A stretch of 40,562 nt of DNA from a virus. Made by a program: the position numbers and the translations under genes. Where the stretch lies: IMG/VR virus record IMGVR_UViG_3300030328_004625, positions 1-40,562 of that record. One strand, written 5' to 3'. Below are positions 1 through 40,562 of the stretch, piece after piece. The notes under the pieces were generated by a model. It saw only the letters and a program-made list of their open reading frames with translations. It ran no database searches and was not told the DNA's origin. Numbering within the stretch: the stretch's first letter is position 1; each line of letters opens with the position of its first letter.

Positions 1-1818
1 ACATATACACAACAATCAAGTTATCGTTTAGACCATATCGGAACAATAGAGGTAGGGTTAGGTAAGGTCGAGTATGAGGGTACATTAGATGACTTATACA
101 GAGATGACATTGATAAGTTTATTGAATATAACTTAAATGATGTTGAGATAGTTAAAGCACTTGACCAAAAGTTCAAACTCTTGGACTTGGCTAGGGCTGT
201 ATCACATTTAGGTAGGATACCTTATGAAGAGGTTTACTTTAGTTCTCGTTACATTGAGGGTGCTATGTTAGTATATCTTCGTAGTTTAGGTTTAGTTGCT
301 CCAAGTAAAGGAGCTAATGTGACATACGATGGTTCAGAGTCGAGGTTTAGTGGTGCTTATGTCAAATCACCAAATCCAGGTAGATATGATTGGGTATTTG
401 ATTTAGATTTAACATCTATGTATCCAAGTATTATTATGTCTCTGAATATGTCACCAGAAACTAAAATAGGTAAGATAAATGGTTGGGATGCGGAAGAATT
501 TATTAGAGGGGAAGAGAAACATCATTCTGTAGAAAAGGATGGTAAAACTATCAGAACCTTTACGAGTGGAGAACTTAAAGATTTCTTTAATAAGAATGAA
601 ATATCCATTTCATCAAATGGTGTTTTGTATGACCTCAAACAAAAGGGTGTTATACCAGCAATACTTGAGAAGTGGTTTAATGAAAGAGTAGAGTATAGGA
701 AACTGGCAAAGAAGTATGGTGAAGAAGGGAATGACGAACTACATGGTTATTTTGATAGACGACAATTGGTACAGAAGATTCTTCTAAATAGTTTGTACGG
801 AGTTTTGGGTTTGACGGTATTTCGGTTCTATGATATTGACAACGCTGAAGGTACAACAACGACAGGTCAGAAATTAATTCAGTTTACGGAGAAGATTGCT
901 AATAATTACTACAACAACATATTGAAGACGAAAGAAGATTATTGTATTTACACAGATACAGACTCGGTTTTCTACTCTGCTCTTCCACTTGTTAAAAACA
1001 GACATCCAAACGCTGATGTTAAAGATGATAAGTTCATGACCGAACAGATTCTTGAGATTGCTGGTGAGGTTCAAGATTATATTAATAAATCTTATAATTA
1101 CTTCAGTAGTAAATTCTTAAATATCAGAGGTGACCATCGTTTTGAGATTAAACAAGAAATGATTGCTAAATCTGCTTTTTGGGTTACCAAGAAGAGATAT
1201 GGTCAATGGATTATCAACGATGGTGGGTTGGAAGTAGAGAAACTTGATGTTAAAGGTTTAGATATTGTTCGTAGTTCATTCCCACCAGCATTTCGTGACT
1301 TTATGACTAAGGTTTTAAAAGCTATACTTGCTAAAGTTCCAAAGGATAAGATAGACGAGTTTATTCTGAACTTCAAGAATAATCTACAAAACGAAGAGTT
1401 AGATAAGATTGCTCTTCCAACAGGTGTTAAAGGTATGAGCAAATACATGGATAAATCAAAAGGTGGTTTTAAGAGTAAGACAATGTTTACACCGATGAGG
1501 AAAGGTGCGCCAGTTCATACAAAAGCCTCTGTTATTTACAATGACTTACTTAAACATTTCAAGACTAACAATCATGAACCTATATCAAATGGAAACAAAG
1601 TTCGTTGGGTTTACCTAAAACAGAATCCTTTTAATATCGATGGAATTGCTTACAAAGGTTATGACGATCCTAAACAAATTATAGATTTTATCAATCAATA
1701 TGTTGATAGAGATAAGTTATTTGATAAAGCTCTTAATAAAAAAATAAAGATGTTTTATGATGCCATGTCTTGGGATATGCCAGTAGAGAAAAAAAATACA
1801 ATTGAAAAGTTTTTTTAA
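1..1818 (+). CDS. 43: T4-type family B DNA polymerase (gp43-like), 5' truncated
   Basis: The frame is open from base 1, so the N-terminal part (most of the 3'-5' exonuclease domain) lies outside the window; the TTG at 181 is only an internal codon. The Exo III motif is visible as YNLND with Tyr at 127-129 and Asp at 139-141. Polymerase motif A is DLTSMYPSII (within 400-435), motif B is KILLNSLYG (775-801) and motif C is YTDTDS (949-966), carrying the catalytic Asp residues. The C-terminus NTIEKFF ends in an aromatic pair like the clamp-binding tail of T4/RB69 gp43. It replicates phage DNA as the holoenzyme with the clamp and clamp loader encoded just downstream. Identity is very sure; only the missing N-terminus is unknown. 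Confidence 0.97.
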   Translation, partial: TYTQQSSYRLDHIGTIEVGLGKVEYEGTLDDLYRDDIDKFIEYNLNDVEIVKALDQKFKLLDLARAVSHLGRIPYEEVYFSSRYIEGAMLVYLRSLGLVAPSKGANVTYDGSESRFSGAYVKSPNPGRYDWVFDLDLTSMYPSIIMSLNMSPETKIGKINGWDAEEFIRGEEKHHSVEKDGKTIRTFTSGELKDFFNKNEISISSNGVLYDLKQKGVIPAILEKWFNERVEYRKLAKKYGEEGNDELHGYFDRRQLVQKILLNSLYGVLGLTVFRFYDIDNAEGTTTTGQKLIQFTEKIANNYYNNILKTKEDYCIYTDTDSVFYSALPLVKNRHPNADVKDDKFMTEQILEIAGEVQDYINKSYNYFSSKFLNIRGDHRFEIKQEMIAKSAFWVTKKRYGQWIINDGGLEVEKLDVKGLDIVRSSFPPAFRDFMTKVLKAILAKVPKDKIDEFILNFKNNLQNEELDKIALPTGVKGMSKYMDKSKGGFKSKTMFTPMRKGAPVHTKASVIYNDLLKHFKTNNHEPISNGNKVRWVYLKQNPFNIDGIAYKGYDDPKQIIDFINQYVDRDKLFDKALNKKIKMFYDAMSWDMPVEKKNTIEKFF

Positions 1819-1819
1819 C

Positions 1820-1858
1820 TTGACATTTACAAAAATAATTAGTAAATTATAATATAAT
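1820..1858 (+). promoter_or_regulatory. sigma70-like promoter upstream of the sliding clamp gene
   Basis: TTGACA at 1820-1825 starts one base after the polymerase stop codon. At the standard 17-nt spacing lies TAAATT (1843-1848). Perfect TATAAT copies lie further down at 1848-1853 and 1853-1858, but their spacings of 22 and 27 nt are too long for a normal sigma70 promoter. A start near 1855 would leave a short leader carrying GGAG (1861-1864), 7 nt before the ATG at 1872. The assignment rests on sequence match only. Confidence 0.6.
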
Positions 1859-1871
1859 ATGGAGAATAATA

Positions 1872-2594
1872 ATGAATAAAATAACGTTAGATACGTTTAT
1901 CCAAAAATACAATCTTGGTGGTAGTATAAATTCAGTAAAGTGGGAGTCAAATGGCGATACACTTTCTACTCGTTTTATATCACCAGATAAAAGTCTTTTG
2001 GGTGAATTATCACTTAGTAAACAATCACTTCCTAACTTTGAGGTAGGTGTTTATGACACACCACTTCTTTCTAAGATGTTAGGTACTCTTGCTGATAAGA
2101 TTGATTTTGATTTACTTAAAGCACCAACAGATGAAGAACAAGCTGTTGCATTTGGATTTACAGATGGTAAGATATCTGTAAGTTATGTACTTGCTGCTCT
2201 TGGTGTTATTCCTGATGTACCAGAACTAAAGAATGTACCTGAATTTGATACCCTTATCAATATCGATTCTCAGTTTATCAATTCTTTTATTCGTGGTAAA
2301 GGTGCTTTATCCGATGTAGAACATTTTTCTATTCAACCAGCAGATGGTGGTGTAGAGTTCGTTATCGGTTTTAGTGACATCAACTCAAATCGTATCAGTA
2401 TCAAAGTTCAGAGTGGTGCAGTAAGGTTAACTGAACCAATCGTCTTTAATGCTAATCTGTTCAAAGAAGTTCTAAATGCGAACAAAGAATGTTCAAAGGC
2501 AGTTCTTCAAGTTGCTTCAGGTGGTCTTGCTCACATCGAGTTTAAGATAGACGACTTCAATGTTAAATATTACTTAGTATCACAGCAGGTATAG
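1872..2594 (+). CDS. 45: Sliding clamp (gp45-like)
   Basis: This 240-aa protein is close to the length of T4 gp45 (228 aa). Position directly after the polymerase and before the clamp loader gene supports the assignment. So does the segment NFEVGVYDTPLLSKML (about residues 55-70), which parallels the gp45 segment FDVAIYD. Family knowledge: gp45 forms a trimeric ring that tethers gp43 to DNA and, in T4, also activates late transcription. It has its own promoter-like sequence upstream and a good GGAG ribosome site 7 nt before ATG. Only 1 nt separates it from the next gene. Primary-sequence divergence from T4 is large, as usual for this family, so the call leans partly on context. Confidence 0.9.
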   Translation: MNKITLDTFIQKYNLGGSINSVKWESNGDTLSTRFISPDKSLLGELSLSKQSLPNFEVGVYDTPLLSKMLGTLADKIDFDLLKAPTDEEQAVAFGFTDGKISVSYVLAALGVIPDVPELKNVPEFDTLINIDSQFINSFIRGKGALSDVEHFSIQPADGGVEFVIGFSDINSNRISIKVQSGAVRLTEPIVFNANLFKEVLNANKECSKAVLQVASGGLAHIEFKIDDFNVKYYLVSQQV

Positions 2595-2595
2595 T

Positions 2596-3507
2596 ATGAG
2601 TTCACATGGATTATGGGTGGAACGATATCGTCCATCGACATTAGACACTTATGTTGGTAATGAAACTCTAAAGACGAAAGTCGAGAGGTTCATAGAAGAA
2701 CAGAATGTTCCACACCTATTATTGTATGGTAGAGCGGGTGGGGGTAAAACTACCCTTGCCAAGATTATCGTAAACGCTATTGAATGTGACTATCTCTATA
2801 TTAACGCTTCGGATGAACGAAACATAGATTTGGTTAGGGACAAACTAAAGAACTTTGCTTCTTCTGTTGGATTCAAACCAAATAAAATCGTAATCTTGGA
2901 TGAGGCTGATTATCTTAATGTTAACTCAGCCCAACCCGCTCTTCGTAATCTTATGGAGACTTTCTCTGCTCATTGTCGATTCATTTTGACTTGTAATTAT
3001 GTTGAGAAGATTATCGACCCGATTCAGAGTAGATGTCAGACCTATAAGATTATTCCACCATCAAAGAAAGATGTCGCTGTTCACGCTAAGTATATCTTGG
3101 AAGAAGAGAACATCTCTTTTGATTTGGATGACTTGGCTCTTGTGGTAACTGCTGGTTATCCTGACTTGAGAAAGGTTATCAATGACTTACAGAGACAGGC
3201 AATTGATGGTCAGTTAAAGATAGACAAAGATGGGATGTTACATAACGAGTTCAAACTTCAATTCTTGGATATGATAAAACAAGGTGTTGATTTAAGAACT
3301 ATTCGTAAGTTTGTAGCTGATAGTAACTTTACGGACTACACAGAGCTGTATCGTTTCCTATATGATGAGGTGGAGAATATTTCTGTGGAGAAATTACCAG
3401 AGATTATCGTTGATATATCGAATGGTTCTTACCAAGATGTGTTGGTCGTAGATAAAGAGATAAACTTTATGGCTACCATCTCTAACATACTTAGGAGATT
3501 ACAATGA
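2596..3507 (+). CDS. 44: Clamp loader large subunit, AAA+ ATPase (gp44-like)
   Basis: The protein has 303 aa (T4 gp44: 319 aa). It has Walker A GRAGGGKT (residues 45-52), Walker B ILDEAD (100-105), sensor 1 LTCNY (131-135) and the clamp-loader SRC motif (145-147) that supplies the arginine finger. A sensor 2 region, PDLRKVINDLQ, lies in the lid domain. Family knowledge: four gp44 subunits with one gp62 open and load the gp45 ring using ATP. The gene begins 1 nt after gp45 and its end overlaps the zinc-ribbon gene by 4 nt (ATGA), implying translational coupling. Confidence 0.97.
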   Translation: MSSHGLWVERYRPSTLDTYVGNETLKTKVERFIEEQNVPHLLLYGRAGGGKTTLAKIIVNAIECDYLYINASDERNIDLVRDKLKNFASSVGFKPNKIVILDEADYLNVNSAQPALRNLMETFSAHCRFILTCNYVEKIIDPIQSRCQTYKIIPPSKKDVAVHAKYILEEENISFDLDDLALVVTAGYPDLRKVINDLQRQAIDGQLKIDKDGMLHNEFKLQFLDMIKQGVDLRTIRKFVADSNFTDYTELYRFLYDEVENISVEKLPEIIVDISNGSYQDVLVVDKEINFMATISNILRRLQ

Positions 3508-3746
3508 GTACAAAACCAATGAAACCATTACCAAAACAACAAGTGAAGGTTGATTTAAGTGATGCTGATACTATGAAATGCCAAAAGTGTGAGAATCCTA
3601 TTTTCATACAAGGGTATATAATTAAGAGAATTTCAGCAATAGTTTCCCCTACAGGTCAAGAGGTTATTGCTCCAGTTCAAGTTTTCAATTGTGGAAATTG
3701 TGGAGAGTTACTGCCTATGGGTGGGGAGTTGGATGAACTTATTTAA
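3504..3746 (+). CDS. Small zinc-ribbon protein between clamp loader genes
   Basis: An 80-aa protein with two CxxC knuckles (Cys26/Cys29 and Cys63/Cys66), the layout of a zinc ribbon. A Lys/Pro-rich N-terminus precedes it. It starts at an ATGA overlap with the gp44-like gene, and the gp62-like gene starts inside its last 14 nt. It is therefore embedded in the clamp-loader operon. No function is recognised. Placement suggests a role with the replication or late-transcription machinery, but that is inference. Confidence 0.85.
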   Translation: MSTKPMKPLPKQQVKVDLSDADTMKCQKCENPIFIQGYIIKRISAIVSPTGQEVIAPVQVFNCGNCGELLPMGGELDELI

Positions 3747-4152
3747 GTGGATAGACGAACTATTCACTAAGAAAAGACCTTGGGATAGTTTTTCGGAAGA
3801 AGAACGAAAGAAGTTTAGTCCATTTATGGTCAATCGTTATTTAAGTATGAGTAACGATTTCTTACCAATTGTTAATCACTTTCAGAAACTAACAATTGAA
3901 GTAATGCCATTATCTGCTGTCTATAAGTTCTATTGTTCCTTACTTCCAAATAAGAAGACCTATCTAAGATATCTTAGTGGTAAGAAAACAAAGGTCAACG
4001 AAAAAGTTGTACCTTTCATTCAAGAATATTTTGAGGTTAGTAAGATACAAGCTGGTGAATATTATCAATTGATGACGACAGACGAGTTGAAGTCTTTACT
4101 AACAAAGTATGGTAAAACAGAGAAGGAAATAAAAAAGATGGGTGTGAAATGA
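3733..4152 (+). CDS. 62: Clamp loader small subunit (gp62-like)
   Basis: A 139-aa protein starting MNLFKWIDELF at ATG 3733, with GGGGAG (3723-3728) upstream. The longer frame back to a TTG at 3667 is rejected because it lies inside the zinc-ribbon gene and has no better ribosome site. The segment KFSPFMVNRYLSM resembles the PFxxNRxLS region of gp62 proteins of marine T4-like phages. T4 gp62 is somewhat longer at 187 aa. gp62 is the non-ATPase stator of the 4:1 gp44/gp62 clamp loader. In T4 gp44 and gp62 are adjacent; here a zinc-ribbon gene sits between them. The family is highly divergent, so context carries part of the call. Confidence 0.82.
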   Translation: MNLFKWIDELFTKKRPWDSFSEEERKKFSPFMVNRYLSMSNDFLPIVNHFQKLTIEVMPLSAVYKFYCSLLPNKKTYLRYLSGKKTKVNEKVVPFIQEYFEVSKIQAGEYYQLMTTDELKSLLTKYGKTEKEIKKMGVK

Positions 4153-4493
4153 GTAAGTTATGGATGGCAATTTGTCTATCATTAATAGGACATGTAATTG
4201 CTTGGTTTCATATGCAAGGTCAGTTCAAGTATGAATGGGCAAAAAGTATTTGGTGGGTTATATTTGGTGGTATACCGATAAGTTTTTGTTTTTTTTACGG
4301 AACTAAATGGTACTATGAATTCTTTGGTAATTATTGGTATGTTAGACCTATAGGATTTGGTATGGCTACTTTAACGATGGGTATATTAACTTGGTTGATT
4401 TTAAATGAGTTACCAGATACAAGAACAATTATTTGCTTAGTTTTATCAGTAATTATTATTATAATACAATTATCACATTTAATCATAAAGTAG
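4149..4493 (+). CDS. Small multi-pass membrane protein, unknown function
   Basis: A 114-aa, strongly hydrophobic protein with about four predicted membrane segments (roughly residues 4-20, 34-52, 65-85 and 93-113), the last very Ile-rich. Trp and Tyr are enriched near the boundaries of the segments. It starts at an ATGA overlap with the gp62-like gene. I do not recognise the family. It would sit in the host inner membrane, but no activity can be inferred. Confidence 0.8.
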   Translation: MSKLWMAICLSLIGHVIAWFHMQGQFKYEWAKSIWWVIFGGIPISFCFFYGTKWYYEFFGNYWYVRPIGFGMATLTMGILTWLILNELPDTRTIICLVLSVIIIIIQLSHLIIK

Positions 4494-4504
4494 AGGTTAT
4501 AATG
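4491..4504 (+). promoter_or_regulatory. Recurrent ribosome-binding motif AGAGGTTATA-ATG
   Basis: TAGAGGTTATAATG here sets the start of the Nmad1-like gene at 4502. Nearly the same block precedes the starts at 7216 (AAGAGGTTATAA-ATG), 26377 (AAGAGGTTATAG-ATG) and 38434 (AAGAGGTTATA-ATG). A shorter version, AAGAGGTATAAC-ATG, precedes 15433. The AGAGG core is a good Shine-Dalgarno sequence; the conserved TTATA spacer is the unusual part. Confidence 0.7.
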
Positions 4505-4882
4505 AAAATAAAAGAAACAGAACTTGGAGTAACTGAAGACATTCATCCAGTTGTAGAACAAATGGAAAAAGAATGGCCAGTTATGACTAAAGAGTTTAAA
4601 AGGTTACAGAAACAACAATATGAGTTGTTCCTTAAGAAACAACATGATTATGGTCCTGGTAATATTTCAGTTGGTACTCAATTGATAACAGATGAAGAAG
4701 TACACTTGTCACTTACAGGACTTTGGTTTAGAATGAATGACAAGATACAAAGACTAAAAACACTACTGATGAATAATAGACAATCAGCAGTTGAGGGAGA
4801 GCCGATGGAAGATGCTTATTTAGATGTATCTAACTATGGTATTATGGCTACAATTGTTAAAAATGGTAAGTGGGGTAAATAA
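4502..4882 (+). CDS. DUF1599 / Nmad1-like (nucleotide modification associated domain 1) protein
   Basis: A 126-aa protein. The start at ATG 4502 is chosen because of the strong AGAGG site just upstream; a TTG at 4433 in the same frame lies inside the preceding gene. Motifs that fit the family are HDYGPGNI (about 48-55), FRMNDKIQRL (76-85) and EDAYLDVSNYG (103-113). This is the all-alpha layout with acidic metal-binding residues seen in DUF1599. Family knowledge: the domain is common in phages and has been linked computationally to modified-nucleotide metabolism; the reaction is not settled. It overlaps the ClpP-like gene by 1 nt (TAATG). Confidence 0.75.
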   Translation: MKIKETELGVTEDIHPVVEQMEKEWPVMTKEFKRLQKQQYELFLKKQHDYGPGNISVGTQLITDEEVHLSLTGLWFRMNDKIQRLKTLLMNNRQSAVEGEPMEDAYLDVSNYGIMATIVKNGKWGK

Positions 4883-5478
4883 TGGAAAGACATTGGGGTG
4901 AAAAACAAAAACAATCACCAAAAATAAATGGTGATGCTAATGAAAAACATATATCAGTTCAAGACAATAAGATTTATTTTTATTCTGGCGTAAATCGAAA
5001 TGCCTGTGTTGAGTTGAATAAGAAAATTGGTGAGTTAGAAAGTAAAGCCTTGACTTTATCAAAAAGTCTTGGTATATTACCACCACCGATAAAAGTGTTT
5101 ATCAATTCAGGTGGTGGAACTATTGTAAGTGGTATTGCTTCTATGGATACGATATTAAGATGTAAAGTTCCTATTGAAACCTATGTTGATGGTTTTTCTG
5201 CTAGTGCCGCTACATTCTTAACTGTAGTTGGTAAGAAAAGGTACATGAGTAGAAATTCTTATATGCTAGTTCATCAGTTATCAACTTCGTTTTGGGGAAC
5301 GTATTCTAACTTTGAAGATGAGAAGCAAAATTTAGATTTGATGATGAAAAGTATTAAAAATATTTACAAGGAATATACAAAGATACCAATGAAAAAACTT
5401 AATGAAATTTTAAAACACGACTTGATGTGGGACGCTAAAACTTGTTTGGAATATGGAATGATTGACGAGATTATATAG
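4882..5478 (+). CDS. ClpP-like serine protease (S14 family fold)
   Basis: A 198-aa protein with the ClpP/crotonase fold: VFINSGGG (about 72-79, oxyanion strand) and GFSASAATF (104-112) with the likely nucleophile Ser108. YMLVHQLS carries His131, and HDLMWDAKT carries Asp180. The His-to-Asp spacing (49 residues) equals that of E. coli ClpP, so the triad looks intact. The C-terminal YGMIDEII matches the YGLVDxI end of ClpP. No propeptide is obvious. In some phages S14-type proteases mature the prohead, but here the neighbours are replication genes and no Clp ATPase is present, so the substrate is unknown. Confidence 0.88.
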   Translation: MERHWGEKQKQSPKINGDANEKHISVQDNKIYFYSGVNRNACVELNKKIGELESKALTLSKSLGILPPPIKVFINSGGGTIVSGIASMDTILRCKVPIETYVDGFSASAATFLTVVGKKRYMSRNSYMLVHQLSTSFWGTYSNFEDEKQNLDLMMKSIKNIYKEYTKIPMKKLNEILKHDLMWDAKTCLEYGMIDEII

Positions 5479-6341
5479 TGGCACATATTTCACATAGTCA
5501 GTTTACCACTTATAACGATTGTAACCTTAAATGGAAACTTCGTTATATAGATAAGTTAGGAACTTTTGTTGGTAACATCCATACTCTTTTTGGAACTGCT
5601 ATGCATACCGTAATACAAGAATATCTATCGGTAATGTATAATAAATCTATTGTTGCTGCTGACAAACTCAATATGGAGTCTCGATTAAAAGAAGAGATGG
5701 TCACAGAGTTTACCAAGATAAAAGAAGGTAAAGGTGTTTTACCTTGTACACAAGAAGAGATGATGGAGTTTTATCAAGATGGTATTGCTATAATAAATCA
5801 TTTTAGAAAGTATCGTAACAAATACTTCATGAAACAGAATTGGGAATTGGTTGGTATAGAAGTTCCAATCCTAAAAAAAGTTCAAGAAGGTGTGGATATG
5901 ATGGGTTACTTGGATGTTGTTATACGAAATAAAATATCTGGTAAGATAGTTATCATTGACCTTAAAACTGCTACTCGTAGTTGGACAGATTATCAGAAAA
6001 AAGACTTTAATAAGAAGTCTCAGTTATTGATTTACAAAAAGTTTTATTCTGAATTGTTCGATGTACCATTGGATAAGATTGATGTGATGTTTCTTATATT
6101 AAAACGTAAGATTGCAAAAAATCCTGATTTTCCGATAACGAGATTACAGAAGTTTGAACCAGCAAATGGAGTTCCGAGTATTAATAAGACTATGAATAAA
6201 TTAGAAGAGTTTAGGACTGGAGTTTTCGATAATAAAGGAAATTATATATTAGAAAGAAACTATGTTGCTAAACCAGGTAAGATTTGTAAATTTTGTGAAT
6301 TCTATAATACGGAGCATTGTGAATGGGGGAAAATCCTTTAA
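5478..6341 (+). CDS. PD-(D/E)XK nuclease, RecB/Cas4-like with Fe-S cysteines
   Basis: A 287-aa protein starting with GTG in a TAGTG overlap with the ClpP-like gene. Nuclease motifs run in the usual order: GTAMHTVIQEYL (His43), GYLDVV (Asp146), IIDLKT (Asp161, Lys163) and SQLLIY (Gln182, Tyr186). Cys15 near the N-terminus plus Cys270, Cys273 and Cys281 near the C-terminus match the split four-Cys [4Fe-4S] arrangement of Cas4/AddB-type nucleases. Likely roles are end processing, recombination or host DNA degradation. It overlaps the next gene by 19 nt. Confidence 0.9.
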   Translation: MAHISHSQFTTYNDCNLKWKLRYIDKLGTFVGNIHTLFGTAMHTVIQEYLSVMYNKSIVAADKLNMESRLKEEMVTEFTKIKEGKGVLPCTQEEMMEFYQDGIAIINHFRKYRNKYFMKQNWELVGIEVPILKKVQEGVDMMGYLDVVIRNKISGKIVIIDLKTATRSWTDYQKKDFNKKSQLLIYKKFYSELFDVPLDKIDVMFLILKRKIAKNPDFPITRLQKFEPANGVPSINKTMNKLEEFRTGVFDNKGNYILERNYVAKPGKICKFCEFYNTEHCEWGKIL

Positions 6342-6739
6342 GAGTAGGGATAGTAGGTAGTCGTCAATACGAGAACCGAAAAAAGATAAAAGAATTTCTT
6401 TATAAATTAAAAACGGAGAAAGGTTCAGACACTATCATCGTGAGTGGTGGTGCGACAAAAGGTGCTGATTTTTACGCTAAAAAATATGCCTTAGAACTTG
6501 GATTACAATATGAAGAATACCCACCAGCACATAAAGCTCATAATTTATATTGTCCATTACACGAAAGAAATTATGGGAAGCCATATAGTGTAAAACATTT
6601 CTTTGCTCGTAATAAACAAATTGCTATTCATTCAGAATATGTGGTTGCATTTATTCCAAGAGGAGATGATGCTAGAGGTTCAATGAATACCATAAGTTAT
6701 GCTAAAAAATTTGGAAAAAAATACCTTGTTATTGATTAA
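6323..6739 (+). CDS. YspA/cpYpsA-like SLOG-fold protein (DUF2493-like)
   Basis: A 138-aa Rossmann-like protein. VGIVGSRQY (8-16) is the nucleotide-binding loop, SGGATKGAD (41-49) the second SLOG signature, followed by YALELG and YPPAHK. This matches cpYpsA-related SLOG proteins, which bind nucleotides or ADP-ribose-type ligands; some SLOG proteins cleave or sense such molecules. It closes the replication-side block and is followed by a 44-nt gap, one of the few breaks in the window. Function in the phage is unknown. Confidence 0.85.
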   Translation: MGENPLRVGIVGSRQYENRKKIKEFLYKLKTEKGSDTIIVSGGATKGADFYAKKYALELGLQYEEYPPAHKAHNLYCPLHERNYGKPYSVKHFFARNKQIAIHSEYVVAFIPRGDDARGSMNTISYAKKFGKKYLVID

Positions 6740-6783
6740 TACATATATTTATATATACAAGTTATAACAACAAGGAAACGGTT
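6740..6783 (+). promoter_or_regulatory. Short AT-rich gap before the glycan block, possible regulatory region
   Basis: A 44-nt gap rich in alternating A/T (ATATATTTATATATA). It contains TATTTATA at 6746-6753, whose complement TATAAATA equals the T4 late promoter core but points leftward, against every gene here. On the + strand TATATA (6752-6757) could be a weak -10. AAGGA (6772-6776) is the ribosome site for the next gene. Its meaning is uncertain. Confidence 0.35.
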
Positions 6784-6987
6784 ATGAAAACAGATACTTT
6801 AACAAAGTTGACATCGGTAAAAATACTTAAGTCGTTATACGAACAATTTAAATTTAAGACTGTCAACTCTTCAATGAATTTACAGAAGTTAGTCAATCGT
6901 TCTATTCACCAGTATATACATGATAATGCTATTCAAGAACAAATAGAAACATATGACCATCTTCATACTAGTGGGAGTCAATTTTAA
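6784..6987 (+). CDS. Small protein, possible ribbon-helix-helix DNA-binding protein
   Basis: A 67-aa protein. LTSVKILKSLYEQFK followed by LQKLVNRSIHQYI has the strand-helix-helix pattern of ribbon-helix-helix (Arc/MetJ-like) regulators, although the match is by eye and weak. It is the first gene after the 44-nt gap. As the first gene of the long co-directional block, a DNA-binding role would be sensible, but that is inference. It overlaps the next gene by 1 nt. Confidence 0.65.
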   Translation: MKTDTLTKLTSVKILKSLYEQFKFKTVNSSMNLQKLVNRSIHQYIHDNAIQEQIETYDHLHTSGSQF

Positions 6988-7223
6988 TGAGAAAAGAAAT
7001 ATTAGATGCTAGTAGATTACACTTTAAAGCTCACATTGAAAAACATAGAATCAATGTAGAGAATCTTTTGAAAAATCCTGCAGGAGTCGCAGAACATCCT
7101 GACATTATGGAAACGATAGAAAAAGAGTTAGGAATTATTGCTGAGTATGATGATAAGTTAGAAGTGTTGGACAAATACTTCTTTATGCAATATGTAGATA
7201 ACAAAGAGGTTATAAATGGCTGA
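6987..7223 (+). CDS. Conserved phage small protein, unknown function
   Basis: A 78-aa, mostly helical, charged protein. The segment PAGVAEHPDIMETIEKEL and the following EYDDKLEVLDKYF resemble a small protein I recall from T4-like marine phages, always without function. It starts in a TAATG overlap with the previous gene, with GGGAG upstream, and its last 8 nt overlap the first glycosyltransferase gene. Confidence 0.75.
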   Translation: MRKEILDASRLHFKAHIEKHRINVENLLKNPAGVAEHPDIMETIEKELGIIAEYDDKLEVLDKYFFMQYVDNKEVING

Positions 7224-8631
7224 AATTAAGTTACCTAAACTAAATAAAATATCTACCAAACCAAGAAAAAAGAAGAAAAAAATATTATTAATGTCCGATG
7301 ACTTACGGATGCATAGTGGAGTTGCTACTGTATCTAAAGATATTGTGTTTGAGACATTGAATGAATATGATTGGGTTCAGATTGGTGGAGCTATAAAACA
7401 TCCTGAAAAGGGTAAAGTTATTGATATGTCTAAAGGTCTTGACAAAGATTTTGGTATAAAAGATGGTTACTTACGAATATATCCAGTAGATGGTTATGGT
7501 AACGAAGATATACTTAGGGAAGTTATTGCGTTAGAACAACCAGATGCTATTCTACATTACACCGATCCTCGTTTTTGGATTTGGTTTTATAACATGGAGG
7601 CAGAACTTAGACAAACTATGCCAATATTTTATTACAACATTTGGGATGATTTGCCAGATCCACAATATAATACCAACTTCTATAAGAGTTGTGATTTGTT
7701 GATGGGTATATCAAAACAAACTTATGGTATCAATAAAAGATTATTACCAAAATATGAAGACTGGCAGATAACTTATGTGCCACATGGTATATCAAATAGA
7801 AGATTTCATAAGGTAGAAGATGATGATACTTCACTATTGGATTTTGAAGCTAAACACCATATTTCTGATAAAAAATTTAAGATACTTTATAGTAATAGAA
7901 ACATTAGAAGAAAACAACCTGGTGATGTTATGTTGGCTTACAAATACTTCATGGATGGTTTAACACCTGAACAAAGAAGAGATTGTGTTCTTATCTATCA
8001 TTGTTCTCCTATAGACGAAAACGGAACTGATTTACCAAGAATAAAAAAACATTTAATGTCTGATGATTATGATATTCGTTTTACTTACGAAACAGATGGT
8101 AGACCTTTTAATGATTCTGAAATGAATTTATTATTTAACTCTGCTGATGTTTACATTAATCTTGCTAGTAATGAGGGATTTGGATTAGGTAGTTGTGAGG
8201 CACTTACCGTTGGAACACCAATTATAGTAAATGTTACAGGTGGATTACAAGACCAATGTGGATTTAAGAAAGATGGTGAGTTCTTGACACCTGATGATTA
8301 TGTAGAGTTAGGTTCTAATCATGAAGGAACTTATACTGAACATGGTGAGTGGGTATTTCCTGTTTTTCCAACAAATAGGTCTTTACAAGGTTCACCAGCT
8401 ACACCTTACATTTGGGATGATAGATGTCAACCCGAAGATGCAGCTGTTCAGTTAAGAAAACTATACGACTTGGGTAGAGAAGAGAGAAAGAGACTCGGTT
8501 CGTTAGGAACAGAGTTCTGTAAAGAAAATCAAATGACATCAAAAGTTATGGGACAAAATTTTATTGATTCTATGAATGGTGCTTTTGAAAGTTGGAAACC
8601 GAAACCAAAATATAGTATGGAGGCAGTATGA
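7216..8631 (+). CDS. GT-B glycosyltransferase (GT4-like)
   Basis: A 471-aa protein whose N-terminus is a basic tail (IKLPKLNK, then a Lys/Arg-rich stretch to about residue 24). It then begins the Rossmann segment KILLMSDD. The C-terminal donor domain has NEGFGLGSCEALTVGTP, giving the E-x7-E signature of retaining GT4 enzymes, followed by VTGGLQDQ. Family knowledge: these transfer a sugar from an activated nucleotide donor. The start is set by AGAGGTTATAA-ATG. It overlaps the next GT-B gene by 4 nt. The basic tail motif recurs at the C-terminus of that neighbour. Confidence 0.9.
   Translation: MAEIKLPKLNKISTKPRKKKKKILLMSDDLRMHSGVATVSKDIVFETLNEYDWVQIGGAIKHPEKGKVIDMSKGLDKDFGIKDGYLRIYPVDGYGNEDILREVIALEQPDAILHYTDPRFWIWFYNMEAELRQTMPIFYYNIWDDLPDPQYNTNFYKSCDLLMGISKQTYGINKRLLPKYEDWQITYVPHGISNRRFHKVEDDDTSLLDFEAKHHISDKKFKILYSNRNIRRKQPGDVMLAYKYFMDGLTPEQRRDCVLIYHCSPIDENGTDLPRIKKHLMSDDYDIRFTYETDGRPFNDSEMNLLFNSADVYINLASNEGFGLGSCEALTVGTPIIVNVTGGLQDQCGFKKDGEFLTPDDYVELGSNHEGTYTEHGEWVFPVFPTNRSLQGSPATPYIWDDRCQPEDAAVQLRKLYDLGREERKRLGSLGTEFCKENQMTSKVMGQNFIDSMNGAFESWKPKPKYSMEAV
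7232..7247 (+). repeat. 16-nt direct repeat, copy 1 (encodes LPKLNK)
   Basis: TACCTAAACTAAATAA is repeated exactly at 9961-9976, about 2.73 kb away. The two copies flank the GT-B pair. It is in frame with the LPKLNK peptide near the N-terminus of the first glycosyltransferase. Confidence 0.85.
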
Positions 8632-9986
8632 AACGTTTTGTATTAATGATTGCACCTTTTAATACTCGTAGTGGTTATGGTGACCACGCTCGTTCAATAT
8701 TTTATTCTATCATGGATAGAGAAGATTTAAACGTTAAATGTCTTGACGTTAAGTGGGGAAATACACCACGAAATCATCTTAGACCAGAAGTTCCAAGACA
8801 TAAAAAGTTATTGGATAGTTTTGTATCTCAACAAGAAATACAAGGTCAACCAGATATATTAATCGATATCAGAATACCAAATGAGTTTGCTACTGGTGCT
8901 AAAATAAATGTTGGTATAACTGCTGGTGTTGAAACAGACATAGTATCTGCTGAATTTTTAGAAGGTATGAATCGAATGAACTTTAACATAGTTCCATCTC
9001 GTTTTACAGCAAGTACGTTTGCTAAATGTACCTATGATAAAATGGAAGATTTACCTAATGGTGAGAAAAGAAAAGCTGGTGAAGTAAAAAATGAAAGACC
9101 TATTAAGGTTTTATTTGAGGGAGTTGATACAGACGTATATTGTCCAAAACAAAAACACGAGTTAGAGAGAGGTCTATACGATGAACTAAGTGAACTTATC
9201 AAAGAAGACTTTGCTTATCTACACGTTGGTCAATGGGGTAATCAACCTTACGGAGAGGACAGAAAAAACATTGGGGTTTTAATAAAATCTTTTCTAAAAG
9301 CCTTTTCTAATATTCCTAATCCACCAGCACTTGTCCTTAAGACTAATGGTGCTAACTTTAGTGTTCTTGATAAACATGAGACTAAAAAGAAAATACAATC
9401 AGTAAAGGATATGTTTAAGGGAGTAGACTTACCTAATATTTATCTAATACATGGTGACTTTACCATTGAAGAGATGTCAACACTTTACAACCATCCAAAA
9501 ATTGGTGCTTTTATTACTTGTACACATGGTGAGGGTTTTGGAAGACCGATGTTAGAGGCTACTTGTTGTGACTTACCTGTAATTGCTAGTAAGTGGAGTG
9601 GTCACATGGACTTCTTAACAGATTCAGAATCTATGTTGATTGATGGGTTTTTAAAAGAAGTACCTAAATCTACTCTATGGCCACCAATTATCGTAGAACC
9701 ATCTAAATGGTTTGATGTAAATGAAGCTGATGTAGTTAGAAAGATTAGAACCTTTCATAAGAAGAGAAAACTAATACAAAAGAAAGCTGTTCGTTTGGGA
9801 AAGAAAAACAGAAGAGAGTTTTCTTTGAAAGCTATGGGAATTGAATTTAATAAAATCATGGATGAGTTGATAAAAGGTATACCACAACAAGTTGGTTTGA
9901 AACTACCTAAACTAAAGAAGGTTGGTGGTGCAAGTGCTGGACAACCACCGAAATTAAAACTACCTAAACTAAATAAGGCAACATAA
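8628..9986 (+). CDS. GT-B glycosyltransferase (GT4-like), C-terminal LPKL repeats
   Basis: A 452-aa protein starting at an ATGA overlap. The N-terminal FNTRSGYGDHARS is the acceptor-side glycine loop. The donor domain has THGEGFGRPMLEATCCD, giving E-x7-E as in GT4 enzymes. The last 30 residues form a low-complexity basic tail with two LPKLxK copies (LKLPKLKK and LKLPKLNK), matching the N-terminal tail of the upstream GT. The pair may act together or share a binding partner. It overlaps the following gene by 1 nt (TAATG). Confidence 0.9.
   Translation: MKRFVLMIAPFNTRSGYGDHARSIFYSIMDREDLNVKCLDVKWGNTPRNHLRPEVPRHKKLLDSFVSQQEIQGQPDILIDIRIPNEFATGAKINVGITAGVETDIVSAEFLEGMNRMNFNIVPSRFTASTFAKCTYDKMEDLPNGEKRKAGEVKNERPIKVLFEGVDTDVYCPKQKHELERGLYDELSELIKEDFAYLHVGQWGNQPYGEDRKNIGVLIKSFLKAFSNIPNPPALVLKTNGANFSVLDKHETKKKIQSVKDMFKGVDLPNIYLIHGDFTIEEMSTLYNHPKIGAFITCTHGEGFGRPMLEATCCDLPVIASKWSGHMDFLTDSESMLIDGFLKEVPKSTLWPPIIVEPSKWFDVNEADVVRKIRTFHKKRKLIQKKAVRLGKKNRREFSLKAMGIEFNKIMDELIKGIPQQVGLKLPKLKKVGGASAGQPPKLKLPKLNKAT
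9900..9916 (+). repeat. 17-nt direct repeat within glycosyltransferase tail, copy 1
   Basis: AAACTACCTAAACTAAA is exactly repeated at 9957-9973, 57 nt downstream in the same frame. Each copy encodes K-L-P-K-L-(N/K). Confidence 0.85.
9957..9976 (+). repeat. Direct repeat within glycosyltransferase tail, copy 2; also matches 7232-7247
   Basis: Positions 9957-9973 equal the 17-nt copy at 9900-9916, and 9961-9976 equals the 16-nt copy at 7232-7247. It is in frame with the final LPKLNK of the second GT-B protein. Confidence 0.85.
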
Positions 9987-10387
9987 TGGATGATTTCATG
10001 TTAAAAGTAAAGTGTCCATTAGATTCTTGTAGTGATGTAGAAGAGTCATTGATGTTGTTAGGTGATGCTGAACAGAATATGCAGTGTTTAGCATGTGGAT
10101 TCGCGTCTAATAACGATATGAAGACTCACATTAAACCATTTCCTGATGATTTTAAAGATGTGTGTGTTGAGACTGGTAAAGATAGATATTGGGCACCGTC
10201 TGTATTTACAACAGGAAATTATCAAGTAGTTCCAATGGTAGAAGAGAAAGAACTAAAATGGAGAGTATTTGCTCATCAGGATCCTGAAACAGAAGTAAAA
10301 GTTCCAACATTTACTGATGCTTATAAAATGGTAGAAAAATTGGAGATATTAATTGGCCAGAAGATACAACAACAGAAGGATAATTAA
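9986..10387 (+). CDS. Small Cys-rich (zinc-ribbon-like) protein, unknown function
   Basis: A 133-aa protein with Cys10/Cys15 and Cys34/Cys37 near the N-terminus, a plausible zinc site, followed by a mixed alpha/beta part with no recognised motif. It starts in a TAATG overlap with the GT-B gene. The next gene begins 35 nt before its end in another frame. It does not look like a sugar enzyme; together with the next gene it may be a phage structural or regulatory cassette placed between glycosyltransferases. Confidence 0.75.
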   Translation: MDDFMLKVKCPLDSCSDVEESLMLLGDAEQNMQCLACGFASNNDMKTHIKPFPDDFKDVCVETGKDRYWAPSVFTTGNYQVVPMVEEKELKWRVFAHQDPETEVKVPTFTDAYKMVEKLEILIGQKIQQQKDN

Positions 10388-10811
10388 ATCCTTTCAAACA
10401 ATACCACCTCGTAGATTAATACCTGGCATGATTGTCACATTTAACTATGCGGAACAAGGTGTTATGGATCCAAGACCTATTCTTCTTTTTTTACATGAAA
10501 ATGGTAAAAATAAAACTATAGAAGGATTGAATATGAATTATCTTAATCCTACTAAGATGAAAAAGTTATTTCAGGTCATTAACTTTAAAAAGACAAAGGT
10601 AGATGAAATAGAAAACTTAATTAATCTAACAGAAGATTATTTTCGTATTCAAATTTCTAATCCAAAGAAAAGGTCTGCTATGTCTACCAAAAGATTTTAT
10701 TCTGATGTTGTGGCATCTGATAAATTTTTCAAAGAATCATATAGGGCATATAAGTTATCTAAGTTAACATCATTAAAAGTTACACAAATAAACCTTGAGT
10801 TCGTACAATGA
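10353..10811 (+). CDS. Conserved phage protein, unknown function (TTG start)
   Basis: A 152-aa basic protein. The TTG start at 10353 is supported by GGAGA at 10342-10346, 6 nt upstream; no ATG lies near the N-terminus in this frame. The core RRLIPGMIVTFNYAEQ followed by PRPILLFLH and IEGLNMNYL suggests a small beta-barrel (SH3-like) domain, then a helical tail. I recall similar proteins in T4-like marine phages without a known role. It overlaps its upstream neighbour by 35 nt and its downstream neighbour by 4 nt. Confidence 0.7.
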   Translation: MARRYNNRRIIKSFQTIPPRRLIPGMIVTFNYAEQGVMDPRPILLFLHENGKNKTIEGLNMNYLNPTKMKKLFQVINFKKTKVDEIENLINLTEDYFRIQISNPKKRSAMSTKRFYSDVVASDKFFKESYRAYKLSKLTSLKVTQINLEFVQ

Positions 10812-11449
10812 AAATTAGTTATTCTATATTATGTCACAATGAAGATGAAACTTTTGAAAAGTTATTACATAGATTAATAGAATACAAACAACCTCAAGAT
10901 GAGATAGTGGTTCTTGATGACTATTCTGATAATCCAAAAACAAGAGCTGTATTAGATTATTATCATTCGACTGGTCACATAGAGTTAGACACAAGACATT
11001 TAGCAAAAGACTTTGCTAGTCAGAAGAATTACCTTAAGGGTATGTGTACTGGTGATTATAGTTTTAATTTGGATGCGGATGAAATGATATCTCATTGGTT
11101 TATGAAAGATATACACGAGATACTTGAGGGTAACGAAGTTGATTTAATTTTTGTTCCAAGAATAAATACCGTAGAAGGGATAACAGAACAACATTGTAGA
11201 ATGTACGGGTATCAAATAAATGAAAGAGGATGGATAAACTATCCTGACTGGCAAGGTCGTATCTTTCGTAACCGACCAAATATTCGTTGGGAAAAACCTG
11301 TACATGAACAACTAACTGGTTATCAAAGTTATGCTCATTTACCACAAGAACAGAAGTATTCTATTACCCATCCAAAGACAATAGATAGACAAGTAAAACA
11401 AAATAAATTTTACAACGAAGAGATAACTGCAAAACTTAGAGGAATTTAA
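10808..11449 (+). CDS. GT2-family glycosyltransferase
   Basis: A 213-aa protein with a GT-A fold. The N-terminal ISYSILCHNEDETF is the nucleotide-binding strand, VVLDDYSDN carries the conserved Asp, and NLDADEM (Asp89, Asp91) is the DxD metal site. DFASQKNYLKG before the DxD and the later W-x-GRIFRN segment are typical of WaaE/KdtX-like GT2 enzymes. It probably adds a sugar in glycan assembly. It ends flush against the next gene, with no gap. Confidence 0.9.
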   Translation: MKISYSILCHNEDETFEKLLHRLIEYKQPQDEIVVLDDYSDNPKTRAVLDYYHSTGHIELDTRHLAKDFASQKNYLKGMCTGDYSFNLDADEMISHWFMKDIHEILEGNEVDLIFVPRINTVEGITEQHCRMYGYQINERGWINYPDWQGRIFRNRPNIRWEKPVHEQLTGYQSYAHLPQEQKYSITHPKTIDRQVKQNKFYNEEITAKLRGI

Positions 11450-12340
11450 ATGAGAGTATTAGTTACAGGTGGTGCCGGATTTGTCGGTACTAATTTAATA
11501 AAAAGATTATTAAAGGATGGGCATGAAGTTGCATCTATAGACAACTATTCTACAGGTTACAAAGAGAATGAACAAGAGGGTTGTGATTATATAAATTGTA
11601 ACTTAGAAGATTTAGACCAACCTACTTTATTCGATAAGGAATTGTTTAATATTTTGGATGGGGTAGATACTATATTTCACATGGCAGCTCTTGCTAGGAT
11701 ACAACCATCAATAGTAGACCCGACAACTGCGATTAACAATAATTTTAATTCTACATTAAATGTTTTGGAGTGGGCTAGAAAAAATAATACTCCTGTAGTA
11801 TTTGCTGGTTCAAGTTCATATCATCATGGTCGTTGGGGAAGTCCTTATGCTTGGTCTAAATATGCGGGTGAACAATTATGTAAATTGTATTCTAATGTTT
11901 ACGATTTACCAACATCTATCTGTAGATTTTACAATGTATACGGACCACATCAATTGGAAGAGGGAACTTACGCTACTGTTATAGGTATTTTTGAAAAACA
12001 ATATCGTGAGGGTAAACCACTTACAGTTACAGGTGATGGAGAACAAAGACGAGATTTTACACATATAGATGATATAGTAGATGGGATTGTAAAATGTCAT
12101 GAAGCCATGCATGGTGCTGTTGATATGAGATATGCTGGAGAAATATTTGAATTAGGTAGAGGTGTCAATCATTCAATAATTGAAATAACTGAAATGTTTG
12201 GTGAGACAGATGTTGAATATATTCCTAAAAGACCTGGTGAATATGATGTCACATTGTGTGATTACACAAAGGCAAATCAGTATCTTGGATGGACACCTAC
12301 TAAAAATATAAGTGATTATATAAAGGAAGTTATCAGTTGA
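11450..12340 (+). CDS. NAD-dependent nucleotide-sugar epimerase/dehydratase (GalE-like extended SDR)
   Basis: A 296-aa extended SDR. VTGGAGFVGTNL (5-16) is the NAD-binding GxxGxxG, followed by SSSY and the intact YAWSK catalytic YxxxK. RFYNVYGP and RRDFTHIDDIV are standard extended-SDR segments. GRGVNHSIIEI and LGWTPTKN near the end fit GalE/RmlB-type enzymes. Substrate cannot be read; UDP-, GDP- or dTDP-sugar are all possible. GAGG (11436 region) precedes the ATG. Confidence 0.92.
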   Translation: MRVLVTGGAGFVGTNLIKRLLKDGHEVASIDNYSTGYKENEQEGCDYINCNLEDLDQPTLFDKELFNILDGVDTIFHMAALARIQPSIVDPTTAINNNFNSTLNVLEWARKNNTPVVFAGSSSYHHGRWGSPYAWSKYAGEQLCKLYSNVYDLPTSICRFYNVYGPHQLEEGTYATVIGIFEKQYREGKPLTVTGDGEQRRDFTHIDDIVDGIVKCHEAMHGAVDMRYAGEIFELGRGVNHSIIEITEMFGETDVEYIPKRPGEYDVTLCDYTKANQYLGWTPTKNISDYIKEVIS

Positions 12341-13401
12341 AAATAGCAGAAATATGGGATTTTACGGCGTATCTTGAGTCCTTTTATATAAAGGATGGAA
12401 AAGCTATGTCGTTTAAAACAAACGAACCTTATTCATATAGAAATTCAGTTTCACCTGAGTGTTTTTTACAAGGTCCAGTTTATTCACATCTTTGGGAAGG
12501 TTCTTACTTCCTTAATTTAGAAGAATACGATGGAGTGCCACCATACGATCCTGATGTAAATCTTGTTTTTTATGTTAACGAGAGAGTTGGATTGATGAAT
12601 GAACATTACGATAAATATTCAGTTGAGAGTATTCGTAAACAATTTCCAAATGCTGTAATTATAGGACAAGTAAAAGAAGTACCACCATCTTTTAACTCAG
12701 GTGATGTTTATTCTGATATACCAAGAAGACAAGTTAGACCAGAAAGACCTGAAAATAGAATTAGATTTTTTAACGATTGTGATTTTGTAAATGTACCAAC
12801 AACTCCTGATGGTCTATATGCTAAAGATGAATATTTTGTTGAGTTACAAAAACACCTAAATAAAGAAATTAAATATACTCCAGGTCCTACTAATGTGGAT
12901 TATGTATTTGACAATTATTATTCTAACGAGAAACTTAATTCTATATTTTACTACACACCACATCAACATGAACGTAGAGGTGAAACAGAAAAGTTTGCTA
13001 AATATTTAGGAAGCAAGTATGGGTTAGAGGTTTTTAGTAAACCTATACATGATAATCAACCATTCGATTATCTTTCAAGTCATGATTTTATAAAGTTGTG
13101 GAGTCCACATATATTTCATATTAACGTAGATCCTATGAAAATGTATCCTGGTCAACAATGTAGACAAGTTGCTGCGGTTGGTTCTATAAACATTGGTGGG
13201 GAGAATGACTCACATCACAGATTGTATCCTGACGCGTCTGGTTGTGACCTTAAAAAACTTGAGGATATATTCGAAGCTTATTTAAAAGATGGTCGTAGAA
13301 GATTTGGAGCTATTGACTATGCTTACAATAAAGTTAATGAATTATTTGGTTTTAATACAGTAAGAAAAATATTAGAGGAGACGTTTTTAAATGTTAATTA
13401 A
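12337..13401 (+). CDS. Putative GT-B-like glycosyltransferase
   Basis: A 354-aa protein with a TTG start in a TTGA overlap and AAGGAAG (12324-12330) as ribosome site. A Rossmann-like half gives VFYVNERVGLM and AVIIGQVKE. The second half has SIFYYTPHQHERRG and a C-terminal donor-site-like stretch around AAVGSINIGGEND. These features suggest a GT-B transferase, but no family signature is clear. Position between an epimerase and RmlC supports a sugar role. It overlaps the next gene by 11 nt. Confidence 0.6.
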   Translation: MKIAEIWDFTAYLESFYIKDGKAMSFKTNEPYSYRNSVSPECFLQGPVYSHLWEGSYFLNLEEYDGVPPYDPDVNLVFYVNERVGLMNEHYDKYSVESIRKQFPNAVIIGQVKEVPPSFNSGDVYSDIPRRQVRPERPENRIRFFNDCDFVNVPTTPDGLYAKDEYFVELQKHLNKEIKYTPGPTNVDYVFDNYYSNEKLNSIFYYTPHQHERRGETEKFAKYLGSKYGLEVFSKPIHDNQPFDYLSSHDFIKLWSPHIFHINVDPMKMYPGQQCRQVAAVGSINIGGENDSHHRLYPDASGCDLKKLEDIFEAYLKDGRRRFGAIDYAYNKVNELFGFNTVRKILEETFLNVN

Positions 13402-13867
13402 TGGTGTTATAGTAAAACAACCAGATGTCTTTACTGATTACAGAGGTGATTATTGGACAACTTGGAAAAAAGAAGAATGGGATATGGAATTTAACCATGA
13501 TAAAGTATCCACTTCAGGTTATGGCGTGTTACGAGGAATACATGGTGATACTAAATCTTGGAAGTTAGTTACTTGTTTACAAGGTTCACTTTACTTTGTG
13601 CTTGTGGATAACAGACCAACTTCCGATACATACATAATGTGGGAGTCTTTGATTTTAGATGATAAGACTAGAAAACAAGTCTTGATTCCACCTGGTGTTG
13701 GTAACGGACATTTGGTTATGAGCGATAGTTGTGTATTTCATTACAAATGGAGCTATGAGGGTGAATATCCTGACGTTGAAGAACAATTTACAATCAAATG
13801 GAATGACCCGATGATTGGGGTTGATTGGCCTGTAGATAATCCAATACTATCTAAGAGGGATAAGTAG
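13391..13867 (+). CDS. RmlC-like dTDP-4-dehydrorhamnose 3,5-epimerase family
   Basis: A 158-aa cupin-fold protein. FTDYRGDYWT resembles the RmlC N-terminal F-x-D-x-RG. GVLRGIH (45-51) carries the catalytic His51. The core then runs WKLVTCLQGSLYFVLVD, VLIPPGVGNGHLV, a Tyr-rich segment (Tyr118, Tyr122, Tyr126) and IKWNDP (Asp139). RmlC enzymes epimerise C3 and/or C5 of 4-keto-6-deoxy sugars. This member is slightly shorter than typical (about 180 aa). The nucleotide carrier cannot be told; GDP sugars are plausible given the GMD genes here. It overlaps both neighbours (11 nt and 1 nt). Confidence 0.9.
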   Translation: MLINGVIVKQPDVFTDYRGDYWTTWKKEEWDMEFNHDKVSTSGYGVLRGIHGDTKSWKLVTCLQGSLYFVLVDNRPTSDTYIMWESLILDDKTRKQVLIPPGVGNGHLVMSDSCVFHYKWSYEGEYPDVEEQFTIKWNDPMIGVDWPVDNPILSKRDK

Positions 13868-14787
13868 TGAGACAATGGGGTAAAACTTATAAACGTAGGT
13901 TTCACATCTATGAGGATATCAGAAAAAGTCTTGACCTTGGAACTGATAATGGTATTCAATTGGAAATAAATTTAAATCGTGACCAAGAGTGTTCTTTACA
14001 GATGGCTCTTGAAAATTATATCATAACTACATTAAACTCTTTTTACGATAAAAAATTTAAAAAGGGAAATACTAATTTTTTGATAGACTATAGGGATGAT
14101 ATTTTAGGATTACCTAACAGAACACCTAATGGAGCATTTTATCCAAAGAAAGAAAATATAAAAGAGTATAACATATTACAGAGTATAGTTAATTCGACAA
14201 TAGTAGAGACTGGTCTTATAGACCAAATAGAATCATATGATATGTGTACTGTTAGGATAGTCGATGGTAGAAGAACAGATTTAGATAAAAGAAATTCTGC
14301 TACCGTAAAACTTCATTCTGATGCTTGGTCTGGTCAGTATGGAGACGCTATGGTTACTACTGCTTTACTTGGAGACAAAACAACCTCGTTAGAATTTTGG
14401 AAACCAATAGGTATGAGAGATGAATTTTATGACACGTTACCGAACTATGAAGATGGAACAAATTTATATGATTATCCTGAGTATTTAGGTAAACTAAATT
14501 TCGGTTGTATGACAATTTTTGACCATCAATGTTTACATAGAACATTAAAAGAAGATGGTGGTTTAAGAGTGTCCATAGATTTTAGTATAAAACTAGCATG
14601 TACTGAGTTATTAGATAAAAACGTATACTTAAAAGATGTTAAACATAGACCAAAAGAAGAGGTACTAAAAGTAGGTAATGAAACTTTAGTCGAAGCAACT
14701 GAGACACTACAAGAGTGTTATGATAAATTTAAAAATGATAAGTATGACAAAATACCAACTGCACATATAAATGATGTAATATCATGA
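13867..14787 (+). CDS. 2-oxoglutarate/Fe(II)-dependent oxygenase-like protein (StrG-like)
   Basis: A 306-aa protein with a GTG start in a TAGTG overlap. A jelly-roll iron site is visible as LHSDAW (His150-x-Asp152) and FDHQCLHRTL (His224), with Arg234 in LRVSIDF as the likely 2-oxoglutarate carboxylate ligand. The long helical N-terminus resembles StrG-type proteins of aminosugar clusters. It could hydroxylate or oxidise a sugar or nucleotide sugar. It overlaps the next oxygenase gene by 4 nt. Confidence 0.8.
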   Translation: MRQWGKTYKRRFHIYEDIRKSLDLGTDNGIQLEINLNRDQECSLQMALENYIITTLNSFYDKKFKKGNTNFLIDYRDDILGLPNRTPNGAFYPKKENIKEYNILQSIVNSTIVETGLIDQIESYDMCTVRIVDGRRTDLDKRNSATVKLHSDAWSGQYGDAMVTTALLGDKTTSLEFWKPIGMRDEFYDTLPNYEDGTNLYDYPEYLGKLNFGCMTIFDHQCLHRTLKEDGGLRVSIDFSIKLACTELLDKNVYLKDVKHRPKEEVLKVGNETLVEATETLQECYDKFKNDKYDKIPTAHINDVIS

Positions 14788-15422
14788 CTAACGAAGAACA
14801 AATAAAATATCATTTTGAAAATAATGGGATGGTTGTTTTTGATGATTTCTTAGAACAAGAGACTTTCGATGAAGTTTCTAACTTTTGGAATCATGAAAGT
14901 TTCAAAACTGATAATCACGAAGAAAAAGACTTTTACTCTACAAAATGTGTAGGTTCAACTTTTGATAGAAACGATGTACATTGGCCAGATAAAAATGAGG
15001 TGTATAAGTGTAATGTTAAGTTGTCCAAAGAAGTTCCAAAACTACCAAAGATAGATAAAATTATCAGAGAAAATATTACATCAGTAGCAGAATTTATTTT
15101 ACAAAGGAAAGCTAATTTAATATCATCTCATGCTAATATTTATGAAAAAAATGGAGATAGTTATGCTAGAGCTCACAGAGATGGTTCAACTTGGAATGCT
15201 GCTATTGGTTTTATAGTTTATATGAATGGGACAAATTGGAAATATGATTGGGGTGGATTACTACACTATTTGAAACCACCAGATAATGAGATAATGACTA
15301 TTTTACCAAAGTCAAATAGGTTAGTTATTATAAATCACGGTATGGATATGTCACATTGGATAACACCAACTGCCACTTGGGCAAAAGAGGACAGAAAAAC
15401 TTTAATTGGAATGTTTAGATAA
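14784..15422 (+). CDS. 2-oxoglutarate/Fe(II)-dependent oxygenase (P4H-like)
   Basis: A 212-aa protein starting at ATGA. AHRDGSTW gives His131-x-Asp133, WGGLLHYL is the conserved strand, and MSHWITP gives His191, with Arg204/Lys205 as the 2-oxoglutarate anchor. The layout is that of prolyl-4-hydroxylase-type small oxygenases. It is the second of two adjacent oxygenases, followed by a 10-nt gap and the PLP enzyme. The substrate is unknown; a sugar is likely from context. Confidence 0.85.
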   Translation: MTNEEQIKYHFENNGMVVFDDFLEQETFDEVSNFWNHESFKTDNHEEKDFYSTKCVGSTFDRNDVHWPDKNEVYKCNVKLSKEVPKLPKIDKIIRENITSVAEFILQRKANLISSHANIYEKNGDSYARAHRDGSTWNAAIGFIVYMNGTNWKYDWGGLLHYLKPPDNEIMTILPKSNRLVIINHGMDMSHWITPTATWAKEDRKTLIGMFR

Positions 15423-15432
15423 GAGGTATAAC

Positions 15433-16596
15433 ATGGGATTTTCTTGGCAATTAATAAACGATAGTATCACAGATGGTGATAGAAAAGCTATGACAGATTT
15501 TATTAACACACCAAACCAAAAATTTACTAATGGTGAGAAGTGTAAAGAATTTGAAATGGAGTGGTCTAAATACATAGGTTGTGCACATAGTACATATGTT
15601 AATTCAGGTGCTTCAGCTAATTACATTATGGCGTCAATCATGAAAGAACAGAAAGGTGTTGGTGAAGTTATTGTTTCACCTTTAGGTTGGGTTTCTGATG
15701 TTTCACCACTTGTTAACTTAGGTTTTACTCCTGTATTCGTTGACGTAAGTATGGATAATATGTCAATTACACTTGATAACATAAAGAAAGCTGTTACAGA
15801 TAAGACTGTAGGAGTATCAATAGTTCATGTTTTAGGATTTAATGCTATAACGGATGCTATGGTACATTTCTGTAGAGACAATGATTTGTTTTTGATTGAG
15901 GATTGTTGTGAGGCTCATGGTGCGACTCATAAAGGAGATAAGGTTGGTATATTCGGAGACGTATCTAACTTCTCTTTTTACTTTGGACATCACATAACTA
16001 CTATCGAAGGTGGTATGGTATGTACTAACGATTATAGGTTATGGGATTACGCTAAATTATTTAGGTCACATGGAATGACAAGAGAGGCGTCAAGTGAGGT
16101 TCAAGAACAATACGAAAGAAGTAGACCTGATTTGAATCCGTTGTTTACCTTTGCTGTGCCTGGATATAACTTTAGGAATCAAGAGATAAATGCTGTATTG
16201 GGTTTAGAACAGATAAAAAGATTAGATTTTAATTGTAAAAAACGAAGTGAGAATTTTAATTATTGGTTGGATAATTTAGATGAGAAGAAATTCTTCGTTA
16301 ATTACGAACAGAATGGTAATAGTAATTTTGCATTACCATTAATTTTAAAAGAAAAAGACTTGGAATTGTTCAAAAAATGTTGTATATTATTAGACGAAGA
16401 AAAAGTCGAATATCGAGTGGGAACTGCGGGTGGTGGTAATCAGGCAAGACAACCATACTTAGACAAGTATGATTTTGTAGCACATGACCTATCAAACGTA
16501 GACCACATACATGATTTTGGATTATACATTGGTAATCATCCTGAATTATCTTTGTATGAGATTGGAAGTTTAACACATAAACTTAACGGAGTTTAA
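15433..16596 (+). CDS. PLP-dependent ColD/RfbH-type nucleotide-sugar 3-dehydratase (DegT fold)
   Basis: A 387-aa DegT/DnrJ/EryC1/StrS-fold protein. The start is ATG 15433 behind AGAGGTATAAC; a TTG at 15406 in frame is inside the preceding gene. LIEDCCEAHGA carries Asp157, the PLP-nitrogen partner. The segment FSFYFGHHITTIEGG has His186-His187 where aminotransferases have the PLP-binding Lys (SFxxxK-x6-GG). FRSHGMTRE and VPGYNFRNQEINA match ColD/RfbH-type dehydratases. Family knowledge: ColD (GDP-4-keto-6-deoxymannose) and RfbH/E1 (CDP sugar) remove the 3-OH. Inference: it makes a 3-deoxy sugar rather than an aminosugar. It is 1 nt from the next gene. Confidence 0.88.
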   Translation: MGFSWQLINDSITDGDRKAMTDFINTPNQKFTNGEKCKEFEMEWSKYIGCAHSTYVNSGASANYIMASIMKEQKGVGEVIVSPLGWVSDVSPLVNLGFTPVFVDVSMDNMSITLDNIKKAVTDKTVGVSIVHVLGFNAITDAMVHFCRDNDLFLIEDCCEAHGATHKGDKVGIFGDVSNFSFYFGHHITTIEGGMVCTNDYRLWDYAKLFRSHGMTREASSEVQEQYERSRPDLNPLFTFAVPGYNFRNQEINAVLGLEQIKRLDFNCKKRSENFNYWLDNLDEKKFFVNYEQNGNSNFALPLILKEKDLELFKKCCILLDEEKVEYRVGTAGGGNQARQPYLDKYDFVAHDLSNVDHIHDFGLYIGNHPELSLYEIGSLTHKLNGV

Positions 16597-16597
16597 A

Positions 16598-17137
16598 ATG
16601 AGTAAAAAAGCACTAATATTAACTTGGGAAAAGTATCAAGACCACGAAGTTATCTATCCTTATTATAGGGTACAAGAAAGTGGATACGAAGTTGATATCA
16701 TGTCTAATAAAGTAGGTATGATTCACGGTATACTTGGAACATATAATGAATGTACTAAGTCAGTATTTGATTTGGATGATGATGAAAAGTTTGAAAACTA
16801 TATGCATGATTATGATTTGTTGATTATTCCTGGTGGTGTCAAATCCCTTGAAAAACTAAGACAAGAAGAATCAGCCTTAAATTTCATAAGAGAGTGGGAT
16901 GCCTTAGGTAAAACTATTGGTTCAATCTGTCATGGTGGTCAGATGTTAATATCTGCTGAAATAGTTACAGGTCGTGATGTCTCTGGTTATTATAGTATCA
17001 AAGATGACTTGATTAATGCGGGTGGTAATTTTGTTGATGCAGAATATGTAGTTTCTGATAATCTTGTTTGTTGCCCACATTACAAATGGATGGGACAATG
17101 GATGAATAAGGTTATTGAGATAAACAATGCCGTATGA
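16598..17137 (+). CDS. DJ-1/PfpI-superfamily protein
   Basis: A 179-aa flavodoxin-like protein. LLIIPGG (74-80) and GSICHGGQML (108-117) with the nucleophile-elbow Cys111 and following His112 are the DJ-1/PfpI signature. The conserved acidic residue is in QDHEV (Glu17). Members act as deglycases, glyoxalases, proteases or chaperones; none can be chosen here. A place between a sugar dehydratase and a cupin is unusual. GGAG precedes the ATG, and the end overlaps the cupin gene by 11 nt. Confidence 0.88.
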   Translation: MSKKALILTWEKYQDHEVIYPYYRVQESGYEVDIMSNKVGMIHGILGTYNECTKSVFDLDDDEKFENYMHDYDLLIIPGGVKSLEKLRQEESALNFIREWDALGKTIGSICHGGQMLISAEIVTGRDVSGYYSIKDDLINAGGNFVDAEYVVSDNLVCCPHYKWMGQWMNKVIEINNAV

Positions 17138-17813
17138 AAAAACAGTAGTTTCAAAACCGTGGGGTTATGAGTATCTCGCTTATCAAAACGAGAAAGTAGC
17201 CCTATGGTTTTTGTACATTGGACATGACCAACAGACATCTATGCATTGTCATCCAAACAAAACGACTGGATTAATATTGTTAGATGGTGAGGCTGAAATA
17301 TCTTTCTTAGGTGATTCCTTTAATCTAAAACCTGTCTCCAAGACAATGATTAGAAAGGGTTTGTTTCATTCCACAAAAGCAACATCTGAAAATGGTGCTT
17401 GTGTATTTGAGATAGAAACACCAGTAGATAAACATGATTTAGTCAGACTCGAAGATAAATACGGTAGAGAGGGAAATCCATACGAAGATAGTACACATGA
17501 GACGCCGAAACAAGATGATTGTCTTTGGATAGAAGATGGAGACAAAGAGTATAAATTTAGTAATTGTGATATAAGAGTTGAGACAATAAACGATGTAAGT
17601 CAGTTCAATGGAAAACACGATGATGAAAGTATAGTATTTTTAGATGGTGGTATTGAAGATGGAGAAAGTAATATGGTCGCACAAGCTGGTGATGTGGTTA
17701 CCTGTGCAATAATTAAAAGATTGATTAAACTATTTCCACATATACAAACAAACACTTTAATAATGACAATTAAAAAACAAGGAAAGATAAGTCATCTTTA
17801 CGATTATGGATAA
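17127..17813 (+). CDS. Cupin-domain protein (phosphomannose isomerase type II-like)
   Basis: A 228-aa protein. KPWGYEYL (10-17) is like the entry to the cupin of type II mannose-6-phosphate isomerases. The metal-binding strand has MHCHPNKTTG, and a second motif HSTKAT is followed by EIETPVDKHDLVRLEDKYGR. This last segment recurs in sugar-cluster cupins. A further beta-rich C-terminal part could be a second, degenerate cupin. It may isomerise or epimerise a sugar, but the reaction is not identified. It overlaps the E1 alpha gene by 8 nt. Confidence 0.75.
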   Translation: MPYEKTVVSKPWGYEYLAYQNEKVALWFLYIGHDQQTSMHCHPNKTTGLILLDGEAEISFLGDSFNLKPVSKTMIRKGLFHSTKATSENGACVFEIETPVDKHDLVRLEDKYGREGNPYEDSTHETPKQDDCLWIEDGDKEYKFSNCDIRVETINDVSQFNGKHDDESIVFLDGGIEDGESNMVAQAGDVVTCAIIKRLIKLFPHIQTNTLIMTIKKQGKISHLYDYG

Positions 17814-18642
17814 GATAGAAGTATTTAAAAAAGCCTCATTATGTAGAAACTTTGATGAGGTGGTATTTAACAAATTACAAGATAAAACTATTCAGTATCC
17901 AACTTATCTTTCAGTTGGTCAAGAGTTTATACCTGCTACTATTGCTCAATATATGGAAGAAACATTTCTTGATATGGAACCAGATATTTTTATTCAACAT
18001 AGAGGTCATGCAACTTATCTATCGTTTGGTGGTAGTGTTGAGGGATTGGTCAAGGAGTTGTTAGGTAGAGAAGATGGTTGTACAAATGGAATGGGTGGTT
18101 CGGCATCAATACATAGTAAGGAAAAGAACATATATGGACATGATGGTTTAATGGGTAGTCAAGTTCCTATCGCTGTAGGTTCTTGTTATGCGTCCCAAAG
18201 ACCAACAATTGTGTTCATGGGTGATTCTTCTGCGGAAGAAGATTATGTCTTTAGTAGTATAGGGTGGGCAGTTACAAAGAATCTACCTATACTTTTTGTA
18301 GTAGAAGATAATAATCTATCTATACTCACAGAAAAGAAGGTAAGACGCAGTTGGGATATGCATGAAGTAGCTCGTGGTTTTGGTATGGAAGCTCATGATT
18401 TACCAGACAATCCATATGAAATAGCCATGTATCTTAAATTAGGTGTTTTTGAAAAACCAATGTTGTTAAACATAAACACGATAAGAAAGTATTGGCATGC
18501 TGGAGCTGGTATAGATGATGTTGATGTCTTTGATAGATATGAACATGAGATGGGACAACTTGGTGACGAAGGTAAAAAGATACACGAACAAAATAAAAAA
18601 TTAGTAACGGAATTATGGCAAAGACAGTTAGAGAAACAATAA
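17806..18642 (+). CDS. ThDP-dependent E1 alpha-subunit-like enzyme
   Basis: A 278-aa protein resembling the alpha subunit of pyruvate/branched-chain dehydrogenase E1. YPTYLSVGQEF and HRGHATYLSFGG match the conserved N-terminal part. The ThDP/Mg site is GDSSAEED (139-146) with Asn169/Asn170 30 residues later (canonical GDG-x(26-30)-NN; the third Gly is Ser here). It forms a pair with the E1 beta-like gene, overlapping by 28 nt. No E2/E3 genes are seen. Inference: it transfers a two-carbon unit to a sugar, as proposed for the E1-like pairs of avilamycin and aldgarose pathways. Confidence 0.87.
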   Translation: MDKIEVFKKASLCRNFDEVVFNKLQDKTIQYPTYLSVGQEFIPATIAQYMEETFLDMEPDIFIQHRGHATYLSFGGSVEGLVKELLGREDGCTNGMGGSASIHSKEKNIYGHDGLMGSQVPIAVGSCYASQRPTIVFMGDSSAEEDYVFSSIGWAVTKNLPILFVVEDNNLSILTEKKVRRSWDMHEVARGFGMEAHDLPDNPYEIAMYLKLGVFEKPMLLNINTIRKYWHAGAGIDDVDVFDRYEHEMGQLGDEGKKIHEQNKKLVTELWQRQLEKQ

Positions 18643-19523
18643 AAGAGATAACAAGAAAACACCTTACTGAAAAAAATGGTTTGTGTTTTGGTCAATGTCT
18701 AACCGCAGTTGGTTGGGTAGGTGGAACTTTACCTGAGATGTATGAAGATGAAGGGATGGTAGAGGTTACTACGGCTGATGTAGCAAATGGTGGATTCGTT
18801 GTTGGTGCTGGACTACAAGGTATTAGACCGATTTATGTGGTGAGATATCAAGGATTTCAATGGTACAATTCGCCCATGATAGTGAATTATGCGTCAAAAT
18901 CAAAAGAAGTTTGGGATAGACCTTGTCCGATATTTATCAGAAGTATTGCCATGGAAGGTGGTATGGGACCTGTAGCTGGTTCATCACATCATTCATTGTA
19001 TCAGAGAATGCCAGGTACAAAGATAATATCACCAATGACACCAAAGGAATATGAGTTTGCTTATAAAAGTTTTATGAAAGAAGATGATGTATATTATGTC
19101 TCAGAACATAGAAGAAGTTATGATAATACAGAAGAGTTAGGAGATGTATTTTATGATGAACCTGATGTTGTTCTATTTCCAATTTCAATTACAAGATTTG
19201 ATGCTGAAGAAGCTAGAAAAGAATTAGAGAAACAAGGAATAAAGGCTAGTATAATTCATCAGTTATGGATTAAACCATTTCTTTTTACAGAAATATGGAG
19301 AAGACAATTAAATAATTCAAAGTTTGGTGGTATCGTATTGGATGATGATTACGAACAAGGTGTTGCTAGTAGTATTGCACATCGTATGATGTTGGAATCT
19401 GATAAGAAAGTATATACAATGGGATTGGAAAACAGAACTGCTGGTTTTCATAAGGATGTAGATAACTTACCACCTACACCTAAAAAAATAATTGATAAAG
19501 TTTTAGAGTTAGTTAATGGCTAA
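18615..19523 (+). CDS. ThDP-dependent E1 beta-subunit-like enzyme
   Basis: A 302-aa transketolase-like protein. TTADVANGGFVVGAGLQG and IRPIYVVRYQGF match the beta-subunit pyrimidine-domain region. SSHHSLYQRMPG is the conserved His-rich loop before the phosphate contacts, and the C-terminal domain has IVLDDDYEQG. It starts 28 nt inside the alpha gene, so the two are probably made together and form a heterotetramer. Phage genomes rarely carry such a pair; the sugar neighbours argue against central metabolism. See the alpha subunit for the proposed role. Confidence 0.87.
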   Translation: MAKTVRETIKEITRKHLTEKNGLCFGQCLTAVGWVGGTLPEMYEDEGMVEVTTADVANGGFVVGAGLQGIRPIYVVRYQGFQWYNSPMIVNYASKSKEVWDRPCPIFIRSIAMEGGMGPVAGSSHHSLYQRMPGTKIISPMTPKEYEFAYKSFMKEDDVYYVSEHRRSYDNTEELGDVFYDEPDVVLFPISITRFDAEEARKELEKQGIKASIIHQLWIKPFLFTEIWRRQLNNSKFGGIVLDDDYEQGVASSIAHRMMLESDKKVYTMGLENRTAGFHKDVDNLPPTPKKIIDKVLELVNG

Positions 19524-20208
19524 CGTATCTAATTATTCATATTGGAATAAGTGGGCAGTACCTATTTGGTATAGTAAAGATCCTGATTACGATGACATAA
19601 AAAATGATGCTATCACAGAATGTCTTCAGTTTCATACTGATAATAAAAATAGAACAGAAGTTGCTCATGGTATAAAAACTAATCTGTATGAATCTGAGTT
19701 TGATTTTTTTCAAAAGGCAAGACATAAAAATTATAAATCGATAGGTAAAATAGAACAATATATTAAACAACAATTTTTGTTTTGTTTTTTAGACTACTTT
19801 CAAAATAATTATTATCCAGAGGGAGTATCCGAAACGATGGATGGTCTCGAAGAAAAAGATATAAATATTAATCTAAGAGATTCGTGGGTTCATATTGCAA
19901 ATGGTAAAGGTAGTTGGCATGGTAATCATAGACATCCGATGACATCTTGGGGTGGAATATATTACTTGAAAATTGATGGAGTTAATGAAAATAATGGTGG
20001 TAAAAATACTATTAGTCAACCAGTTGATAATCAGTATATAGACTTTGGTAATTTTTTTGAACATCAGTACGCTGTATGGTCACCACCTATGGATAATGGT
20101 GGATGTCTATTTTTTCCAGCACATCTAAGTCATAATGCACAACCTTATTTTGGAGAAGAAGACAGAATAGTAATCGCAACAAACATAATAGTGGGGAAAA
20201 ATGTATAA
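19516..20208 (+). CDS. Putative 2OG-Fe(II) oxygenase (TIGR02466-like)
   Basis: A 230-aa protein. DSWVHIANGKGSWHGNHRHP has the HxHP metal pair (His138, His140) that replaces HxD in this family. GGIYYLKI is the next strand, GGCLFFPAHLSHNAQP holds the distal His206, and DRIVIATN holds Arg217. Most likely a non-haem iron oxygenase acting on a cluster intermediate. It overlaps the E1 beta gene and the following SDR gene by 8 nt each. Confidence 0.78.
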   Translation: MANVSNYSYWNKWAVPIWYSKDPDYDDIKNDAITECLQFHTDNKNRTEVAHGIKTNLYESEFDFFQKARHKNYKSIGKIEQYIKQQFLFCFLDYFQNNYYPEGVSETMDGLEEKDININLRDSWVHIANGKGSWHGNHRHPMTSWGGIYYLKIDGVNENNGGKNTISQPVDNQYIDFGNFFEHQYAVWSPPMDNGGCLFFPAHLSHNAQPYFGEEDRIVIATNIIVGKNV

Positions 20209-21118
20209 AGGTAAAAACGTATTAGTAGCTGGTGGTAATGGTTTGATAGGTAAACAACTTGTAAAGTTGTTAGAAGATAGAGAAGCTAGTGTAAAGGTGG
20301 TAGATAAAAATTTAGATCCTGAAATGGATTTGACAGATTATGGTAAATGTTTAGATGCTTGTTATGATATGGATTATGTATTTAATCTGTTATGTATCAA
20401 GGGTTCACCAAAAGCTATGCAAGAAAGACCAGCAAGTCATTTAGTTCCAATGTTAAGATTTAACACAAATTTGATGGAAGCTGCAAGGGAAAGTGGAATT
20501 AACAAATATTTATATACGAGTTCTGTTGCTGTGTATGAGCCAGACGAAGTCTTTAAAGAAGAGGATGTTTGGAGAACATTTCCATCACCAAATGATAGAT
20601 TTGCTGGATGGGCTAAAAGAATTGGTGAATTACAGGCAGAATCATATGAAATTGAATATGGGTGGAATGGTATATCCATTGTGAGACCTGGTAATACTTA
20701 TGGTCCACATGATGACTTTGATTCGGATGGTGCTATGGTTGTTCCATCTTTGATAAAAAAAATACTTAGTGGTGAGAAACAAATAACACTATGGGGAGAT
20801 GGTTCAAATGTCAGAGACTTTACACATTGTAGGGATATTGCTAAAGGTATGATGTTAGTGATGGAAAAATCACCAGGAGCTACAAGTCCTGTAAACTTAG
20901 GTAGTGGTGGTGGATTTTCAATTAAGGAATTGGTTGAAGTTATTTTAGAAAATGTAGATGATAAACCTGAGGTAATTTGGGACACAACAAAACCATCTGG
21001 TGATAAGGTTAGAATTATGGACATTCGTTTGGCAAAATCATTTGGATACGAACCAAGTGTTTCATTAGAAGAAGGTGTTAGAGAAACTATAAATTGGTAT
21101 AGGAATGAAAAAATATAA
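20201..21118 (+). CDS. NAD-dependent epimerase/reductase (extended SDR) with Tyr-less YxxxK site
   Basis: A 305-aa extended SDR. VAGGNGLIGKQL (9-20) binds NAD(P), YTSSVAVYEP is the Ser/Thr strand, and RPGNTYGPHDDFD with RDFTHCRDIA are typical of GDP-sugar epimerases/reductases. The expected YxxxK reads AGWAK (Ala135-Lys139), so the catalytic Tyr is absent, while Phe134 is one place off. The codons are unambiguous. It may be a reductase or epimerase using another acid, or inactive. The radical SAM gene starts within its last 14 nt. Confidence 0.85.
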   Translation: MYKGKNVLVAGGNGLIGKQLVKLLEDREASVKVVDKNLDPEMDLTDYGKCLDACYDMDYVFNLLCIKGSPKAMQERPASHLVPMLRFNTNLMEAARESGINKYLYTSSVAVYEPDEVFKEEDVWRTFPSPNDRFAGWAKRIGELQAESYEIEYGWNGISIVRPGNTYGPHDDFDSDGAMVVPSLIKKILSGEKQITLWGDGSNVRDFTHCRDIAKGMMLVMEKSPGATSPVNLGSGGGFSIKELVEVILENVDDKPEVIWDTTKPSGDKVRIMDIRLAKSFGYEPSVSLEEGVRETINWYRNEKI

Positions 21119-23156
21119 GATAGGAATGATTCAAGTAAATAATAGTTTTTCTGGTCAAAACTATTTACCTTTATCTCTTGGATTTTTGGTATCATACGCT
21201 GAGTTTCATTGTAAGAACTTCAATGATTATGATTTCCTAAATCCGATATATAAAAGAGTTCCAATAAAAGATGCGGTTGAACAATATAAAGATTGTGACA
21301 TAGTTGCGTTTAGTGTTTACGTTTGGAACAATAATATATCAATGAGAATAGCTAAAGCTCTAAAAGAGGTTAATCCTAATATCTTAACTATTGCTGGTGG
21401 ATGTCACATACCAGAAAGACCTGAATATATTGAAAAGTATATGGCAGACAATCCATATCTTGATATCGCTTCAATTGGAGAGGGTGAGAGAGTATTCACC
21501 GATTTCTTAGAAAAGTATCCAACTGGAAATTGGAATGAAGTAGAGTCGTTAATTTACAGAGATGGAGATAAACTAATCACCACACCACAGGCAGAAAGAA
21601 TTAAGGATATGAACGAGATTCCATCACCATTTATCGAAGGATATTTTGATGGTTTAGTAAGAGATAATCCCGATGAAAGATGGATTGGACTATGGGAAAC
21701 CAACAGAGGTTGTCCTTTCTCGTGTACTTTTTGTGATTGGGGTGTTGGGTTTAAAAAGAAAGTATCTAAGTATGATTTAGAAGGTAGATTGTATGAGGAG
21801 ATAGATTGGTTCAGTAAAAATAAAATAGAGTTTATCTTTACTTGTGATGCTAACTTTGGTATGTATAAAGATAGGGATTTACCAATAGTAGAAAAGTTTG
21901 CGAAAAATAAAGAAGAGTATGGTTATCCAGAAGCATTATCAGTTCAAAATACAAAAAATTCCAATGAAGTTTCTTACCAAGTTCAGAAACTACTGGCAGA
22001 TACAGGATTAAGTAAAGGTGCCTTAATTGCGTTTCAATCACTTGATCCTAAAACCTTGAAGGCAATAAAAAGGTCTAACATCAAACTTAGTGTATTCTAT
22101 GACCTACAAGCAAAATTCATGAAGGATGGGATAAAAACATTTTCGGATATTATCTTGGGTTTACCAGAAGAAACCTATGAAAGTTTTACAGATGGTGTTG
22201 GTAGATTAGTTAAGATGGGACAACATAATAGAATTCAGTTTAATAATTTAAGTATATTACCAAACACCGAGATGGGAGATCCTGAATACTTAGAAAAATA
22301 TGAGATGAAAGTTGTAGAGAACGACATCATAAATATTCATGGTGCTTTAGGAGAATGGTTAGATGATATTTATGAAACACAACAAATGATTGTTGGTACA
22401 AAGTCTATGCCAGGTGAAGAGTGGGTAAAGACTCGTGTGTTTGGATATGTGGTTGCTTTCTTACACTTCAATAAATTATTTCAGATACCAATTATTATTG
22501 CAAATAGTGTTTATGATATTGATTATGCAGATTTATTTAGGGCTTTTACAACAGAGGAGAAGTCAAAAACAGGTGCTTTTTCGGACTTAGTTAGTGTGTT
22601 TTACAAACATGCTCGTGAGATGCAAAATGGTGGTCCTGAATTCATGAGTTCAGAGAGATGGTTAAATATATGGTGGCCGCCAGATGAGATAGCTTTTATC
22701 AAGGCCGTAACCGAAGATAGATTAGATGATTTCTACATAGATGCTAAAGATATATTATACAAGGTGTTTGAGGAGAAAACAAGATTTAGAAAAAGAAGTT
22801 ATGATAAAGTCATATCTGAATCAATATTATTAAACAAGAGTTTAATAAAATTACCTAATCAAACTCAAGATATAGAAATTAAATTAAGTTCAAATATATT
22901 AGATGTTTATACTGAGACATTGTTAGGTAGAAAAGCTTCATTAAAAAAAGGTGACTTCACATATTATATCGACAGAACAAGTGATACATGGGATTCTTGG
23001 GAAGATTGGTGTGAAAAAGTTGTATGGTGGTCTAATAAAAAAGGTGCTTATCTATACGATTGTTTAGTTACAGAAGAAAAACGTAAGAAAAAATCAAAAT
23101 TACCAGTTATAAGGATTACAAGTGAACCATTTGGGAGCGACGCAAGATACCAATAA
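21105..23156 (+). CDS. B12-binding-domain radical SAM enzyme
   Basis: A 683-aa protein. The N-terminal half (about 1-170) is a cobalamin-binding-like Rossmann domain (LSLGFLVSYAE, IAGGCHIPERPEYIE, IASIGEGE). The radical SAM core begins at about 195, with RGCPFSCTFCDWG giving the CX3CX2C cluster Cys203/207/210. FSDIILGLPEETYESF is the downstream SAM strand. A long C-terminal extension (from about 480) is unassigned. Related enzymes do methylations, epimerisations or rearrangements. The cluster suggests a sugar substrate such as C-methylation, which is unproven. It overlaps the next gene by 35 nt. Confidence 0.9.
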   Translation: MKKYKIGMIQVNNSFSGQNYLPLSLGFLVSYAEFHCKNFNDYDFLNPIYKRVPIKDAVEQYKDCDIVAFSVYVWNNNISMRIAKALKEVNPNILTIAGGCHIPERPEYIEKYMADNPYLDIASIGEGERVFTDFLEKYPTGNWNEVESLIYRDGDKLITTPQAERIKDMNEIPSPFIEGYFDGLVRDNPDERWIGLWETNRGCPFSCTFCDWGVGFKKKVSKYDLEGRLYEEIDWFSKNKIEFIFTCDANFGMYKDRDLPIVEKFAKNKEEYGYPEALSVQNTKNSNEVSYQVQKLLADTGLSKGALIAFQSLDPKTLKAIKRSNIKLSVFYDLQAKFMKDGIKTFSDIILGLPEETYESFTDGVGRLVKMGQHNRIQFNNLSILPNTEMGDPEYLEKYEMKVVENDIINIHGALGEWLDDIYETQQMIVGTKSMPGEEWVKTRVFGYVVAFLHFNKLFQIPIIIANSVYDIDYADLFRAFTTEEKSKTGAFSDLVSVFYKHAREMQNGGPEFMSSERWLNIWWPPDEIAFIKAVTEDRLDDFYIDAKDILYKVFEEKTRFRKRSYDKVISESILLNKSLIKLPNQTQDIEIKLSSNILDVYTETLLGRKASLKKGDFTYYIDRTSDTWDSWEDWCEKVVWWSNKKGAYLYDCLVTEEKRKKKSKLPVIRITSEPFGSDARYQ

Positions 23157-23823
23157 ATGTGTACTGATAACTGCCTCAAGTAAAGGTCTTGGTAAGGCAA
23201 TAGCAAGAGAATTTGCTTTTCATGGTTATCAAATAATATTACATGGTAGAAACGAAAAAAAGTTACACGATTTTAAGTTCGAAATAAATTCACAAGTTGT
23301 AGATATTGTGGTTGGTGACTTAAGGTCAGAGTTAGTATTGGATGAACTATATAGAGCCAGTAGAAGACACTCTATAAATGTTTTAGTCAATAACGCTGCT
23401 ATACCTTGTTATGGGTTACCTTTAGATGAAATGAAACCAATGCAGGTGTATGAAAGCATTGAGACTAATCTTCTATCACCAATTAGATTAACACAAAAAA
23501 TTTATCCTTTATTAAAAGAACAACGACATGGTTCAATCATAAACATTAATTCTATAGTCGGTAAAGAACCAAAGAAGTATAGAAGTGTTCATTCTGCTAC
23601 CAAATGGGGTTTGAAAGGTTTTACAAAGAGTCTAAGAATTGAGGCGGAAGATTATAACGTTAAATTAATCAACGTCTATCCATCACAGATTAAAACTGTA
23701 AAAGAACATACTTTTGGACTTGAATCATATGATGTTGCAAAACAAATATATAACGAACATCAAACAGGTAAGGATTGGGATGAGTTAATAATTGATGGAA
23801 GACCAGAGGAGTTTAGACCATGA
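23122..23823 (+). CDS. Short-chain dehydrogenase (classical SDR) with His for catalytic Tyr
   Basis: A 233-aa classical SDR. The GTG start at 23122 has AAGGA (23111-23115) 6 nt upstream. TASSKGLG (17-24) binds NAD(P), NNAA (90-93) is the structural motif and Ser144 (NINSIVG) is the catalytic Ser. The YxxxK site reads HSATK, with His157 replacing Tyr and Lys161 kept. The rest of the fold is intact. It may still reduce a keto group by a changed mechanism, or only bind. It overlaps the radical SAM gene by 35 nt and the PhyH gene by 4 nt. Confidence 0.88.
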   Translation: MNHLGATQDTNKCVLITASSKGLGKAIAREFAFHGYQIILHGRNEKKLHDFKFEINSQVVDIVVGDLRSELVLDELYRASRRHSINVLVNNAAIPCYGLPLDEMKPMQVYESIETNLLSPIRLTQKIYPLLKEQRHGSIININSIVGKEPKKYRSVHSATKWGLKGFTKSLRIEAEDYNVKLINVYPSQIKTVKEHTFGLESYDVAKQIYNEHQTGKDWDELIIDGRPEEFRP

Positions 23824-24590
23824 GAAATTACGAATTAAAACAATCAGACATTGACTTTTATAACGAAAATGGATATCTGATAGTCAACGGATTGTATAGT
23901 GAGGATTTTACAGAGAGGTATTTATCTGCTATAAGAAGACATGCAAATAATGATTTTGCCGCTATAATAAATCCTGATAGGTATGATACACTATATGAAT
24001 TAGATGAAAGACCTAAATCTAATTTGACAATTGATGAGATAGTCGACACATCAAACTTGTCTGGACTGATACTAAAAAATAAAACTATAATTAAAATATT
24101 AAGAAAATTGCAAGGTAAAGATATAGTTGGTCTCAGTACACAGATGATTTTTAAGGAAGCACATAGTTCCTACGCACCTCAAGCTTGGGCACCACATCAA
24201 GACAACAGATATCTTAGTAACGAAAATGGTCAGTATATTACTGTAAATTGGTTTTTAAGAGAATCGTCACCTCACAATGGTGGTATCTACGTTTATCCTG
24301 GTACACATAAATTACCATTACTACCAGCGCCAGATAAGAAGAGTTATAGAGAGGACCCAAGTGATAATCCTGGTAGAGAGTGTCAAATACCAGAAGAGTT
24401 TAAAGATAAAAGGGTAGACATACATACACCACCAAGTTCAGTTGTATTTTTGCATGGTAACACCATACATGGTTCATATGGTAATGATTCTGGTAAATCA
24501 AGACCGTGGTTCACATGTTGTTACATAACTAAAGGTGAGAAATATTTAATCGGTAGAAGTTCTAAAAGAGTAGAGGTTAATTTTGAGTAA
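23820..24590 (+). CDS. PhyH-family 2OG-Fe(II) dioxygenase
   Basis: A 256-aa protein. IDFYNENGYLIVNGLYS is the typical PhyH opening. The iron ligands are PHQDNRY (His126, Asp128) and HGNTIHGSYGND (His217), with Arg228 for 2-oxoglutarate. GGIYVYPGTHK is the family-typical strand. PhyH proteins hydroxylate many small molecules and are common in natural-product and sugar clusters. The substrate here is unknown. It overlaps the next oxygenase gene by 8 nt. Confidence 0.92.
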   Translation: MRNYELKQSDIDFYNENGYLIVNGLYSEDFTERYLSAIRRHANNDFAAIINPDRYDTLYELDERPKSNLTIDEIVDTSNLSGLILKNKTIIKILRKLQGKDIVGLSTQMIFKEAHSSYAPQAWAPHQDNRYLSNENGQYITVNWFLRESSPHNGGIYVYPGTHKLPLLPAPDKKSYREDPSDNPGRECQIPEEFKDKRVDIHTPPSSVVFLHGNTIHGSYGNDSGKSRPWFTCCYITKGEKYLIGRSSKRVEVNFE

Positions 24591-25419
24591 TTGTTATGAT
24601 TTTGATGGTAAGTTAAAAAAGATATTTGGTCAAGATAAATTATTTCTTGATGATTTGGAGTCAACTTGGTTAGGTTCTTTTAATCGAGCTATTAAAAAAT
24701 TCTTGATTGAAAAAAATATTAGCGAAACAGATGATTTTGATTTAAATCAAATACATAATCATGTGGGTTTAGAATATCAGGTAACTGATACTAATGGTGA
24801 TGGTATTAGTAAATTAGGACAAATGTTTTATGATATAAAAGATGAAAGTTATTTTGAAATGTATCATAAGTTTTTAAAAGAAATAAGAGATGAAGTTTTA
24901 AAGTGTGATTTTTACTTTCAAGAAATACCAACAATTAGATTTTGGTTTAAAGGGCAAAAAACAAAACACAAATATCACTCGGATATACATTTAGGACATC
25001 CACCAGAAGAAATTAATTTGTGGTGGGCATTTACAAATAATGAACAAACAGGATTTGTAGTTGGTGATAATCTAAAAGATTGTGAAGACTGGTATTCAAA
25101 ATATAATTTTGACAGAGATAGTTTTTTAAAAGACGCTGAATCACCAACACCTATTGAAGAATTTAATTCTTTTGGAGAGGGTATTACATCCGAAGTTGAC
25201 TCTAATAGAATTATCATGTTTGATTCGAGAATGATTCATTCTGCTGTTGATAGAAGTTTAGATGATACGACACGAGTTTCTATGGATATTAGACTTAATC
25301 CCGTAGATGAATTTAAAGATGGTTACACTGGTCTTGGTAGAATGAAAGCTCAATTTAAACCTGGTGGTAAGTATGGTTATCACTCAAAATCAATTGACCA
25401 ATTATGGAGTGAAAGATGA
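24583..25419 (+). CDS. 2OG-Fe(II) oxygenase-like protein
   Basis: A 278-aa protein with a TTG start supported by AGAGG (24573 region) about 7 nt upstream. The iron site is YHSDIHLG (His132, Asp134) and MIHSAVDRS (His219), with Arg231 in TTRVSMDIRL. ITxEVDSNRIIMFDS is the strand before the distal His. The overall layout is like the StrG-like protein at 13867. It follows directly on the PhyH gene and precedes a sugar SDR gene at an ATGA overlap. Confidence 0.8.
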   Translation: MSNCYDFDGKLKKIFGQDKLFLDDLESTWLGSFNRAIKKFLIEKNISETDDFDLNQIHNHVGLEYQVTDTNGDGISKLGQMFYDIKDESYFEMYHKFLKEIRDEVLKCDFYFQEIPTIRFWFKGQKTKHKYHSDIHLGHPPEEINLWWAFTNNEQTGFVVGDNLKDCEDWYSKYNFDRDSFLKDAESPTPIEEFNSFGEGITSEVDSNRIIMFDSRMIHSAVDRSLDDTTRVSMDIRLNPVDEFKDGYTGLGRMKAQFKPGGKYGYHSKSIDQLWSER

Positions 25420-26384
25420 AAAAGATATTAATATGTGGTGCGTCTGGTTTTATAGGTAGAAACTTATTAGATAATTTTACAAGAGATAGACACTTTTCTG
25501 AAGAGGAATTTGAAGTTAAAGCTGTATGGCATAAGAACGCTAGTATAACTGAACTTTATCGTGAAGTTGAATGGGTACATGCTGATTTGACAAACTCAAA
25601 GGATGTTAAGAGAGTTATTACTTCGGATGTAGATGTTATCTTGCAATATGCTGCCGTAACTTCTGGTGCTAAAGATATAATCAGTAAACCATATGTCCAT
25701 GTGACTGATAATGCTGTAATGAATTCATTGTTGATGAGAGAGGCATTTGAAAAAGAGGTTGGTCATTTCATCTTTCCGAGTTGTACTCTGATGTATCAAT
25801 CAAGTGATGAGTTATTAAAAGAAACTGATGTAGATGAGAACGTTGATATATTTTCTAAATATTATGGAGCTGGTAACACCAAACTTTATCTTGAAAAGAT
25901 GTGTAAATTTTACTCTGATTTAGGTAAAACTAAATTTACTGTTTTGAGACAATCTAATATTTACGGATCCTATGATAAATTTGATTTAGAACGTAGTCAT
26001 GTTTTTGCTGCAACAATAGTAAAGGTTGTAAATGCTATTGAAGAAGTTATAGTGTGGGGTGAAGGAAAAGAAAAGAGAGACTTACTTTATGTGGGGGATT
26101 TGGTTGATTGTGTTGAAAAGGTTATGAGTCAAAAGTCACAGTTTGAACTGATAAATGTCGGTTTAGGTGATGGAATAAAAATATCTGATTTGGTGAAAAA
26201 AATTGTTGATATTTATAAAAAAGATTTGTATATTACATATGATAAAACCAAACCAAGTTTTGGTAATAAGTTAGCACTTGACATAACGAAAGCAAAAAAG
26301 TTATTTGGTTGGACTCCTAAAGTATCTATTGAACAAGGTATACAAAAAACATTGAATCATTATAAAGAGGTTATAGATGGGTAA
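25416..26384 (+). CDS. NAD-dependent nucleotide-sugar epimerase/reductase (extended SDR, unusual active site)
   Basis: A 322-aa extended SDR, closest by eye to GDP-fucose synthase-type proteins. CGASGFIGRNL (7-17) binds the dinucleotide; PSCTLMY is the Ser/Thr strand; RQSNIYGSYDKFD and RDLLYVGDLV are family segments; LFGWTPKVSIEQG is the C-terminal signature. In the active site KYYGAGNTKLYLEK, Lys156 is preceded four places earlier by Ala152, with Tyr at 149/150, so a regular YxxxK is not present. It may be a 3,5-epimerase/4-reductase or 4-reductase for a keto-deoxysugar. It overlaps the next SDR gene by 8 nt. Confidence 0.85.
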   Translation: MKKILICGASGFIGRNLLDNFTRDRHFSEEEFEVKAVWHKNASITELYREVEWVHADLTNSKDVKRVITSDVDVILQYAAVTSGAKDIISKPYVHVTDNAVMNSLLMREAFEKEVGHFIFPSCTLMYQSSDELLKETDVDENVDIFSKYYGAGNTKLYLEKMCKFYSDLGKTKFTVLRQSNIYGSYDKFDLERSHVFAATIVKVVNAIEEVIVWGEGKEKRDLLYVGDLVDCVEKVMSQKSQFELINVGLGDGIKISDLVKKIVDIYKKDLYITYDKTKPSFGNKLALDITKAKKLFGWTPKVSIEQGIQKTLNHYKEVIDG

Positions 26385-27348
26385 TATTTTAGTAACGGGT
26401 GGTACAGGTTTTGTCGGTAGTCATATGATTGATTACATATTAAAATATGCGATAAGACCAGACCAAAAGATATATTGTACAAAACGATGGATGGAAGATA
26501 CTAAAAATGTTGACCACATCGATGATGATAGACTTGAGTTTGTTGATTGTGATTTACTTGATGCTCATAGTATTCGAAGGGCAGTAGAGGTTTCTAAACC
26601 AGAAAAGGTATTTCATTTTGCTGCTCAAAGTTTTCCTGAAGTTAGTTTTAAGATGCCAGTTATAACTTTACAGACAAACACACTTGGAACTACACACTTA
26701 TTAGAGGCAATAAAAGAATCAGATTACGATCCTGTCATAGTCAGTATATCAACAAGTGAAGTTTATGGTATGCCAGAAGAGGACGAAGTTCCAATCAAAG
26801 AAACCAATCCTATCAGAGCTGCAAATCCATACTCGATATCAAAAGTCGGTCATGATTTAATGTCTCAGTATTATCATAAGGCACATGGTATGAAGATTAT
26901 CATAACTCGTATGTTTAGTCATGAAGGTGCTCGTAGGGGTAAACAATTTGCATTATCGTCTTTTGCATATCAGATTGCTAAAGCTGAAAAACTCGTGGGT
27001 GAACAATTTATATATCATGGTAATTTAGACTCAACAAGAACCTATGCTCACGTTGATGATGCGATAAGTGCTTATTGGGTGTGTTCTAATAGTAAAAAGT
27101 TTGGAGAGGTTTACAACATAGGTGGTGAACAAACTTGTACTGTTGGTGATGCCTTAGATAAGTTAATCAGTATGTCTACTAAAAAAGATTTGAAAAAGAA
27201 ATTAGATGAGGCTAGACTTAGACCTACGGATATTACATTACAGATACCAGATACATCTAAGTTTAGACATGAGTTTGGGTGGACACCAATGAAAAACTTG
27301 ACTAATGTTTGTGAGGACTTATTAAAATATTGGAGAAGTAAAGTATGA
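26377..27348 (+). CDS. GDP-mannose 4,6-dehydratase-like SDR
   Basis: A 323-aa extended SDR. VTGGTGFVGSHM binds NAD; HFAAQSFPEVSF and ISTSEVYG, with Ser/Thr and acidic residues, fit 4,6-dehydratases. NPYSISKVGHD is an intact YxxxK, and RMFSHEGARRGKQF plus YHGNLDSTRTYAHVDDA closely track the GMD pattern. It differs from the second GMD-like gene at 32268, so the two may use different sugars (mannose versus heptose is one possibility). AGAGGTTATAG precedes the ATG. Confidence 0.88.
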   Translation: MGNILVTGGTGFVGSHMIDYILKYAIRPDQKIYCTKRWMEDTKNVDHIDDDRLEFVDCDLLDAHSIRRAVEVSKPEKVFHFAAQSFPEVSFKMPVITLQTNTLGTTHLLEAIKESDYDPVIVSISTSEVYGMPEEDEVPIKETNPIRAANPYSISKVGHDLMSQYYHKAHGMKIIITRMFSHEGARRGKQFALSSFAYQIAKAEKLVGEQFIYHGNLDSTRTYAHVDDAISAYWVCSNSKKFGEVYNIGGEQTCTVGDALDKLISMSTKKDLKKKLDEARLRPTDITLQIPDTSKFRHEFGWTPMKNLTNVCEDLLKYWRSKV

Positions 27349-28145
27349 AATTGTCTATAGGTATAATTTCACGAGGTAGACCAAATTATTTATCTGCTAC
27401 TATAATGAATTGGTTGACAACTGCAGATATTAAAGAGGACTTAGATTTTGTTATTGCTTTAGATGATGACGATAAAGAGTCTATTAAGACTTATGAGGAT
27501 TTGAAACATGTTATTGAATTTTTTGGAGCTAGTTCAAGTTTGATAACTTGGCCACCTATGGGTTATATTAATTTATATAAAAGAAATAATCAAATGTTAC
27601 CACATTACAAGGGTGAAGTGTTGTTGATAATATGTGACGACAATTATGTGACTACTCCTGGTTGGGATAGAATAATTAGTGATGATGTAAATAAAGTTTA
27701 TGATAAAGATGGTAAGGATAGGTCGATATTGGTGTGGATGTGTGGAAAAAACAATGAGAAAAAACATCCTGACATGTATGGTCTAAATAGAAAATGGTTA
27801 GATATTGCAGGAAAATATACAATAACTCCTGGTACTGATTCTTATGTTAGGGATATGGCTAGAGATAGTGGTTCTGCTATAGTTAGACCAAAAATAGATG
27901 TATGGCACTTACAGAGAAAGTTAGGATTCCTACCAAAAGACAACATAGAAAGTCATAGGAAACCACCATCGGTAGAAAAAGATAAACAACTGTGGGTGGA
28001 TAAGTATGGGGAAGAACTAGTAAAAGATTCAGAGTGGGTGGAGTCTACTAAACATAAGGATGAATTATATAGATTCCATCATGACGAATTAGGTGATGAG
28101 TATAATTCAATAGTTAAAAAATTTAAGGATTATTATGGCAAATAG
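27345..28145 (+). CDS. GT-A (GT2-like) glycosyltransferase, paralogue of 29734
   Basis: A 266-aa protein. The N-terminal GIISRGRPNYL and ALDDDD (DxD-type acidic site, about 39-44), followed by ICDDNYVTTPGW, fit a GT-A transferase. The same length and order of motifs occur in the protein at 29734: RKRPSF, LADDDD, MTDDLICQHSEW, a C-terminal K-x-W-x(3)-GEE element and a helical tail. The two are probably an old duplication. It starts at an ATGA overlap. Confidence 0.8.
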   Translation: MKLSIGIISRGRPNYLSATIMNWLTTADIKEDLDFVIALDDDDKESIKTYEDLKHVIEFFGASSSLITWPPMGYINLYKRNNQMLPHYKGEVLLIICDDNYVTTPGWDRIISDDVNKVYDKDGKDRSILVWMCGKNNEKKHPDMYGLNRKWLDIAGKYTITPGTDSYVRDMARDSGSAIVRPKIDVWHLQRKLGFLPKDNIESHRKPPSVEKDKQLWVDKYGEELVKDSEWVESTKHKDELYRFHHDELGDEYNSIVKKFKDYYGK

Positions 28146-28536
28146 AAAATACTTACCGACTGTAGCTGAGTTGATAGATAGACTTTCTATCATTCAGTTA
28201 AAAGAGGTTTTCATTACGGAACATAAGGAAGAGTACGCTAAGGAAATTGAAGACATAGTTCATGACTTAAATCAAGTTATGAATTGGGAAAAACCAAGTG
28301 GTGAAATGATAAGAGCTATTATAGTATTGGCTCAAATGAATCTACACATATGGCACAATGAAACTAAATATCGAGCTGGTGAAGGTGATGGAAATCTTGG
28401 TTTGACTCATGGATTAAATGGTATAAGAAATACTGCTAAAAATATTATACAAGACCAATTACAAGATGGTGGTAGAAAAGACTACAAGATAGATTGTATT
28501 GCTGCCGAGTTCAAGGATTGGGAAGTGAGCTGGTAA
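28135..28536 (+). CDS. Helical protein of unknown function in sugar cluster
   Basis: A 133-aa mostly alpha-helical protein. ELIDRLSIIQLKEVF near the N-terminus and MNLHIWHNETKYR in the middle are the most distinctive parts; they vaguely recall DUF4254-type proteins of cell-surface clusters, with low certainty. No catalytic motif is seen. It overlaps the GT gene by 11 nt and the cupin gene by 1 nt. Confidence 0.7.
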   Translation: MANRKYLPTVAELIDRLSIIQLKEVFITEHKEEYAKEIEDIVHDLNQVMNWEKPSGEMIRAIIVLAQMNLHIWHNETKYRAGEGDGNLGLTHGLNGIRNTAKNIIQDQLQDGGRKDYKIDCIAAEFKDWEVSW

Positions 28537-28985
28537 TGTTACAACATGGAGAAATAAAAACAGCAGTCTACATGGAAGAGGCTTGTCACATTCCAAAGGG
28601 TTGGGGTAAGGAAATAATCATAGAGAACAATGAATTGTATTGTGGAAAGATATTAGTATTTAACAAGGGTTGTAAATTTTCAATGCACTACCACATGAAA
28701 AAAGATGAGACTTGGTGGGTAGAAGAAGGTGAATTTGCATATACATTTATTGATACTGAAAATGCCTTACCAACAACATTGAGGTTAGAACCTGGTTGGG
28801 TAGTTAGACAATATCCTGGTCAACCACATCAATTAGAAGCTTTAACAGATGGTAGAATATTTGAAGTATCTACACACCATGAAGATTCAGATTCTTATAG
28901 AGTATTACCAGGAGATAGTCAAACAGAAGTGTGGAAGAGTGTAGAAGAGTTTGAAAGGGATAACGGATTAGGAGATAAAAAATGA
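28536..28985 (+). CDS. Cupin protein, mannose-6-phosphate isomerase type II-like
   Basis: A 149-aa protein. The start chosen is ATG 28536 in a TAATG overlap; an in-frame ATG-less extension back to 28494 lies inside the previous gene. GWGKEIIIENN, then MHYHMKKDETWWVEEG (His pair and Glu for metal) and YPGQPHQLEA give the two cupin motifs. The fold matches the isomerase domain of GDP-mannose pathway enzymes. Directly upstream of an HldE-type kinase, it could act on a sugar phosphate such as sedoheptulose 7-phosphate or mannose 6-phosphate (inference). Confidence 0.8.
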   Translation: MLQHGEIKTAVYMEEACHIPKGWGKEIIIENNELYCGKILVFNKGCKFSMHYHMKKDETWWVEEGEFAYTFIDTENALPTTLRLEPGWVVRQYPGQPHQLEALTDGRIFEVSTHHEDSDSYRVLPGDSQTEVWKSVEEFERDNGLGDKK

Positions 28986-29737
28986 AAGTATTAATAATAG
29001 GAGATAGTTGTAAAGATATTTTTGTGTATGGTTACATCAATAGATTGACACCAGAGGCACCTGTTCCTGTCTTTAATCCTACGAGAGAACTAAGTAATGA
29101 TGGGATGGCAAAGAATGTGGCTAATAATGTTGAGGCTTTAGGATGTACAATATACACCATAACAAATCCTAATAGTATTAAAAAAGTACGATATGTGGAC
29201 GAAAAATCAAAACAATTGGTTTTAAGGGTTGATGAACATGATTATTGTGATAGAGTTGCTGTTGAATTACCAAAGGGTAACAAGTGTAAAATAGGATTGG
29301 GTGGAGACGTAGAGGTAGGTGCTATAATCATATCAGATTATTGTAAAGGTTTTTTACATGAAGATGATATAGAATATATTGCCAAAAACAATATCAATGT
29401 ATTTGTTGACACTAAAAAAGAACTTGGTGATTGGATAAACGATGTTGATTATTTAAAAATAAATTCATTAGAGTACGAGTCGAATAAAAAGTTTTTTAAA
29501 GATAACGAGATAATAAATAAAACTATCGTCACTAAAGGTAACGAGGGTTGTCTTTTTCAAGGTAGAATATATCCAACAGAGGATGTTCTTGTAAAAGATA
29601 TTTCAGGTGCTGGAGATACATTTATTGCTGGTTTAGTTGTAAAATATTTAAAAACAAATGACATTGAAAAGGCTATCGATTTTGCTCAAGAGTGTACCAA
29701 AATTGTGGTACAAAAACATGGGGTTTCTACTGTATGA
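28982..29737 (+). CDS. HldE/RfaE-type sugar kinase (PfkB fold), kinase domain only
   Basis: A 251-aa PfkB/ribokinase-fold protein. IGDSCKDIFVYG (6-17), RLTPEAPVPVF (21-31) and the NVANNV segment are diagnostic of the D-glycero-D-manno-heptose 7-phosphate kinase domain of HldE. SDYCKG and the C-terminal DISGAGDTFIAG (Asp212 as catalytic base) complete the PfkB signature. It is shorter than the usual roughly 320-aa kinase domain and lacks the nucleotidyltransferase domain of bifunctional HldE. Starts and ends in ATGA overlaps. Confidence 0.9.
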   Translation: MKVLIIGDSCKDIFVYGYINRLTPEAPVPVFNPTRELSNDGMAKNVANNVEALGCTIYTITNPNSIKKVRYVDEKSKQLVLRVDEHDYCDRVAVELPKGNKCKIGLGGDVEVGAIIISDYCKGFLHEDDIEYIAKNNINVFVDTKKELGDWINDVDYLKINSLEYESNKKFFKDNEIINKTIVTKGNEGCLFQGRIYPTEDVLVKDISGAGDTFIAGLVVKYLKTNDIEKAIDFAQECTKIVVQKHGVSTV

Positions 29738-30534
29738 AGACAACCATTTTCTTACCTACTAGAAAAAGACCATCCTTTATGATTGGTACAATATTATCTT
29801 GGCTTCTAAAAGCTAAACATCCTGAGAATATAAAAGTGGTTATCTTAGCTGATGATGATGATGTGGAAACTAAAAATACATATGATGCTTGGAATGGTGT
29901 ATTAAAAAAAGGAAATTTTTTAGGTGGTGGTATTGAAATAATTTACGACAGACCTTGTGGATGGAATAACGTACCAGATAGAATAAACAGAGAGATATCT
30001 AAAACAGAGGACATCGCTTTTGCTATGACCGATGATTTAATTTGTCAACATTCAGAATGGGATGTCAGACTCAAACAACAATTAACTGATTTAAAAGGAC
30101 TTGAGGGTAAGTGGGAAATTCCAGCAGTAATAGGACTAAAATGTTACAACATGAAAAAGACTTTACCTGATACTTGGGGGTGGACTAAAGGTTACGCTAA
30201 CGTATTCAAGACTTACTCGCCTTGGTCATCAGGTGATATCTTTATGCAAGACCTAAAAAACAGAACTCGTATGCCATATACTGATGCTGATATAAGATTC
30301 TATCATGGTCAGAGGAAAAAGAATCAAGGTTTTTCAAGAGATTCTACAGAAGAATTTGGATATAGTCAACCTCATCCTGAAAAAGATAGGGACAAATGGA
30401 TTGAAGAATTTGGTGAGGAAAGGATGAAAGACAAAGAGTGGTTGAAATGGTATTTAGAAAGAAAGAGAAATCAAGGTGACCTTGACCGTTTAACAAAAGA
30501 GTATCAGAACTGGCACACACATCAAAAAAGGTAG
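29734..30534 (+). CDS. GT-A (GT2-like) glycosyltransferase, paralogue of 27345
   Basis: A 266-aa protein starting at ATG 29734 (ATGA overlap); an in-frame start at 29692 would lie in the kinase gene. FLPTRKRPSF, VILADDDDVE and AMTDDLICQHSEW fit a GT-A fold with an acidic metal site. WIEEFGEERMKDKEW near the end mirrors the C-terminus of the paralogue at 27345. The acceptor is unknown. Confidence 0.8.
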   Translation: MKTTIFLPTRKRPSFMIGTILSWLLKAKHPENIKVVILADDDDVETKNTYDAWNGVLKKGNFLGGGIEIIYDRPCGWNNVPDRINREISKTEDIAFAMTDDLICQHSEWDVRLKQQLTDLKGLEGKWEIPAVIGLKCYNMKKTLPDTWGWTKGYANVFKTYSPWSSGDIFMQDLKNRTRMPYTDADIRFYHGQRKKNQGFSRDSTEEFGYSQPHPEKDRDKWIEEFGEERMKDKEWLKWYLERKRNQGDLDRLTKEYQNWHTHQKR

Positions 30535-30539
30535 ATAAA

Positions 30540-31271
30540 ATGAAAAAACTAATATACACTCTGGCAGTTAACAAAGAAAAACGAGAGGTGGACGATGCTG
30601 GAATTCATGAAGTTACAAAACAGAGTTGGTTACATTATTGTAAAAAATATGACATAGACTTTTATGTGATTGACAAACCACAATTCGATGTAGGTACGCC
30701 ACATTGGTTTAGATACTTTATTTTTGATTTGAAACCAGACTATGATAGATATCTTTACATAGATTCGGATGTCATGGTTCATTGGGATTCTCCTGATATA
30801 TTTGATTATTACAATGAGTTGGAAAAACTATATGTAGTCAGAGATAATTCTGGTTTAAGTTGGGTTTGGGAAAGTATAAATGCTTATAAACAATTATTTG
30901 AAGGTATCGATTTAGATTGGGAAAGATATTTCAATTCAGGCGTACAATTATTTGACCAAAGTCACAAGGATTTATATCAATCATTTAAACAATTTTATAT
31001 TGATAACTCTGAAAGTATATTTGATTTTCAAAAACAAGTTCGTAAGGGTTTTGACCAAACGCCATTTAACTACTTTAATACCTACAATAATACTGATATA
31101 CATTTCATGTCAGAAAAGTTTAATTTAGTTCACATGGCTAGAAAAGAGATATTACAAAATTATTATTTTATGGACATGGGTTGGTTTTGGCATTTTAATG
31201 GTATACCAAGAGATTTTCAAGATGGATTTATAAAACAATTATGGGAAAAGGTTAAGAAAAATTATGAGTGA
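30540..31271 (+). CDS. GT8-like glycosyltransferase
   Basis: A 243-aa protein. RYLYIDSDVMV has the DxD (Asp75, Asp77) in GT8 context; YFNSGVQLFD, DQTPFNYF and WHFNG are the other GT8 landmarks in the correct order. Retaining transferase using a UDP- or similar sugar donor. A 5-nt gap precedes it, and it overlaps the next gene by 8 nt. Confidence 0.85.
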   Translation: MKKLIYTLAVNKEKREVDDAGIHEVTKQSWLHYCKKYDIDFYVIDKPQFDVGTPHWFRYFIFDLKPDYDRYLYIDSDVMVHWDSPDIFDYYNELEKLYVVRDNSGLSWVWESINAYKQLFEGIDLDWERYFNSGVQLFDQSHKDLYQSFKQFYIDNSESIFDFQKQVRKGFDQTPFNYFNTYNNTDIHFMSEKFNLVHMARKEILQNYYFMDMGWFWHFNGIPRDFQDGFIKQLWEKVKKNYE

Positions 31272-32271
31272 TATATTAAAAAGAAAGTATGTAATTGGAA
31301 CTCATGTGATGTGGTTCGAAATAGAAATGTATGCTGACTTTATAAAGGGTATGGTTAATCTTTTAGAGACAGTAGAAAACACAGAGAATGTAACTATAGA
31401 CTTATGTTTTAATATGTTGCAACATTTTGAAAAAGTTGATGAAGATAAAATAAAAAAACATGAGTTGTATATAAAATTCAAAAGGGGTGTTGCTATATTA
31501 GAAGAGATGGGTTTCATTGTTAACTATGAAGTAAAAGACAAAGACGATGAGTTTTATTTTCATGCGGATTATAGAAGAGATTTAAATTACAACTATTGTA
31601 AAAAAGTGGATTATGTGATGTGGGGTGAAACAGATAGTTTTTTTCCACGAGAGGCATTTCAAGTAGTAGAAAGACTAGCAGAGTATACAGACGAACAAAA
31701 TATTCACAGATATTTATTAAGTTTTTCGGATAGAAAAATGTGGGATGCGAGTTGGGATCCATTAGTTCATGTGGACTATCGTGATATAGAATTTGTTGAT
31801 GATGATAAGGGACATTTAAATCCTAATCAAGCAAAGTCACCGATGTCAATAGAAAAAATGAATACGATAAATGGTAGGGCAGATGATTTTGATTTTTCAT
31901 ACATTACCCATCCCAAACTGAGTGGTGCTTGTTTGGTATTATCATCAGATTTTATCAAGTCTGGTATCAACATTCCATCTTGTTTATTATATAATGATGA
32001 TGAGGGATTATCAATCATGTCTCATAAATTATTAGGACAAGACTATTTACAATTTGTGTGTCAGAATATCTTACATGTTCATGCTAGAAGACATCCACAA
32101 AAGAGAATGTATGTAAAGAATGAGGATAATCCATATTCATTTATCAATCAAAAGAACGATAGTTTTCAACAATTTTTAAAACTATCAAAAGAGAACATAG
32201 ATAAATTAATATCAGGTAAAGGTAAGTTTAAAGAGTATGATGATTTGAAAAAAATATTGGAGTCAAAATGA
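31264..32271 (+). CDS. Putative GT-A-like glycosyltransferase
   Basis: A 335-aa protein. VDYVMWGETDSFFPREAF has an acidic cluster of DxD type, and a later HVHARRHPQKR segment is basic. The mixture of alpha/beta core and the neighbours (GT8-like gene and GMD) suggest a glycosyltransferase, but no family is recognised. It overlaps the GMD gene by 4 nt. Confidence 0.6.
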   Translation: MSDILKRKYVIGTHVMWFEIEMYADFIKGMVNLLETVENTENVTIDLCFNMLQHFEKVDEDKIKKHELYIKFKRGVAILEEMGFIVNYEVKDKDDEFYFHADYRRDLNYNYCKKVDYVMWGETDSFFPREAFQVVERLAEYTDEQNIHRYLLSFSDRKMWDASWDPLVHVDYRDIEFVDDDKGHLNPNQAKSPMSIEKMNTINGRADDFDFSYITHPKLSGACLVLSSDFIKSGINIPSCLLYNDDEGLSIMSHKLLGQDYLQFVCQNILHVHARRHPQKRMYVKNEDNPYSFINQKNDSFQQFLKLSKENIDKLISGKGKFKEYDDLKKILESK

Positions 32272-33230
32272 AGAGAGTATTAATTACAGGTATTAACGGA
32301 ATGGATGGTAGTCACCTTGCTGACTTTCTTTTGGGAAAGGGGTATGAAGTCTATGGTATGGAGAGAAGAACATCAAGTCCAAACAGAGTCAACACTGGAC
32401 ATTTAGAGGGTAAGATAACATTTTTAAATGGTGACTTGACAGACCAAAATTCATTGGTTAGGTGTTTAGTAAAATCAAATCCACATGAGGTTTACAATCT
32501 TGCTGCTCAATCATTCGTGGGTGAGAGTTGGAACACGCCTGAACAAACTGGTGATGTTACTGCTCTTGGTGCCTTAAGAATGTTAGAGGCTGTAAGAGAG
32601 TCAGGAATTAAAGATATAAGATTCTATCAAGCGTCAACCTCTGAACTTTATGGTAGAATGATTGAGAATCCAGCAAACGAGAACACACCTTTCTATCCTC
32701 GTTCACCCTATGGAGTTGCTAAATTATATGGTCATTGGATTACAAAGAACTATAGGGAATCATATGATATGTTTAATGTTAGTGGTATTCTTTTTAACCA
32801 TGAGTCAGAAAGACGAGGTATTGAATTTGTAACAAGAAAGATTACTGATGGTGTTGCTAAAGTATACTTAGGATATGAAGACCACATAAGGTTAGGTAAC
32901 TTAGATTCTAAAAGGGATTGGGGATACTCACCTGATTATGTTAAGTCAATGTGGATGATGTTACAACAAGATGAACCTGATGATTATGTTATCGCTACAG
33001 GTGTAGAACATACCATTGGAGAATTTTTAGATGTCGCCTTTAAACGAGTTGGTATAGATGATTGGAGTAACTATGTTGTACAAGACGAGAGGTACATGAG
33101 ACCAGCAGAAGTTGCTGTTCTGTGTGGTGATTCATCTAAAGCTCGTGATGTTTTAGGATGGAAACCAGAAACATCTTTTGAACAGATGGTACATAATATG
33201 GTAGACCACGATATAGGTTCATTGTCATGA
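32268..33230 (+). CDS. gmd: GDP-mannose 4,6-dehydratase
   Basis: A 320-aa extended SDR with the full GMD pattern: ITGINGMDGSHLADFL (6-21), NLAAQSFVGESW, QASTSELYG (Thr/Ser/Glu of the dehydratase site), FYPRSPYGVAKLYGHW with an intact YxxxK, NHESERRGIEFVTRKI and LGNLDSKRDWGYSPDYV. It makes GDP-4-keto-6-deoxymannose, the entry to fucose, perosamine, colitose or rhamnose. A heptose variant is also possible. Length is slightly under E. coli Gmd (373 aa). It starts and ends in ATGA overlaps. Confidence 0.95.
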   Translation: MKRVLITGINGMDGSHLADFLLGKGYEVYGMERRTSSPNRVNTGHLEGKITFLNGDLTDQNSLVRCLVKSNPHEVYNLAAQSFVGESWNTPEQTGDVTALGALRMLEAVRESGIKDIRFYQASTSELYGRMIENPANENTPFYPRSPYGVAKLYGHWITKNYRESYDMFNVSGILFNHESERRGIEFVTRKITDGVAKVYLGYEDHIRLGNLDSKRDWGYSPDYVKSMWMMLQQDEPDDYVIATGVEHTIGEFLDVAFKRVGIDDWSNYVVQDERYMRPAEVAVLCGDSSKARDVLGWKPETSFEQMVHNMVDHDIGSLS

Positions 33231-34261
33231 TAAAAATAAAAATAAGAGAACCATTTGTTGGTAAAAATAGAATTTCTTTCTTTGGTTTTTATGCACTTAA
33301 AAATCAGTTAAGAGATTATAGTATAGAAATAACAGATTCTAATGATTATGATTACCTATTTGTTGGTGCTCATAATATATTGAATAAGGGTTTGAGTTTA
33401 GAAGATAGTATTGACTATGGTCTTGAGAGTTGTAAAGATATTAGTGGTGATTATTTTTTATTTGATGGAAGTGACTCCACATCTTTAATTGGCTCATACG
33501 AAGTATTTGAACAAAGTGATGCTAAATTTTTATTTAAAAATCAATTATTAAAAAATAGAGAGGACTATTTAAAACCGACTGTATTAAACAAGTGGTTTTT
33601 TGGAAATGGTTCTGATTTGGACAAAGGTTATGACATACCAAAAGATGTTTGGGATAGAATAAAATTATCTGGTTTCAATCTTGGTTACTTTCAAGGTGAT
33701 AGATTTAGACCTGATGTTTATAAAGAACACCCAGTGTGTACAGAAAAAACCATAGATTTGTGTGCTATATATCAAGGGTTTCATAAGAAAAATACAGAAC
33801 ATCTAATTAGAAATGATATGTACTATACAAAACATAGAGGTGGTGCGTGGGATATCATAGGTGATAATCCTGGCTATACTTTTGTAAAAGATAAATTACC
33901 ATTTGATGAGTATATGAATACATTATATAAATCTAAACTCGCATTGTCACCATTTGGTATGGGAGAAGTTTGTTACAGAGATTTTGAGATACTTGATTTG
34001 GGTGTTGCTATGTTAAAACCAACTATGGAAAATGTTGTAACCACACCAAATTATTACATAGAAAATGAGACGTATATTCCTGTCGATTATGATTGGAAAA
34101 ATTTAAACGAAGTTGTCTTGGAAACGCTTGACAATAACGATAAAATTGAGTATATTATAGGTAAGTCAAGAGAGACGTACAAGGAGATATATTCTGCTCA
34201 TAATTTTTGTATGTATTGGTATAATTTTTTTGCTAATTTAAGTGGAGTTGAAAATGATTAA
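33227..34261 (+). CDS. Exostosin-like glycosyltransferase
   Basis: A 344-aa protein. The distinctive segment is YKSKLALSPFGMGEVCYRDF followed by EILDLGVAMLKP, as in exostosin-like/GT47-type transferases (G-x-G-x(2)-xRxFE-x-L-x-G). The N-terminal half is a loose alpha/beta domain. It should be a GT-B fold transferase. The FkbM gene starts in its last 8 nt. Confidence 0.72.
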   Translation: MIKIKIREPFVGKNRISFFGFYALKNQLRDYSIEITDSNDYDYLFVGAHNILNKGLSLEDSIDYGLESCKDISGDYFLFDGSDSTSLIGSYEVFEQSDAKFLFKNQLLKNREDYLKPTVLNKWFFGNGSDLDKGYDIPKDVWDRIKLSGFNLGYFQGDRFRPDVYKEHPVCTEKTIDLCAIYQGFHKKNTEHLIRNDMYYTKHRGGAWDIIGDNPGYTFVKDKLPFDEYMNTLYKSKLALSPFGMGEVCYRDFEILDLGVAMLKPTMENVVTTPNYYIENETYIPVDYDWKNLNEVVLETLDNNDKIEYIIGKSRETYKEIYSAHNFCMYWYNFFANLSGVEND

Positions 34262-34826
34262 TTTTATACAAATTGGTACATCTAATGCACACGACCATTG
34301 TTATCGTTTTGTGAAAGACCAAGATATAGAATTTGGTGTGTTAGTTGAACCTATGAGTGAAATGATGACATTGGCTAAAGAGTGTTATGGTTCATTGTTA
34401 CAAGAGAAAAATATAAGTACGGAGACTATTGCTATAGTTCCTGAAGATAGAAAAGAAGACAAGGTCACAATATGGTATCATTGGCCGAACACGGCATTCA
34501 ACTCTATTTTTAAAGAACATACAAATTCATTTAACCAACCAGATCCTGTAAAGAGTTTTGAGGTTGATGCTATGACCATAAATGGGTTGTTAGAAAAATA
34601 CTCAGTTACAACCTTAGACTATTTGTTTGTTGACACCGAAGGATTGGATGGTGAAATTTTGATGTCAATTGATACGGACAAGTATACAATAAAAGAAATT
34701 ATGTTTGAACATCATCATCTTAGAAGAGGCAAATATGGAATGAACATCTTGAAAGAAAAGTTTGAACCTCTTGGATATACGTTTAGTGGGGTAGATTCTT
34801 TAAATACGAGAATAAAATTAACATGA
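34254..34826 (+). CDS. FkbM-family methyltransferase
   Basis: A 190-aa protein starting at ATG 34254 with GGAG (34244-34247); a start at 34242 is less supported. INFIQIGTSNAHDHC is motif I (SAM binding, with Gly-poor loop), VLVEP follows, and DYLFVDTEGLDGEILMSID is the classical FkbM segment. It probably O-methylates a sugar in the finished or growing glycan. It is followed by a GT2 gene at an ATGA overlap. Confidence 0.87.
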   Translation: MINFIQIGTSNAHDHCYRFVKDQDIEFGVLVEPMSEMMTLAKECYGSLLQEKNISTETIAIVPEDRKEDKVTIWYHWPNTAFNSIFKEHTNSFNQPDPVKSFEVDAMTINGLLEKYSVTTLDYLFVDTEGLDGEILMSIDTDKYTIKEIMFEHHHLRRGKYGMNILKEKFEPLGYTFSGVDSLNTRIKLT

Positions 34827-35716
34827 TAACCACCACTATATCTACAAATAATAATTTAGATTACTTAAAACTAGCAATTAAGTCGGTAAGACAAAATGCT
34901 TATCACAAGGACATGCCTATAATTGTTCACGCTGAAAATTGTAATGATGGTACTATTAATTGGTTAGATTCTAATTACACAAAATATGATTTAGAATATT
35001 ATATAGACAATAACAATGACCCGAAAGGTATAGGTGGTGGCATGAACTTTTGTGTCGATAAAGTCAAGACCGAGTTCGTGAATATTATTCATTCTGATAT
35101 GTGGATTGCTCCTAATCAAGACTTGGAATTATTGAAGTTGTATGATGATATCGGAGATACGAAATTAATTGCTTCGTCTTTTAGAATACAACCAAGAATA
35201 TTTGTCAACGATCCTGATTACAGACCTGGCACGGTGTTTGTAGATACGGATGAATTTGGAGCATATGCTGAAGATTTTGATTCTAATTCATTTGATAAGT
35301 GGGCTACAGAGTTTTCACAAATGAATGGTGAGTTAGAAGTTCGTAAAGGTGGTGGTGCTGGGTTCTTCTGTAGAGTCGAGGACTATAAATGGATAGGTGG
35401 GAATGATGATTTGTTTAGACCAGCTTCGTGGGAAGATAAAGATTTATTCATCCGTATGCAGTTAGAGGGATACGAATTTAAAATGATACCACAATCTGTT
35501 GTATGGCATTTCTCTGCTCGTGGTAGTCATTTTAGGGATGAGGCTAAAGATAAGTTTCATATGAAATCAAAAAGACAACAAGAGGCAGAAGAAATTAACA
35601 TGCGTAAATGGGTGGATAAATGGGGTAGATTACCAATTGAAGATGAAGATACTTTCGTAGTACCAATTGAGGGTACAGATGTACCTACAAGAATCGAGTG
35701 GAAAAGCTATGAGTAA
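34823..35716 (+). CDS. GT2-family glycosyltransferase
   Basis: A 297-aa protein. TTISTNNNLDYLKLAI opens the GT-A fold; IIHSDMWIAPNQDLE is the DxD-equivalent site; WEDKDLFIRMQLEGYEF and WHFSARGSHFRDE match the acceptor-side ED and HxxR motifs. The order is very like the protein at 37173 (HADMYACPNMD, SKEDSDIFNRF, CRGSRFKDG). These two are probably paralogues. Confidence 0.87.
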   Translation: MITTTISTNNNLDYLKLAIKSVRQNAYHKDMPIIVHAENCNDGTINWLDSNYTKYDLEYYIDNNNDPKGIGGGMNFCVDKVKTEFVNIIHSDMWIAPNQDLELLKLYDDIGDTKLIASSFRIQPRIFVNDPDYRPGTVFVDTDEFGAYAEDFDSNSFDKWATEFSQMNGELEVRKGGGAGFFCRVEDYKWIGGNDDLFRPASWEDKDLFIRMQLEGYEFKMIPQSVVWHFSARGSHFRDEAKDKFHMKSKRQQEAEEINMRKWVDKWGRLPIEDEDTFVVPIEGTDVPTRIEWKSYE

Positions 35717-36518
35717 AATTTTATTAGTTATAACAACATACAATCAATCACATTATACTAAGTTGTGTTTTGAATCACTTAAGAAATTAGACGACAACAT
35801 AGATGTTTTGGTTGTTGATGATTATAGTACAGATGATACTGTTGATATTTGTAAAGAATATGGTTATCGTGTCATAACAAAAGATGAACCAAAGGGCTTA
35901 ACTGATTCTTGGAATATAGGATATCGTGAGTTTTTGGGGACTACTGAAGAAGGTACTGATTATGACTACTTTATACTTGCTAATAATGATATCTTAATTC
36001 CAAAAGGTGCTATCGGAGAGTTGGTTTCTACCTTTAAAAAATGGAACTCAAGTTTAGTAGTACCAATGTCTACTGAATATGGTGTTGGTCACAACCTCAC
36101 ACAAAATGTTAATAACTATTATCATGGTCTTGAGGTTGATGAGCCAGAAGATTATCAAAATGTTCAAGATGAAATACTAAAAGTAAAAGAGGAAATGAGA
36201 AACTCTAATAATCTGTACTTGTGTGATCCTGCTAGAATGAAAATGTTTAATGGGTTTTTCTTTATGATGAATCGTGATATAACCATTTATGAGCAAAATG
36301 AAGACGAACTTTTCAAGACAGATAAAATCATGACAAAAAATGAAGACCAATTTAATTGGGATAATTTAATTACAAACGATGATTTTTCAATGTTATGTAA
36401 GACATCATTTGTATTTCATTACAAAGGCGTATCTACCTTTAAAGTGTTTGATAATTACAATAAGATATCCAATGATATACCAGAGTGGAAAAGACAGAGG
36501 GAGTTAAGGGGTGGATAG
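35709..36518 (+). CDS. GT2-family glycosyltransferase
   Basis: A 269-aa protein. The start chosen is ATG 35709, 8 nt before the previous stop; the in-frame extension to 35667 lies in the upstream gene. LLVITTYNQSHYTKLC, VVDDYSTDDTV and YFILANNDILIP (NND in DxD position) are typical of GT2. FNGFFFMMNR and NDDFSMLCK follow as acceptor-side elements. The C-terminus overlaps the next gene by 8 nt. Confidence 0.9.
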   Translation: MSKILLVITTYNQSHYTKLCFESLKKLDDNIDVLVVDDYSTDDTVDICKEYGYRVITKDEPKGLTDSWNIGYREFLGTTEEGTDYDYFILANNDILIPKGAIGELVSTFKKWNSSLVVPMSTEYGVGHNLTQNVNNYYHGLEVDEPEDYQNVQDEILKVKEEMRNSNNLYLCDPARMKMFNGFFFMMNRDITIYEQNEDELFKTDKIMTKNEDQFNWDNLITNDDFSMLCKTSFVFHYKGVSTFKVFDNYNKISNDIPEWKRQRELRGG

Positions 36519-37173
36519 AATAACCTATGATATAGAGAATTATTTGTTTAGAGACATAGTGTCACAATGGTTTTTTAATCGTGGTATTTTACCCTATTTT
36601 GGTTTACCGAGTTTACACTCTGAACGAGACTATGAATTGTTTGATAGAGAACATGACCAATCTACAATATGGCATAAGTGTTTTTATGAAATGATTAGAG
36701 AAGATAAAAGTTTTGATGATTCATATACAGATTTTTTACACGACATAATTAAACCAAGATTTGGAGAAGAAATAGTCTATCAAAAAATACCAACTTTTAG
36801 AGTTCACTTACCAAATAATGTATCCGTTGGAGAGTTTCATAAAGATAAACATTACAGAGATGAGAAGTGGGCTGAAAAAGTAGAGGAGTTAAACTACTTT
36901 GTACCATTAACAAAGGCATATGGAACTAACACGATATGGGCAGAGACCGAAGAAGATTTGGGAGACTATCAAGAAATGAAGGCTGAGTATGGTGATTGTA
37001 TAGAGTGGAGTGCTAGTAAATTAACACATGGTAATAAACAAAACATAACGTCAATTACTAGGGTTAGTTTTGACTTTAGAGTTATACCTAAATCAAGGTA
37101 TATAGAAAGTGAACATTTAACAATTAACACCAAGATACCGTTTGGTATTGGTGGATATTATGAGGTTTTATAA
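36511..37173 (+). CDS. 2OG-Fe(II) oxygenase-like protein (StrG-like)
   Basis: A 220-aa protein with a GTG start and a GAGGGAG ribosome site (about 36497-36503). GEFHKDKHYRD carries His110-x-Asp112, ELNYFVPLT is the following strand, KLTHGNKQN has His173, and TRVSFDFRV has Arg184. The same layout occurs in the proteins at 13867 and 24583. Sixth oxygenase-like protein of the block. Ends in a TAATG overlap. Confidence 0.8.
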   Translation: MDRITYDIENYLFRDIVSQWFFNRGILPYFGLPSLHSERDYELFDREHDQSTIWHKCFYEMIREDKSFDDSYTDFLHDIIKPRFGEEIVYQKIPTFRVHLPNNVSVGEFHKDKHYRDEKWAEKVEELNYFVPLTKAYGTNTIWAETEEDLGDYQEMKAEYGDCIEWSASKLTHGNKQNITSITRVSFDFRVIPKSRYIESEHLTINTKIPFGIGGYYEVL

Positions 37174-38405
37174 TGGATGATAGAATAATTAGTTTTATAC
37201 AACCAAGTAGAAACAATCTAAAGTATCTACAATGGTCTTACAATAGTATCAGAAAGAATCTCGGATACCGACATGAGATATGTTGGGCTGATGATTTCTC
37301 TGATGATGGAACTTGGGAGTGGATGCAAGAGATTGCTGAAAAAGATAAGAATGTAAAGATACATCGTAATGAAGGTCCTACAAGATTAGGTCACACTATA
37401 CTTTATGATACGTTAGTAGATATGGCGACAAGTGATATTGTAATGATATACCACGCTGATATGTATGCGTGTCCTAATATGGATGTAGAAGTTCTAAAAC
37501 ATTTAGAGAGAGGTAAGGTGGTATCAGCTACAAGGATAGAACCACCACTACATCCTGATGGTCCTGAAAAGGTATTACAAGATTTTGGTATAGAACCAGA
37601 AGAGTTTGATGAACAAGGATTAATAGATTTTGTAAATCAAACTTGGGAAGGGATGCCAGAAGATAAAACTACTGAGGGTATCTTTGCTCCTTGGGCAATA
37701 TACAAAGACGACTTTTTGGCGATAGGTGGTCATGATCCTTTATATGCTCCACAATCAAAAGAAGACTCTGATATCTTTAATAGATTCCAATTGGCTGGTT
37801 ATGAGACAATACAGACTTGGAGTGGTTATGTTTATCATATGACTTGTAGAGGTTCACGATTCAAAGATGGAGCTATGAGAAATCCAGCAGGTCAAGTGTT
37901 CATGAAGGGTAGAGAATCATCAGAGTGGTTAGCTCAGAATCTAAGGTCTACTCGTAACTTCATTCGTAAGTGGGGACATATGGTTCAACATGATGAGTAT
38001 CTTAAACCAATAGTTCCACCAAAATATGATGTTGCTTTTGTAGTTTATCGCTGTAGTAAACAGATGTTGTATGAGTTAGAGCCTTGGTGTAGTAAAATAT
38101 ATTTAGACCTAAGTGATTCAGATATTATGGGTGAGTATGTAAAAGAAGAACAACCAAATACTCAGTTTGATTTGGATGAGAAAATAAAACTATATGGACA
38201 TAATAAAATATCAGAGTTACATGATATCTGTGTGGAGTTCAACGCTGAACAATTGAACAATGAAAACTTTCAAGTGCTAGTTAACTTATCAAAAATGCTA
38301 CAAGATAGTGGAGAGATAGGTGAGATGGAATACGATATATTTAAGTTTTACATCAAATCACTTGAAACATACGAAAAAAACTTAGTCGTTTGTAAGACTA
38401 ACTAA
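37173..38405 (+). CDS. GT2-family glycosyltransferase with C-terminal extension
   Basis: A 410-aa protein. FIQPSRNNLKYLQWSYNS and CWADDFSDDGTWEW open the GT-A domain; MIYHADMYACPNMDVE is the metal site; SKEDSDIFNRFQLAGYE and CRGSRFKDG are acceptor-side motifs. From about residue 290 an extra domain begins at YDVAFVVYRCSKQM, unlike the paralogue at 34823. GAGG (37162-37165) precedes the ATG. It is the last gene of the gap-free glycan block. Confidence 0.88.
   Translation: MDDRIISFIQPSRNNLKYLQWSYNSIRKNLGYRHEICWADDFSDDGTWEWMQEIAEKDKNVKIHRNEGPTRLGHTILYDTLVDMATSDIVMIYHADMYACPNMDVEVLKHLERGKVVSATRIEPPLHPDGPEKVLQDFGIEPEEFDEQGLIDFVNQTWEGMPEDKTTEGIFAPWAIYKDDFLAIGGHDPLYAPQSKEDSDIFNRFQLAGYETIQTWSGYVYHMTCRGSRFKDGAMRNPAGQVFMKGRESSEWLAQNLRSTRNFIRKWGHMVQHDEYLKPIVPPKYDVAFVVYRCSKQMLYELEPWCSKIYLDLSDSDIMGEYVKEEQPNTQFDLDEKIKLYGHNKISELHDICVEFNAEQLNNENFQVLVNLSKMLQDSGEIGEMEYDIFKFYIKSLETYEKNLVVCKTN
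38382..38401 (-). terminator. Small inverted repeat with T-run on the - strand, possible weak terminator
   Basis: TTAGTC (38382-38387) and GACTAA (38396-38401) form a 6-bp stem with an 8-nt loop at the end of the last glycan gene. The A7 at 38374-38380 becomes a T7 after the stem only on the - strand, so as a terminator it would act on leftward transcripts. The stem is AT-rich and weak. Confidence 0.3.
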
Positions 38406-38433
38406 CTATTTATAAGTGTAATAAGAGGTTATA
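38406..38433 (+). promoter_or_regulatory. 28-nt gap after the glycan block with TATTTATA and strong ribosome site
   Basis: Contains TATTTATA (38407-38414), the same 8-mer as in the gap at 6740-6783, and AAGAGGTTATA directly before the ATG at 38434. No good sigma70 -35/-10 pair is seen on the + strand. Confidence 0.35.
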
Positions 38434-38667
38434 ATGGAAAATAAATTAGGTTCTTACATCAATAATTTGATGACCACCATAGTAGATAAAGAAGAAAGAT
38501 TTTTTATCAGAAGTCTAGCATTTAATGAATTGACTTCTTTGAGTAATAATATTAGCGAAGTGTTAAGAAATTACGATGAGTTAGAGAAGATTGCTAGACC
38601 AACTGAAGAAAAAGACAAAGACCAAATAGAAATTAAATTCGGAGACAAAAATGGCAAAAATAAGTAA
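38434..38667 (+). CDS. Small phage protein, unknown function
   Basis: A 77-aa, mainly helical and acidic protein with a charged Lys/Asp/Glu C-terminal tail. It has the strong recurrent AGAGGTTATA start signal. Nothing in it is recognised. It leads a set of small overlapping genes unlike the sugar genes before them. Confidence 0.75.
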   Translation: MENKLGSYINNLMTTIVDKEERFFIRSLAFNELTSLSNNISEVLRNYDELEKIARPTEEKDKDQIEIKFGDKNGKNK

Positions 38668-38860
38668 TCAAGCCTTGGTAGAGTTAAGGAAAGTTAGAGC
38701 TGCACTTGATGACATGTACGATAAGTTACAAAAACCTTTGTACAATAAAGTTGTAGCTGCTAAAGTATCCTATAAAGAGGTTAAACCCTTTGATTCTGTT
38801 CAAGAAAACTTTGAATATATCTCACAGATAATCAGAGATTTAGAAGCTGGAGAAGAATAA
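38651..38860 (+). CDS. Small phage protein, unknown function
   Basis: A 69-aa protein with helical ends (ALVELRKVRAALDDMYDKL and ENFEYISQIIRDLEAGEE). It overlaps its upstream neighbour by 17 nt and its downstream neighbour by 1 nt. GGAG (38640-38643 region) precedes the ATG. No function is recognised. Confidence 0.72.
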   Translation: MAKISNQALVELRKVRAALDDMYDKLQKPLYNKVVAAKVSYKEVKPFDSVQENFEYISQIIRDLEAGEE

Positions 38861-39081
38861 TGGCAAACGACCACGCTAAAGACCGATACGATCCACCAAA
38901 AGTGGGTAGTGATTGGGAGAAAGAATATTTCGGTGACGTGAATATCGGAGAGGTATTCAGACTTAAACCAGATAGTAAAGCTAACGCATTTCGTAAAGTT
39001 AAGGATGGAGTTGCTTTTGATATTACAGAATCAAAAGAAATTCAATTAGTAGACAGAGACGAAATCTATGTCAAGTCGTAA
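38860..39081 (+). CDS. Small phage protein, unknown function
   Basis: A 73-aa protein, charged, with a beta-rich C-terminal half (GEVFRLKPDSKA, VAFDITESKEIQLV). It starts in a TAATG overlap, with GGAG 9 nt upstream. No family recognised; its last 14 nt overlap the HNH-fold gene. Confidence 0.72.
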   Translation: MANDHAKDRYDPPKVGSDWEKEYFGDVNIGEVFRLKPDSKANAFRKVKDGVAFDITESKEIQLVDRDEIYVKS

Positions 39082-39574
39082 TTTTCAAAAACCAATACGA
39101 ATAAAAGGACATCGATTAGTCCTTACTAAAAAGATGATTGAAGATGCTCAATCTCAAACTAAATCAAACATGGCTGCTGCTAGATGGTTAGGTGTAAGTT
39201 ACCTAACCTATCGTAAGTATGCTAAAACGTATGGTTTGTTTGAAAAACATCTGAATCCATCTGGTGTCGGTATCAAAAAAGGTTATGGTAAGTGGATAAA
39301 GTCACTTGACCAAATCCTTGATGGGAGTAAGAAGTATCGTATGAGAGCTGGGTATATTAAGAATCGACTCATAAAAGAAAAGTGGGTTGAAGAAGAATGT
39401 AGTTCTTGTGGGTATAATGAAATCGTCATAGGAAAAGAATCAGTTGCTCTTCGTTTAGATTATGAAGATGGAGATGTAACTAATAACAAATTAGAAAATC
39501 TGAGATTGTTATGTCCTAATTGTTTTTTATCACATAACGGACATATGCCGTCATCAGAGAGGTTTTACAAATGA
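39068..39574 (+). CDS. HTH plus HNH-fold zinc protein, catalytic His apparently lost
   Basis: A 168-aa protein. A helix-turn-helix-like segment (NMAAARWLGVSYLTYRKYA, about 34-52) precedes a C-terminal treble-clef: Cys111/Cys114, then LRLDYEDGD (129-136), NNKLENLRLLCPNC with Asn140 and Cys149/Cys152. In active HNH nucleases the segment reads H-H-I/x-DGD and ends CH; here the two His are Asp131-Tyr132 and the last is Phe153. It is therefore probably a DNA-binding rather than cutting protein, possibly a regulator. Similar His-less forms occur in T4-like phages as I recall. Confidence 0.8.
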   Translation: MSSRNFQKPIRIKGHRLVLTKKMIEDAQSQTKSNMAAARWLGVSYLTYRKYAKTYGLFEKHLNPSGVGIKKGYGKWIKSLDQILDGSKKYRMRAGYIKNRLIKEKWVEEECSSCGYNEIVIGKESVALRLDYEDGDVTNNKLENLRLLCPNCFLSHNGHMPSSERFYK

Positions 39575-39741
39575 AACAAAAAGCAATATTAATAAAAGAC
39601 TTTTACAATGACAAGGGTGCTCTTCATCGAGAAGAGAAAGTAGTAATAGAGGAAAAAGTTGGTAATGGATTGGTTAGAATCAGTACAGAAACAGGTGGTA
39701 TATTTACAATCCCAAGGCATATTCTTAAATTAATTCCTTGA
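39571..39741 (+). CDS. 56-aa phage protein, unknown function
   Basis: A complete small frame from ATG 39571 (ATGA overlap with the previous gene) to TGA 39739-39741, giving a 56-aa protein (MKQKAILIKDFYNDKG to ILKLIP). GAGAGG (39556-39561) lies 9 nt upstream. Alternating hydrophobic residues suggest a small beta-barrel. Its stop codon TGA is embedded in the TTGACA box of the next promoter. Confidence 0.75.
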   Translation: MKQKAILIKDFYNDKGALHREEKVVIEEKVGNGLVRISTETGGIFTIPRHILKLIP

Positions 39742-39766
39742 CAAGTTCCTTTTTTCTTTGTATATT
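39738..39766 (+). promoter_or_regulatory. Near-consensus sigma70 promoter of the peptide deformylase gene
   Basis: TTGACA (39738-39743), exactly 17 nt, then TATATT (39761-39766). A start 7 nt after the -10 would be base 39773, the A of the deformylase ATG, so the transcript may have no leader. No Shine-Dalgarno sequence is seen before this ATG. Confidence 0.8.
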
Positions 39767-39772
39767 ATTACT

Positions 39773-40426
39773 ATGAACAAAGTAATAAATTGTACAAAAG
39801 AAGATAATCCATTAATACATAAAAAATTACGAGAGGTATCAGTTGAAGAAGGACTTTCTATCGCAACGGAACTATTTCAGATACTTAACAAAAGAGGGGA
39901 CGGCATTGGGTTGGCAGCTAATCAAGTGGGAATTGATGCACAAGTGGCCGTTGTCAATGTTCGTGAACCTTTGGTTCTCATTAACCCAAAGATTGAAGAA
40001 GTATGGGATGAATTAGATTATTATGAGGGATGTTTAAGTTATCCAAAACAAGGTATCCACACTAAGAGATACAGAAATATTATTATTAAAACAGAACAAG
40101 AAGAAAGTGGTTGGTACTTTAGTGGAGCCGATAATCCAACAGATGGTAAAGGTAGTTGGGAAAAAGAACAATCAGATAAACACGAACAGGAACAAAGATT
40201 GTTAGAGGCAATATGTGTCCAACACGAGATAGACCATTTAAATGGAATGACAATCCACGATAGAGAAAATAAACCAAAACCAATTGTTACCAAAGCGAAA
40301 TACGGAAGAAATGAAATCGTAGGTATTACAGATGGTAAAGATTATAAAGAAGTTAAATACAAAAAAGCAAAACCACTATTAGATAGTGGACAATGGACAA
40401 TTTACATAGGAGGTCCGATAACATAA
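39773..40426 (+). CDS. def: Peptide deformylase
   Basis: A 217-aa protein with all three deformylase motifs: GIGLAANQ (44-51), EGCLSYP (85-91, metal Cys87) and QHEIDHLNG (150-158, catalytic HExxH). The protein is longer than typical because of an insertion of about 30 residues between motifs 2 and 3 (around 108-145) and a C-terminal extension. It removes the N-formyl group from new proteins; phage copies are known in marine T4-like phages. ATG 39773 is chosen over a TTG at 39758, which lies within the promoter spacer. It ends in a 1-nt overlap with the last gene. Confidence 0.95.
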   Translation: MNKVINCTKEDNPLIHKKLREVSVEEGLSIATELFQILNKRGDGIGLAANQVGIDAQVAVVNVREPLVLINPKIEEVWDELDYYEGCLSYPKQGIHTKRYRNIIIKTEQEESGWYFSGADNPTDGKGSWEKEQSDKHEQEQRLLEAICVQHEIDHLNGMTIHDRENKPKPIVTKAKYGRNEIVGITDGKDYKEVKYKKAKPLLDSGQWTIYIGGPIT

Positions 40427-40562
40427 TGCCAAGACAAAAAAAGAGAATACCAAGACCAACATTTAGAAGAAAATGTCATAATTGTGGAAAGATGGCAACT
40501 AATCCAGTTGAATTTCATTTAGTTCCATCCATACCATATGGAGAACCAATTCCAGCATATTC
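40426..40562 (+). CDS. Zinc-binding protein fragment, 3' end outside window
   Basis: Starts at ATG 40426 (TAATG overlap) and stays open to the window end, giving 45 residues. A basic N-terminus (QKKRIPRPTFRRK) is followed by CHNCGKM, a CxxC knuckle. The rest and the function are not visible. Confidence 0.7.
   Translation, partial: MPRQKKRIPRPTFRRKCHNCGKMATNPVEFHLVPSIPYGEPIPAY

Follow-up and report, generated by a model that had tools for sequence, protein, structure and literature searches.

A putative route to carbon-branched deoxysugars in the glycan island of a T4-like marine virus

Why would a virus carry a sugar dehydratase beside a pair of proteins resembling the E1 subunits of pyruvate dehydrogenase? 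This arrangement occurs in the glycan island of a T4-like marine virus of bacteria (IMGVR_UViG_3300030328_004625; the whole 40,562-nt stretch analyzed is referred to as the window). A preliminary description placed a dehydratase, a cupin, and an E1 alpha/beta pair within positions 15433-19523 and interpreted them as parts of a branched-deoxysugar pathway. All of the genes named are present with open reading frames (Table 1), and a DJ-1/PfpI gene absent from that description sits amid the ColD-cupin-E1 block.

Table 1. Sugar-related and associated genes of the window
Feature	Coordinates	Strand	Support	Assignment
RmlC-like protein	13391..13867	+	PF00908	Candidate epimerase
ColD-type DegT-fold enzyme	15433..16596	+	ATG at 15433; Pfam DegT_DnrJ_EryC1, 4.9e-67	Putative NDP-4-keto-6-deoxyhexose 3-dehydratase
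DJ-1/PfpI protein	16598..17137	+	Pfam, 1.4e-33	
Cupin	17127..17813	+	Predicted fold	
E1alpha-like subunit	17806..18642	+	PF00676, 6.2e-19	
E1beta-like subunit	18615..19523	+	PF02779, 5.2e-10; PF02780, 7.8e-6	
Extended SDR	20201..21118	+	GDP-fucose synthase-like	Candidate ketoreductase
Second SDR	25416..26384	+	GDP-fucose synthase-like	Candidate epimerase/reductase
4,6-dehydratase-like SDR	26377..27348	+	PF16363	Candidate first step
PfkB kinase	28982..29737	+		Recurrent neighbor
GDP-mannose 4,6-dehydratase (GMD)	32268..33230	+	NCBIfam, 415.7 vs cut-off 415 bits (narrow pass)	

The DegT protein, whose fold was assigned from sequence only, had as its best match among solved structures the E. coli pyridoxamine-5'-phosphate dehydrase WbdK/ColD (2gms, 1.6e-51). 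Its motif YFGHHITTIEGG has a His at the site of the PLP lysine (His codon 15988-15990), the His-for-Lys substitution expected of a ColD-type, PMP-dependent sugar 3-dehydratase. In the alignments, 3b8x, 2r0t, and 3gr9 depart from 2gms at the first His of this motif, and 3gr9 also departs one residue earlier.

The key test concerned the company that this enzyme keeps. Among the ColD-seeded viral loci, the best 80 of a larger number of matches and including near copies, 60 were well flanked (3 kb on each side), and 59 of these had a ThDP enzyme within 12 kb. None was found in 11 ColD loci that were seeded with GMD and flanked to the same extent, although ThDP enzymes unlike the few query proteins could escape there (Fisher p 5e-12, kinship ignored). 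Under the strictest rule, with 8-kb flanks, the comparison was 49/51 versus 0/1 (p 0.058). The ColD seed alignment was built from loci found with E1beta and thus favors the window type; 45 of the 59 well-flanked positives carried other ThDP kinds. Several of the ThDP-free loci (the one ColD-seeded exception and the 11 GMD-seeded loci) had the colitose set of GMD, ColD, and reductase. Four ThDP kinds were found near ColD: the window-type pair, a mini pair, a split transketolase (three ColD-seeded loci), and an acetolactate-synthase-like protein (loci L100, L167, and L170). Two-subunit pairs were present in 70 ColD-seeded loci, directly before ColD in 44, within 3 kb upstream in 8 more, and elsewhere in the other 18. 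Across the ColD tree, in which several seeds are mixed and a locus is labeled by any pair within it, the ThDP kind switched 27 times or more. Pairing of ColD with an unusual ThDP enzyme recurs in dozens of related viruses.

The same loci did not favor GMD as the source of the 4-keto sugar. GMD, which lies 12.7 kb downstream of E1beta in the window, was found at >35% identity in only 4 of the best 80 ColD-seeded loci, versus 56 of 80 for the 4,6-dehydratase-like SDR. ColD loci linked to GMD lacked a ThDP enzyme: this was true of L158, of 14 of the 15 GMD-seeded loci, and of cyanophage ACG-2014f, which has GMD, a fucose-synthase-like SDR, and a His-type ColD but matches none of the ThDP queries. 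The sole GMD-seeded locus with a ThDP pair, L266, is the same contig as the ColD-seeded L144. These counts reject GMD as the partner of the ThDP-associated ColD.

The E1 pair has both conserved and unusual features. The E1alpha ThDP/Mg motif, GDS...DNN, retains Asp140 and Asn169 in 75/75 rows. The E1beta model (mean pLDDT 83.6; <50 at residues 115-122) aligned with human PDH E1beta (3exe_B) over 297 residues (Z 30.3, rmsd 2.5). Asp55 of E1beta (codon 18777-18779) occupies the site of the ThDP-activating Glu of pyruvate dehydrogenases. Asp was found at this site in 80/80 alignment rows and, among the tree rows, in 28/28 of the window-type E1beta, versus Glu in 27/27 others. Judged from sequence, replacement of the activating Glu with Asp may result in weak, altered, or lost ThDP chemistry.

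The DJ-1 and cupin genes are constant partners of the window-type E1 pair, which the preliminary description did not anticipate. Cys111 of the DJ-1/PfpI protein is retained in 70/70 rows. The cupin matched no Pfam or NCBIfam family; its confident model (mean pLDDT 91) retrieved many cupins in a fold search, with no function indicated, and His40, His42, and His81 are retained in 72/72 rows. In the ColD-seeded set, the mini pairs had neither partner next to them.

SAR11, SAR116, Thiothrix-like, and CPR bacteria share with the virus a unit consisting of DJ-1, cupin, E1alpha, and E1beta. The genes of the block occurred together in most of 35 viral loci, near copies among them, and 44 bacterial loci, 18 of which were from SAR11; this recurrence rules out a chance neighborhood. 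A His-type DegT gene was present in 31/35 viral versus 24/44 bacterial E1beta loci, and within 6 kb of E1beta in 30/35 and 14/44, respectively. It was absent from 20/44 bacterial loci of the DJ-1/cupin/E1 unit and from 37/80 mini-pair loci (best 80 matches). The unit is rare, with hits at E 1e-60, the center genomes included, in 7/247 genomes of the SAR11 order, 2/398 genomes of the phylum of the Thiothrix-like cell, and 1/286 genomes of one CPR phylum. A named-phage collection yielded 2 E1beta and 4 E1alpha records (23-25% identity), which were set aside as short unannotated records or bacterial-looking acetoin genes. Plasmids yielded 69 E1beta records, all at <60% identity and at 21-27% among the 30 matches listed. 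Of seven plasmid E1beta neighborhoods, four adjoined annotated E2 genes, a haloarchaeal locus had an E2 gene nearby, and the remaining two were an unannotated Streptomyces locus and an Azospirillum glycan locus.

One alternative is that the pair serves as an accessory E1 for pyruvate or acetoin dehydrogenase and diverts the metabolism of the host. Pyruvate dehydrogenase E1 did provide the best family models for the pair, yet with scores far under cut-offs. No lipoyl E2 or E3 family was found among the 39 window proteins scanned against Pfam, and glycan genes surround the E1 pair in relatives. The preliminary description had regarded the pair as distinct from host dehydrogenases and named a tree with dehydrogenase subunits as the check; window-type E1beta formed a deep, separate clade on a very long stem, apart from six plasmid-borne dehydrogenase E1beta. 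The tree and the missing E2/E3 families thus reject this identity, and we consider it extremely improbable. The long stem and the invariant Asp55 might instead reflect loss of ThDP activation, leaving a binding or regulatory protein. However, the E1alpha ThDP/Mg motif is invariant, Asp is still acidic, and the same place in other loci is filled by ordinary Glu-bearing ThDP enzymes, making this alternative very unlikely as well.

It is also conceivable that the window encodes a conventional colitose-type pathway of GMD, ColD, and reductase, with an unrelated E1 pair alongside. The window holds GMD, fucose-synthase-like SDRs, and a ColD homologue with the catalytic His, as in the colitose pathway (GMD, ColD, ColC). 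However, in colitose-like viral loci GMD adjoins ColD and there is no ThDP enzyme, whereas ThDP-linked ColD loci mostly lack GMD, and the SDR adjoining E1beta has lost its epimerase residues; this route is improbable. Another alternative accepts ThDP chemistry but assigns it differently: a transketolase- or DXP-synthase-like pair would yield a ketose or heptose precursor of an unusual kind, to be activated by the products of neighboring kinase and isomerase genes, and ColD would work on a different sugar in the same glycan. An HddA-like kinase clusters with the DJ-1/cupin/E1 unit in 35/44 bacterial loci, PfkB kinase genes are present in 25/35 viral loci, and GmhA-like and HddC/GmhB-like genes occur in some loci. 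SIS, PfkB, and an E1 pair are found together in the Azospirillum glycan locus, and in cyanophages S-SM2 and P-TIM68 the mini pair occurs as a fusion, with genes for a kinase and a phosphoheptose isomerase next to it. The window PfkB kinase weakly resembles a heptose-7-phosphate kinase domain (115.6 vs cut-off 345 bits). A heptose precursor would not explain why ColD outside GMD loci is seldom without a ThDP enzyme, or why an acetolactate-synthase-like enzyme can take the same place, and we regard this alternative as rather unlikely.

ThDP-dependent branching of keto sugars is already known from O-antigens and antibiotics. In a 2025 review (PMC12247030), three ThDP superfamilies of the kinds found here are linked to C-branching of keto sugars, with YerE-like, two-subunit, and split-transketolase enzymes as precedents on keto sugars, and viruses are named among the unexplored places to look for branching enzymes. 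The linkage of ColD with ThDP enzymes in viral loci, combined with the branching superfamilies of the review, therefore makes a C-branched deoxysugar the best reading. Synthesis by the island of such a sugar, for a surface or virion glycan, is somewhat better than an even prospect. Of the earlier proposal, the coupling of ColD with a ThDP enzyme and the separation of the E1 pair from host dehydrogenases are supported, but GMD as the pathway's 4,6-dehydratase is not supported. That it knew of no described phage branched-sugar pathway agrees with the literature searched, in which, judging by search results, we found no published phage case of ThDP sugar branching; no paper was found on aldgarose together with pyruvate dehydrogenase.

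The resemblance to characterized systems is partial. Yersiniose A is a Yersinia O-antigen sugar for which YerE acts after a 3-dehydratase. Its surface-sugar locus encodes a 3-dehydratase, a ThDP carboligase, and also a reductase; the window resembles it in combining candidates for the first two in one locus, with SDRs as candidate reductases, and some viral ColD loci (L100, L167, and L170) even have the acetolactate-synthase-like protein. YerE is a single chain of the decarboxylase superfamily with a CDP-sugar substrate (PMC12247030), in contrast to the two-subunit pair, DJ-1, cupin, and ColD-type dehydratase of the window. The alpha-keto-acid dehydrogenase 2 enzymes (aldgarose, KbDH-alpha/beta, AviB1/B2, and Pau11/12) are described there as E1-like pairs without E2/E3 in deoxysugar loci, responsible for C2 branching at C3 or C4 (PMC12247030). 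The window pair shares their alpha/beta organization and ThDP/Mg motif; however, compared by description only, it differs in having Asp for the catalytic Glu and extra partners, and the known enzymes come from antibiotic producers. The split-gene transketolases of miharamycin and amipurimycin, whose role is still pending according to the same review (PMC12247030), resemble those near ColD in three viral loci, but the window has no such gene. The S-SM2/P-TIM68 'Transketolase central region-containing protein' is a fused form of the mini pair and likewise lies within a glycan island, but it belongs to another lineage and retains Glu, with no ColD match in the regions examined.

The analysis establishes the genes with their motifs, the predicted E1beta and cupin folds, and the recurring linkage. 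From these we infer every reaction of the branching scheme, as well as the reaction order, carrier, carbon attacked, and donor; the earlier proposal had put forward GDP, C4, and pyruvate for the last three. The 4,6-dehydratase-like SDR would generate an NDP-4-keto-6-deoxyhexose, from which the ColD-type enzyme would take off the 3-hydroxyl. The RmlC-like enzyme, whose gene adjoins the ThDP enzyme in relatives, may epimerize beside the ketone. The E1 pair would then bind ThDP, decarboxylate a 2-oxo acid, and, because it has no E2 partner, transfer the acyl carbanion onto the ketone of the sugar. The DJ-1 and cupin proteins probably supply or process the donor or product of the E1 pair, because they are tied to the window-type pair. 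An SDR would reduce the new ketone. The candidate next to E1beta is missing the Cys and His that we take to be the epimerase residues of GDP-fucose-synthase-like SDRs, and the second such SDR retains Cys123 (70/71 matches) and His195 (73/73 matches). This retained epimerase/reductase-like SDR could reduce C4 and thus compete with branching, and the heptose genes nearby suggest other chemistry.

A broader possibility, put forward tentatively and less likely than the branched sugar itself, is that a cassette for C-branched deoxysugars is general in marine phages and their hosts. Next to a single ColD-type dehydratase, ThDP carboligases of four kinds would be swapped for one another, possibly each with its own branch to add, so that surface glycans change. 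The window version would represent a new ThDP family that works with Asp in the Glu position and relies on its own DJ-1 and cupin proteins to produce or complete a rare donor. Viruses and the surface-sugar loci of SAR11 show the same gene logic repeatedly, with exchangeable enzymes. If the branching interpretation is correct, it would offer a means, open to experimental test, by which phages alter the glycans of the host or virion, and a source of new carboligases making tertiary alcohols, one family of which has Asp at a position that is nearly always Glu.

The window comprises a single IMG/VR virus record 40,562 bases long. T4-type replication genes, recognized by eye, lie at the left end, and the polymerase fragment has its nearest relative in Microcystis phage Mel-JY01 (48%). 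The glycan island of the window spans approximately 7.2 to 38.4 kb. All of the genes named in a preliminary description were found in the window; the DJ-1/PfpI gene, which had been omitted from that list, is the first in the order DJ-1/PfpI, cupin, E1alpha, and E1beta behind the DegT gene. The cupin has no Pfam family. Predicted structure models support its fold and that of E1beta. Interspersed with the sugar genes are several 2OG-Fe(II)- or PhyH-like oxygenases.

An E1beta scan of IMG/VR yielded 35 viral loci, and a genome scan with an alignment of the viral E1beta yielded 44 bacterial loci, which represent 18 Pelagibacteraceae (SAR11), seven CPR genomes, and otherwise Thiothrix-like cells (up to 76% identity), SAR116, and marine Betaproteobacteria. 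Across these 79 loci the neighbor clusters contained E1beta in 75, E1alpha in 74, cupin in 71, DJ-1 in 68, and DegT in 58, with part of the losses attributable to cut contigs. These counts indicate a constant unit made up of DJ-1, cupin, E1alpha, and E1beta. In 26 of the 79 loci, but not in the window, the unit also contains a HAD-like gene of 128 residues, assigned by eye; its protein has no match in Pfam or NCBIfam. DegT rows from the E1beta-found loci had the ColD His in 57 of 61 cases and Lys in 4. His-type DegT was detected with tblastn in 31/35 viral and 24/44 bacterial loci and in reading frames in 31/35 and 23/44; by reading frames it lay no more than 6 kb away in 30 viral and 14 bacterial loci. 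Relatives of the window radical SAM protein form a neighbor cluster found in 4 of the viral loci and 10 of the bacterial loci.

Viral contigs were also scanned with the ColD family alone; of 560 relatives, the analysis retained the best 80. In many of these loci a ThDP enzyme other than the window-type pair precedes ColD, in the order RmlC-[ThDP]-ColD-SDR. The mini pair, a shorter two-subunit enzyme (approximately 208 plus 180 residues), is like pyruvate dehydrogenase E1 but has the cofactor and pyrimidine domains only. Among these best 80 of 560, 48 loci had the mini pair, 16 the window-type pair, 3 a split transketolase, 3 a mini pair plus an acetolactate-synthase-like protein, 2 an acetolactate-synthase-like protein alone, and 8 none. 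Only the window-type pair was accompanied by DJ-1 and cupin (15 of 16 loci, the remaining one being cut); neither gene was found in any mini-pair locus of this set. Both kinds of pair occurred together in five E1beta-seeded loci (L028, L034, L041, L042, and L048). Where a two-subunit pair was present (70 ColD-seeded loci), it was directly before ColD in 44, no more than 3 kb upstream in 8, and elsewhere in 18, all of them with mini pairs. Acetolactate-synthase-like proteins immediately before ColD in three viral contigs (L100, L167, and L170) are possible viral counterparts of YerE.

The E1alpha ThDP/Mg residues are unchanged in 75/75 rows, the DJ-1 Cys is kept in 70/70, and the three cupin His residues are kept in 72/72. 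Where pyruvate dehydrogenase has its activating Glu, the aligned E1beta residue is, unusually, Asp in 80/80 rows; the mini pair keeps Glu in 9/9. A tree was built from 55 E1beta domains or their equivalents: Asp was present in all 28 window-type rows and Glu in all 27 others, and the window type formed a single clade (SH-aLRT, 100) whose stem measures 2.78 changes per column. The program warned of long branches meeting, which makes placement of the window type beside the mini pair unsure; that the window-type E1beta forms a separate group is not in doubt.

Of the ColD-seeded loci (best 80 of 560), 60 had ColD flanked by 3 kb or more on each side, and 59 of these carried a ThDP enzyme. In the sole exception, L158, ColD is immediately preceded by GMD and followed by a fucose-synthase-like SDR. 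In the remaining seven ThDP-negative loci ColD lies less than 3 kb from a contig end, and one of these (L108) shows a cut mini pair. When ThDP kind was mapped onto a tree of 152 ColD-type proteins, at least 27 switches were counted among loci with one pair kind, and a mini-pair locus sits inside the window's own group.

Among the best 80 loci of a GMD-seeded scan, 79 lacked a ThDP enzyme of these kinds, and the single positive was a contig already among the ColD-seeded loci. His-type DegT was found in 15 of the 80, and 14 of these lacked a ThDP enzyme; when 3-kb flanks were required, 0/11 of the loci with His-type DegT were ThDP positive. A stricter rule (8-kb flanks, 9-kb radius) gave 49/51 ColD-seeded loci versus 0/1 GMD-seeded loci with His-type DegT (p 0.058). 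In the named cyanophage ACG-2014f, GMD, a fucose-synthase-like SDR, and His-type ColD are consecutive, with no match to the ThDP queries within 21 kb. When the mini-pair alpha subunit was the seed, 43 of the best 80 loci contained His-type DegT; the other 37, without it, mostly contained RmlC-like and SDR genes. These results suggest that the core consists of a ThDP enzyme together with RmlC-like and SDR genes, and that ColD is a frequent but optional partner of it.

Locations of features in the window and in comparison loci
Feature	Location	Remarks
Oxygenase-like	window 13867-14787	No Pfam match; named by eye
Oxygenase-like	window 14784-15422	
DegT protein	window 15433-16596	Closest in PDB, E. 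coli ColD (2gms, 1.6e-51); His at PLP-lysine site
Oxygenase-like	window 19516-20208	
B12-binding radical SAM protein	window 21105-23156	Adjoins module; best NCBIfam match, KedN5 C-methyltransferase family (250 bits; cutoff, 700)
Oxygenase-like	window 23820-24590	
133-residue protein	window 28135-28536	No Pfam family; in 27/35 viral loci of unit and 58/80 ColD-seeded loci (best 80 of 560)
Acetolactate-synthase-like	L170:8113-9984	Directly before ColD-type gene
Acetolactate-synthase-like	L167:1017-2885	Directly before ColD-type gene
Acetolactate-synthase-like	L100:8142-9962	Directly before ColD-type gene
Fused mini pair	L338:12001-13209	Cultured cyanophage S-SM2
Fused mini pair	L339:12049-13194	Cultured cyanophage P-TIM68
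Glycan locus	L094:8911-12079	Azospirillum oryzae plasmid; E1 pair, PfkB kinase, SIS protein, two DegT genes

The fused mini pairs of S-SM2 and P-TIM68 are annotated only as transketolase central region and adjoin kinase and phosphoheptose isomerase genes. The Azospirillum E1 pair, which has the ordinary Glu, is possibly another sugar-branching pair. Three short, unannotated records labeled as phages (OR850426.1, OR847274.1, and PQ520092.1) match dehydrogenase E1 genes and look like bacterial fragments.

The two fucose-synthase-like SDRs of the window differ at a Cys and a His position that we take to be epimerase residues. Matches to the SDR next to E1beta had Cys in 0/163 and His in 1/162; those to the other had Cys in 70/71 and His in 73/73. 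This pattern would suit one reductase and one epimerase/reductase, in either order of reaction. With the radical SAM protein adjoining the module, the sugar may be C-methylated as well.

PMC12247030 describes three ThDP superfamilies for keto-sugar branching: YerE-like decarboxylases, two-subunit alpha-keto-acid dehydrogenases 2, and split transketolases, the last as a proposal only. All three superfamilies so described have members near ColD in these viruses. The proposals for AviB1/B2, Pau11/12, and EvdU5/EvdS3 have also been published (PMC4753412, PMC4425429, and PMC10338323). No paper on a phage branched-sugar pathway was found in the open-access literature searched, which is not proof of absence. 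Because members of these superfamilies occur near ColD, and given the published proposals, the most likely function is to add a carbon branch to a keto sugar, either one made by ColD or a related one. This reading does not fix the carrier, carbon, or donor; GMD was near ColD in only 4 of the best 80 of 560 ColD-seeded loci, versus 56 with the other 4,6-dehydratase-like SDR. The preliminary observation is confirmed. The accompanying proposal of a phage branched-chain deoxysugar pathway, with GDP as carrier, C4 as the site, and pyruvate as donor, is partly supported: the parts given to GMD, GDP, and pyruvate are unproven, but the linkage of ColD to ThDP enzymes across viral loci (59/60 versus 0/11) places the branched-sugar interpretation on firmer ground than a single window could give.
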